A stretch of 64,000 nt of DNA, from positions 372,001 through 436,000 of the forward strand of contig JAWPHD010000140.1 of the NCBI GenBank assembly GCA_037043455.1. The letters are read 5' to 3'. The notes beneath the pieces are model-generated. The model saw only the letters and a list, made by a program, of their open reading frames with translations, was not told where the DNA came from and made no database searches. This DNA comes from Cyrtodaria siliqua. Taxonomy: Eukaryota; Mollusca; Bivalvia; Adapedonta; Hiatellidae. Shown piece by piece: positions 1 to 64,000 of this stretch. The stretch's first letter is position 1. Each line of letters opens with the position of its first letter. The translations under genes and the position numbers were made by a program.

Positions 1-1
1 G

Positions 2-1520
2 ATACTGGTATTGAGTAAAAATCTCAAATTTGTACCGACACCGGACCCTCCGACAATTAGCACAGTCATGTCAGATCTAGACAATATGGCGAAAAGGATG
101 AGAACACGCCTATGGATGTATGAAAATAAAATCTCGCCCAGCTGTGAACCGTTCATATGTAAACGGGATAGACCTAATAAACTCTCAAACAATGGGGTAT
201 TAGAAAGCTACATCACGGCCACGAAAATTGAAATAGGCAACATGCAAGGAAACCGGCGTAAAAACATAAAAGACAAAATAAAAAAAGCTATATTGAACAT
301 ACATCAAAATAAAAGATATAAGAGAAAAACAAAAGGGAACTTCACACCGGTTGAGCGAATATCAGAATACATCGATTTTTTTCTGCAACCATTTGTATTA
401 GAACAAGACACATACTTAAAAGACACGTCTGATTTTATTCGTAAATTGGAAAAGATCCAAGTACCTGAAAAGGCACTAATTATAACACTAGATTATGAGA
501 GCATGTACACGAATATTGTACACAGCGAAGCTATAGAAGCTATTAAACGAAAAATTCAAAATGATAATAAATATAAAACAATTAATCAACGGAATAAAAC
601 GACCCTCAGTGGAATCTTTTTGCCAACTATTAGAATTGGCTGTCGCTCGAAACTCATTTAAATTCAACGATATAAACGTGTACCAATGCCGGGGAGTGGC
701 CATGGGACATAAAGCATCTCCGAATATCTGTGATATTGTCATCCATTACTTAGAAAAAGAAATGCTCAAACTGGCCAATGATAAAATATTAACATGGCTA
801 CGGTTTAGAGACGATGTTTTTGCCTTATTCCTGGGCTCGGAAAATGAAGCAACCACATTCTTAGACAAAGCAAATGATATTCACAAAACTCTAAAATTTA
901 AATACGAAATCTCCAATACAAAAGGAATCTTTCTTGATACAATAGTACACAAAGGGGAACGGTTTAAAAAGGATCACATACTAGATTTTAAACCCTATGT
1001 GAAACCTAGCGAAGCATTTCAATACATTCACAGAACATCTTCTCACCCGAAATCAGTATTAATAGGCTTAATTAAAGGTGAACTCGTACGATTTGTACGA
1101 ACGTCCACAAATTACGGCGACTATCTAGCTAGGGCAAATTTGTTTAAAGAGAAACTACTCCTGAGAGGATATAGCGTAACGGAATTCTCAACAGCATTAC
1201 AGCAGGTTGATCATAATCTTAGACAGAAATACCTGTATGGGGAGAACACTAAAAGCACAGACTTCCCACTAGTATTTGTTAGGGAATATAACCCACACAT
1301 TAGGGGACTGGGAAATCAATTACAATCTCACTGGAATATAATTGAGCAAAGTGATACACTCAAAAAAATATTTCCCAAAAAACCTATGATTGCCTATAAA
1401 CGGGGGAAAAATCTCAGAGACACAGAGACTCGTGCTAGACTACCACCTTTGAACGACTCGGATGATCTAGAAAGGTTGATTTGCTTGTTAAAAAAAGATA
1501 CAGACTCAGGGATTTGCTAA
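2..1520 (+). pseudogene. Penelope-like reverse transcriptase, 5'-truncated by the window edge and frameshifted
   Basis: Two overlapping open frames together look like one reverse transcriptase. The first (2-661, open from the window edge, no ATG) carries LSKNLKFVPTP near its start and LDYESMYTNI, the RT motif A region. The second (about 600-1520) carries the RGVAMGHKASP motif, the catalytic FRDDVF box, then FLDTIVHKG, YIHRTSSHPK and a C-terminal block FPKKPMIAYKRGKNLRD. This order and these motifs are typical of Penelope-like elements (family knowledge). The frame changes near 595-605, where continuity of the conserved sequence moves from frame 2 to frame 3, so the copy is probably dead. The protein stops after GIC with no GIY-YIG endonuclease, as in endonuclease-minus Penelope-like groups, unless the nuclease was lost by truncation. 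I do not recognise a specific family name. Confidence 0.75.
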
Positions 1521-1940
1521 TTGATGCAAATTAATATACGACTTGATACATATAAAAGACTATGTTATGATGGGAGTATTATCAAAATATTCAGGAAAAA
1601 TATACTGATTTGACAATATAACACTTTGGGTACCGAGATATGTTCAATATAAAGTAATGAATATATTCAACGACAGGTGACACTAGACAGTCCAATCACG
1701 GACATGATTATGCAAATTAGGTACAATTAAAATACCAAATCGCGCCTTAAATAAAAGTATCAACTAATCAACGGTCACGGTTGTCGACAATATGACTTAA
1801 TGGGATTATATTACACCCAATTAAAATAATTAGCCTATCAAAAAGGATAGATTTGGAGTGGGGAGAAAAACACAGACGTATAAATCATCGATGCTCAAAA
1901 CAGATCGATCACTGATTCAGTACAACCTCAAACTGCAAAC
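1521..1940 (+). promoter_or_regulatory. Spacer with TATA-like box between the RT frame and the next ORF
   Basis: This 420-bp AT-rich non-coding stretch follows the reverse transcriptase. A TATAAAT box at 1879-1885 lies about 60 bp before the ATG at 1941. It could be the long terminal or untranslated region of the element, with a promoter for the following ORF. I looked for a hammerhead ribozyme core (CTGATGA), which many Penelope-like repeats carry, and did not see one. Confidence 0.3.
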
Positions 1941-2459
1941 ATGAATTACAATGGGCGAATTAATGGACGACGGGGATCAGGACGCAGACCTAGCTCGAAC
2001 TTTCGACCAAGAACACCCTATCAACGGGAGGAATCGGCGAATCGAGACGATTTACGTAATCCTCGTCAGAAACCGGAACATCTCCTACAGCATGACGGGA
2101 CTTCCCGGGGGAAAACGGTGGCAGTGGCGAAAGAGGAGGCACGAGTGGCCAGGGATTGGAAAACCCTATTTGAACGGGATTTTGAGAACGACAAAATGAC
2201 GTTCAGACACCCGTCCAGGACCCACTTCCTCCCAGACTGGGAGATCCTGAAACCAATTCTGGACAGTATACAAGCCGAAACAGTGGGAAAATGGAGGGTC
2301 GCCATAATTGACCACTTAAATGCAGTCGAGACGAGGGCTAACGACAAGGCCGAGAACCCTCCATCTACGGAGGCTGAAATGATGTCGGAAAGAGTGACGA
2401 AGGCCATCATGGCGGCATTTGCCCAAATGTCATCGGTGATGCAGGGCAACAAGAATTAA
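1941..2459 (+). CDS. Small basic ORF, possible ORF1 of a retroelement
   Basis: This 172-codon ATG-initiated frame has clearly higher GC than its flanks, which supports real or recently real coding. The first 55 residues are rich in Arg, Gly, Ser and Asn (GRRGSGRRPSS), a disordered basic tail of the kind seen in nucleic-acid-binding ORF1 products. Residues 60-170 are predicted helical and charged, with no zinc knuckle or recognisable domain. It lies 420 bp after a Penelope-like RT on the same strand. It could be ORF1 of a second, tandem copy of the same element (such elements often sit in partial tandem), or an unrelated gene. Two small palindromes follow the stop: CCGGCTAGCCGG (2467-2478) and a GGTCC/GGACC hairpin (2492-2507). 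No function can be assigned. Confidence 0.45.
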   Translation: MNYNGRINGRRGSGRRPSSNFRPRTPYQREESANRDDLRNPRQKPEHLLQHDGTSRGKTVAVAKEEARVARDWKTLFERDFENDKMTFRHPSRTHFLPDWEILKPILDSIQAETVGKWRVAIIDHLNAVETRANDKAENPPSTEAEMMSERVTKAIMAAFAQMSSVMQGNKN

Positions 2460-3000
2460 TGATCCCCCGGCTAGCCGGTATGGGTATCATAGGTCCTTTT
2501 CAGGACCAACATTTACCTCGAAAGAAAACCCCTCTAAATTGTCAAAATAATTGAAAACCATGTACCGTGCAAACAAGTAAACAATAAAAACACAAATACA
2601 TAATACACGGTTTACACACAACCCAGTACAACAAAATGAATAACATATGTAATTAGACATACCAAACTGAAACAAACATAACAAAACAACATGTATTATA
2701 TTACAAAACAAAAAAAAAGAGAGACATGTACTTGCAAACGACATTAAAATTAAAATTAAGAATAAAATAAAAACAAGTATGGTTATACTGGCATTACCTC
2801 CCTTTAACGAAAAAATGTTGATAGATTGATAGTATATCACAATATATACTCTCAAGCGGATAGAATGTACCATATAAAGAAAACTATGTACTTGCAAACG
2901 ACATATTGGAAAAAACTAGACTCATACCGGAAAAACAAATGTGATTTAGAAACTAGGAATAAAGAAATAAGTGTGATGTATATATAAATAAAAAATGACC
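2460..3000. other. AT-rich non-coding stretch with two palindromes and a short direct repeat
   Basis: No gene is visible. Two small palindromes lie directly after the preceding ORF (2467-2478 and 2492-2507). The 19-mer ATGTACTTGCAAACGACAT occurs twice, near 2725 and 2885, about 160 bp apart. The rest is A-rich sequence. Confidence 0.5.
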
Positions 3001-3110
3001 AAATTCTTGAACAAAGTCCAGACTCTATTGTGCCCATCGCGTCAGGTATACCTTGACGTGTTCGTTGGCGGACGGACTATAAACCTTAGAATTACACACA
3101 CACATAAACT
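3001..3110 (+). repeat. Dispersed repeat, inverted copy at 13036-13130
   Basis: The segment containing AGACTCTATTGTGCCCATCG and CGTTGGCGGACGGACTATAA reappears as a near-perfect reverse complement at 13050-13130, including the flanking CA-rich run. The pair is not a symmetric inverted repeat with the other pair in this region (3205-3432 and 14765-14990): the order is A B ... A' B', so each is better read as an independent dispersed element. Confidence 0.8.
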
Positions 3111-3204
3111 TCTTGAACAATTACGCATATTTTCTTTAAATAAGATTAACTTCTTATTTTGTCCATAAATGCAATGGACTAACATCTTAGGCGAAAATGT
3201 ATCT

Positions 3205-3432
3205 AACATCTTCTCAAAGCAGCAGTTACCAGTACGGGAGCAGCCTTGATATTTTCCTACATCTTTCAAATATCGCAACCACGCTTGACAACGAAATGTA
3301 GTACGTCAACTTTCGGCAACGTCAAAAAAAAAAAAATGTCCGCCATTTTTAATTTTTTAAAACGCATAATTTGGAAAATTGTGACAATTTTTGATCATGG
3401 AATTTCATTTCCCCTTTAGGTTTCGTGATTGT
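3205..3432 (+). repeat. Dispersed repeat of about 225 bp, inverted copy at 14765-14990
   Basis: The segment holds CATCTTTCAAATATCGCAAC, a poly-A run, GTCCGCCATTTT and CCCCTTTAGGTTTCGTGAT. Its reverse complement at 14765-14990 matches almost base for base. No coding potential is seen. The short AT-rich character fits a MITE or SINE-like element. Confidence 0.8.
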
Positions 3433-4400
3433 TCGGCGCCCCTTGAGGGCGCCGGACATACTATGGTAGTACTTTGACCTTAGGCATGGGTGCATGGGGA
3501 ATCAAAAGGACTGATAGTTGAGTATGTTTGGATTGTAATTAAAAATGTTTAAATGGCATTTAAAGCATGCTATAAAACGCACCAGAATAAGATATAAAAC
3601 ACAAGAGATAAAACTGCTTAGCGATTTCTTGAATTTCTGTAAGAAATGATGCACCAATAATTCAAAAATTATACAAAATCATTTCATTAAAACGATGTCT
3701 CCCTGTATTTTGACTGAAAACGAGGCAAATGCGTAATACGAATTTTAGAAAAATTAACGAAATTCATCGATCGTAATATCTGCGTTTCAAATGTTTTCAC
3801 ATTGTTCTCGTTTTTAAATCGTTTTGATTAATTATTATTGCCAAATTACATTAAATGTTGCTAAGAAATGAGAAAATACGATGATATATCGGAAAGTTTT
3901 GGCATTTAAATTTCGTTTACGGGAAATCGCTAATTTTGTAATGCTTCATTTTGACTGTCAAATGCAGACAAATGTATTGAAAACGAAAGTAGATTTATGA
4001 GCGCAGACTCGGAATCAAAAATATTCAAAAATATGCGACTTCCAGTCGAAATGGTGTTATGAAAAGGGTGTAATAGATTTGTTTGAACCCATTCCCCTTT
4101 ACTTTTGAAAATCCCCCCACATTTTTAGAGGAAGGGGGGAAAATCCCCCCTGCTTTTTAGATCCTAGATTGGACACTGCATTTTATATTGTTTTCTAAGC
4201 TGAACTGGCTTGTGCAAGATCAGCTTTACCATAGGCTGTCATCCATCTGTCTTCTTCTCAGTAACCAACACTGAAATTTTCATGAAAAATTATGTTAAGC
4301 ATCTTAGCATTGACCTTTCAAGTTTGTTCAAATTGGGTGGATCATGTCATTTACTAAGTTATAAAATTAACTTATGTATAACCTTACCCTTACCAAAAAT
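3433..4400. other. AT-rich region without recognisable genes
   Basis: I see no open frame with domain character and no strong repeat. GGCGCCCCTTGAGGGCGCC at 3435-3455 is a short GC-rich palindrome. Runs of C and G near 4110-4150 form a low-complexity patch. Confidence 0.5.
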
Positions 4401-4404
4401 ATAG

Positions 4405-4810
4405 GCTTCTGGCGACTATTTGCTGCAACTCTGCGGCAAACATTGCTGCAAAGCTGCGGCGAACAAGTTTGCGGCGATGTTGCGGCACACTTTTATCATG
4501 CAAATGAGGTCTGCGGCAAAGTTGCAGCGAACAAATATGCAAATGAGGTTCTGGTGATGTTCCGGCGATGTTCACCGCAACTTTGCCGCAGACCTCATTT
4601 GCATGGTAAAAGTGTGCGGCAACTTTGCAGCAAACTTCATTTGCATAATGCTTTTAGCTGTAATCTTCTGGCGATGTTCGCTGCAACTTTGCAGCAAACT
4701 TCATTTGCATAAAATGTTTCTCTGCACTGTTCTGGCGATGCTTGTGGTGATGTTCGCTGCAAAGTTGCGGCAATGTTCGCCAACACATCGCGGCAAAGTT
4801 CTTCAAAATA
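4405..4810. repeat. Degenerate short-motif repeat field with a 40-bp hairpin
   Basis: Variants of GCTGCAACTTTGC, GGCGATGTTC and CATTTGCAT recur many times in both orientations. The clearest structure is an inverted repeat with arms 4486-4525 and 4577-4616, 40 bp each with one mismatch. Several open frames cross this field on both strands, but their peptides are only translations of the repeat. Confidence 0.7.
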
Positions 4811-5121
4811 AATAAGGACTGAAATTATGAAATGGAACAATAGTGCGCTGTTTTAAAAAAACATATTTAGATCAAAAACATGATTTTTTTTCACTATTTA
4901 ACATGGACTGCACCAAATTTAAATAAATGGAAACGATTTAAATAAATCTACACTAAATAAATTCTCTCGATTTAAAGTATATCCTTACGGTTTGTTAGGG
5001 GGGGTTGCGGGTGTCCGACCAAAGTTGACATTTCAAAATGTCTCGTAAGGGTCCCATGCCTAGTTAGGAAATTCCTCACGGGTGTATGTCTCACGCCCAG
5101 TGTTTTACATGTGCTCATGGC

Positions 5122-5231
5122 GATGTCGACCGCTGTCATTTCTACTTTACTCCCATTTTCATGGAGATGTCGGCCGCTGTCATTTCTGCATTACTCCCAT
5201 TTTCATGGAGATGTTGACCGCTGTCATTTCT
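5122..5231. repeat. Tandem repeat, 44-bp unit, 2.5 copies
   Basis: Units start at 5122, 5166 and 5210 with GATGTCGACCGCTGTCATTT and close variants, each containing ACTCCCATTTTCATGGA. The array ends about 15 bp before the left arm of the large foldback element that begins at 5246. Confidence 0.85.
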
Positions 5232-5245
5232 AACATAACAAATTA

Positions 5246-7250
5246 ACAATTTTTGTACCCGTTTTGAAACATTGGCAATTTCGAAGAAAACAAAAACTAG
5301 TTTTTTTCGATCTTCGCATTTGTACCGCGATTTCCGACTATGATATCTCAATAAAACCTGTCAACACGATTGTTTTATAAATCTCCGACATAATAACTGA
5401 CTTCTGATATGATTTGTATTCTTTGCCATCTAGTATAAGCTTTAAACTAGTGTTTCTAAAAAGAGTACTATAAAATCCGCGCATCTGCACGTGCTTGCAA
5501 AATGGGAACTACGTTGCCTCCAATACCAATTATTTATGTTTGAGTTATGCGGTTCAAGCACGTGAAATGACTTCTCTGCTCCCGTACTGTACATGTGTTT
5601 GAAATAATAAAAACACGACGTGGTTCATTAAGAGACAGGAAATAGATACGCCTTATGCTTCGAAGGTAGATCAGATAACATGGACCCATACAACTATGTC
5701 TCTACGGTTATCAAAAAATCCTTACCACAAGTGGAACCTATTTACACCCTACATGTGGTAATTAATCACAGGTCGGTATTACCGCGCGGCAAATTGTTGA
5801 CTAATAATGTATACACTATATAAGATGGACAAGTAAATACTTCCAAGTCAGTTGAGTTCTCTCGACTACACACTGCAAATCAATTAAACCCTTGGTGAAA
5901 TTGAAATCAGTTATACACTTCTCAAAACTGCTAACTACACCGCTCACGTTTTGGGTTATATATATCGATGGGTTGAATGTTTTTCAATAAAATAAAAAGG
6001 AAATACCAATTCAATCATTTTTACATCATTTCATTTTATTTTTTTCATGGGCAATGCTAGAACTAAACCACAATAAGCAATTACAAACGACCCATGTAAA
6101 CACTAAAGTCACACTTTTATGAACAAGAAATGAAAAGTGTGACTTTAGTGTTTACATGGGTCGTTTGTAATTGCTTATTGTGGTTTAGTTCTAGCATTGC
6201 CCATGAAAAAAATAAAATGAAATGATGTAAAAATGATTGAATTGGTATTTCCTTTTTATTTTATTGAAAAACATTCAACCCATCGATATATATAACCCAA
6301 AACGTAGCGGTGTAGTTAGCAGTTTTGAGAAGTGTACAAGCAATTTAAACGGTAACGAAACTCGTATTTGCTTGCGAATAAAAAGTATATTTAAGCGGTA
6401 CCCAAACACGCAATTTACTCAAAGGAAAATTAAAGCTGTAACCAAACACGCATTTGCTTAAAATATAAGTCAGAAACTTGTTTTTGACTTTTTAAAAGTA
6501 TAGTACGCGGGAAACAGACTCGCATTAAACTGACAATATTCACTTCGGGTGAATGTTATGCTGTTGAAAACTCCCACGCTACAGTAGGGCGAATATTGGA
6601 GATTGACCGCAGTAATCGAATTGTAGTGACAATACATTGAGTATATGAAGAAAGTGGCTCTACTACATAAAAAGACAACTACACATCGCACAACTATGCC
6701 AAGGTGCAATAAATACAATAAATGTAATAAATAGCTCAGTACACCTGACAATACATGTCTACAACACGTAGCTACTAACAAACTACACTATACTGTATTG
6801 TATATTGGGTGACTGAAATAGCTTTCAGGTGCAATTAACATAAATCGATTACTGATTGTCAACCTCTAAATATTCTTATATAAACAAATATTGGAAATTA
6901 CTGCATACAGTACGGGAGCAGAGAAGTCATTTCACGTGCTTGAACCGCATAACTCAAACATAAATAATTGGTGTTGGAGGCAACGTAGTTCCCATTTTGC
7001 AAGCACGTGCAGATGCGCGGATTTTATAGTACTCTTTTTAGAAACACTAGTTTAAAGCTTATACTAGATGGCAAAGAAAACAAATCATATCAGAAGTCAG
7101 TTATTATGTCGGAGATTTATAAAACAATCGTGTTGACAGGTTTTTTGAGATATCATAGTCGGAAATCGCGGTACAAATGCGAAGATCGAAAAAAACTAGT
7201 TTTTGTTTTCTTCGAAATTGCCAATGTTTCAAAACGGGTACAAAAATTGT
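5246..7250. mobile_element. Two-kilobase foldback element with 345-bp inverted arms
   Basis: The arm at 5246-5591 and the arm at 6906-7250 are near-perfect reverse complements (for example CCCGTACTGT at 5581 against ACAGTACGGG at 6907). The outer ends read ACAATTTTTGTACCCG and its complement. Internal sequence is not homologous between the two sides except for a second, inner palindrome (5914-6336). No transposase frame is present, so this resembles a non-autonomous foldback or long-TIR DNA element. I do not recognise the family and no certain target-site duplication could be read. Confidence 0.85.
5914..6336. repeat. Near-perfect 205-bp palindrome with 14-nt loop
   Basis: The left arm (5914-6118) and right arm (6133-6336) are complementary throughout except for one extra C in the left arm near 5945. 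The loop is 14 nt (6119-6132). Such conservation of both arms implies a recent origin or gene conversion between arms. It sits inside the 5246-7250 foldback. Confidence 0.95.
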
Positions 7251-10200
7251 ATATTCTTAAATATTGTTGAAACTGACAGGAGTCGAAGATCATTACCTGA
7301 TCTACCTTTTTTGAAAATTTCTTATTTTTTCGTGAATATACATTTTGCGTGCCCGTTTTGAAAGTTGGTACCTGCATTTCACTCTTTCAGAGGCTATTCA
7401 AAATGGCGGCGACACAGAAAAACACCCAGCCCAGGGCCAGTCAGTCGCACGCCACAAACCCACTTCTCCCTGGACAAATTAACATCATAATGTCACACAG
7501 TCACAGAAACTAAATATTGTGAATTGAACTGAACGTTTATAAATAGCTAAGGAATGTGCTAAAAATAGCTCACACACATTCAAAGGTCAAATAATGCTGA
7601 TCCGTGTACATACACAGATAGATCGTTTACACATACGGCCCGATTGACCGATGGATTATTTCAATTTATTTGCACAGGAGTAGAATTAAAACAGTGTTAC
7701 AATTACGATCGTATACAATTCCACGTTTTGCATGAGTGCGTAATTTACAAACTACAAACAAATAGATCTATAACAGTACAGTAGACAATGTAGAGAATTA
7801 AAATTGAAAAGTTCAACACACCAGCAAATGCCTGAAATGGGTCATGGCATTGTCTGCACTGTAGCCTATGTAAGTAAATACACTTTTAATTTCTGTATGA
7901 CAAGTGTTTAACGTTGAAACATGTAAAACGGTGGTGGTTGATATATATTAACTTAATTCTGATAATTTTTTAGAACACATGAGTGATGAATAGTTGATGA
8001 AAATGGAAGCCTTGAAAATCTACTATTTGTTCATAAATGCCACCTGTGACTTACATTTTGGACAGTATCATCTTCTGGAAAGCACCACTTTCAATTCCAG
8101 TTGTGTTTTAAGTAAAATGTTATGGAATGCTGACATTGTTAGCATTGAGAAAGTTGGACAGAGTTATTAATATTAAAAACAAATGAAACAATATCATATA
8201 TGACTTGTTTTTTTCAGGTCTGCTAAGACTAAGTTAGCTAGAGGCAGTGTGCAGTATTACCAGATTCAAGTCAAATTTCCCAGTCTCACAGTATAACTAC
8301 ATCAAGAGCCTTGTATTAGCCAGTATGTAGGTAAGCGCAGCTTCAAAAAATCTATGAATTTATCAATGTTTGTTCTTTGCAAAATATGTGGCACTGTGCA
8401 CCAGTCCTGCACCACAGACATATTAATAATTTGTTATTAGGTCTGTGCCTGCACTTAGTCTCAGACTTTTTATACTAAAAATAAAAATGGTGTTTTACAG
8501 CACATCGACACATAAATAGGTCATATTGTGCTTAGTACATATGTAAAATTAAACAAACAAAATAAAAAGGTCCCTGTATTACATCTAAATTATTAAACTT
8601 AACCAAGACCCCGACTTAACATAATGTGCTGGCATGGCCCAGCAATAGCATGGTGGATGATAGCAATCTGGAGCTTCCGGTTCAAGTCACACATGCACCA
8701 TTGAGTTTCTGTACGTGTTATCGCGCAATACATCTTCCCTCGGCCTTGTTTGTTCCTCAGCCTCTTTTGTTTGATTGGGATTGAAACTGGGGAGTCTATC
8801 CTCCAAGCACGATAAACAACCATAGAAATTATTAATATATACATTAGTAAGAGTAAGACAGGTTCTCGAATTCCTATGTGTCATTTGGGGCGGCTCTAAA
8901 TAAGGTATACCGGTAATAAATGTGTTGATTTAGCAGAAAACGATTATTTTTATTTATTGTACATGTAAAAAAAGTTCTATAATCACTATTCATTTACATA
9001 TTTCAGTTCCACAATTTGTTACCTATTTAAGTTGAAACAAAATATCATGTATGTCATTTTTATTTTCAGAGCCTGGAGTCCTGAGATGCTGGGAGTTAGC
9101 TGAAAATAGTTAGTGATGTCCCAATATATATGGGAGGATTTTATTGAAACAAGTAGTCACATATAACTTTTTACAACATTAACAACAGAATCAGAAATAC
9201 TTAAACGAACAAGAATAGTATATAATAACAAGATGGTGTACAATATTTAATTTTTTTTATGAATCATGAATCAGCAATACCTCATACGGACAGTACTAGC
9301 ATCAACTTCAAGAAAAATATGTCTAGTAAGAGGATCACCAGTTCAGCCAGCACAATATCATATCAACATGCATATCCGACTGTTGACACAAGGTGGATCG
9401 TTGGCGACATTAACTGGATAGTTCATTGGAGTGGCTCAAAATAAGGGCTAATATGAAAATATAAATGTGTTTCTGTTAATCTGACCGGACGTGCCCAATT
9501 TATTTATTGGATTAAAATGTTTTCTGAATTTTATTGGATTATATAAAAGTTTGTGGAATAACAGATGGCAGTAGGTGTATATTACCGGTTATACCCAGAA
9601 GAAAAGTGAGTGGTCTTCCTCACCAAAAAAATAACAAACAGATACATGTATATATATATAGCCCCACATATGTTCAAATTGGCTTGCACCATATAAACAA
9701 TTACATATTAAAGGGACATGCAGCAATCTTCTTTTTTTTAAACTCCAAAATGTTATAACTTATAATTTAAATATATGCAAGCGGGTGTAAAGTGAAAATA
9801 AATTATTGATTAATCAATCGAGCTGCACATTTTAATGCTTGATAAAAACTTGATAAATGCTGTGTGTCCCTTTAATAAATAAAAACAATTATTGTATGAT
9901 GCAATTTAATTTGTTATGTAATACCCTTTATATTTGGGATGTTTTTATGTAAATATTTGAAATAAAATGTTTTAAATCAAATAAATAATTCATTTTGATA
10001 TCTGACTTGTTACATATTTTTTACTTAGTCATGAAAGATAATATTTAAGGCCTTAATATGTACCTTAAATGTTTATTGTTTACCATTGAAAGGTGAGGCG
10101 GCATATGGTGTTAGTTATCTGTGCGTCTATATCCTTCCACTGTTTTTAACCAATCTTTTCGAAACTTTACATGATCTTTATCTATGATGTCTAGAGGAGC

Positions 10201-10300
10201 ATATCGATTTTGCATCAAAATAAAATTTATTTATGAATATATATTCTTGCATAGTACAATTTTCCACAGATTGTTTTCAGTGCGTTCATTCAAGTCCCAT
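7251..10300. other. AT-rich non-coding region
   Basis: No convincing gene is present. Acceptor-like TTTTTTTCAG near 8208-8217 and TTTTATTTTCAG near 9058-9069 are not followed by convincing coding exons. The sequence around 9565-9600 (GGTTATACCCAGAAG) resembles 10460-10475, suggesting two divergent copies of one SINE-like repeat. Confidence 0.4.
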
Positions 10301-10309
10301 GGACATATT

Positions 10310-10520
10310 GAGTTATGGAGATGTTCGGTTGCCTTTTTATATTTGTATACATTCTCATCTTCACCTCTCACCGCTGCGGGTTCAATTCCCACTGGGAGCT
10401 CAACTTGTAGGTGAGAAAGTGTCGATTCTTACAGATAGCAGTAAGTACACAGTACTGGTTCTACCCAGGAAATATGGCCTAAAATGTGCTATAATGACAT
10501 TAAACACAATTCAACTTTAA
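10310..10520 (+). repeat. SINE-like fragment with a Pol III B-box-like motif
   Basis: The motif GGGTTCAATTCCC at about 10378-10390 fits a tRNA-type B box. Downstream lies a body including TACTGGTTCTACCCAGG. Similarity to sequence near 9570-9600 supports a dispersed repeat. The A box is not clear, so this is a tentative call. Confidence 0.35.
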
Positions 10521-12930
10521 AAATATAAAGTAAAAAAAATGGCCTTCTTTATTTTCCTTCGATGCTATCAGTATAAGTAATATGAAAAAGGCACAGCCTA
10601 AATGGGGATTTATCCAGTTTGAGTAACTAACTTAAGGTTTGGTTTGGCACGTTTTGAAATTTTCAAGTTTAAGAATATATATAAAACTTGGACTTGGAGA
10701 AAATTTAGTGGAGTGTCGTAACCAATGTTTGTTTAAACGACTTTTAAACGCATTGAGCGAAGGCGTCGGGAAGTTATCCACAACTCTGTTTCCATGTAGC
10801 TCTGCCACTGGGAGTAGAATTTATCCTTTTGATTTAAAAATAAGATTTTTTTTTTTTTCAATTGTGGGGTTGGCTTGGAAAGGACGTCGTGCTGAGATTT
10901 GTATTGCATTGATACTTAAAGTGTCTTTGGTACTAGACGTCTTTGAAGATGACATTTTAACTCCAAAATGTCACTAAAAAAAGAAAAATAGAGTCACTGA
11001 ACATTTTCACCATTTTTTTTCATTACATTAAATTTATTGAAAAACAAAGATTACTTTTCGATTACCTATATACATACACATCTTTGAAAACATACACAAA
11101 CAATTGTAATCCTCATTCGTCTTTTTACTTTAAAAATACTGTTAAAGGCATATATATATATGGACCGTATCCCACCTTTTTCTTTACAAAAAAAAAAGAT
11201 TCGATATATAAAAAACGTATGTTGTAATGCTCACTTTTGTTAAAACTTATATATGACAAGATCCTATGACATTTCTTTCAAAAACAAGTAAATATATATA
11301 GATCTAGGTTCTAATTATTTTTTTATTATAATTTCTATAAATAACACATATTTTGGAGTTACATGTAGTTTGACATTTTCGCTGTAAAAATACTGTACAC
11401 ACAATTTTGCTGACATGGAGATCGAATATAAAATATCAAACTGTATAATTGAGGATATTTCACTCATCTTCCTTTTTATGTAAAAAAAAAGGACAGAGAT
11501 TCACATTCACGTGTTGTGGGATGAAAATTGAAATAAAAATTCCTGATTTCGGAATCAATCGAGATGTTGCGAAGGTGCATGATACAATTGTCAGATTATT
11601 AACGATGTCGCAACATACAAAGTGAACTAAGTAATGCCTATTAACAGTGTTAACATTGATAACAGACAAAAGGAAAATCCCAAGGTTTTATGGTTAGGAG
11701 TTTTCCTTTTTCTTTTTTATTTATACTTTATTGTGTACGAAACAACAATTCTATTACACCCATACCTACGTCTAGTTTGTAATTATCTCCAATAAGTATA
11801 TGCGCATGATCTGGGAAAGATTGGTTGACGTCATACAGTGATGCATTAGATAGAATGTCTAAGAACACGCTGGGATTTTGTTAAGTACGTTAGTACTTTG
11901 AATTATTGCAGCTTTCGATGTTCTAAAATATGCCAACTTTAATAATTTCGGCATCATATTTTACTAGCACCACAAACATCACCACAAATGCTTCCGCAAA
12001 AGACGTTTTTGAAATATTTAATGTTAACCCTTTAATGTTCCGATTAATCGATTGTTTTAAACCTATCATCGGTTTGTTAAGCATCCGATTATGAAGATCG
12101 ATTATGAAAGTCTATAATCGATCATCGGTTAAATGTAAACGTGCACTTTAATTAACATTCAAAATAGAAATAAACATAATTATCCGGGAGACAACTCTTG
12201 TAAAAATGAGTATGATACACAAATAAACACATTTATATCAGTTATAATAAAATACAGACTTTCATGGCATCAAAACTCAGATTAGCATACACATGCTATA
12301 CTTCCTATACGGGTAAGTATTATCGAGGTAATTTAAAAATATCCATATTTCATTTCATGCAAACATATATTTAAAGCATAATTCTGCATCTTGATCGCGG
12401 GAAGTAGGTAACTAGTAGATTTAAACAATATAGAAGATAAGCACACATATAGAATGTATGCATGCTAAACTGTTCATGACTCAAACCCGTGGTCCAGAGC
12501 ACACAATTATAATGTGACATAAAAAAATAGTGGTTGTAATTTATTCGATAAATCTGAATTAAAACACTGTGCGTTTGTTTTCATTACCAAATGTTACGTT
12601 TAACTGAAACAAATAATAATATATTATTAAACTTATTTGCCAGGTGTGCATGTGAAAAGCCTTATCATAAAAGTGTTTCGGTTGTAATATGTATTTCTTA
12701 ACTAATTTTCTAATTATAAACTGCGTTTTAAATTCTTATTAGTTAAAAAAAAAGTAATACATGTATTGTCAAAATTATTCATGGAAATGCTGGAAACTGA
12801 AGCCATTAGGGTTTTGTTCTCGGTTTATCGTGACTAATCTAAATCAAAGACCAAGATTCACTTTAGAAGATTCCTTCCATTAATTTTCTTTTCTTTTTCA
12901 TTTTATTACTTAAAAAAAAAATATAATTAC
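10521..12930. other. AT-rich non-coding region
   Basis: I see nothing coding. A 112-codon frame at 10639-10977 has no domain character. A cluster of ATCGAT-type words at about 12045-12130 is a short degenerate palindromic patch. Confidence 0.4.
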
Positions 12931-12937
12931 AAAATAA

Positions 12938-13010
12938 TACATTATTTGCAGATTCGAACTCGGATCTCCTGCGTGACAGGCGGCCGTGCTTACCACTCCG
13001 CCACTGTCAC
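12938..13010 (-). repeat. tRNA-like sequence, probably a SINE head or tRNA pseudogene (Val-CAC-like)
   Basis: Read on the minus strand, the segment has an A-box-like TGGCGGAGTGGTAAGCAC, an anticodon-loop region GCCTGTCACGCAGG (anticodon would be CAC) and a B box GAGTTCGAATC. The acceptor arms do not pair and the T stem is poor, so it is not a functional tRNA. A tRNA-derived SINE head is the likeliest reading. Confidence 0.55.
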
Positions 13011-13859
13011 AATTTAATGACGTCATCATTAACTAGTGCGTGTGTGTGTAGTTCTAAGGTTTATAGTCCGTCCGCCAACGAACACGTCAGGGTATACCTG
13101 ACGCGATGGGCACAATAGAGTCTGGACTTTATCATTAACTAGTATATATTTTAACTAGTATATATTTTAATGTGCGTTAGTCTGTTTCCGCGACTCGTGA
13201 TACTTAGCAAGACCTGAGTAGTAGAGTAAATACAAGACTTGAGTAGTAGAGTAAATAGAGTTTTTTAAGACCCAAATCAATTAAAATTGTTCTGTTTAGT
13301 CGTATTTATCGATTATTAGTAACTGGCGAGACTACTGGCCAGTATTGATTCATCCTCTCTAATTGCGGAAAATAACGAAGAGTTCCGATGTCTTTGATCG
13401 TACATAGTCGGCCAATTCCGGCATTCTTCGCTTATGGCGAGATGTCGCGAATGGCGACCAGACAAGGGACATCGCCGAAGAGGCCCGAAGTGAATTTACC
13501 ATGCCTATCAGCGGAAGTAGAGACTGGTTTCCCATTCCGTAAGCTGGACTCTCATATACTTGGCCGTAATCGGAAACCAAAGGGATAATTATTTTCAGAC
13601 GAACAGTATGTGGAGAAAAGTTGATACCGTTAAGGGGATTTTCATCCCTGGCGCTTCGCGCCAGTGATAAATCCCCTATTACGACAGTGTTTCTGTCTGA
13701 TAAAAAAATCATCTTAGGTTTCAACCGACAAATGGTCTATATTTAAACTAATACAAGTAAGATGGGGCCCTCAAACCCTTTTATGTGTGGGTGATATATT
13801 CCACGGTTGATTCATGATACTAGCATGGGACAGCTATAGTACATATGACAGTGCTGAGT

Positions 13860-14180
13860 GCAGTTGCGGATGAATTGAATTGAATATTTAACGGCTCATC
13901 AACACAGTACAGGTTATTTAGAGCCGCCTCAGAGAGAGGGGAAGGATACATAGGAATCCGGGAACCGTGCACTTCTCTTATTATCGAACAGATTCCTATG
14001 GTTCTTTAACATGCTCGGATGATAGACCTATACGCGGGACCACCCTGTTTACGTCCCTATCCGACGGATGAGGCTAAGGGAATGTGTCTTGCTCAAGAAC
14101 ACACCCACAAAACTCAGTGGCACCACCTCCGGTTACAAATCCGCTGCGCTACTGACTGCGCCAAGTTGTGGATGACAATT
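13860..14180 (-). repeat. SINE-like repeat, minus orientation
   Basis: On the minus strand it begins near 14175 with an A-box-like TTGGCGCAGTCAGTAGCGC and continues with a body containing GTGTTCTTGAGCAAGACAC, a word found in central domains of some animal SINEs (recalled, not checked). It ends near a GAATTGAATTGAATA run at 13870-13885. No B box is clear. Confidence 0.4.
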
Positions 14181-15431
14181 AGACACTGGACAGTCTAGTC
14201 AAAAACACAGCAACAAATATATTATCTGAATATGTTTAAGAATGTACTGTATGCTTGGAAGAGCTTTCAAAAACAGACTGGCTTTCATGATTTTAGTTGG
14301 GGTGGGATGGGGATGGGGCGCATCCTTTTAAATCTCAGTTCAGATGCCATCCCCCTCCTTCTCTCCATCCCAACTCCCATCTTGAACAGTAGCGATTGTT
14401 ACGTAAACTTTCCACATATGAGAGGGTGCCCAATACTACCCGCTCCATCGAATACGCGCCTGCAGTTCTTGCGAGGTCAGTCGAGTCAAAATTACAGTTA
14501 AATCAAACACTTCGTATTTTCGTGTACTTTTGATAAAGAAATAACATGCTTTTCGTGATATGCAGCAAAATTCATGTAATGTGTGAGCTTAAACAACAAT
14601 TCAAGTATCTCCTCGTACTTTATTTAACAAAAAACACACGGCTGTTGTCATTTTAATCGTATTCTAAAAATGGCATCTTTTAGAGTTATCGCCCCTCGCT
14701 TCGACATTTTAGAAGGCGGGTCTGCATTTATCACGCAGTAGAGCTTCTAAAAAAAAAGTCGGTACAGACGAAAATCACGAAACCTAAAGGGGAAATGAAA
14801 TTTCATGATCAAAAATTGTCACAATTTTCCAAATTATGCGTTTTAAAAAATTCAAAATGGCGGACTTTTTTTTTTTTTTGACGTTGCCGAAAGTTGACGT
14901 ACTACTTTTCGTTGTCAAGCGTGGTTGCGATATTTGAAAGATGTAGGAAAAAATCAAGGCTGTTCCCGTACTGATATGTATACATTTTAACATTGGAAGT
15001 AAATAGACAAAAATAATATAAAGGCCACGGTAACAACCGAGACCACATATTTGATTACACAAAAATACACAATTTAAATTACGCAATAGTGCGTATACGT
15101 GTATTTAGGCTATAACGCCCATACTGAAACACAACGGTGCTTCTTTATAGCAGCTGACGAAGGAATCACGGGATAATTACGTTGTATAATTAATACGGAT
15201 AGCTTACACAATAATCACATAATAACGAAGGTAGAACACTACACTTCAGTTATAGAGTAAGCTTGGTGTAGTTACAGCAATAAGGATACACACAACATTC
15301 ATCCTGATACATTTGACTGTAACATGAATATCAATAGAAAAACACTTGGGGTAAAACTCTCCAGGGAGAGTTCACTAACTGGGAAAGTGAACCGTCTGAG
15401 GTCAACTGGGCCGTCTACTATGTGCAGACCC

Positions 15432-15985
15432 TTAGTCGATAGTGTAATGGTATGTAATCAAGTAGTCGATAGTGTAATGGTATGTATTGAAGTAGTCGAT
15501 AGTGTAATGGTTTGTAATCAAGTAGTCGATAGTGTAATGGTATGTTTTCAAGTAGTCGATAGTATGATAGTATGTAATCAAGTAGTCGATAGTGTAATGG
15601 TATGTAATCAAGTAGTCGATAATGTAATGGTAAGTAATCAAAAAGTCGATAGTGTACTGGTATGTATTCAAGTAGTCGATGGTGTAATGGTATGTAATCA
15701 AGTAGTCGATAGTGTAATGGTATGTAATCAAGTAGTCGATAGTGTAATGGTATGTATTCAAGTAGTCCATAGTGTAATGGTATGTAATCAAGTAGTCGAT
15801 AGTGTAATGGTATGTATTCAAGTAGTCGATAGTGTAATAGTATCTAATCAAGTAGTCGATAGTGTACTGGTAAGTAATCAAGTAGTCGATAGTGTACTGG
15901 TATGTATTCAAGTAGTCGATAGTGTAATGGTATGTAATCAAGTAGTCGATAGTGTAATGGTGTGTAATCAGGCAGTCGATATTGT
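15432..15985 (+). repeat. Minisatellite, 30-bp unit, about 18 copies
   Basis: The unit is GTAGTCGATAGTGTAATGG followed by TATGTAATCAA, 30 bp with about 10% divergence. Degenerate units with AGAAGAAAAAGTCGATAGTG spacing continue to about 16300. Because 30 is divisible by three and the unit lacks stops, frames stay open on both strands: a 233-codon frame at 15324-16025 (decapeptide VVDSVMVCNQ) and a 267-codon antisense frame. I treat both as repeat artefacts. Each unit contains GGTATGT, a plausible 5' splice-site core on the strand of the downstream cadherin gene. Confidence 0.95.
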
Positions 15986-16481
15986 AAGGGTGTGTAGAGA
16001 AGAAAAAGTCGATAGTGTAAAATAGTGTGTAGAAAAGAAAAAAGCCTATATTGTAGTGAGTAGACATGCAAAAGCCGTTGATATAAGGATTTGTAGACAA
16101 GAAGATGCCGATATTGTAAGACAGTGTAGAGATGAAGATGAAGCCGATAGTGTAAAAGTGTGTAAACAAGAAGCCGGTAGTGGAATAGTATATAGACAAA
16201 GAGATACTTATAGTGTAAGAGTGAGTATAGAACAATAATTCGATGGTGTAAGAGTGGATATACAGGAAGAAACAACTAGTGTTAGATTTTTAGATAAATA
16301 GCGCCAAAAATTGTAAGAGTGTGTAGGCAATAATTAGTCGTTTTGGTAAAGCTTGTAGACAAGATCGAAGAAGTAAATAGCAAGGGATTGTATATGCAAG
16401 AAGAAATCGATAGTGTAAGAGTTTCAGAGTTTGTAGACAAGAAATAGAAAAATTATATAGTGAAAGATATATAATATATAG

Positions 16482-16699
16482 AGGATCTTAAACGAGTTCC
16501 CATTTCATATAAGATTTATGAAACGAGTTATGAATTATTTTAATTTTAACGAGCCTTTTGGCGAGTTAAAATTAAAAATAATTCATAACGAGTCATGAAT
16601 TTTTTTTAATTTTAACTCGCCAAAAGGCTCGTTAAAATTAAAATAATTCATAACTCGTTTCATAAATCTTATATGGAATGGGAACGAGTTTAAGATCCT
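16482..16699. repeat. Long hairpin, 105-bp arms, 8-nt loop
   Basis: Arms 16482-16586 and 16595-16699 are reverse complements with few mismatches around the loop AACGAGTC. Both arms carry GCCTTTTGGCGAGTT-type sequence and TTATGAATTATTTTAATTTT. The structure has no coding potential and fits a foldback MITE. Confidence 0.9.
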
Positions 16700-16787
16700 T
16701 TTTATCACATAACATTGCAATCAAATTAGTAAAAAATAATTCAGATGGACATAGAACCGCCACGACGTCAGACACACTTTAGCGCCA

Positions 16788-16872
16788 AAACGTCATAAAA
16801 TATGTGACGTCGTAACGTCGCGTCTCACACATAAAGTTGCGTATAAAAGAGTTCGTGTTTTACCTCTTTACA
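16788..16872 (+). promoter_or_regulatory. Promoter-like segment: CRE-like sites and TATA box
   Basis: ACGTCA/TGACGT words recur at about 16788-16818, and TATAAAAG lies at 16842-16849. A TATA box at that spot predicts a start near 16872, about 300 bp before the first proposed cadherin exon. A short frame starting at 16912 (MFCITCIIFISCH) is hydrophobic like a signal peptide but stops after 14 codons with no usable donor in frame. The link to the cadherin gene is speculative. Confidence 0.3.
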
Positions 16873-17185
16873 AAATAGCAGTTTACGCCAACTTTTTAAC
16901 AAACCAACAACAATGTTTTGTATAACGTGCATTATTTTTATAAGCTGTCACAAATAATAAGTTTATGACTCAGATCTGGGTGAATTTGTAATAAATAAAA
17001 TAGTTTTATTTAATAAACTTGCGTAGTGTTACAGGTTTAACTCAACCAATCAAAATCGTTCCAGGTTGTATTACACGTGTGTCATACAATAAAATATTAA
17101 ATGGGTGTTCGACACTGCTAACAAGGGACGTTATGTGATAAATAGTGATATGCAATTAATAATAACTATTGTGCACTAATTTCAG

Positions 17186-17257
17186 GTAGAGCATATGATG
17201 GACAGACAGGCCAAATCCTTACTGTAAAAACTATAACGGTAGGAGCAGCTGAAACAG
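17186..17257 (+). CDS. Proposed cadherin exon 1 of the window
   Basis: Acceptor CACTAATTTCAG precedes it and GTTGGT follows. The only open frame skips two bases and reads RAYDGQTGQILTVKTITVG, which resembles the end of a cadherin strand pattern but lacks a diagnostic motif. It ends with one spare base, exactly what exon 2 (starting AT, completing an Asp codon) requires. Phase compatibility is the main support. The following intron would be 16.8 kb. Confidence 0.5.
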
Positions 17258-20200
17258 GTTGGTACTTGCCATGTTTCACTCAAACGTAGCACAAATGAAG
17301 AACACTGCATTATTATACAACAAACATACACTTCGTAATTAATTTGAAATAGTGTGAATAGTGTGGATTTCGCTTTTTGAATAGCGAACTGACAACTAGG
17401 TGTTATTAGATCGAATTGGTAACTGGCTAAATTAACTATGTTCAAGATCTACTGTTTGTGATTCAATGATAGAAGTAGAAAAGAATACCAAACGAAGTAC
17501 TTTAATGAACATCTGCATAATAATACATAGCATTGCCATTTTTTAATGAATTTAAATTTAAATTGGGAACTGACAACCAGTATCCAGTTCGTAGTTTGCA
17601 GTTCGCTATTCGAATCGCGAACTGGCAACAGGTGCTATTAGGACAAATTGCCTGCTAGATAATTTAACGATTTTATTGTCAAAAGTTTAATGTTCGCAAT
17701 TGTTCCCAATAGAATAGAATACCAACTGGTTTTTATCATATTTATGAACAATTGCGAAATAGTAGACTTTCACGGTGGCGTTTGATGTTTGTCTATAATC
17801 TTTCCTGTCGTGCCCTTAATGATTTATTCTCTTGTTGCTCTGGCTTCTGCCAAGTCATTGAGTACCTTCATTGTGGCTTTTTAGGCTATTGTTTTTTTGT
17901 ATTATATTTACACGAGCATATTTTTGTTTTACTTATTGGTTAGAGATTAGATCATGGCGGGGATTTCTTTATTTACATTGTCCTGTTTTAATGGGATGAC
18001 AGAAGGGTAAATGTGAGGTTTGGTGCACCCTAGAACCGGTTTAAACCCCCGAATGGCCTTTGTTGCCACTGGCCGTTCCAAGGCGGTAGCCCTATTGTCA
18101 ACCCTTCTGTGTTTGTGATGTCGCTTGCATTTTTTATTACTTTTGCCTTCTGGTTTGTCTGTTTGCGTGTTTGTTTTTGTGTTTTGTGGTTGACTGTCGT
18201 CCTTGAATGCTGCTTTCCCTGTCCGATATTTTTATCTGTCTTTCAATATCGTTGTGTAGCCAGTTGCCAATTCTCCCAAATAGCAAACTAGCAGCCAGTT
18301 GCAATTTCGCGAGTCGAACAGCAAATTAAAACCTGGCAACAGGTTTCCGGTTCGCAATTCTAATTTCAGTTGAAACATGTCAATGTTATGTATTATACTG
18401 CATTGTCCATTTAAAAACTGGAATTTAATGACAAAATGTCTGTTTTAGGCATAATTATTTGTTTCTCTTTAAAATATCACGAAAAATAGTCCTTTGAACA
18501 TTGTTAGTTCATCCCATTGCCAAATCACTCAAATGACTGGATATAAAATGTCCGTCTTGCCGGATATATGAACATTTGAACACGCATCAAATTAATCAAT
18601 ATTAAGTAAAGAAATGCACACTTTAAGCATTCAGGTCAAACGAATAGTTATTATTTTGCATCAGCATCGTGTGCTTAGAAAGTTCAAAGTGTGACCATTG
18701 GGGTTAAGATGTACAGAAGTTGCATTTCATGTTAAATGAAAAATAGTCTTTAAACAATAGCACAAGAGGACATGTGAGAGCTCTACTGGCTAACATGGCT
18801 CATTTATCAAAATCCTTTCAGTACTTTCGAGTTATGTCTGAGACACAATTTTCACTAATTTGACCTATGACATCTAAGTATGATCTTGACGTTTGATGCA
18901 CAGACCCAATTCTAATGCGTAGCACATTTTCTTATCATACTAGACATGTCTATGTAGATTTACCAAAACATCTTCAGTAGTTTAGGAGTTATTATTGAGA
19001 CACACTTTTTATTCATTTGACCTATGACCCCCAAGTATGACCTTGAACTTTGAGGCACAGACCTGATTCTAATGCGCAGCACGTTTCTCATCATGCTGAA
19101 CATTTATTTCGTAGTTTTATCAAAATTTCTGCTAGTTAACTACTGTAGTTAAGTAGTTATGACTGACACACACTTTTGAACTCCAAGTCACATTTTGAGG
19201 TCAAAGTCATTGACCTCAAAATGTGACTTTGACATTTGAGTTACAAACCTGATTTTTCTCGTCATGCTGAATAATTTCGTGCATGTAGTTTTATAAAATC
19301 CCGTCAGTAGTTTAGCTGTTATTGCCGAAGCATATTTTGACTCATTTAACATTTGACCTCCAAGTGTAACCTTGACCTTTGAGTTATGACTAAAACACAA
19401 TTGTGACTCGTTTTACCTTTGACCTTGACCGTGTTACTGATCTGATCTGATACCATACTTTCAGCAATCTGGGAAAGTTTGGTAAAGATCAAATACAACA
19501 TTAAGACGCTAGAGTGTTCGCAAGACATAATATGGATTTTCTTCAATAAATCAAGGGGAACACCACTGGCGTTACTAATATGATCTAGCTTGTGCTCGAC
19601 CTTATCCGAGCTCAATGTCAGCAATCTGTTCAATATTGGAAAATATGAAATACACAATGAAACATTGTTAAAAGGATGGAATGCGGCATTTTTTTTAATA
19701 AATCAAGGACCATAACTGTTAGTGTTATTTAACTGATCTAGCTGGTTTTCGAACTTGTTCGAGCTTTCATTTATATTAACAAACTGGCCAAGCGTGGTAA
19801 AGGTCAAATACAAAATATAGGTGCTAGAGTGTGCGCAAGGTAGAATATGACATTTTTCAGTAAAACAAGGGCCATAACTCTAGTGTTACTAATCTGATAT
19901 AGCCCATTTTATAACTTATTGAAGCTTTTATTAATATAATAATCTGTTCAAGTTTGGTAAAAATGCACATTATAGTTGCTAGAATGTTCACAATGCAGAG
20001 TATGGACTTTTATCTGTGAAACAAGGGCCATAACTCTGACGTTACTAGCTCGATATAGCTGATTTTCAAACTTGTCAGAGCTTTCATTAATATAAACAAT
20101 TTTGTAAAGGTGTTTGTATCCCTATGTGTACGAACTGTGCACCTCTTGTCGCAGATTTGTTCTTGTATTGTTACGAAAGAGAGATGATCTTAATTTTGAT

Positions 20201-23200
20201 ATTGTTAATTATTCCCACTTAGATGGGAGGTTCCCCGAGCTAGTTCTTATGGGGTCTATGTTTCTCAACTTACTCGTTTCTCTAGAGCTTGTAGTCGTGT
20301 TGAGGACTTTAATATTCGTAATATTTGTATAACTAAAAAGCTACTCTATCAGGGCTACCGTTACCATAAACTTCGAACAATTTGCAAAATTATATTATCG
20401 TAACACTGATCTACATTTAAAATAAAAAAGTAATTTAAGAACTCTTCTGCGACAAGGACTATCACAACTTGACTTCTATGGTGATGTGATTTACAAACTT
20501 CGTCAGATCCTTGGTAATAATCACTTTCATACAATCTTTATTAAACTTGTTAAAAAGTTTGCCAAAAGATGTTATGACCCTATAATTTTGCAACGTACTG
20601 CATGTGTAGTGGTTGACCCATTTACTGTTCGCCACTATGCTTTCGTCTTTGATTGTGCGATGACCGGACAGATTGTTGACTCTATGATGACGTCTTCTTA
20701 AATCCTTATAGGACGATATAGGCGTTTGATGTTTGTCTTAAATCTTGGCTTGTCGTACCCTTAACGGTTTGTTCTATTGTTGCTCTGGCTTCTGCCAAGT
20801 CAATGAGAACTTACTTTGTGGCTTTCTAGACTTTTATATATTATATATACATGATCATTTATGTGTTTTACTTACCTGTTATGAACAGACTCAATACAAC
20901 CGAGTCTGCTACTTTTATCTCTTGTTTGTTGCTTCCAAGGGATCCGATTATTGGGATGACAATAGGGTAAGAGTGAGGTTTGGTGCACCCTATAACCTGG
21001 TTGAAACCCCCAGCGGTTTTTTGCCACTGACCGTTCAAATGCGGTAGCCCTATTGTCAACCCTTTTGTGTTTGTGATGTCTTATCTGGCATTTTATTCAT
21101 CTTTAAAGTCGTTCTTTGTTTTGGTGTGTGCTTGCGGTTGACTGTCGTCCTTCAATTTTACTTTTCCTGTTCGACTTTTATATCTACTTGTATTCGTTTT
21201 CTAGAAATTGTAATCGTGCTGAGGACTTTAACATTCGTAATTAACTAAAAGGCTAATTCAGCATAGCTTCCGTTATCAGAAACATCGAAAAACATTTGCA
21301 AAATGTTATTATCGTAACCCTGATCTACTTCTAAAATATAAAAGTAATTTAAGAACTATTCTGCAACAATGAATATCACAACCTGACTTCTATGCTGATG
21401 CGATTTACAAACTTCGTAAGATCCTTGGTCATAATAACTTTGATACAATCTTGATTAAAGTTGTTTAAATTGTATGAAAGAGTTTATGACCCTATCATTT
21501 TGCAACGCACTGCATGTTTAGTGGTTGACCCATTAGCAGTTCGCCACTATGATTTTCTCTTTGATTGTGCAATGACCGGACAGATTGTGGACCTATGATG
21601 ACGTCTGCTTAAATTCTCATAAGACAGTAGCGTTTGATGTGTGTCTTAAATCTTGTCTTGTTCTTCTCTTGTTGCACTGTATTTTGCAATTCATCGAGCA
21701 CTTGCTATTTATATATTACATATACACGATCATTTATGTGTTATACTTGTACTGCCTATTAATGCTGCCTTGTCTGTTAGAGACTATGACCTGGCGGGGA
21801 TATCTTTATTTACACTGTCCCGTTTTGTTGATGACTATAGGGTAAGAGTGAGGTTTGGTGCACCCTAGAACCTGGTTTAAACCCCCAGCGGCGTTTTTGG
21901 AAAATTGACCGTTCCAAGTCCCTATTGTCAACCCATTTATGTTTTTGAAATCATATCTTGCCTTTTATTCATCTTTGTAGTTGTTGTTTGTTTCTGTTCG
22001 TGTTTGTTGTCGACTGTGGTTCCTGAATACTACATTTATTGTTTGACTTTTATATCTAATTTTTTGGTAAAGATTAGATATAAAATGAAGTTGTTAGAGT
22101 GTTCACAAGGCATAGTATGGCATTTTTCAATAAATTAAGTGCCGTGGTGTTACGGATCCACGTAGCTATTTTTTTTTAATTCGTTACGAGTTTTCATTGA
22201 TATCAACAATATGGGTTTTGTTTAATAAAGATCAAATATAAAATGAATGTGCAAGGAAGAATTTTTCATTGTTCAATAAATCAAAGTAATAAAATATAAA
22301 GTTTGGTAAATTGCATATACAAAAGGAAGATGCTATAGTGCGCGCAATGCACAATATGGCTTTTTCAATAAATCAAGGGGATCATAACTCTGGTGTTCCT
22401 GGTCCGATATAGTTTGTTTTCGAACATGTCCGATCTTTCATTGATATCAAACAATATTTTCATGTTTAGTAAAGATCAAATACTAAACGAAGCTTCTACA
22501 GTGTGTTCAAGGGTGAAACTTGTCTGTTTTCGTGTTTGTTTCTGTGTTTTGTGGTTGACTGTCCTCCTTGAATGCTACTTTCCCTGTCCGATCTTTTTAT
22601 ATCTCTTTACATTTGCCAGTAAAAGAAAGGTCATAACTCTGGTGTTACGTATCCAGTCGAGCTAATCGGAGCTTTCACTGTTATGAAGCTCCTGCTAAAG
22701 TTGAGTAAAGATCAAATTAAACATGAAGTGCTAGAATGTTCACAATACTAGATTTAACGGACGGACGACGGCGGACGTTGAGTAAAATAGGTGGTGTGTA
22801 TTTATATAAAAAATTTAGAAGTACATTTTTGACAGGAAGAATTAGAGGCTATAAGTATACAGGGAAATTAAAGGAAAATCATTCACACTGCCAGTTTAAA
22901 CATACTTATTCTGCATTAAGCGCGAATGAACATCCAATATATACCCATTGCTTCATTCTTGCTCTCCACAGTGGTTCATTGCTCCCCAATATATGCTCAC
23001 TGCATCATATACTTCCTTTCCACATTGCCCAAATACTCTCCACAGTGGTGCATTGCTCCAATGTATACACATTGCTTCCTACTTCCTCTCCACAGTGGTT
23101 CATTGTCCCGATAATAACTCCTTGCTTCCTACTTCCTCTACACAGAGGTTCATTGCCCCAATATATACTGATTGCTTCATACATGCTCTCCACATTGTTT

Positions 23201-26200
23201 CATTGCCTCGATATATACTCATTGCGTCATATTTGCTCACCACAGTGGTGCATTGTCCCGATATATCCGTATTGCTTCATGCTTTCTTTCCACAGTTGTT
23301 CATTGTCCCAATATATACTCATTGATTCCTACATATTCTCCACGGAGGTTCATTACCCCTATATATACTGATTGCTTCATACTTCTCTCCACATTGGTAC
23401 ATTATCCCAATATATACTGATTGCTTCCTACTTCCTCTCCACAGTGGTTCATTGTCCCGATAATTACTCATTGCTTCATACTTCTCCTACACAGAGATGC
23501 ATTGCTCCAATATATACTAATTGGTTCATACTTCCTCCCCACAGTGGTTCATTCACCCAATATATACTCATTGCTTCCTACTTCCTCTTCACAGTGGTTC
23601 ATCGCCCCCAATATATACTCATTGCATCATACTTGCTCTCCACATTGGTTCATTGCCTCAATATATACTCATTGCGTCATATTTGCTCCCCACAGTGGTG
23701 CTTTGTCCCCAATATATACTTATTGCTTCATACTTCCTCTCCACAGTTGTTTATTGCCCCAATATATACTCATTGATTCCTACATACTCTCCACAGAGGT
23801 TTATACTGATTGCTTCATAATTCTCTCCACATTGGTACATTGCCCCAATATAAACTGATTGCTTCCTACTTCCACTCCACAGTGATACTTTGCCCCAATA
23901 TATACTCATTGCGTTATACTTCCTCTCCACAGAGGTTTATTACCCCCATATATACTCATTGCGTCATACTTCTTCTCCACAGTGGCTCATTGCCCCAATA
24001 TATACACATTGCTTCATACGTCTTCTCCACATAGGTTCATTAACCCAATATATACACATTGATTCATACTTCCTCTCTACAGAGGTTCATTGCTCCAATA
24101 TATACTCATTGATTCATACTTCCTCTTCACAGCGGTGCATTGCCCCAATATACACTGATCGATTCATACTTCTCTCCACAATGATGCATTGCCCCAATAT
24201 ATAATCCATGCTTCGTTCTTCCTCTACAGAGAGGTTCATTGCCCCCAATTTATACTCATTGCTTCCTACTTTCTCTCCACATTGGTTCATTTCCCTAATA
24301 TATACTCATTGCGTCATACTTCCTCTCCACAGAGGTTTATTACCCCGATATACACTCATTGCGTCATACTTCTTCTCCACAGTGGTTCATTGCCCCAATA
24401 TATACATATTGCTTCATACTTATTCTCCACAGAGGTTCATTAACCCAATATATACTCACTGATTCATACTTCCTCTCTACAGAGGTTCATTGCTTCGATA
24501 TATACTCATTGCGTCATACTTCCTCTCTACAGAGGTTCATTGCTCTAATATATACTCATTGCGTCATACTTCCTCTCCACAGTGGTTCATTGCTCCAGTA
24601 TATACTCATTGCGTCATACTTCCTCTCCACATCAGTTCATTGTCCCAATATATACATATTGCTTCACACTTATTTTCCACAGAAGTTCATTGCCCCAGTA
24701 TCTATTCATTGATGTATACTTCCCTCCACAGTGGTTCATTGCCCCAATATATACTCATTGCTTCATACTTCCTCTAGACAGTGCTTCATTGCCCCCTATA
24801 TATACTCATTGCTTCATACTTCCTCTCCACAGTGGTTCATTGCCACAGTATATACTCATTGCTTCATACTTCCTCTCCACAGTGGTTCATTGCCACAGTA
24901 TATACTCATTGCTTCATACTTCCTCTCCACAGAGGTTCATTGCCCTAATATATACTCCTCGCTTCCTAATTCCACTCCATAGTGGTTCATTTGCCACAAT
25001 ATGTGCACGTTGCTTCATACTTCCTAGGCACAGAGGTTTTTGCCACAATATATACTGCTCGCTTCCTACTACCTCTCCACAGTGGTTCATTGCCCCAATA
25101 TATACACATTGCTTCATACTTCCTCTCCACAGAGGTTCATTGCCCTAATATATACTCCTCGCTTCCTACTTCCTATCCACAGTGGTTCATTGGTCACAAT
25201 ATATACGCATTGCTTCAAACTTCCTCTCCAAAGAGGTTCATTGCCCCAATATATACTCATTGCTTCTCACTTCCTCTCCAAAGAGGTTCATTGCCCCAAT
25301 ATATACATATTGCTTCATACCTCTTCTCCACAGAGGTTCATTGCCCCAATATATACTCATTGCTTCATACTTCCTCTAGACAGTGGTTCATTGCCCCAGT
25401 ATATATTCATTGCTTCATACTTCCTCTAGACAGTGGTTCATTGCCCCCAGTATATACTCATTGCTTCATACTGCCTCTAGACAGTGGTTTATTGCCTCAA
25501 TATATACTCATTGATTCATACTTCCTCTCCACAAAGTTTCAATGACCCATTATATACCGATTGCTTCATACTTCCTCTCCACAGTGATATCTTGTCACAA
25601 TATATACTCCTCGCTTCCTACTTCCTCACCACAGTGGTTCATTTGCAACAATATAATAAAATTATACACATTTCGTCATACTACCTCTCCAAAGAGGTTC
25701 ATTGACTCCAATATATACGCATTGCTTCCTACTTCCTCTCCACTATTGCACATTGCCATAATATACTTTAATTGCTTCATACTTTCTATCCTCAGCGGTA
25801 CACTGCCCCAATATATAAATATTGCTTCATACTTCTCCACAGAGGTCCATTGCCCCAATAATACAATATATACTCATCGATTCATACTTCCTCTCCACAG
25901 AGTTTCATTGTCCCAATATATACTCATTGCTTCATTCTTCCTCTCCATAATGGTTTATTGCCCCATTATATACCGATTGCTTCATACTTTCTCTCCACAG
26001 TGGTTTATTGCCCCAGTGTATACTCATAGATTGCTACTTCCTCTAAACATATGTTCATTGCCCCAATATATACTCATTGCTTCGTACTTACACTCCACAG
26101 TGGTGCATTGCCCAAATATATACTCAATGCTTCGTACTTACACTCCACAGTGTCGCATTGCCCCAATATATACGCATTGCGTCATACTTCCTCTACACAT

Positions 26201-29200
26201 AGGTTCATTGCCTCAATATATATTCATTGCTTCATACTTCCTCTCCACAGTGGTTCATTGACCCAATATATACTCATTGCTTCCTATTTCCTCTTCACAG
26301 TGGTTCATTGCCCCCAATATATACTCATCGCTTCCTACTTGCTCTCCACATTGGTTCATTGCCACAATATATACTCATTGCGTCATACTTGCTCTCCACA
26401 GCGATGCATTGTCCCCAGTATATACTTATTGCTTAATACTTACTCTCCATAGTAGTTCATTGCCCCAATATATACTCATTACTTCATACTTGATCTCCAC
26501 ATTGTTTCGTTGCCTCGATATATACTCATTGCGTCATATTTGCTGTCCACAGTGGTGCATTGTCCCCAATATATCCGTATTGGTTCATACTTTCTCTCCA
26601 CAGTTGTTCATTGCCCGAATATATACTCATTGATTCCTACATACTCCCCACAGAGGTTCAATAACCCAATATATACTCATTGCTTCATACTTCTCTCCAC
26701 ATTGGTACATTGCCCCAATATATATTGATTGCTTCCTACTTCCTCTCCACAGTGGTTCATTGCCCCGATAATTACTCATTGCTTCATACTTCCTCTACAC
26801 AGAGGTGCATTGCTCCAATATATACTCATTGCTTCATACTTCCTTTCCAGAGTGGTTCATTGACCCAATATATACTCATTGCTTCCTACTTCCTCTTCAC
26901 AGTGGTTCATTGCCCAAATATATAATATACTCATTGCTTCATACTTACTCTCCACATTGGTTCATTGCCTCAATATATACTCATTGTGACATACTTGCTC
27001 TCCACAGTGGTGCATCGTCCCCAATATATACTTATTGCTTCATACTTCTCTCCACAGTGGTTCATTACCCCAATATATACTTATTGCTTCATACTTCCTC
27101 TCCACAGTGGTTCATTACCCCAATATATACTGATTGCTTCATACTTCTCTCCACATTGGTACATTGCCCCAATATATACTGATTGCTTTATTGCCACAAT
27201 ATAGTTATATACACTACTTCATACTTTCTTTCCACAGTGGTTCATTACCCCAATATATACTCATTGCTTCATACTTCCTCTCCACAGTGGTTCATTACCC
27301 CAATATATACTGATTGCTTCATACTTCTCTCCACATTGGTACATTGCCCCAATATATACTGATTGCTTTATTGCCACAATATAGTTATATACACTACTTC
27401 ATACTTTCTTTCCACAGTGGTTCATTGCTACAATGTATACTCATTGCATCATACTTCCACTACACAGAGGTGCATTACTCAAATATACACTCATTTCTTC
27501 ATACAGAGGTTCATTGCTCCAATACATACTTATTGATTCATACTTCCTCTCCACAATGGTGCATTTCCCCAAAATATACTCCTTGCTTCGTTCTTCCTAT
27601 ACAGAGAGGTTCATTGCCCCCAATATATACTCATTGCTTCCTACTTTCTCTCCACATTGGTTCATTTCCCTAATATATACTCACTGCGTCAAACTTCCTT
27701 TCCACAGAGGTTTATTACCCCGATATGTACTCATTGCGTCATACTTCTTCTCCACAGTGGTTCATAGCCCCAATATATACATATTGCTTCATACTTCTTA
27801 TCCACAGAGGTTCATTGCTCCAATATATACTCATTGCGTCATACTTCCTCTCTACAGAGGTTCATTGCTCCAATATATACTCATTGATTCATACTTCCTC
27901 TCCACAGCGGTTCATTGTCCAAATATATACTTATTGCTTCATACTTCTTCTCCAAAGAGGTTCATTGCCCCAATATATACTCATTGCTCCATACTTCCTC
28001 TAGACAGTGGTTCATTCCCCCAATATATACTCATTGATTCATACTTCCTCTCCACAGAGTGTCATTGTCCCAATATATACTCATTGCTTCATACTTCCTC
28101 TCCACAGAGTGTCATTGTCCCAATATATACCGATTGCTTCATACTTCCGTTCCAAAGTGGTTTATTGCCACAATATATATTGCTCGCTTCCTACTTCCTC
28201 TCCACAGTGGTTCATTGCCACAGTATATACACATTGCTTCATACATCCTCTCCACAGAGGTTCATTGCCCTAATATATACTCCTCGCTTCCTAATGCCAC
28301 TCCATAGTGGTTCATTTGCCACAATATGTGCACGTTGCTTCATACTTCCTCTCCAAAGAGGTTCATTGCCCCCAATATATACTCATTGCTTCCTACTTCT
28401 TCTCCACGATTGTACAATATATACTAATGGCTTCATACTTCCTATGCTCATCGGTACATTGCCAAAATATATACATATTGCTTCATACTTCCTCTAGACA
28501 GTGGTCCATTGCCCCCAATATATAGTCATTACTTCATACTTCCTCTAGACAGTGGTTCAATGTCCCATTATATACCGATTGCTTCATACTTCCTCTTCAC
28601 AGTGGTTCATTGCCCAAATATATAATATACTCATTGCTTCATACTTACTCTCCACATTGGTTCATTGCCTCAATATATACTCATTGTGACATACTTGCTC
28701 TCCACAGTGGTGCATCGTCCCCAATATATACTTATTGCTTCATACTTCTCTCCACAGTGGTTCATTACCCCAATATATACTTATTGCTTCATACTTCCTC
28801 TCCACAGTGGTTCATTACCCCAATATATACTGATTGCTTCATACTTCTCTCCACATTGGTACATTGCCCCAATATATACTGATTGCTTTATTGCCACAAT
28901 ATAGTTATATACACTACTTCATACTTTCTTTCCACAGTGGTTCATTACCCCAATATATACTCATTGCTTCATACTTCCTCTCCACAGTGGTTCATTACCC
29001 CAATATATACTGATTGCTTCATACTTCTCTCCGCATTGGTACATTGCCCCAATATATACTGATTGCTTTATTGCCACAATATAGTTATATACACTACTTC
29101 ATACTTTCTTTCCACAGTGGTTCATTGCTACAATGTATACTCATTGCATCATACTTCCACTACACAGAGGTGCATTACTCAAATATACACTCATTTCTTC

Positions 29201-32200
29201 ATACAGAGGTTCATTGCTCCAATACATACTTATTGATTCATACTTCCTTTCCACAATGGTGCATTTCCCCAAAATATACTCCTTGCTTCGTTCTTCCTAT
29301 ACAGAGAGGTTCATTGCCCCCAATATATACTCATTGCTTCCTACTTTCTCTCCACATTGGTTCATTTCCCTAATATATACTCACTGCGTCAAACTTCCTT
29401 TCCACAGAGGTTTATTACCCCGATATGTACTCATTGCGTCATACTTCTTCTCCACAGTGGTTCATAGCCCCAATATATACATATTGCTTCATACTTCTTA
29501 TCCACAGAGGTTCATTGCTCCAATATATACTCATTGCGTCATACTTCCTCTCTACAGAGGTTCATTGCTCCAATATATACTCATTGATTCATACTTCCTC
29601 TCCACAGCGGTTCATTGTCCAAATATATACTTATTGCTTCATACTTCTTCTCCAAAGAGGTTCATTGCCCCAATATATACTCATTGCTTCATACTTCCTC
29701 TAGACAGTGGTTCATTCCCCCAATATATACTCATTGATTCATACTTCCTCTCCACAGAGTGTCATTGTCCCAATATATACTCATTGCTTTATACTTCCTC
29801 TCCACAGAGTGTCATTGTCCCAATATATACCGATTGCTTCATACTTCCGTTCCAAAGTGGTTTATTGCCACAATATATATTGCTCGCTTCCTACTTCCTC
29901 TCCACAGTGGTTCATTGCCACAGTATATACACATTGCTTCATACATCCTCTCCACAGAGGTTCATTGCCCTAATATATACTCCTCGCTTCCTAATGCCAC
30001 TCCATAGTGGTTCATTTGCCACAATATGTGCACGTTGCTTCATACTTCCTCTCCAAAGAGGTTCATTGCCCCCAATATATACTCATTGCTTCCTACTTCT
30101 TCTCCACGATTGTACAATATATACTAATGGCTTCATACTTCCTATGCTCATCGGTACATTGCCAAAATATATACATATTGCTTCATACTTCCTCTAGACA
30201 GTGGTCCATTGCCCCCAATATATAGTCATTACTTCATACTTCCTCTAGACAGTGGTTCAATGTCCCATTATATACCGATTGCTTCATACTTCCTCTCCAC
30301 AGTGGCTCATTGCCCCAATATATACTCATTGCTTCCTACATCCTCTCCAAGGTTGTACATTGCCATAATATATACTCATTGCTTCATACTTCCTATCCAC
30401 AGTGGTTCATTGCCCCCAATGTATACACATTGCTTTATACCTTCTTTCCACAGAGGTTCAATGCCTCAATATATACTCATTGCTTCCTATTTCCTCTCTA
30501 TGGTTGTACATTGCCATAATATATACTCATTGCTTCATACTTCCTATCCACAGCGGTACATTGCCAAAATATATACATATTGCTTCATACTTCTTCTACA
30601 CAGAGGTTCTTTGCCCCAATATATGCTCCTAGCTTCGTACTTCCTATCCACAGTGTTCCATTGCCCCAATATACAATGATTGCTTCATACCGTTCTCCAC
30701 AATGGTGCATTGCCCCAATATATACTCCTTGCTTCGTTCTTCCTCTACAGAGAGGTTCATTGCCCCCAATATATACTCATTGCTTCCTACGTTCTCTCCA
30801 TATTGGTTCATTTACCTAATATATACTCACTGATTCATATTTCCGCTCTACAGAGGTTCATTGCTCCAATATATACTCATTGCGTCATACTTCCTCTCTA
30901 CAGAGGTTCATTGCTCCAATATATACTCATTGCTTCTTACTTCCTCTCCACAGCGGTTCGTTGTCCCAATATACACTTATTGCTTCATACTTCTTATCCA
31001 AAGAGGTTTATTGCCCCAGTATATATTCATTGATTCCTACTTCCTCTCCACAGTGGTTCATTGCCCCAATATATGCTCATTGCTTCATACTTCCTCTAGA
31101 CAGTGGTTCATTGCCCTAATATATACTCATTGATTCATACTTCCTCTCTACAGATTGTCATTGTCCCAATATATACGCATTGCTTCATACTTATTCTCCA
31201 CATTGGTTCATTGCATAATATATACTGCTCAATTCCTACTTCCTCTCCACAGTGGTTCATTGCCACAATATATACACACTGCTTCATACTTCCTCTCCAC
31301 AGAGGTTCATTGCTCTAATATATACTCCTCGCTTCCTACTTCCTCTCCATAGTGGTTCATTTGCCACAATATGTGCATGTTGCATCATACTTCCTCTCCA
31401 AAGATGTCCATTGCCCCAATATATACTCATTGCTTCATACTTCCTCTAGACAGTGGTACATTGCCCCAATATATACTCATTGTTTCATACTTCCTCTAGA
31501 CAGTGGTTCATTGCCCCATTATATACCGATTGCTTCATACTTCCTCTCCACACAGGTTTATTGCCACAGTATATACTCATTGCTTCCTACTTCCTCTCCA
31601 CAGTGGTGCATTGCTCCAATACATACTCATTGCTTCATACTTCTTCTCCACTGTGGTGCATTGCTCCAATATATTCTCATTGCTTCCTACTTCCTCTCCA
31701 CAATGGTTCATTGCTCCAATGTATCACATTGTTTCATACCTTCTTTCCACAGAGATTCAATGCCCCAATATATACTCATTGCTTCCTACTTCGTCTCTAG
31801 GGTTGTACATTGCCATAATATATACTCATTGCTTCATACTTCCTATCCACAGCGGTACATTGCCCCAATATATACATATTGCTTCATACTTCTTCTACCT
31901 AGAGGTTCCTTGCCCCAATATATGCTCCTAGCTTCGTACTTCCTGTCCACAGTGTTCCATTGCCCTAATATATACTGATTGTTTTCTACTTCCTCTCCAC
32001 AGCGGTGAATTGCTCCAATATATACCCATTGCTTCATACTTCTCTCCACAGTTGTGCGTTGCTCCAATATATACCCATTGCTTCATACTTCTCTCCACAG
32101 TTGTGCGTTGCTCCAATATATACTCATTGGTTCATACTTCCTCTCGACAGAGGTTCATTGCTCCAATATATACTCATTGCTTCATACTTCCTCTCCACAG

Positions 32201-35200
32201 TTGTGCGTTGCTCCAATATATACCCATTGCTTCATACTTCTCTCCACAGTTGTGCGTTGCTCCAATATATACTCATTGGTTCATACTTCCTCTCGACAGA
32301 GGTTCATTGCTCCAATATATACTCATTGCTTCATACTTCCTTTCGACAGATGTTCATTGCTCCAATATATACTCATTGCTTCCTACTTCCTCTCCACAGT
32401 GGTGCGTTGCTCCAATATATACCCATTGCTTCATACTTCTCTCCACAGTTGTGCGTTGCTCCAATATATACCCATTGCTTCATACTTCTCTCCACAGTGG
32501 TGCGTTGCTCCAATGTATACTCATTGCTTCATACTTCCTCTCGACTAAGGTTCATTGCTCCAGTAAATACTCATTACTTCATACTTCCTATCCTCAGTGG
32601 TACATTGCTCCAATACATACTCATTGCTTCATATTTCTTCTCGACAGAGGTTCATTGCTCCAATACATACTCCTTGCTTCATACTTCCTCTCCACAATGG
32701 TGCATTGCTCGAATACATACTCATTGCTTCATACTTCCTCTCTACATTGGTTCATTGCTCCGATATATGCTCATATATTCATACTTCCTCTCAACTGTGG
32801 TTCATTTCTCCAATATATACTCATTGCTTCATACTTCCTTTAGACAGAGGTTCATTGCTCCAATACATACTCATTGCTTCATACTTTCTATCCACAGTGG
32901 TGCATTGCCCAATATATACTCATTGCTTCCTACTTCCTCTCGACAGAGGTTCATTGCTCCAATACATACTCATTGCTTCATACTTTCTATCCACAGTTGT
33001 GCATTTCCCAAATATAATCATTGATTCCTACTTCCTCTACACAGTGGTGCATTGCTCCAATATAATACTTCCTCTCCACAGCGTTTCATTGCTCCAATGA
33101 ATACTCATTGCTTCATACTTTCTATCCACAGTGGTGCATTGCCCAATATATACTCATTGCTTCCTACTTCCTCTCCACAGTGGTGCATTGCTCCAATATA
33201 ATACTTCCTCTCGACAGAGGTTCATTGCTCCAATACATACTCATTGCTTCATACTTTCTATCCACAGTTGTGCATTGATCCAATATATAAGCATTGCTTC
33301 AAACATCCTCTCGACAGAGGTTCATTGCTCCAATACATACTCATTGCTTCATACTTTCTATCCACAGAGGTGCATTGCACAATATATACTCATTGCTTCC
33401 TACTTCCTCTCCACATTGGTGCATTGCTCCAATATATACTCATTGCTTCATACTTCTTCTCGACGGAGGTTCATTGCTCCAATACATACTCATTGCTTCA
33501 TACTTCCTATCCACAGTGGCACATTTCCCTATTATATACTAATTGCTTCATACTTCCTCTCCACAATGATTCATTGCCCCTATATATACTCATTGATCCA
33601 TACTTCCACAGAGGTTGTTGCATTGCCCAAAAATATACTCATTGCTTCATACTTACTCTCCACAGAGGTTCATGTCCACAATGTATGCTCATTGCTGCAT
33701 ACTTCCTCTCAACAGCGGTTCATTTCCCACAATATATACTCATTGCTTCATACTTTAGTAGTCACGTGACAAACAATTAAGTCATTGCTTACGTCTCATA
33801 GCTTGCGCTGTATGGCGTCAAATGGTCTCAGCTTTTTCAACAGTGGTGCATTGCTCCAATATGTACACATTGCTTCAAACTTCCTCTCCATAGAAGTTCG
33901 CTGCATGAATGTATACTTGTTGTTTCTTACGTCATCTACACAGAGTTTCATTGTCCCAATTTATTCTCAGTGCTTCATACTTTCTCCCCATGGGAGTTAA
34001 TTATCACCAATTTATAATATTTTGTTCGTCCTCAATATATCCTCATTGCTTAATACTGTCTCCCTACACCCGCCGAGGCTGATTGCCCATTATTCATGTT
34101 TACAGATTGGAAGCCAAGCACCGATTGGAGACAAAGAATCAAACTTCCTGTTGCGGGTGCAGGTGCAATTACCTTAGCAGTTACTCGGTCTGCAGATCTG
34201 GCAAAAGTAGATGCTTACGAAATATCATTCTACTATAACACGTTTACGTCGTTCTACATGATGGAAATAAGGCAATCTATAGATCGAGATGTAAGTGTTC
34301 TTGTAAATACATGTATAAGTGGCATATGAAGCAAAAATACGTCGTCTTTGTGTTTTAATCATTTAGCCATTTGCATAAAAATCTGAAAAATACAATTTTT
34401 TCGTAAAGGTTCACACGCCAATCTTATAATTAAAATAATTAATCAGCACCTCATCATGTTCTCATCAGTTATATAATCTGTTGTATTCGATTTATGTCAT
34501 TGCGTTACATATATTACCCTCACAGAAATATTTTATGTTTAAGAAATCAAATATTACCTGCTGGTTTATATTGTGCCTTTGTGGGCGGGACTTGGAGATC
34601 ATCGTAAGCTAGATCGCTAAATCAAAAATGTATTCTATGGCCGAGCGCTAATTTATCATTGCGCTAATATGCCCGAAACCATCGAAGCGCTAAATTTTGA
34701 TTACGCTAAACAATCATTTCTTACAGTATGCCGTAGACACGCTATTTAGAAAGTGTTCAAGTTTCATAATCCAGGTGTTTATCTGGCAGAATAGAAACCA
34801 GATTGAAATCCTTTATTTTTAATCTGACATGACTTGTTTATGTATATAATACACACTTTTTCGAGAGACTGACCTGTTCTTACGACTTACATTATATGCC
34901 CATTTCATACCATCAACCAAAGAAAATATGCTTCATCCTTTTTTATCAACTTAAATGTGTTGTTTGAACGGTGCTTTAAATTACATGATGTTTAGCATAA
35001 GATCGTTTAAAATGACGTCTTAACGGTTAAAGGGCGTGACGTCAGAGGTGTTTATATGAAATGTAATACCTACTCAATAACCAATCAGCATTGAGTATTT
35101 TAACAAAAAATATTAGATTATAATATAATGTAACGATAGAAATAAGATGTTTCAATGAAACGAAACTTTGACCCAGTTTTACCCATTGTTTCCATTCCCA

Positions 35201-38200
35201 ATATATACTGAAAGGAAAAAGAAACGCAGGGTGCGTATTTCCGCTATATATTCCAAGGAAATCCCAAGATGTTTTGTAAAAAAAAAAGTGCAGTTAGTTA
35301 GACAAAGGACACAACTGTGAAGTTGTAGACGTTTTAATCACAGTACACGTTGTAACAAGAAATTCATAAATGCTGAAGTTCCTCTTCAAAAAATTGAGCC
35401 AGTTCAGTACTGTATTTAATGTTAAGTGATCGAAACATTTAAAGCCTAAGTTTGCTCACCTGCTTGAGCCAAATGCGCATTCTGACGATAATGAAACGTT
35501 AAAATTGTAACCATTGGTGTGTTCAGTGCTGTTTAAACCTTCATTCTAAAAGGACAGGCCTAATGTCGCCCTGTACCATTCGATTAGCAGTAGCATATTA
35601 AACATACAATATATAGCGGAAATACGCACCCTGCGTTTCGTTTTCCTTTCAGTATATATAATTATATATAGGTGTTTTTTTCTGTATGTGTTTAATTTTT
35701 TCATTACAATTTATAAGATTGATAAATACTAGAAATAATTTATTTTCGTAAAAGGTTAGGCAAGTGAATAACCAGGACGATCTGGATGTGATTCTGTTTA
35801 CTGTCACATGTTCTTATGATGTTAATGGGCAACCGGTAAGTGATTTAACCCGATTCAGTTCAATAGTGGATGTTCCTATGATGTTTATAGGTCACTGATA
35901 AGTGTTTTAGACGTTATTCAGTTGTTCACTATCTGATTTTCCTATGCGATTTCTGGGTCACTGGTAAGTATTTCAGACATTTAATTCGCTGTCTGATTTA
36001 TCTATGATGTTTCTGGGTCACCGGGAATTGTTTTTCAGCGTGGTTCAGTTCATTGTCCGGTATCAAGGTCACCTGTAAGTATTTTAGACCTTATTCAGTT
36101 CACTATTCGATGTTCCTGTGCTAGTTCTGGGTCATCAGTAAGTATTTTAGACGTTATTCAGTTCACTATTCGGTGTTCCTGTGCTGGTTCTGGGTCATCA
36201 GTAAGTATTTTAGACGTTATTCAGTTCACTATTCGATGTTCCTGTGCTGGTTCTGGGTCATCAGTAAGTATTTTAGACGTTATTCAGTTCACTATTCGAT
36301 GTTCTTGTGCTAGTTCTGGGTCATCAGTAAGTATTTTAGACGTTATTCAGTTCACTATTCGATGTTCCGGTGCTGGTTCTAGGTCATCAGTAATTATTTC
36401 AGACGTTATTCAGTTCACTATTCGATGTTCCTGTGCTAATTCTGGGTCATCAGTAAGTATTTTAGACGTTATTCAGTTCACTATTCGATGTTCCTGTGCT
36501 AGTTCTGGGTCATCAGTAAGTATTTTAGACGTTATTCAGTTCACTATTCGGTGTTCCTGTGCTAGTTCTGGGTCATCAGTAAGTATTTTAGACGTTATTC
36601 AATTCACTATTCGGTGTTCCTGTGCTAGTTCGGGGTCATCAGTAAGTATTTTAGACGTTATTCAGTTCACTATTCGATGTTCCTGTGCTAGTTCTGGGTC
36701 ATCAGTAAGTATTTTAGACGTTATTCAGTTCACTATTCGATGTTCCTTTGCTAGTTCTGGGTCATCAGTAAGTATTTTAGACGTTATTTAGTTCACTATT
36801 CGATATTCCTGTGCTAGTTCTGGGTCATCAGTAAGTATTTTAGACGTTATTCAGTTCACTATTCGATGTTCCTGTGCTAGTTCTGGGTCATCAGTAAGTA
36901 TTATAGACGTTATTCAGTTCACCATTTGATGTTCCTGTAAAGTGTCTGGGTCATCAGTAAGTGTTTTAGACGTTATTCAGTTCACTGTCAGGTGTTTCTA
37001 TAATGTTTATGGACAAGCTGTAAGTGATTTTAACACGATTCAGTTCACTGTTCGATATTCCTGTGATATTTATGGGTCACTGGTGAATGTTTTAAAAGTT
37101 ATTCAGTTCATTACTAGATTTTTATATGATGTTTCTGGGTCACCGGGAATTGTTTTTCAGCGTATTTTAGACGTTATTCAGTTCACTATTCGATGTTCTT
37201 GTGCTAGTTCTGGGTCATCAGTAAGTATTTTAGACGTTATTCAATTCACTATTCGATGTTCCTGTGCTGGTTCTAGGTCATCAGTAATTATTTTAGACGT
37301 TATTCAGTTCACTATTCGATGTTCCTGTGCTAATTCTGGGTCATCAGTAAGTATTTTAGACGTTATTCAGTTCACTATTCGGTGTTCCTGTGCTAGTTCT
37401 GGGTCATCAGTAAGTATTTTAGACGTTATTCAGTTGTTCACTATCTGATTTTCCTATGCGATTTCTGGGTCACTGGTAAGTATTTCAGACATTTAATTCG
37501 CCGTCTGATTTTCCTATGATGATTCTGGGTCACCGGGAATTGTTTTTCAGCGTGGTTCAGTTCATTGTCCGGTATCAAGGTCACCTGTAAGTATTTTAGA
37601 CCTTATTCAGTTCACTATTCGATGTTCCTGTGCTAGTTCTGGGTCATCAGTAAGTATTTTAGACGTTATTCAGTTCACTATTCGGTGTTACTGTGCTGGT
37701 TCTGGGTCATCAGTAAGTATTTTAGACGTTATTCAGTTCACTATTCGATGTTCCTGTGCTGGTTCTGGGTCATCAGTAAGTATTTTAGACGTTATTCAGT
37801 TCACTATTCGATGTTCTTGTGCTAGTTCTGGGTCATCAGTAAGTATTTTAGACGTTATTCAGTTCACTATTCGATGTTCCTGTGCTGGTTCTAGGTCATC
37901 AGTAATTATTTTAGACGTTATTCAGTTCACTATTCGATGTTCCTGTGCTAATTCTGGGTCATCAGTAAGTATTTTAGACGTTATTCAGTTCACTATTCGA
38001 TGTTCCTGTGCTAGTTCTGGGTCATCAGTAAGTATTTTAGACGTTATTCAGTTCACTATTCGGTGTTCCTGTGCTAGTTCTGGGTCATCAGTAAGTATTT
38101 TAGACGTTATTCAATTCACTATTCGGTGTTCCTGTGCTAGTTCGGGGTCATCAGTAAGTATTTTAGACGTTATTCAGTTCACTATTCGATGTTCCTGTGC

Positions 38201-41200
38201 TAGTTCTGGGTCATCAGTAAGTATTTTAGACGTTATTCAGTTCACTATTCGATGTTCCTTTGCTAGTTCTGGGTCATCAGTAAGTATTTTAGACGTTATT
38301 TAGTTCACTATTATGTGTTCCTGTGCTAGTTCTGGGTCATCAGTAAGTATTTTAGACGTTATTCAGTTCACTATTCGATGTTCCTGTGCTAGTTCTGGGT
38401 CATCAGTAAGTATTTTAGACGTTATTCAGTTCACCATTTGATGTTCCTGTAAAGTGTCTGGGTCATCAGTAAGTGTTTTAGACGTCGTTCAGTTCACTGT
38501 CAGGTGTTTCTATAATGTTTATGGACAAGCTGTAAGTGATTTTAACACGATTCAATTCACTGTTCGATATTCCTGTGATATTTATGGGTCACTGGTGAAT
38601 GTTTTAAAAGTTATTCAGTTCATTACTAGATTTTTATATGATGTTTCTGGATAACCGGTAATTGTTTTTAAAGTTATTCAGTTCAATGTCTGATGTTGGT
38701 ATGATGTTTTTGGGTAACCGGTTATTGTTTTTTAAAATTATTGGGTTCACTGTCTGATGTTGGTGTGATAATTCTGGGTAACCGGTAATTGTTTTAGAAG
38801 TTATTCTGTTTTCTGATAGGTGTTCCTATGATATTAATGGTACACCGGTAAGTGTTTTAGAAGTTATGCCTATTCAGTTTACTTTTAGATGTTTCTATGG
38901 TGTTCATGCGGTACCTGTACGTGTTTTAGTCGTTATTGAGTTCATTGGTCGATGTGCCTATAATGTTTTTTGGTAACAGGTTATTGTTTTAAAAGTAGTT
39001 AATAATATCTATCCTAAGGAACTTCAACTCAACAAAGCTAACATTTCTGATACTGTCGCTTCTTTTCTTGATTTATATCTCTCTATTGAAAATGGTGAAA
39101 TAATTAGTAAAATGTATGGCAAGAGAGATGATTTTAATTTTGATATTGTTAATTATTCCCATTTAGATGGGGATGTTCCCTAGCTACTTCTTATGGGGTC
39201 TATGTTTCTCAACTTATTCGTTTCTCTAGAACTTGCAGTCGTGTTGAGGAGTTTAAAATTCGTAATATTTGTATAACTAAAAAGCTACTCCAGCAGGGCT
39301 ACAGGGCTTAAAATATTTATCAAGAAGGTTATGACCCAATCATTTTGCAACGTACTGCATATTTAGTGGTTGACCCATTTACAGTTCGCCACTATGCTTT
39401 CCTCTTTGATTGTGTGATGACCAGACAGATTGTGGACTCTATGATGACGTTTACCTAAATACTTATAGGACGGTAGCGTTTGATGCTTGTCTTTAATCTT
39501 GACTTGTCGTACCCTTAACGATTTGTTTTCTTGTTGCTTAATTCAATGAGTACTTACTTTGTGGCTTTTTAGGCTTTTGTTTTTTATATAATATATATAT
39601 AAACATGACCATTTATGTGTTTTACTTATATTGCCTATTAACGCTGTCTTTTGTGTTAGAGATTATAACCTGGCGGGGATATCGTTATTTACACTGTTCC
39701 GTTTATGGGGATGACAATAGGGTAAGAATGAGGTTTGGTGCACCTTAGAACCTTGTTTAACACCCCCCCCCCCCCACCCCCCAGCGGCTTTTTTTGCCAC
39801 TGATCGTTCCAAGGCGGTGTCCCTAATGTCAACCCTAGTGTGTTTGTGATGTCTTATCTTTCCTTTTATTCATCTTTATATATAGTTGTTCTTTGTTTCT
39901 ATGTGTGTTTGTTGTTGACTGTCGTCCTTAAATGCTACTTTTCCTGTTCGATTTTTATATCTGCTTTTATTCAGTTCCCTGTTCGATGTTTTTGTGTAAC
40001 CGGTAAGATGTTAATGAGTCACTGGTTAATGTTTTTGACGTTATTCAGTATACCGGCCGACGTCAAGGTCACCGGTATGTATCGTAGACGTCATTCAGTT
40101 CATTGTCCGATGTTTCTGTGAATGTTAATGGTACACCGGTAACTGTTTAGATGTTATTCAGTCCACTGTTCCTATGATGTTTCTGGGTCACATAATTTAG
40201 ATGTTATTCTCTGTTATTCGATTCAATGCTCGACTTTCCTATGATGTTTATGTGTCACTGGTAAATGATTTAAGTCATTCTTTAGTTAATTCAGGAATGA
40301 TACAGGTTTGATAAGCAACACATAGACAATAGGTTATTCTAAAAGCGCTTTCAAGTATACACTTTCGTTGAACTTAAAGTTCTGGATGTTAAAAATTCAC
40401 AGTAGGAAAACGCAACTGTACTTCCAATGGAAGTTGTGTTGAAATATTGCGCAATATCACGACATCTGTTAGAGGTGCCCAATTGATGCCGGTAAGAACC
40501 TTGTTTATTGGTAGATTTTCAGAAAATCGTTGATTACAGTTTATTACTGAGTCCCTAATTGTAGTCCAGAATATACAAACACTTGTTTTAGACAATGCAT
40601 AATTTTTCTCTCCACGACACTTGACAATCGTAAAAAAGTTGTAAACAATTGCTTATTTTGTTCAAACGAGGTACGATTGTATCAGCTTTTGAATGTCATG
40701 TTAGAAATAAACCACAGACCTTGAAAATGTGGGGTTCATTAGCAGGTATTTGTGAGCTTATAACGATAGAGAAATGTTTCTGTCAAAACATGGTGTACTC
40801 ATAGTTGCAATTTTTTAAATATTCACTGTCTGGTTGGAAAAACAAAGGTCAGTTGGACAAAGGCCTTACCAAGCTATAAACGTATTATATCAGTTTGGCA
40901 GTCAGTTCCCACTATATATTGCATATTAAATAACAGTAGTATTTTATTTCAACCCTAGTTGCCTGAAATATAAAGAAGTATTTAGGATGTTTTATTCTGT
41001 ATATCGAAGTTTATATATATGCCCCAGTGCGTTGCAAATTCATCATTGTCCAACGGTTATAGTTATGTTTACTAAACAGTGAGTCACTGAGCAATAATAT
41101 AATGTTATACCGAAATCAATAATGGTCTTGTTCAACAAATATAGGATATGACGTACGGACGGACTTAGCAGTTACTTCTACATGACAACTCACCGCATAC

Positions 41201-44200
41201 AAATGGGATAATAAACAGACTAACAGAAGTTGCCACTGATACTCATTGATTTTTCAATATATGTCAGTTATTTTTTATTGAAATTATTTTGGATTGACAC
41301 ATCTTAAGTGGAGTCCACATTGTGGGTAAAAACATTCGTAAACATGAAAAATGTATTAACTTTCTCCGTTATCGGTTTCATATTGAACATGCTTTAACCC
41401 CAACTAGGAGTACAAACCTTTGGAAGCTCAACGCAACTACAATACACCGAAACCTGCAACTATGAGTATAGTAAATATGGATAGTACGATCCATTTCAAC
41501 CACACAAACTAGCTATATTAACAAGAAACCGAGTGTACCTATACTAATTTCCACTTTTCTTAGATGTTAATGTTATTTTTGGTGTGTGGTTTTATAAAAA
41601 TAATCATAAATCGACCATTTTTTTGTCAAATGTTTACACCCGGTAGACACAATTTTCACTTGTTGTCGATGTTTTCATTTGATTTTTTTGACTTTTATAC
41701 GGCATTCTAATGAACGTGCTTCCGCAAGAGGCATCATCAAAGTATGTAAATCTGCCAGTATACAAGAAACCTCGTCAAAAAGGTCGCAAAATAACTGCTT
41801 ACCAAAAGGTAACACTGTAACACCTCACAAACATCGCTTCACATCGAATCCATCGATTCACAAAACACAACTTCCGTTGGGAGTACAGTAGTGGTCGACT
41901 ACTGTGAAATTAAAGTAGGACGGTGTTCCCTAATATTGAAATAGATCTAATTACTGCTTATGGTTAAAATAAGTACCAACTATTGCAACAGTCTCAATTG
42001 TTCCTGATATTCAATTAGTTCAATATATGTGATTGCCATTTTATTCAGGACCATCGGAATATCGTGGCGGTATTTATGCAAACAATAGTTCGTCCGTCAG
42101 TATCGCGGTATTTAAACATTCGCACATTTTGGAAATTCAGAAAATAAAATTGAAATTTTTTTTACTGATAAGTTCGTCGAGGATTTGCTTTCTAAAAAGA
42201 AGTCAAATATATGTTTGAAAAGTGTAAACAATTCATTTAGTCAATGATATGTGTTGATAGTCAAACAAAGATACATGCATGGACACATGGAGATAGTAAA
42301 AGTTAACCCAACCGCAGAAAACTATCATTAAAAATGTTCCCATATTTTAAGCGAATTAATTCAGTATGTTTTATTTAATAGATTTTACATTTGAATTTAA
42401 AATACGTTTTCGATGTTTTTCAAATAAAGTAAGAGTAGACAACTATGAAACTATTTTAATGCACAGGCTTTGTTTTGACATATAACATTGACGTTTTTCC
42501 ATTTATAGGCTGAGGACTTTGTGGATATTAGGATTAAAATCGTTGATTCCAACGATAATGCGCCTCAGTTCGAGAAACTACCATATTCTGTCAATATCAA
42601 GGAGGTGAGTGAATAATATATTAATTAATATATTCCGAACAATATTTGCTGGTATCTAAATGGCTACTGACAAATAGAGATACTCTTATTATCTAAAAAC
42701 CCGAGTCTAGATTCTACTTATGCAGGTCGTCCGGTTTCTTGTTTAACAAATATCGCATGCCGATAATTGTTCAAACAAACATCGGTTAAGATGTTTGAGG
42801 TGGGGTGGGGCGGGTGAGCAAAAGGGTGTCTCATAACTTGATAACAGCAAATTGAATTTGATGATAATAAAAACAAATAATTAAAAACGCTATAAACAGT
42901 TAATATAATCAAGTTTACGACACGTGGGTCGCCAACAACATACATGTATAACATTAAATTAACGAATAACAGATAGCAGTTAATTTTATTTAAACCCAAC
43001 AGATAACAAATATAAATTTCGTCAATAACAGCTTATCAGAAATAACCCTCCCACGGCCCCTACGACCCCACACCCTTCTCCTCAATATTGTCAAAGAGAT
43101 TACACGTTGTTATGGAAACAGAGTTTGGTAATCAAGCCTTTATCATGATTTATCGAGGTACATCATTAAAGAAAAGAGTTTGACATATATTTTACATTTA
43201 TTCAGAACGAAATGATACGTGATTTACGATATTTCTAAAAACGAAGCATAACTGTAAGTCAAAGCATAATGAAAACAAAAACACACATCGTAAGATATAG
43301 TAATTGATGTTGGTTCATCCAAAACCAGAGGGAAAAAATAACGCCGCTTGTAATTTAATTTTAATACAATGCAAATACACGATACATTACGGTAGTGAAA
43401 AAAGGCTACATGCTGTAACTCGTGTTCTCATAGATTATTAAATTATCAGCTGCCGCCAGTGAACAATGTTTCTGCCGATACCCTAAACCATTTCAAAGAG
43501 AAACATGCAGCACAGCTGCTTGACAAAAATGCTTTAGTATCAATAAAAGTAGATACATATTTCGAAAAGGAAACGGAGCAATCATAAACGCAGTCAACCA
43601 AAACACAACAACAAAGTTACATCGATGAATAATCATTTAGACGTTTAGTAAATGTCATCACAAACAAAATAGTTGACACTAGGGGTACCGCCTTGGAACG
43701 GTCAGTGGCAAAAAGGAAAAAGGCCACTGGGTTTTTAATCAGGTTTGAGTTTGCAACAAACCTCACTGTTACTCTATTGTCATCCAAATAAACCGCGACT
43801 GTATATAGGGGGCACTCCTCAGTTTCGCATGAATGTCCATGGTGTAAATCAGAAAGAAATCAACTAAGCATCTTTTAGGTCCATGGATGGTCTTTATAAT
43901 AATTATGAAGCACATGTTTGATGTTTTTTTCAGTTTTGATTACTTCTAAGTTTATTTTGGTGTATTGGAATATTCATTCTTTGGGTTTTTTGGAGGCTAT
44001 AAATAGAAAAATGTGAACCAATCAAAAACTTCCTAAAAGTACTTAAAATGGCTGATTTTCACTGACGAGGAGATCAGCATGGAATAACTTTTTTAAAATG
44101 CCGGACTAGGTATGTAAAATTTAGCATTTTCTGATATGCAAGAGCATTATGAGTGCAGACATGACCCTGATATGTGTAGGAATTTTTTTTTTTTATTTAA

Positions 44201-47200
44201 TGACATTTGAAATATTGCTAAAATTGCATTTTTAGCATGTTTTAAGGGGTGGGGTAATCTTAAAGAAATGGGACTAAAGTTGTACAGAAAATGCGTTTCG
44301 ATACTTTTATTTGGTATGGAAACATGGGTAATTTTAGTGTCTTCTAAGAAATGTATGACACAGTGATGTTGTGATTTACTTTTGCTCAAGGATTCAGGCT
44401 AAGAGCTTGTCATGGGTTTGATGATTGAGAAATGTACATTAAACTGTGGAGTGCCCCCATAAGGAAATCCTCGCCATGTTTTATCCTCGAACAAACAAGA
44501 CAACATTACTATGCTATAAAACATAAAGATGATCATGTATATATGAATATAAATAAACAAATAAATAAACAAAAGCCTAGAACGCCACAAGTCAAGTACT
44601 CATTGATTTTGCAGAAGCCAGAGCATCAAGAAAATAAACCGTTAGGGCCACGGCAAGACAACATTTATGATAAACATTTAACGTCACCTTTAGGTAGACG
44701 TCATCATCGTTTCCACAATCTGCCCGGTCATCGTAAAGCCAAAGAGAAAAGCATAATGGCGAACTGTAAATGGGTCATCTGCTAAACATGCGCAACATTG
44801 CGCTGAAAGATGAAACTATTTTAAATAGTGAGTCATACTTTACAATTTGAATTTGACTATGCCAGAATATTCATTTCCCTCTCCCCTTAAATAGAGAAAT
44901 CCAGGAGAAGTGGGTGGAAGTTAGATACTTCTAACTAGGATCTAGGATCCAGATCTAGGGAGGAGTATGGGTCCCATTTTAAGATTTTATGGAGACGGCG
45001 TCTGAAAGAAAGGCTATGAGCAGACTAAAACCCCAGCGGCCTTTTTTTGCCACTGACTGTTGCAAGGCGGTATTGTCAACCCTTTTTGTGTTTCTGACGT
45101 CATATGCCTTTATTCTTTGTTAACACTGCCAGTGTTTTTGGGTTTACTGTGTTCTGTGAAAGCTGCTTTTCCTGTTCGATTTTTATACTTATTCTTCTTC
45201 GGTGAGGTGGGTATCCAGAAAGGCTTTTCGGTGAGATGGGATGATAGACATGAAGGTAGCAACTTGGGGGAGGGGATAGATGGTAAGCGATATTTTTCGG
45301 GGATGGGTGATGGTGTGTTATTTGATATTTGTGGTTTCCAGACTGGGTCCTTGGTCAAAATAATCTTTCTTTATTTAAGAAGAAGAGAAATTCGGCGGGG
45401 TTTAATTTTTAACTCGTCATCCCATAATCTCTATTGGCCTTCGGCGGAATTATAGCCCTTAACAGCAGAGTTATGGCTCTTGATTTCCTGAAAAATGCCA
45501 TATTCTGTCAATCTAGCACCTTCATTTATTATTTGATCTTTACTAAACTTGCACAGATTGTTAATATTAATGAATGCTCGGAAGAGTTTGAAAACCAACC
45601 AAATGGGATTAGTAACAGCAGAGTTATGGCCCTTATTTTTTCTGAAAAAAATAAATATTTTGCCTTGTGAACACTTTAACACCTTCATTTATTATTTGAT
45701 CTTTACCAAACTTATATAGATTGTTAATATCAATGTAAGCTCAGACAAGTTTGAAAACCAGCCAAATCGTATAAGTTACATTTGAGTTACGGCCCTTGAT
45801 TCAGTTAAAAATGCCGTAGTTTGCCTCATTAAGACGATAGGGCTTTCATTTGGACAGATTTTAATGAAACTGTGTAGGGATGATCAGTACCAAATCTAGT
45901 TATGTATTTCGTCACCGTGTTCCAGTTGAATGATTTTTGGCAGAAGTATGGCTCTTTAAAGGTTTTAATACACAAACTTTTTCCGGACTTTTTTCCTGCC
46001 CCCCCCCCTAGCCGGATTTCAGAGAAACTTTGCAGAGATGATCAGTACCAGGCCTGGTGGTGCACATCATCACTATGTTCCGCTTGAATGATTTTTGGCT
46101 GAGTAATGGCACTTTAAATGTTTTACTTCACACACTTTTTCTGGACTATTTCTCTTGAACCCTTGGCTGGATTTCAACGAAACTTTGCAGGGATGATCAG
46201 TATCGAGCCTAGTTATGCATGTCATCGAAATATTCAGTTGAACGATTTTTGGCTCAGTAATTGACCTTTAAAGGTTTTAATACACACATTTTGCCCGGAC
46301 TACGTTCTCCTGAACCCCTGACCGGATTTCAATGAAACTTTGCAGGGATGATCAGTACCAGGCCTTGTTGTGCATGTAATCGCCGTTTTCCGGTTGAATG
46401 GTTTTTGCGGAGTTATAGCCCTTAAAAGTTTTTTGATACACAAACTTTATCCAGACTTGTCTCTTCTGAACTCCTGGAAGAATTTCACGAAAGTAAGAAA
46501 CTTTGCACTTCTCAGGCGACGATATGTAATATCCGTACTAATCATTATATCTGATTTTCAGGCGTTACCTGTTCAATCAACCGTATTTGATGTTTCTGCC
46601 ACTGATCTGGATATCAGCACAAACAAGGATATATCCTTTGCCATACTGACTGGAGCAACGTTTGTAGGTTGCATAACTTAAACATTACTTAAACAATAAA
46701 ATAATACGTATGTATTTCAAATGTTTTACACTGACTTATATGTACAAAATATTACAAAGATATTACACAGATATCTTCTCCAAAGCCACAAGACTGAGAG
46801 CTACCAATTTGTTTTCAAAACCACAAGGCAAATAGATAGTTGAAATGAAAAGTAACATTTCAGTTGTCTCTTTGGCCTAATGGTTATGTATACGGATTAT
46901 CAATCCGGAGGTCTCGAGTTCGAATCCCGTGTTGTATTTGTCAATGATTAGGACCGTGATGTTTTTTAACATCGATGTTGCTACAACGAACGACGGATTA
47001 AAAGTGATGTCCTGGTTTAGGTTTCTCTCCTTATATACGGGTTTACTGACATGTGTCAAAAGATTGCATTTAGTAGTAAACCAAACGAAAAACCCTCCAA
47101 TTTGATTTAGGTATACGCCCACTGGCCAGTGGCCTACTTTGCCACTGACCGTTCCAAGGCGGTAGCCCTATTGTCAACCCTTTTGTGTTTGTGATGTCGT

Positions 47201-50200
47201 TTGCTTTTATTATTACTTTTGCCTTCTTGTTTGTCTGTTTGCGTGTTTGTTTCTGTGTTTTGTGGTTGACTGTCCTCCTTGAATGCTATTTTCCCTGTCC
47301 GATCTTTTTATATTTCTTTATATAGAGCTACAGTATCTTTAAGTTTGCAATAGTTATTACATCTATTGACACATGAAATAATAGTAAATACAACTTAGAG
47401 TTAACGGATCAAAGATACATAATTTCCTATCATGCATGAAATATGACTTTATCCGACGGGTCGCGTGTTCTACATAGACTTTCATAGAAAAACAATTTTT
47501 AAAACATCTTGTTCTCTGAAAGCACGAGAGCTAGGTTTCTCGTATAGTACACGTAGATGATTAGGCTTATGGTACTCTATGACAACACCCCCACCCCCCT
47601 CCCCCCACCCACCCGAATTTCGTTTTTTGCCATTGGCCGTTCCAGTACTGGTCATCCCTCTTTTGAGGTGTCGCATACCTCGCGTTTATTGTTTATTGTG
47701 GTTGGTTGTTTGTTTTGATTGAGTGAGTTGTTTAAATCCATTTTCTGTTCGACGTTTACACCTACATTTGTTAAATGGTGACACTTGGGTTAAATTCTGC
47801 CGGGCTTCAGGGGTCACTGTTATCCACAGAGTTGTTAAGGAATTTCCTTTTATAATGCTCTCTGAACCCACAAGGCGTTTGTCTGTTTGCGTGTTTGTTT
47901 CTGTGTTTTGTGGTTGACTGTCCTCCTTGAATACTACTTTCCCTGTCCGATTTTTTTATATTTCTTTAGAGCTCTAATATATGCATATAGCATCGGATTA
48001 TGGTCTTTCTCCATATTTGCTGAAATGGTAACCCTGAGGACAATTTTTGCTCTGCCCTAGACGTCATAATTATGTTGTAGATACTTGTATAGAGAAATAC
48101 TTGAAAAACTTCTCTTTTCTGAAACCACACAAGCCTTGGCTCTAATATATTTGCATGTAATGGCATTCGCTTATATTTCGTATAGAAGTATATAGAAAAA
48201 ACCTTTGTCTCTCTTTTTCGCTTAAAGTATAATGGCTGCATTTTTGACAGTTTGTGTGTATCATTGGATCGAATTACTGAAACTGAATTAATATACACAA
48301 TGGCTGAAGTGTTAATATTGGCTCAACCTATGTGCTAGTATACGCCCCCCACCCCCCCCCCCCCCCCACCCCCCACCCCACCACCACACACACATACACA
48401 CACACACCTCCCCAACGTCATTTATTGCCACTGACCGTTCGAAGATGGTAGCCCTATTGTCAACCCTTTCATGTTTGTGCTCTCATATCCTGCCTTTTAT
48501 CCATGTTTATAAGTATCTATTGTCTGTTTCTGTGCGTGTTTTTGGTTGACTCTGGTCTTGAATGCTGTATTTCCTGTTCGACTTTTATATCTGTTTTATA
48601 TAAAATATAGGAAAAAAGTTATCCCGCTTCTTTTCGGAAACTGTAATGGGTGGATTTCTGATAGTTTGCATGTAGCACTGGATACTGTTACTGAACTGAA
48701 TTATGGTTCTACATAGGAACTATTGTATTTTTATATAAAAATATATATGGACAACCTTAATTAAAATTCTTCTGAAACAGTTATGGTTACAGTTATGGTA
48801 TTTTGCATGCAATAATAGTGCTATACTGTTTTGTGGCTTCAATATAAGACTATTTTATCTCACCCTCTTATGTTACAGTTGCAAGTGTCAACAATATGAC
48901 TGACTAGGTTATGAGGTGAATTATTTAGGATCCTGAGACCCTATTGCTTTAACAATAGTCTTGATTTATTTCTTCTCTCATTATACGAAGTTTAATTTAT
49001 AAAACGTGTAATTGATAGCATTTGTGTTGTTTATTTCAGAATGGTCAGACTTTATTCATCATGCCGGATTCTGGTATAGGATTTATTCAATTGTCAAATA
49101 CGCTAGACTACGAACAACTGATTGCAAGTAGTAATACACAGTTCAAAGTCGTAATCACCGCTAAGGTATAGTTTTGTTCACGGGAGACAGGCCGATATTA
49201 ATGTCCATTTTATATGCATTATAAGAAAACAAGCTTCTGTAACGTTGCCTTTCTTGTTCTTCCTAACCCTTGCCTTCATTAAGGTAAACTAATATTGTTA
49301 TTTATTATTTCATACTTTTTAGAATAATGGAGAATTTACGCTAGTCTTTTAAAAATCGTCATAACAACTCAACACTGAATAGAACTATATTCTCTAAAGT
49401 AGCTTTACCTCAGTCAACACTATAGCTTATTGACAATAGTAGTTCATGCAGTGTTGTTAAATTAGACTAGCATGCATAACATTTGAATACTTCATATTTT
49501 GGCAAGAAGGATTCCACTTTCCGAAAATGCGGAGTTAAAATAAATTGTTTACAGAAGTTATAGTGACTTATATTAAATTTTGACTACACAACATGGACAG
49601 ATTGTTTTAAAAATAATAAGGATAGCAATAGAGCAAATGTGCCTTGTTTAATACTTCAGGACAATGCCGTAGCCCCACTGGTACCGCAGACTTCCACAGC
49701 AACAGTAACCATCAACGTGGAGGATAGTGATGACCTTCCGCCAACATTTTATCACCCAGAATGCAGGGCCCTTACCAACATCTTGTACGCTTGTGATGGA
49801 GTACAATATAGTGCATCTGTTGTTTCGGGAATTTTGGTGAGTCATATACACAAACACCAAACACTAAGGAGCAATGCTGAGTCATGTACACCAACACCAA
49901 ACAATAATGAGCAATGTAGTTATGTACACAAACACCAAACACTAATCAGCAATGGTGAGTCAAGTACACAAACACAAAACAATAATAAGCAACAGTGAGT
50001 CACGTATAAAAACACCAAACAATAATGAGCAATGGTGAGTCACGTAAACAAACACACAATAATGCGCAACAGTTTTAGAAGCATAAAACATGTCTTATAT
50101 GTTGACATTGACACAAATTAATATGTTTTATTTATATATTTTTCAATCACAATATTTTTATATTAAAGAAAATATACGAAACATAGATAATCTACCTCTA

Positions 50201-53200
50201 CATTGGAGCTTGCTATTATATAAATATCACATTTATGACAGGGTGATATTAAGAATGTTTAACCTGAGGATATGATTATCGCCCGAGGCGAAGCCGATGG
50301 TGAGAATCAATATCCGAAGGGTGAACATTCTTACTATCGCCCTCTTATAAACGTGATATTATTTTTATTATACCGAAAAAAACAAGAATCGTTTTCAGTA
50401 CAGATTTAACTGCTCCACTGCTTGTTTGACTGAAACGGGACATGCGCAGTGAAGCAGTGTATTTCCCGAAACCTTTTTTTTTTATGAAAGTTGCTATGAA
50501 AGTAGGTCATTGGAATGGAAATAACGTAACTAAGAAAATGAGTGGTAGTTTATTGAAATCAGTCAAATACTTTGGAAGTTATGAATAGTTAAAAAGAGCA
50601 ATTTCACCATACTGACAAGATGACGTCACCGAAACAGCGCGCATCAAAGCTGCGCAAGTGATAATTTTTTTACTCTCACTGTTCTATCACCCTCGCGTAA
50701 GATAGTAAGAAATTACACACTGGTGTCTATGGGGATTTAGCATGAGCGTTTTATGTGAGGTATAATAAAACTTATTTACTTTATCATTGAGGTATACAAA
50801 GACATGCTTTGACTTCTTTCTGTTACCCAAATAATCTTCGTTCTACCATGTTTATTTACAGAATAATGTCACATCTTTAACCCCAACTGTCAATGGAAAC
50901 GAGACTACTTTTGGACCAATGAGGGCGCTAGATTTGGATCGCCTTAGTGCACCTATCAATTTTGAAATTGTTGAAAGTAAGGCATTGCATAGCTAACTGA
51001 ACTCAGGGTATTAAAGCAGAAATTGGTCCTAAATCAACAAATCCGCTTTTGATATGTTTTTAAGTATTAAATATCATTATAAATACGATTATTACTATGT
51101 CATTGATGTATGTTCAGTAAAAATATGTTTTTAAAGATAAAAATCGAATAGGCGAACAGGCATTGCTAAAATATCGAAAAAAATCTAAGGGGAAAAACTC
51201 TTGCGCGAATTACCGAAAGTGACGTCATTGGAAACAAACTATTTTTTGTTTACATTGGGACTGAACGCAAAACAGTATACCTTGTGTGAAAATGCGAGAA
51301 TTAAGCGATCATGATACCGAGTCAGAGGCAATGCCCGTGATAAGACGGTTACACAATGTGCAACCTTACGATGTTGAGCCAGAATACGTGTCTGAGGACG
51401 AAAATACATCGGATTCATCAACTGATGATGAAGTCGAACGCGGTGCAAATGGAGAGCTTGTAAAGACTATCGTGTCATGTCATTCGTTAGGTTCAGCGGT
51501 TCATTACACTATTCACTAATCTAACAAAATATACACTGACAGCAACAATTACAAACAAAAAACAACGTAAACATTGTTTTCATCGAAATCTGACAGTAAG
51601 TCACCCGCAACACTGCAATATCTTGGTACATACACAATAACCGCGAAATGTAGTATATTCCGAATGAATGGACCTGGTCTAAATACGAGCGTCAGATTTT
51701 TTTTTGCCGATAAGTAGACATGGAACAAATATATTTATTAGATATTATCCATAATTGATAAAAAATTAATGAAAACAATAATAAATGAAACAGCATATAA
51801 TTTCTATAGTATTATAGATTTGCCATAAGTCGCCATTAACACCAAACACTCTAGGAGCGGTGTTTGTAATATGACACGCTCTCTAGTCTCAACTGCCCCC
51901 AAATATCAATACAGACTAATCAAATACTGCGGTGCACTATTGAAGTACAGCCTAATTAGGGTACATACGTCGGTATATCACAAAAGCACGCACCATTTAG
52001 GGAAACCTAGTTTTATGATATATTTCCTGTTTATTGCATTTACTTGAGCGGTGTAATACCGCCGAGGGCAGACGCGTATTGCACAAGACGGATATATCAC
52101 ATGATATGCGAGCTCTAATTGTCGCGCACAAAGAAAGAAAAATACTATGATTTAAATAATATAGCCAAATGTATTATGAGCACGATATAGACAGTTAGTA
52201 AGTATACTTACTCATGTATACTTACTCCTGATATACAGATCGAAAACAGACCAAACATATGCAATTACCATAATATAAAGTATATTATTCTATTATACTT
52301 GTTTTACTTATTGCACGAGCTAAGAGGCGTTATTGTTGTTGTTTTGCCATAAAACATTACTGAATTAATATAAAAGCTAGTAATATTATTAATTTTCTGC
52401 CTTGTAATAGATATCCATGAAACATTTTGTTTTGTTTTTTTCAAATCTATAGACCTATATATGCTGATAATATATATTCATAACACTATTGGCAGAAGGG
52501 GTTTATAATTTAAAACTATTAAAATTTGGGAACAAAGACACAGTGTTTATTTCACCGGATTCATTTAAATTTATATGCTGAACGTTCTTAGCAATATTTT
52601 AAAAAATGACGGCTACATATTATTAGCGCCGTCAACTCTTCATTGATTCACGTAAAGACGCATGCTTCTAATTCAACAGCTAAACATTCACGGTGTATAT
52701 AGAGATCTAAGACTATACACCTTTCTTCAAATTATCATACGTATACCCGATGAGGTGCTAAGATAATTGAACATAAATTTCAATCTTACTTCATGTATGA
52801 ATTTCCTCCTCAACGCCGGTCGAATAGGCGAATACAACTTGCTTGGAGACGGCGGGGTAATGCACTTCTCATCTTTATAGTCAAATATCGTTGGTACCGC
52901 TGTTGATTTTAATATGCATGGCCTTTTGTTCTCCAAATTCAAAGATAATGAAACCAAAGGATGGACTTCCAAAGAAGTCAACTCAAAATGTTTGCTACAA
53001 ACTCGCGCGTCTTTCGTAGGTTCCCACTTTCTCGACGAGTGGGGCGATTTTCTTCGGTAATGGTCTAACCACACTTCAGATCTTAATATATCATTTTCTC
53101 GATTATGGAAACGAAAGAAACTTAGGTTATTATCTTGTCCTTCTTTATGCAAACGTTTTCACCCAGCAACAGCACACGGCATTTTTAACAAGTACCATAA

Positions 53201-56200
53201 AATGTAATCCTACATAGACAATACTATACAACTCAATGCGACACGGCTAATCGTTTGGTACCAATGACGTCACAGGATCACGTGACACTTACCAGGGCGA
53301 AACTCGAAGCTTGTGCGCTATGAGATAAAATTGGCTACTGTGAGAAAACGGGACAACCAATAAGTGTAAGATTTGAACAGATTGTATATTATATATATAT
53401 ATTTCCGAATATATACTCAAAAGACACGCCATATTTCACCTTTAACACAATTACTCTGCCAAATACGCCATAATTGACGGAAAGGGACTAAATACATAGG
53501 CACCGTTCATTTCGTAGCTTCCAACCATATGTATATATCTAGATCAAACCTTGCACGCATCTTTATGGAAACATTGACTGATTTTATTTTGGGAATTATC
53601 ATTCAAAATCACAACCGTATTTTTCAGTATCAACTGTATATGTTTATGTTCAACGTTTTTATGTAATATTTAAATTTGTTTTCAATATTTCTAGCACTAT
53701 TTTTAAAAAAAGTGAGGCTACATTTCACCCTCGCGTTCGACCTTATCAATCTTCATGTACATGTGTATACATAATCGTTTAGGTGTTGGTGAGTTTTCAC
53801 TTTTGATTGTGGTGTCGCTAGGTTCATTTTCAATGTTACCATGATTTAATTTAAACTCTACTTTGAACATGATTATCAAATAAACCTTAACTCAATTTAG
53901 ATGTTGTCTGTCCTTCACACGTCGTTATACATTACTTGAAGAACTTCTCTAAACCAGTGATAACCGAATCTGATATTGATGGTGCTGAGGTAATGTCCTT
54001 GTACATTTATAACAACAGGTCTACACGAAGACACACTAAATGCTTCTTCCCCTTATGAATCGTAGCACATATTTTGCCAGTTGTATTTTAGAAATAATCG
54101 ACTTGTGGCGGCCATATATAGTCGCCCCGACTACAAATCAGTAGTGTTATTACCTACTGTCCTTTGGGATCATCAAGCCCATTCTGTGTGGCTTTAAAGT
54201 AGAATATCGCTATAAGCCGGTGCTTGGAGGCGTGAGAGGTGTTGCACTTCACATTAACACGAACAGACTCAAGTGACAGAGTCTTCTACTTGTATCCCTT
54301 GTTTGTGTATGTTGCTTCCAATGGACCCCGTTTTCAGTATTAATTTCCGCTAGAATATGGCGTTTTGTGGGGTATAAAAGATCTCGTGACGCAGGTAATT
54401 TAAAACATCTTTTAAACTGTAATAGCACGAGTTTCTGCTTTTTTGCCTGTATCATACATGCAGTTATCTTGTATAACTGAGATTATACCAACAATGACCT
54501 TGGGGTCACTACTCGCCCAGCTACTGTACTCCTTTATTTTTATAAAGTAATATATAGGGAAAACGTGAAATATATTTTCTTTTCAAACTTATATGGCTGT
54601 AGATATGATACGTTGTCTGCATCACTGGGTCATCATTTTGTTGAAGGGAGAGTGTTTTCCCAATGACCAATGAATCGCAACTGGCTATGGGCATGACCTT
54701 TGACATATTTTAAAGAAATATGTAGGAAATAAATAGGAAAACCGTACAAAATTATCTTTTCTGAAACTTTAATGGCTACAGTTTTGATATGCTGCATGTA
54801 TCATACAGTTATAGTGCGTAACTAAATGCATATCCACTATGACCTTGGAACCACTATTGACTCATCATTAGTGCTTTTCAAATGAATTCCATCAGTTGAA
54901 ATGAAAACGTTTCCTTCCCCAGGGTTTTATTGTGTATATAAGCATAATAGAGAAAAATGCAAAACAAAAATTATACAAAAGTTGTACATAATTTGAAAGC
55001 TTTTTTTTTTAATCGGTATTTACCATAGACTGTAAGTTCAAATTGAGTAAAATATGTCACTCTATCATAAAAACCTTGATTTTTTCCACGTATTGCTTTT
55101 ATTATCCGAAAATAATATCTATCCTAAGGAACTTCAACTCAACAAAGCTAACATTTGCGCAATAATATCGAATGGTCGAGCGGCACTTTTATTTGACAGT
55201 TCATTATTGGACAAACACCAGCATTTTAAAAATAGTTTGTTCATTGTGAGACTCAATTTAAAACCTTCAAATTCTAAAATAGGAAAATATTGACATAAAG
55301 TTCAACTTCAATTCATCATACAGGTATACCAAGTGGGTATGTAAACAGGTTCTCTATAATTACCTCTGGGCCGGCTTCAGACACAAATCTACCGGATAGA
55401 AATCTGTACACAGCCACTATCACGCAGAACAGTGTAATTGCAAGAAGCGAGGTCAAGCGTTTTGATCTTCTCATTAAGGTATGCCATTTTATAGTTTACA
55501 ATTGAAAGAATTGAATTGTTGTTCAATCGCAACACAATGTTATAAGCCTTTAATGACACCTCTCGGTATTTGGATGACATATTAAACATTGACAATCCTT
55601 TTTTCTACTATGGTTAATAATATCTATCCTAAGGAATTTCAACTCAACAAAGCTAACATTTTCTGATACTGTCGCTTCTTTCCTTGATTTACATTTCTCT
55701 GTTGAAACTGGCGAAATAATTAGTAAAATCTAGGACAAGGGAGATGATTTTAATTTTGATATTGTAAATTATCCCCATTTAGATGGGAATGTTCCTCGAG
55801 CAACTTCTTATGGGGTCTATGTGTCTCAATTTATTCGTTTTTATAAAGCTTTTAGTCGAGTTGAGGATTTTAATATTAGTAATCTTTGTATAACTAAAAA
55901 GCTACTCCATCAGGGCTACCGGTCGTTACCATAATCTTCGTAAAAACTTGGCAACATTTTATTATCGTAACCCTGATCTGCTTTCTAAATATAAAAGTAA
56001 TTTAAGAACTCTTCTGCGACAAGGACTATCACAACCTGACTTCTATGGTGACGTGATTTACAAACTTCGTAAGATCCTTGGTCATGATCACTTTCATTCT
56101 GTCTTTGTTAAACTTGTTAAAAGATTTATCAAAATAGGTTATGACCCTATCATGTTGCAACGCACTGCATGCTTGGTGGTGGACCCATTTACAGTTCGCT

Positions 56201-56882
56201 GCTACGCTTTCCTCATTAATTGTGCGATGGATGACCGGACAGGCTTTGGACCCTATGATGACGTCTACTTAAAGCCCAAAAGGACGGTGACGTTTGATGT
56301 TTGTCTGCAATATTGTCTTGTCGTACCATCAGTGGTTTATTCTCTTGATGCTCTGGCTTCTGCCAAGTCACTGAGTACCTTCTTTGTGGCTTTCTAGGCT
56401 ATTGTTTTGTGTATTTATATATACACGAGCATCTCTTTGTGTTTTACTTATATTGCCTATTAATGCTGCCTTGTTTGTTAGAGAATAGTTCATGGCGGGG
56501 ATTTCTTTATTTACACTGTCACGTTTTATTGGGATGACCGTAGGGTAAGTGTGAGGTTTGGTGCACCCTAGAACCTGATTTAACCCCCCCCCCCCCCTCC
56601 CTCCCACACACACACACACACACTCTCGCCACCCACCCCAGCGGACTTTTTTGCCACTGACAGTTCCAAGGCAGTAGCCCTTTTGTCAACCCTTGTGTGT
56701 TTGTGATGTCTTATCTTGCCTTTTATTCATCTTTATATATAGTTGTTCTTTGTTTCGTTGTGTGTTTGTAGTTGACTGTCGTCATTGAATGCTACTTTTC
56801 CTGTTCGATTTTTTACTACTTTGTATGTTTTTAGAACCGCCCAGAGAGAGGTAAAGCATTGCTGAATATAGATATACAGATT
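17186..56882 (+). CDS. Cadherin-domain protein, internal part of a multi-exon gene (11 proposed exons)
   Basis: Eleven proposed plus-strand exons (listed separately) encode about three extracellular cadherin repeats. These are calcium-dependent adhesion modules of a presumed single-pass membrane protein. Calcium-site motifs are visible: DSNDNAPQF closing the first repeat (exon 4), ATDLD (exon 5), LDYE (exon 6), EDSDDLPPTF closing the second (exon 7) and ALDLDR (exon 8). Each proposed exon has GT/AG borders. Reading phases are compatible across every intron except between exons 9 and 10, where one base is missing or a small exon was not found. Neither the signal peptide nor the transmembrane segment is in view, so the gene is partial at one or both ends. 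The family could be any large cadherin (Fat, CDH23/PCDH15-like, or an invertebrate-specific one). Introns are 0.5-16.8 kb and crowded with repeats. Confidence 0.8.
17770..18245 (+). mobile_element. Retroelement copy A, 5'-truncated, 3' part
   Basis: It begins inside the family sequence GCGTTTGATGTTTGTCT and runs through TTTGGTGCACCCTAGAACC, GCCACTGGCCGTTCCAAGG and GGTTGACTGTCGTCCTTGAATG to CCTGTCCGATATTTTTATCTG. The same 3' end is shared by about a dozen copies in this window, as expected of a retroelement that reverse-transcribes from its 3' end. Confidence 0.8.
18810..20110 (+). repeat. Degenerate tandem repeat field
   Basis: Up to about 19440, units repeat TTGACCTATGACC, GACCTTGA.CTTTGA and CAGACCTGATTCTAATGCG with about 160-190 bp spacing. 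After that, a second family repeats GGCCATAACTCT, GAGCTTTCATTAATAT and AGTTTGGTAAAGATCAAAT with about 160-bp spacing. The second family recurs at 22064-22740 (plus) and 45440-45840 (minus). Both styles are, from general knowledge, common in bivalve genomes. Confidence 0.75.
20170..22055 (+). mobile_element. Two head-to-tail retroelement copies with decayed RT C-terminal frames
   Basis: Copy one (about 20170-21195) and copy two (about 21195-22055) both read through decayed coding sequence. A surviving block at 20486-20701 gives MIYKLRQILGNNHFHT, CYDPIILQRTACVVVDPF and a YAFVFDCAMTGQIVDS tail, the C-terminal part of a reverse transcriptase-like protein. Both end with the shared tail TTTGGTGCACCC...CTGTTCGACTTTTATATCT. 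Stops and frame changes make both copies inactive. Head-to-tail arrangement suggests repeated insertion at one place or template switching. Confidence 0.75.
22064..22740 (+). repeat. Degenerate 160-bp repeat units with an embedded retroelement tail
   Basis: Repeated words AAAGATCAAATA, AATAAATCAAGG and CATAACTCTGGTGTT mark three to four units. Within them, at 22515-22610, lies a tail-only retroelement copy of about 95 bp (CTGTTTTCGTGTTTGTTTCTG to GTCCGATCTTTTTATATC). ACGGACGGACGACGG follows at 22757. Confidence 0.75.
22928..34060 (+). repeat. Giant minisatellite, 50-bp unit, about 220 copies, each resembling a 3' splice site
   Basis: The consensus unit reads CCCCAATATATACTCATTGC then TTCATACTTCCTCTCCACAG then TGGTTCATTG, 50 bp. 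Divergence between copies is roughly 5-20%, and units are sometimes shortened. Each unit contains a branchpoint-like CTCAT, a pyrimidine tract CTTCCTCTCC and CACAG, in the same orientation as the cadherin gene whose exon starts 45 bp after the array. All frames on the plus strand are intermittently open, up to 354 codons, encoding variants of IYTHCFILPLHSGSLPQY. These are repeat translations: three units equal 150 bp, so frames cycle. Internal higher-order duplications are present. Confidence 0.95.
26897..30296 (+). repeat. Higher-order duplication, two nearly identical 1700-bp blocks
   Basis: The block at about 26897-28596 is repeated at about 28597-30296 with only scattered differences (for example TCCACATTGGT near 27330 against TCCGCATTGGT near 29030). 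The offset is exactly 1700 bp, that is 34 units of 50 bp. Irregular markers such as the ATATAGTTATATACACTACT insert occur at matching places. A shorter duplication of about 180 bp lies inside each block. Confidence 0.9.
34106..34290 (+). CDS. Proposed cadherin exon 2
   Basis: Acceptor CATGTTTACAG and donor GTAAGT flank 185 nt. After two bases completing the preceding Asp codon it reads WKPSTDWRQRIKLPV, then GAITLAVTRSADLAKVDAYE and ends IRQSIDRD, closing in phase 0. The composition fits a cadherin strand-rich segment. Placement directly before exons 3 and 4, all in phase, supports it. Confidence 0.7.
35202..35658. mobile_element. MITE of 457 bp with 50-bp terminal inverted repeats
   Basis: The left arm (35202-35252) begins TATATACTGAAAGGAAAA and contains GAAACGCAGGGTGCGTATTT. 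The right arm (35609-35658) is its reverse complement with one mismatch and one length change. TA-rich flanks would suit a TA target site (Tc1/mariner-like), but the family is not certain. No coding capacity is present. It lies in cadherin intron 2. Confidence 0.9.
35776..35835 (+). CDS. Proposed cadherin exon 3, parent of the downstream 63-bp minisatellite
   Basis: Acceptor GTGAATAACCAG and donor GTAAGT flank exactly 60 nt, phase 0 on both sides, reading DDLDVILFTVTCSYDVNGQP. Joined to exon 4 it gives the usual cadherin run leading into the DSNDNAPQF motif. The 3' part of this exon with its donor is plainly homologous to the tandem units that follow it. An alternative acceptor at 35759 (GGTTAG) would put a phase conflict into the join with exon 2. 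Confidence 0.75.
35836..38990 (+). repeat. Minisatellite, 63-bp exon-derived unit, about 50 copies, each with a GTAAGT donor
   Basis: The consensus unit is GTAAGTATTTTAGACGTTAT, TCAGTTCACTATTCGATGTT, CCTGTGCTAGTTCTGGGTCA, TCA (63 bp). Units near the array edges are more diverged and closest to exon 3 (TGTTCCTATGATATTAATGG followed by TACACCGGTAAGTG near 38825). In the frame at 36942-37448, one unit reads LDVIQFTVRCFYNVYGQA followed by VSD. Exon 3 plus its donor reads LDVILFTVTCSYDVNGQP followed by VSD, 15 of 21 identical. Each unit therefore looks like a copied exon end plus 5' splice site. The array resumes after an inserted retroelement. Confidence 0.95.
35905..38650 (+). repeat. Higher-order duplication inside the 63-bp array, 1512-bp offset
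   Basis: Rare variants recur at an offset of 1512 bp, equal to 24 units of 63 bp: CAGTTGTTCACTATCTG at 35920 and 37432; GTCCGGTATCAAGGTCACC at about 36055 and 37567; TGTAAAGTGTCTGGGTC at about 36936 and 38448. Copy two diverges after about 38650. Confidence 0.9.
38994..39968 (+). mobile_element. Retroelement copy inserted in the 63-bp array
   Basis: It begins TTAATAATATCTATCCTAAG, encoding VNNIYPKELQLNKANISDT of a reverse transcriptase C-terminal half, and ends at CTGTTCGATTTTTATATCTG. Stops and internal deletion near 39300 show decay. The minisatellite continues immediately after the 3' end (TTATTCAGTTCCCTGTTCG), so the array existed before this insertion. A C-rich tract (39763-39783) lies in its 3' untranslated part. 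Confidence 0.85.
39969..40290 (+). repeat. Continuation of the 63-bp minisatellite, diverged units
   Basis: Diverged units with TTATTCAGT, GTTCGATGTTTTTGTGTAAC and ACCGGTAAG spacing continue for about five copies after the retroelement. They are more degenerate than the central part of the array, as expected for array edges. Confidence 0.8.
40394..41911. mobile_element. Candidate 1.5-kb DNA element with imperfect terminal inverted repeats
   Basis: The left end (40394-40440, with TTCACAGTAG and CTTCCAATGGAAGTTGTGTT) matches the reverse complement of 41863-41911 (AACACAACTTCCGTTGGGAG ... CTACTGTGAAATT) with a short indel. No transposase is visible inside. Only short frames occur. Confidence 0.55.
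42509..42604 (+). CDS. Proposed cadherin exon 4 with DSNDNAPQF motif
   Basis: Acceptor TTCCATTTATAG and donor GTGAGT flank 96 nt in phase 0. It encodes AEDFVDIRIKIV followed by DSNDNAPQF, the calcium-binding DxNDNxPxF linker that closes one cadherin repeat, then EKLPYSVNIKE, the first strand of the next. This is the most diagnostic exon of the gene. Confidence 0.95.
43676..44785 (-). mobile_element. Retroelement copy on the minus strand, split by a MITE
   Basis: The tail part (43676-43807) has the complement of GCCACTGACCGTTCCAAGG. The upstream part (44459-44785) has the complement of the region with GACGTCTACCTAAAG and CAGATTGTGG. Both parts are minus-strand and in the expected order, separated by a 651-bp inverted-repeat element. 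Confidence 0.8.
43808..44458. mobile_element. MITE of 651 bp inserted into the minus-strand retroelement
   Basis: Ends are GGGGGCACTCCTCAGTTT (43808-43825) and AAACTGTGGAGTGCCCCC (44441-44458), 18-bp inverted repeats with one mismatch. The flanks read TATATA and ATAAG, consistent with a short TA-rich target duplication. Removing it restores the continuity of the retroelement. No transposase frame is present. Confidence 0.85.
45018..45195 (+). mobile_element. Retroelement tail-only copy
   Basis: It starts at AACCCCAGCGGCC and runs through TTGCCACTGACTGTTGCAAG and TTGTCAACCC to CTGTTCGATTTTTATACT, about 180 bp. It contains no coding part. Confidence 0.75.
45440..45840 (-). repeat. Degenerate 160-bp repeat, minus copies
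   Basis: Two to three units contain AACAGCAGAGTTATGGC, TTTATTATTTGATCTTTAC and TTTGAAAACCA. Read on the minus strand they match the second repeat family of 19440-20110 and 22064-22740. Confidence 0.75.
45850..46510 (+). repeat. Degenerate tandem repeat, about 154-bp unit, four copies
   Basis: GATGATCAGTA recurs near 45880, 46038, 46193 and 46347. Each is preceded by ATTTCAA.GAAACTTTGCAG and followed by GTTGAA.GATTTTTGGC and a run ending CCGGACT. The last unit ends about 50 bp before exon 5. Confidence 0.85.
46562..46663 (+). CDS. Proposed cadherin exon 5
   Basis: Acceptor TGATTTTCAG and donor GTAGGT flank 102 nt in phase 0, reading ALPVQSTVFDVSATDLD followed by ISTNKDISFAILTGATF. The ATDLD calcium motif and the I.FAI strand follow directly from YSVNIKE of exon 4, as in a standard cadherin repeat. 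Confidence 0.93.
46863..47325 (+). repeat. tRNA-like head followed by a body and a retroelement tail, candidate SINE
   Basis: 46863-46937 has an A-box-like TTGGCCTAATGG, an anticodon-arm-like ACGGATTATCAATCCGG (anticodon would be ATC) and a B box GAGTTCGAATCC. Acceptor pairing is poor. About 180 bp of unassigned sequence follows, then from about 47118 the shared retroelement tail (GCCACTGACCGTTCCAAGG to CCGATCTTTTTATATTTCTT). A tRNA head with a tail borrowed from a partner retroelement is the classical SINE layout. Chance adjacency of a tRNA relic and a tail-only copy is the alternative. Confidence 0.5.
47585..47970 (+). mobile_element. Two further tail fragments of the retroelement
   Basis: The first (about 47585-47780) starts in a C-rich tract and is diverged (TTTTTTGCCATTGGCCGTTCC, TTTCTGTTCGACGTTTACAC). 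The second (about 47876-47970) is a 95-bp piece from GTCTGTTTGCGTGTTTGTTT to CTGTCCGATTTTTTTATATT, starting at nearly the same point as the copy at 22515. Confidence 0.7.
48345..48600 (+). mobile_element. Retroelement tail-only copy starting in an expanded C/CA tract
   Basis: A C-rich and CA-repeat tract (48345-48410) precedes the shared tail with GCCACTGACCGTTCGAAG, TTGTCAACCC and CTGTTCGACTTTTATATCTG. No coding part is present. Confidence 0.75.
49040..49165 (+). CDS. Proposed cadherin exon 6 with LDYE motif
   Basis: Acceptor TTTATTTCAG and donor GTATAG flank 126 nt in phase 0. It reads NGQTLFIMPDSGIGFIQLS then NTLDYEQLIASSN then TQFKVVITAK. The LDYE sequence is the cadherin LDRE/LDYE calcium motif and the final strand ends in the usual V.A position. 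Confidence 0.93.
49660..49836 (+). CDS. Proposed cadherin exon 7, EDSDDLPPTF
   Basis: Acceptor AATACTTCAG and donor GTGAGT flank 177 nt in phase 0. It encodes TSTATVTINVEDSDDLPPTF, closing a cadherin repeat with a DxDDxPP variant of the linker, then a Cys-containing segment (PECRALTNILYACDG) and SASVVSGIL. The frame stays open past the donor to 49998, so retention of this intron would add about 54 residues encoded by the adjacent minisatellite. Confidence 0.93.
49837..50070 (+). repeat. Minisatellite, about 40-bp unit, six copies, starting at the exon 7 donor
   Basis: The array begins exactly with the splice donor (GTGAGTCATATACACAAACA) and repeats GGTGAGTCACGTACACAAAC-like units with CACCAAACAATAATGAGCAA. 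Units 4-6 retain GTGAGT; units 2 and 3 are altered at that site. Four of the six units therefore carry a usable donor core in sense orientation. Confidence 0.92.
50222..50361. repeat. Hairpin repeat of 140 bp (foldback MITE-like)
   Basis: Arms 50222-50259 and 50324-50361 are reverse complements with a few mismatches (AAATATCACATTTATGACAG against its complement). Pairing continues inward with gaps towards CGAGGCGAAGCC. Gene-free AT-rich sequence with a TGACGTCA site near 50622 follows. Confidence 0.8.
50862..50976 (+). CDS. Proposed cadherin exon 8
   Basis: Acceptor TTTATTTACAG and donor GTAAGG flank 115 nt. It reads NNVTSLTPTVNGNETTFGP then MRALDLDRLSAPINFEIVE, with ALDLD as the calcium motif and INFEIVE as a cadherin strand. 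It ends one base into a codon (phase 1), which exon 9 completes as Asn. Confidence 0.88.
51292..51519 (+). CDS. Short acidic ORF, possibly the first exon of a transposon protein
   Basis: A 75-codon ATG frame reads MRELSDHDTESEAMPVIRRL, then HNVQPYDVEPEYVSEDENTS and DSSTDDEVERG, a strongly acidic Ser/Asp/Glu-rich segment. The QPY..EPE pattern reminds me of the N-terminal part of invertebrate proteins with P2X7-C-terminal-like domains, but this is recollection only. It has higher GC than its flanks and a CRE-like site (TGACGTCA) 65 bp upstream. No downstream exon was identified. Confidence 0.4.
   Translation: MRELSDHDTESEAMPVIRRLHNVQPYDVEPEYVSEDENTSDSSTDDEVERGANGELVKTIVSCHSLGSAVHYTIH
52727..53182 (-). 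pseudogene. THAP zinc-finger domain with a stop codon at a zinc-binding cysteine
   Basis: On the minus strand, ATG at 53182 gives MPCAVAG, then an in-frame TGA (53159-53161), then KRLHKEGQDNNLSFFRF, WLDHYRRK, WEPTKDARVCSKHF and LKSTAVPTIF. The order is the C2CH THAP fold: first Cys in MPC, a second Cys expected exactly where the TGA lies, then the conserved Trp, C-x2-H in CSKH, and the closing AVP.F box. THAP domains bind DNA and are often part of P-element-like or other transposases. The frame continues about 60 residues past AVPTIF with no clear domain. TGA replacing a TGC/TGT codon is one substitution, so a recent nonsense mutation is likeliest. Selenocysteine or sequencing error are alternatives. 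Confidence 0.8.
53901..53989 (+). CDS. Proposed cadherin exon 9
   Basis: Acceptor CTCAATTTAG and donor GTAATG flank 89 nt. With the spare base of exon 8 it reads NVVCPSHVVIHYLKNFSKP then VITESDIDGAE, ending phase 0. This is the only stop-free frame, and it is the frame exon 8 demands. No diagnostic cadherin motif beyond ESDIDG is present. Confidence 0.65.
53990..55323 (+). other. Proposed intron 9, phase conflict, repeat-like sequence
   Basis: Exon 9 ends in phase 0 but exon 10 needs one base from its predecessor. I searched this 1.3 kb for an additional short exon and found none convincing. Sequences such as GCATGTATCATACAGTTAT recur with those near 48660 and 54780 as a dispersed repeat. 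A 65-bp retroelement fragment (ATAATATCTATCCTAAGG) lies at 55095-55160. Confidence 0.5.
55324..55478 (+). CDS. Proposed cadherin exon 10
   Basis: Acceptor TTCATCATACAG and donor GTATGC flank 155 nt. The only long open frame skips two bases and reads IPSGYVNRFSIITSGPASD, then DRNLYTATITQNSVI and EVKRFDLLIK, a cadherin pattern (G.VNRFSI... then FDLLI). It ends phase 0, matching exon 11. Confidence 0.8.
55613..56815 (+). mobile_element. Longest retroelement copy, RT C-terminal half plus 3' tail
   Basis: It starts TTAATAATATCTATCCTAAG, the same 5' point as the copy at 38994. The frame at 55948-56397 is open for 149 codons: NLRTLLRQGLSQPDFYGDVI, KLRKILGHDHFH, IGYDPIMLQRTACLVVDPF and YAFLINCAMD. 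These blocks match, from general knowledge, the C-terminal region of RT proteins abundant in bivalve and cnidarian genomes. Upstream parts (RDDFNFDIVN, SYGVYVSQ) are broken by frameshifts. The class (non-LTR or Penelope-like) was not resolved. The 3' tail includes a C-rich/CA tract (56585-56625) and ends 20 bp before exon 11. Confidence 0.85.
56835..56882 (+). CDS. Proposed cadherin exon 11, 3' end uncertain
   Basis: Acceptor GTATGTTTTTAG follows the retroelement. In phase with exon 10 it reads NRPERGKALLNIDIQI, the usual cadherin stretch before a DxNDN linker. A donor at 56883 (GTAAAA) keeps phase 0. Alternatives are a donor at 56851 (GTAAAG) or one near 56945 (GTAAGA) after 110 nt. The linker itself would lie in a later exon, which I do not see in the remaining 7 kb. 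Confidence 0.6.
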
Positions 56883-57288
56883 GTAAAAATGTTTCTAGAG
56901 ATTAGTTCAATAAATATGCAAAGACAAATATATGTTTGTTTTGGTAAGAAAACGATAAAATATTTGAATTTTATTTCAAAACAAGAATACCTATTCAATT
57001 TAAGCATAATATTGGCCCGTTGGTTATTCTCATTTATTAGTGTTACAAAGGTTCGTCTGAGTTTACCATTTTAACTATTAACAAATAATAGATTAAGCTA
57101 ACCACCTCTCAAAATAAGCATCTAAAACCACAGTTGCTGTATCGGTGTTGGGAACTAAAAAAAAATATAAATAAATAAATAAATAAAACTGTGGAACAAA
57201 ATAAAGCACATATTCACCGCTATTGGTGGCGATTCTCCGAATGTACCAGTGTCCATCAATTCATTTCGAGGTGATTTCAACAACGGAA

Positions 57289-57602
57289 CAAGTAATAACC
57301 ATAAATATAACGCTTACCTGTTTTAAAATTGATGTATTTGACGAGAAATTGTCAGTTTAGAATATTCACTCCACCGTCTGCTGCAGTTGTTTTGAATAGT
57401 CATGATCATCTGCGGCGCTTGCTTTTTTTAACGTTTCCCTTTGTCTTTAAAAAAGCAAGCGTCGTTTATGATCAAAAATCTATTGAACAAAAACACTGAG
57501 GCAGTGGGTGGAGAGAATATATATTCTAAACAGACGATTTCTCGCCAAATACAACAATTTTAAAAAAAGGTAAGCGTTATATTTATGTTTATTACTTGTA
57601 GG
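57289..57602. mobile_element. Nested MITE of about 310 bp in the left arm of the large element
   Basis: The ends ACAAGTAATAACCATAAATA and its complement near 57583-57602 head roughly 85-bp inverted repeats (both contain TAACGCTTACCT). The right arm of the host element lacks this insert: the sequence runs directly from CAACGGAACAATAG to GTAATTATAGG when complemented. Its absence there dates the MITE after the element's formation. Confidence 0.85.
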
Positions 57603-58340
57603 CCAGTAATTATAGCCGAAAATAAGAGTCAAGGTCAAACAAATTCCAACAGAAAGTATTTTAGGATTTTTAGAATCACTGACATGTAATGAGTTTCAGA
57701 AAAAAACTCCTCAAGATAAAGATGATGGGAAATGCTAAATTTTGGGGTAAAAGTTGGGTTTTTAAGAGAAAATCTCCGGAAACTGGAATAATTTTATAAA
57801 ACATCATTTGAGCAAATTGGAATTTTCTAACAGTGCGGAAATGCTCTTCCATATACATCTACATGTAAATAAAGGTTTTACAGATGGATATGAGGTTAAT
57901 AATATGAGATTTTGGGGCAAAACTTGGAAAAAATTAATAAAATCGTTGATTTCTGCAATACATTTGGTGTTACTAGGCTATAAATGAAAAAAAATACTGA
58001 ATGAGCTATAAACAATTAGTTTCTTACTGTTTTACACAGAAAAAGGTACAGAGATGTCCTAGAAAAAAGTCCTTTTGAATACGACGATCTGAAATACTTT
58101 ATTTTTGGGTCTAAAAATGTGTTTTTCATAAATAAAAGTTCTCAAAAGAGGAATCATTTTGTAATAAACTAATCTCATAAACTAATCTAATGGAAGTGAT
58201 AAAATGGTGCACAATTATATATACAAATGTTTCATTGTATCTTAAGTTAATGTGAAAATTCACATTGTGAGATTTTGGGGCAAAATGTTGAAAAAAATGA
58301 ATAAAATCGTTGATTTCTGTAATACATTCGTAGTACAGTG

Positions 58341-60616
58341 GCCCGTTTTATGGAACATCTTACGACGATTTTGCTCTTAAGTCAAATTATTAAATTTATT
58401 GCTATAAAAATGTTCATAAACTTGTTTTTTAACTATCTAATATATATATTGTTCATTCAATATTTACACCCTTAATTGTTTGCTTCAAATGCTTTTAAGA
58501 AAAATGATGGAAGGTATTTTATTTTGACTTGAAAATACAGCATATTAAATTCATTTTAAAGAGAGGAAACCTTCTTCGAAACCCATCTTCATGTGAAACA
58601 CGAAATCAGAGATCGATAAGACGCTAATTAAATTAAAACAATTGTCCTTCATAAAAAAACACTGAAAAAGAATCACAAATAAGTATTTCAACAAATATAA
58701 TTGAAGTGAAAAAATGGTGTATAAAACGTACATTACATATGTTTGATAATATCAGAACTTAGAAGTGAATAAGATGCTCAAATTGCGAGGTCAGGATCAA
58801 AACATGGAACAGAATGGAGAAAAAAACACCAATGTTTTTTGTGATACGATCAAATTACTGGGCTTTAATAATGAAGTATGTATTAACTAAAACAGACATT
58901 TGTAAAAAATATCCGGGTCTACATTTGGAATCACACCTATGTGTTTCGATGAAAATCTTAACATTGTGTTATCCGGAAGTCAACGGGACAGAAAACAGTT
59001 CACTGTTGCTGTATTCTAAACAGTATGGCCGTTAGCCACATGTGTAAAATGTAAGATCTGCATTGCATGTTTATTACTACAATAAAGATGAAGGTTATAT
59101 CAGCGAGTCCATGTAAATAAAATATATATAGATCTATCGGCCAAATGACATTGTAAAACTGATGATAATTTAGGGTTTGACTTTTAAAGGCTTTTGGAGG
59201 GAATCTGCTGAGGTCTAGGGCGCCGACATATTAGTATGACATAGCCAGTATGGATTCCTTCTACATAAATTCGAAATATGATTCTATGGAAATCGAGCTG
59301 TTGCGAATGCTGAGATCCTTTCTAACGGTTTCCCACAAAGCAATGAGCAACGATGTGTCAGTATCCAAGGGTATGATGAAAGGAAATGCCTTTTTTTTGC
59401 GAAACAATGCAATTTTCATCAACATTCGTTGAAAACCAGAATCGTTTTTAAAATCGTTTCAGCTTAAACAAAAAATACAATTATGTCACAAAATGTTTCA
59501 CTATTCAATGTACATAATTATATCAAAGTTTTTAAAATTGTATCTGAAATTAAGAAGAATGCTCGAACCGTGATTTTTTTTGACGACTTCTTAACAATTG
59601 CATAGAATCAACCTTTTCATACAAAAATTGTAGAAAGATCATTTTCTTGCATCAGTTTGGCGCATTATAAGTGTTGCGCATGTGCACTACTGTGTCAGAA
59701 ACAAGTCCACACACATACGAGGCTTTATGATTTGGGTGAAAAAAATGCAAAATATACTTGAACCGATTTTCAAAAATCATTTGAGCAGTATAAACAATAT
59801 TTTGGGAGTTATGCAATTTTGCCTTATATATGTACTCGCCCAGTTTCATTACTTCCACATTGAATTAGATACTCACATTGCGGACATGTTTGAAAACAAG
59901 TATACTCAAACATTGATAATTTTTGTAATTGATAGGGATAGTGGACTAGGAGATTTTCATGTGTCTAGAGTAAAATATATTTTTACTTCTTTGTAATGGA
60001 TAAAAGGATGCATTTTAAGAATAATTAAATGTCCTAACCCCTGTGATGCTATGAACTGTTTTGTTATGCGTAAAACATAACATTTTCAATTGAGTAGAAC
60101 ATAATTGGGTGTATCAATGATTTGCACGTCACATACGCTATTTGTATTTCTAACCCTGAACGAAATGGGGTTAACACTCCTTTTAGGTTATATTGAGAAA
60201 GCAATTTCAGATGGAGATGCCATAAAGGGTGAAGGTTCCCATCAGGCATGCCTCCGCAAAGGAGTTAACCCATGCGGGGCAGAGTATTTGAGATGTAGGA
60301 TGAAGTTTCCCATCACGCATGCCTCGAGAGCGAACCAATTGGGGCAGAGGCCTGTGGCTCTAAAGCCATGGCCATATCCAATGGGTTAGCGAGGCCTCTT
60401 GTTTGTAACCAAGCTTGTATACATAGGTAAATACATGTATATAGCTTTTTTATAGTGTGCGAGGCGTTTAGTCCAAAACACAAAGTTTATATTAACGTAC
60501 AAAGTTATTTTGGAAAAATAATAATAGTGATGGATATGCATGTTTTACAGCTGAAAACACCAGTTGTGCAAAGTGTGTACTAAACATTTTCGTACAAGGG
60601 ATGTCTGATAGTTAAC
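58341..60616. other. Interior of the large element, no recognisable gene
   Basis: This is AT-rich sequence with short frames only (73 codons at 58814, 104 codons at 59682), neither with domain character. At 60225-60400, GGTTCCCATCAGGCATGCCT and GTTTCCCATCACGCATGCCT form an imperfect direct repeat about 78 bp apart in a GC-richer patch. Confidence 0.4.
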
Positions 60617-61506
60617 TAAAAAAGAAATATAAAAAGATCGGACAGGGAAAGTAGCATTCAAGGAGGACAGTCAACCACAAAACACAGAAACAAACACGCA
60701 AACAGACAAACAAGAAGGCAAATGCAATAATAAATGCAAACGACATCACAAACACAAAAATGGTTGACAATAGGGCTACCGCCTTGGAACGGTCAGTGGC
60801 AAAGTAGGCCACTGGGGGGTTTAAACCGATTCTAGGGTGCACCAAACCTCACACTTACTCTACTGTCATCCCATTAAAACATGACAGTGTAAATAAAGAA
60901 ATCCCCGCCATGATCTAATCTCTAACCAACAAGGCAGCATCAATAGGCAATATAAGTAAAACACAAATATGCTCGTGTAAATATAATACAAAAAAACAAT
61001 AGCCTAGAAAGCCACAATGAAGCTACTCAATGACTTTGCAGAAGCCAGAGCAGTAAGAGAATAAACCATTAAGGGCACGACAAGAAAGATCATGGACAAA
61101 CATCAAACGCCACCGTCCCAATGGGCTTTAGGTAGGCGTCATCAAAGGGTCCACAGCCTGTCCGGTCATCGTACAATTAAAGAGGAAAGCATAGTGGCGA
61201 ACTGTAAAAGGGTCCACCACCAAGCATGCAGTACGTTGCAAAATGATAGGGTCATAACCTCTTTTGATAAACTTTTTAACAAGTTTAACAAAGATAGTAT
61301 GAAAGTGATCATGACCTAGAATCTTACGAAGTTTATAAATCACATCACCATAGAAGTCAGGTTGTGATAGTCCTTGTCGGAGAAGAGTCCTTAAATTACT
61401 TTTATATTTGGAAAGAAGATCAGGGTTACGATAATAAAATTTTGCAAAGGTTTTACGAAGTTTATGGTAACGGTAACCCTGATTGAGTAACTTTTTAACT
61501 AAGTCT
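60617..61506 (-). mobile_element. Retroelement copy on the minus strand with RT C-terminal frame
   Basis: On the minus strand it reads from a decayed RT region (61343-61128: KLRKILGHDHFHTIFVKLVK, RGYDPIILQRTACLVVDPF, YAFLFNCTMTGQAVD) through the tail GGTTTAAACCCCCCAGTGG to GTCCGATCTTTTTATATTTC at 60617. It is about 890 bp and is inserted within the large inverted-repeat element. Confidence 0.85.
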
Positions 61507-62369
61507 ATGGATTATCCCACTAGTAACACACTAGTCTTCCATCACAATCATCATCTTTTAAATAACATATATACCTTGGTGTTTTCAACAAATAATTGCT
61601 TCTCGGAAGTGTGGGCATTGCATGTTAATGAAAGGTTATAAACATTATGAACAACCCAAACAATGTAATCAGAGTGTACATTTGTAGCATTGAATGTGTA
61701 ACAGGTTTTTGTAGAAAGCATGGAATCTCATGTATGCAGTGCCAAAATGTAAGCTCTATGAATTCTATAGAAATTGAGATTCATTTAAATTAAAATTTTA
61801 GTTATTTGATCACTCTTTAACAAGCAATAATATTAGGTGATGTGAACAAAAGCTCCTACAACTTCGACATGAGTATTGCGCAAAATTTCAAAATTAAATT
61901 TCATACAGTTACTTTGAACGTGTTTTTAAAACTTATCATACAGTTTCCGGTGATCTTTTTCATTAAAATGTAATCATCACACCTAAAGATAAAACATATT
62001 GCACCATTTTAATATAAGTTACCATATATGGTATTTAAATGATTATAAACCCTGTTGTAATGATTGGTTGAAAAATATTTCCACCACATATTCAATGAAG
62101 TGTATACAATATGTGTATCAAAAGATTATAAATACATATGTATGTAATTACATCATGTTTTTCCTTCATTATTTTATATATAAAATTTCCAAATGATGTA
62201 AACATGATCCATGATGTAACGGACCTTTTGTTTGCTACATACCTTAAAATTGAGCATCTAACTAAATGTCTGATACTATAAAACATTTGGATATATGCAT
62301 ATATAGGATAATATAACTTCAAGTAGATTATGTATATTCAAAATACATCTTAACAATGATTACTATTTA
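61507..62369. other. AT-rich interior of the large element, right part
   Basis: No gene is visible. Only short frames rich in Ile, Tyr and Asn occur on both strands. Confidence 0.4.
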
Positions 62370-63460
62370 CGTTTTTTTATGAAAAAACATTTTGCCACCC
62401 GAACATAATGCATTTTTCAACAGTATACGCCTGATGACTTTTTTGGGGCACATCCTTGCATCTTGCTCTAATGAAAACCATTATAGATTATCATTTTATA
62501 ACTCATTTCCCTACTTCTTTAGCTTAAAGGCCTGTACTACGACTGTATTACAGAAATCAACAATTTTATTATTCTTTTCAACATTTTGCCCCAAAAGCTC
62601 ACAATATGAACTTTCACATTAACTTACGATACAATGAAACATTTGTATATATAATTGTGCACCATTTTATCACTTCCATTAGAAAAGTTTATGTTCAAAC
62701 ATCTTATTACAACATGATACCTCTTTTCAGCGATTTTTTATGAAAAACACATTTTTAGACCCAAAAATAAAGTAATTTATATCGTCATATGCTAAAGGAC
62801 TTTTTTCTGGCACATCTCTGTACCTTTTTCTGTGTAAAACAGTAAGAAACTAATTGTTTATAGCTCATTCAGTATTTTTTCATTTATAGCCTAGCAACAC
62901 CAAATGTATTACAGAAATCAACGATTTTATTCATTTTTTTCAAGAGCATTTCGCACTGTTAGAAAATTCTAATTAGCTCAAATGATTTTTTATAAAATTA
63001 TTCAGTTTCCGGAGATTTTCTCTTAAAAACGCAACTTTTACCCCAAAATTTAGCATTACATGTCAGTGATTCTAAAAATCCTAAAATATTTTCTGTTGGA
63101 ATTTGTTTGACCTTAAAACCTATAATTACTAGACTATTGTTCCGTTGTTGAAATCACCTCGGATTGAATTGATTGACACTGGTACATTCGGGGAATCGCC
63201 ACCTCTTAGCGGTGAATATGTGCTTTATTTTGTTTCACAGTGATGTATACCTAATTGAAATCGCTTTTTTTGAAGCATTTTGACTTGTCACAGAAAAACG
63301 GTTTGATCGAATTGTTTTCGGTTTTCGGTTTCGAGAATGACATACATCTGCGATTCCAACCAGCCCAGATTTGTAGATAATTCTCAGAATTTAGCCAGTG
63401 AAATAATTGATGAAAACAGTTAGGTATCAAATGTTGACCAGAGAGAGCTTCACACCTTAT

Positions 63461-63504
63461 CCCAGAGTACATTACTCTGGGATAGAGTACATTACTCTGG
63501 GATA
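63461..63504. repeat. Duplicated small palindrome
   Basis: ATCCCAGAGTACATTACTCT/GGGAT forms a short hairpin whose right half (AGAGTACATTACTCTGGGAT) is duplicated immediately downstream. It lies in a 325-bp stretch present only in the right arm of the large element. Confidence 0.8.
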
Positions 63505-63865
63505 TTTTTTTCAGGAAAACTTAAAATGTGTTTATTTTCAACAAATAAGACGAAAAAAAAAATCTTTTTTTTTTTTTAGTTCCCAGCACCGATACAGCAA
63601 CCTGTGTCTAATACACGTCCTCAAAACAAACTAAAGTATAATAATTATAAAAGCAGGTAAAAGTCATACAGGAAATGTAACACTAACAGAACACAGTCCC
63701 CAAAAGCACACAGTCAAAACAAACAACAATTACAAGGGAAAATGTAGCAAAGTATGCAACAGCCACATTTCAATAGAATACAAAATTATTACCATATTTT
63801 TATGTATACAACTCAGTAATACTTTGTAACGAATATTTTATTTTGTCATTTTTGTAGCCAGTGTT

Positions 63866-64000
63866 TATCTCTCGTAATATCTCACGAGATTGCCGTATAT
63901 GGAACAGTTTGGTCCATTTCTAATGGCATTATACTGGCTCAGGGACCCAGACTAGAGGTGAACGTAGATATGTTACCCTATACGGCAATCTAGCGAGATA
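63866..64000. repeat. Inverted-repeat element at the window end
   Basis: GAGATTGCCGTATA at about 63888-63901 and TATACGGCAATCTA at about 63977-63990 are reverse complements. TATCTC at the left and GAGATA at the last bases of the window extend the match. It may be a short MITE of about 140 bp, possibly incomplete at the window edge. Confidence 0.6.

Follow-up and report, generated by a model that had tools for sequence, protein, structure and literature searches.

Amphioxus 'mirage' minisatellites were reportedly described by Canestro et al. in 2002, and the human 6-16/IFI6 (G1P3) gene is said to contain a minisatellite of 12-bp units whose donors are in actual use, a finding ascribed to Turri, Cuin and Porter (1995). 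The mirage elements are minisatellite-like tandem duplications across an exon-intron boundary, reported at both exon edges, in the amphioxus genes for the globins BflGb6 and BflGb9, Adh3, PGBD5 and troponin C; many of the copies, but not all, keep the splice signals, the interior is homogenised with the exclusion of the boundary units, normal splicing is left undisturbed, array length is unstable between alleles or somatically, and the host lineage is that of the cephalochordates (PMC3087553, PMC3902484). Tandem duplication at junctions has been proposed as a step in intron gain (PMC3087553, PMC3443670). In UBC, tandem coding units have AGGT borders usable as donor and as acceptor, with RT-PCR support (PMC10809524). 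In human segmental duplications, internal tandem repeats at exon-intron boundaries can alter how a transcript is spliced or give rise to new introns; these repeats average 30-bp units x 4 and were found through human RNAs (PMC2812944). Among open-licence papers, a search for such arrays in bivalves or cadherins, or for VNTR donors, found nothing relevant.

We analysed a window of 64,000 nucleotides from the bivalve Cyrtodaria siliqua (contig JAWPHD010000140.1, positions 372,001 to 436,000), with a GC content of 36%, in which a 63-bp minisatellite stands behind exon 3 of a predicted PCDH15-like cadherin gene. The original prediction had held that no described system shows this arrangement. That was wrong, because the array looks to be of the kind called 'mirage' in amphioxus, where minisatellites span exon-intron boundaries (PMC3087553, PMC3902484). 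Here too the unit spans such a boundary, corresponding to the last 57 nt of exon 3 plus GTAAGT (49/63 bases against the consensus of the divergent units), and many copies, not all, keep GTAAGT in register (36 of the 50 intronic units, with 14 lacking it). The interior is likewise concerted: 31 of the 50 units are homogenised (at least 90% identity to the consensus), 16 are divergent (below 80%) and three lie between, although here divergent units also occur inside the array. On the other hand, this array has about 55 units, where the two haplotypes of BflGb6 have 3 and 6, together with an internal repeat offset by 24 units and a transposon insertion; the host is a cadherin gene, with arrays that contain a donor at two of its exon edges and an array abutting an acceptor at a third. 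New here are the copy number and the clustering of arrays at exon edges. With respect to the IFI6 repeat, the unit differs in its length of 63 bp, of which 57 derive from the exon, and any use of the donors would here be hypothetical. The array resembles that of UBC in its tandem copies each with a splice site and in its in-frame unit length; however, it is intronic, 7 of the 50 unit lengths break the frame, and the consensus unit contains no AGGT, so a UBC-type array of dual-specific splice sites was discarded. With the human segmental-duplication repeats it shares the position at exon-intron boundaries.

The locus would be a sizeable example of a minisatellite made from an exon junction, and the direction of change is readable because the ancestral exon is still in place. 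In addition, one real donor is followed by dozens of almost identical ones, a natural test of how the spliceosome comes to choose the first or the strongest site.

Gene model and layout of the array

The gene is named for the cadherin homology of the peptide predicted from its joined exons. Exon 3 was placed by the cadherin homology of joined exons 2-8, by acceptor scores and by its register with the array. The PCDH15 stretch comprises residues 56-273 of the joined peptide, exon 3 corresponding to residues 62-81, and the alignment covers residues 66-95 in 9 of 26 homologues. Exon 3 encodes the stretch between the IDRD and DSNDNAP motifs of a cadherin domain, which is aligned in PCDH15 and in other cadherins. 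Its 5' edge is uncertain, at 35776 or alternatively at 35755 with the frame unchanged; the acceptors score -6.0 and -4.1, respectively, both low against the 2.4 to 3.7 of the six other exons. Since the acceptor of exon 3 is the lowest of the seven, the exon is annotated on the strength of homology and reading phase.

As originally predicted, the tandem array follows exon 3 directly, within the next intron; its first 63-bp unit is the exon end plus GTAAGT. The predicted extent of about 50 copies up to 38990 agrees with the 50 units of Table 1, but five decayed units continue beyond the transposon, which brings the total to about 55 copies. Similarly, the proposed period of 63, divisible by three, is the modal length (35/50), but seven units depart from a multiple of three. 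Divergent units sit at both ends of the array and also in interior blocks. The two copies of the internal repeat are offset by 1512 bp (24 x 63) and agree at 1201 of the 1216 bases that were compared (35905-37120 vs +1512). The mixture of homogenised and old units and this repeat are ordinary tandem-repeat turnover, and the repeat shows a past change of array length in the one haplotype analysed. The transposon lies inside an array unit, and partial copies of it are found elsewhere in the window (e.g. 55613-55922, 56117-56813, 20550-21195 and 61279-60620). A search with the transposon protein gave 60 matches among 92 candidates, none of which carried a species name, and the protein searches yielded no named sequence that was close. 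The array frame at 36060-36791, searched as protein, gave no match at E<=0.01 among the best 7986 candidates by shared words, and a protein-coding array was rejected. The window gave no match to Rfam at gathering scores and none in tRNA scans.

Table 1. Coordinates of the features discussed, in window positions; a slash marks the exon-intron border.
Feature	Position	Strand	Details
50-bp array, about 11 kb	22941..34098	+	acceptor-like word TTCCTCTCCACAG; 216 matches of one unit, E<=0.1, to 34004
Exon 2	34106..34290	+	ends ...QSIDRD then gtaagt, phase 0
Exon 3, PCDH15-like cadherin gene (predicted); array unit zero	35776..35835	+	DDLDVILFTVTCSYDVNGQP, phase 0
Exon 3 donor GTAAGT	35836..35841	+	CCG/GTAAGTGA; U1 duplex -10.1 kcal/mol
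50 intronic tandem units, modal length 63 bp	35843..38986	+	homology to the final 57 nt of exon 3 plus GTAAGT
Internal repeat of about 1.2 kb, first copy (end approximate)	35905..37150	+	
Internal repeat of about 1.2 kb, second copy (end approximate)	37417..38662	+	
Transposon insertion inside array unit (ends approximate)	38997..39967	+	
Array continuation, five decayed units	39968..40267	+	nhmmer, old-unit profile, E 1.8e-3 to 3.5e-12
Exon 4	42509..42604	+	AEDFVDIRIKIVDSNDNAPQFEKLPYSVNIKE
Exon 7	49660..49836	+	DNAVAPLVPQTSTATVTINVEDSDDLPPTFYHPEC...
Second donor array, 40-bp units, about six copies	49835..50075	+	exon 7 donor TG/GTGAGTCA then units

Homology of exon 3 to the array

The origin of the array from the exon end plus its donor had been proposed on a peptide identity of 15/21 between one unit and exon 3 with the first intron bases, a count that is correct on direct reading. 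At the nucleotide level, exon 3 with its GTAAGT matches the consensus built from the 16 old units, those with less than 80% identity, at 49 of 63 bases, and the core consensus at 40 of 63. The best of 5000 dinucleotide shuffles reached 35 and 34, respectively, and among 59,138 background positions, taken on both strands in any rotation with 35601-40400 excluded, the highest count was 34 for each consensus; none of either control attained 40 or 49, which places the homology far beyond shuffled and background sequence. The closer match to the old units is the expectation if the exon is the ancestor. When the window was searched by nhmmer with exon 3 plus donor alone, 53 matches were obtained at E<=10, one of them the query itself; of the remaining 52, 51 are + strand matches within the array and one is a - strand match elsewhere. 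Most of these matches are individually weak, the best non-self E being 5.5e-5. Over the 110 bases that precede exon 3, the match to the array unit is at chance level (552/1000 shuffles as good); consequently no copied acceptor was found, and an array extending upstream of exon 3 was rejected over those bases. The consensus match, the nhmmer search and the upstream control strongly support the derivation of the array from the end of exon 3 and its donor.

Splice signals within the array

Contrary to the idea that every unit keeps an optimal 5' splice site, GTAAGT is missing from the register of some units, as mentioned above, and GTAAGTAT occurs only 31 times in 35776-38995. These donor counts use the raw register because the alignment hides an inserted base in the unit at 35843 (raw sequence ATAAGT). 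The array donors are not optimal either: on crude splice scores, which use a U1 5'-end sequence and weight tables for both kinds of splice site, the commonest core donor, TCA/GTAAGTAT, has a U1 duplex energy of -7.5 kcal/mol, weaker than the exon 3 donor (Table 1) and than CAG/GTAAGTAT (-14.0). The values for the other donors are -7.3 (exon 2), -11.6 (exon 4), -5.1 (exon 5), -6.8 (exon 6) and -9.2 (exon 7), so in strength the core donors are at least level with that of exon 2, rank above exons 5 and 6 and fall below exons 3, 4 and 7. By duplex energy, 33 of the 36 array GTAAGT donors are weaker than the exon 3 donor; by matrix score, one (CCG/GTAAGTGT) equals it and none is higher.

Among the 16 distinct old units, counted with the five post-transposon units and without second copies of the internal repeat, GTAAGT is kept in three and GT in 12. 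Ten of 57 six-column windows are conserved at least as well as the donor, whose match to exon 3 is 0.80 vs 0.67 for the other columns before it; donor conservation is above average and not exceptional. Differences at codon positions 1, 2 and 3 of the old units are 0.278, 0.376 and 0.235, so that position 3 is not enriched and no codon-position constraint was found in them, in a comparison that has no proper significance level because it takes overlapping pairs of units.

An AG exactly 39 nt upstream, with frame 0 open, accompanies 27 of the 36 array donors, and in-frame 39-nt cassettes giving FTIRCSCASSGSS-type inserts are possible on paper. The regular acceptor words score low (medians -2.3 for TTCAG and -5.0 for TTTTAG) vs the six real exons. 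Their weakness does not in itself speak against use, because the acceptor of exon 3 is weaker still. Furthermore, seven AG sites within the units score 2.7 to 5.1, like real acceptors, each with a GTAAGT at most 75 nt downstream.

Origin of the array and alternative explanations

We consider it quite probable that the array is a junction-spanning duplication that grew into a mirage-type minisatellite and is for the most part inert in splicing. The final 57 exon 3 bases, with the first six of the intron, would have been duplicated in tandem, which put a second copy immediately behind the exon. The first, stronger donor presumably stayed in use and, since splicing stayed with it, the copies would have become intron, freed from coding constraint. 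Unequal exchange or slippage may have amplified them and homogenised most of the middle, leaving diverged units at the edges and at some places inside; this turnover would also have repeated the 1.2-kb stretch at its 24-unit offset, and the transposon would then have split the far end. The homology, contiguity and register with exon 3, the internal repeat, the interruption by the transposon and the decay of donors in old units are observed in the sequence; we infer the founding event, the preference for the first donor and the absence of function. As counterpoints, the core donors could be used, being no weaker than the exon 2 donor and surpassing the exon 5 and exon 6 donors; the seven acceptor-like AG sites, the above-average donor match in old units and the low acceptor score of exon 3 also weigh against this reading, and the presence of two or three exon-edge arrays in one gene suggests more than a single chance event.

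An unrelated minisatellite placed beside exon 3 by chance, with a merely compositional likeness, is hardly credible. Tandem repeats are abundant in the window (49 entries, overlapping ones included), but the shuffles and background positions never reach the observed match, the array is contiguous and in register with the exon, and an array edge at most 10 bp from an exon boundary has a random probability of about 0.01, as computed after the arrays had been seen. The weak acceptors of exon 3 compared with the six others would suit an array that came first, with exon 3 recruited from one unit by exonisation. This we hold to be very improbable, given the cadherin stretch that exon 3 encodes, aligned in PCDH15 and other cadherins, the upstream bases in which no unit was found, and the fact that the consensus nearest to exon 3 is the old one and not the young one.

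A function in regulating or diversifying the transcript, with the array serving as a field of U1 sites or as a set of optional 39-nt micro-exons in frame, is also unlikely. The 36 GTAAGT donors within 4.4 kb, most of them with the open 39-nt insert, the core donors as strong as that of exon 2 and the seven acceptor-like AG sites would be in keeping with such a role; nevertheless, an exon 3 extended into the array runs into a stop codon in frame at 35896, ahead of each GTAAGT of the array, and the low-scoring regular acceptor words, the lack of enrichment at codon position 3, the units without a donor in register and those of frame-breaking length all argue against it. Homogenisation by itself accounts for the uniform core.

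Other arrays at exon edges of the gene

Several exon-edge arrays in one gene raise the question of whether tandem duplication starts preferentially at junctions. The cases are the exon 3 donor (about 55 copies), the exon 7 donor (about six) and the acceptor flank of exon 2 (about 216 acceptor-like copies). That tandem amplification was repeatedly seeded at exon junctions of this gene, and perhaps across the genome, with arrays that flood the pre-mRNA with U1 sites and acceptors open to use, is a speculative proposal to which we give little credence; if true, the arrays would alter exon definition or supply the 39-nt in-frame cassettes. The degenerate homology of the 50-bp array ends about 8 bp before exon 2, and its unit matches the intron flank only, the last 44 bases before the exon being weak alone (34/1000 shuffles as good). 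Exon 2 itself is unmatched (152/1000) and was rejected as founder. A 155-bp array (45857-46477) reaching exon 5 is not claimed, its match being weak (48/1000). The 40-bp unit behind exon 7 includes the donor and only 2 exon bases, and it has no match in the final 60 nt of that exon (402/1000); within this array GTGAGT is found at 4 places, the real donor included.

The array and exon 3

Wrap-around alignment of 35776-38995 places exon 3 (35776-35835) as the first unit, followed by 50 intronic units up to 38986, in which identity to the consensus is 90% or higher in 31, below 80% in 16 and intermediate in 3. In translation, the consensus of the 16 divergent (old) units reads VLDVIQFTVRCSYDVSGSPVS, where exon 3 and its donor read DLDVILFTVTCSYDVNGQPVS. 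At the DNA level it agrees with exon 3 plus donor at 49 of 63 positions, compared with 40 of 63 for the consensus of the homogenised (core) units; dinucleotide shuffles (n=5000) gave top scores of 35 and 34, respectively, and background positions (n=59,138) 34 for both. When the window was searched with exon 3 and donor alone, 53 matches were obtained at E<=10: the query itself, 51 in the array (+ strand) and one other, at 53296-53260. The strongest non-self match had E=5.5e-5, and the majority are weak taken singly.

The repeat joint seems to lie between GTAAGT and GAT, as read from the units at 35843 and 37028, which would give 57 exon and 6 intron bases. The 110 bases 5' of exon 3 resemble the unit at chance level (552 of 1000 shuffles were equally good), which suggests that the copied piece is the exon end with its donor, without the acceptor.

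Old units occupy the two array ends as well as blocks in the interior. Some 1.2 kb of the array is present twice, in register and 1512 bp (24 x 63) apart; over the 1216 bases compared, the two copies differ at 15. At about 38997-39967 an array unit is split by a transposon fragment, beyond which the array resumes with five decayed units, ending at 40267. Another copy of this family holds a 167-residue frame at 55894 with 60 database relatives.

The window is animal DNA of 36% GC, and the joined exons 2-8 are predicted to encode a cadherin. Their peptide has a single Pfam Cadherin domain (residues 107-209, E=3.6e-14) and 26 homologues at E<=0.001; CELSR1 and protocadherin-15 head its PDB matches, the latter covering residues 56-273. 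The exon 3 peptide (residues 62-81) falls outside the Pfam match; it was placed in the preceding cadherin domain because of the protocadherin-15 alignment and of 9 homologues, out of the 26, with alignments that extend over residues 66-95.

Minisatellites that span an exon-intron boundary, called mirages, are described in amphioxus; PGBD5 and troponin C are further genes with them (PMC3902484). The present array shares the mirage features so far as these are testable from sequence, and its copy number exceeds the mirage counts compared here. From its sequence, we file it as a further case of a mirage-type minisatellite.

Donors, acceptors and coding potential

GTAAGT is in register in 36 of the 50 intronic units. 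By U1 duplex energy, the core donors (TCA/GTAAGTAT, -7.5) are weaker than exon 3's own (-10.1), which only 3 of the 36 equal or better; they are similar to the exon 2 donor (-7.3) and rank between the donors of exons 5 and 6, which are weaker, and those of exons 4 and 7, which are stronger. With a crude weight matrix, one array donor ties that of exon 3 and none is higher. When the internal repeat is counted once and the five units past the transposon are added, there are 16 distinct old units: 12 keep GT and 3 keep GTAAGT, and one has a gap at the donor. The donor hexamer is equalled or surpassed in conservation by 10 of 57 six-column windows; its conservation is above average, not exceptional. 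The human 6-16 minisatellite reportedly supplies multiple splice donor sites.

Pairwise differences among old units at codon positions 1, 2 and 3 were 0.278, 0.376 and 0.235; the third-position excess looked for there was not found, and thus they give no sign of translation. Read-through of exon 3 into the array would meet a stop at 35896, ahead of the first array GTAAGT (35964). An AG exactly 39 nt upstream and an open frame accompany 27 of the 36 array donors. Medians for the array acceptor words are low, at -2.3 and -5.0, against 2.4 to 3.7 in six exons. This argument is limited, because exon 3 itself scores -6.0 (or -4.1 if its edge is taken as 35755) and because a score of 2.4 is reached by 10 of the 246 AGs in the array stretch, seven of them in units and three in the transposon.

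Repeats at other exon edges

The exon 7 donor, TTG/GTGAGTCA, starts a 40-bp array whose copies contain GTGAGTCA; only two exon bases participate. GTGAGT recurs at 49955, 49995 and 50035, and two of these three sites match the U1 energy of the real donor (-9.2).

Upstream of exon 2, a 50-bp array of 11 kb carries acceptor-like sites (TTCCTCTCCACAG), and one unit gives 216 matches at E<=0.1 over 22941-34004. Within it, 139 of 298 AG sites score 2.4 or more; away from both arrays the count is 50 of 2410. Its degenerate end matches to about 8 bp short of exon 2: no shuffle and no random window piece (1000 of each) did as well as 34040-34106, and the last 44 bases before the exon are weak alone (34 of 1000 shuffles equally good). 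A randomly placed array edge would lie 10 bp or less from an exon boundary with a probability, computed post hoc, of about 0.01. Assigning the 50-bp array to the same gene as exon 2 assumes an exon further upstream.

Repeats and mobile elements in the window
Feature	Position	Description
Transposon family copies	38997-39967, 55613-56813, 20177-21195, 60620-61279	related to one another
40-bp array	49835-50075	about six copies
50-bp array	22941-34098	
Near-duplication in 50-bp array	27038-28497, 28738-30197	1700-bp offset
Frames in 50-bp array	27385, 29085	370 residues, near-identical
Inverted-repeat element	35201-35659	intron 2, just 5' of exon 3; inverted repeats of 52 bp with 98% identity, some 355 bp apart; flanked by ATATAT-like sequence
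30-bp array	15433-15996	18.8 copies; donor-like GGTATGT in most
Reverse-transcriptase-like frame	537-1520	Pfam RVT_1, below curated cut-off

No exon was identified next to the 30-bp array. The inverted-repeat element is likely a small DNA transposon, and the reverse-transcriptase-like frame is presumably Penelope-like.
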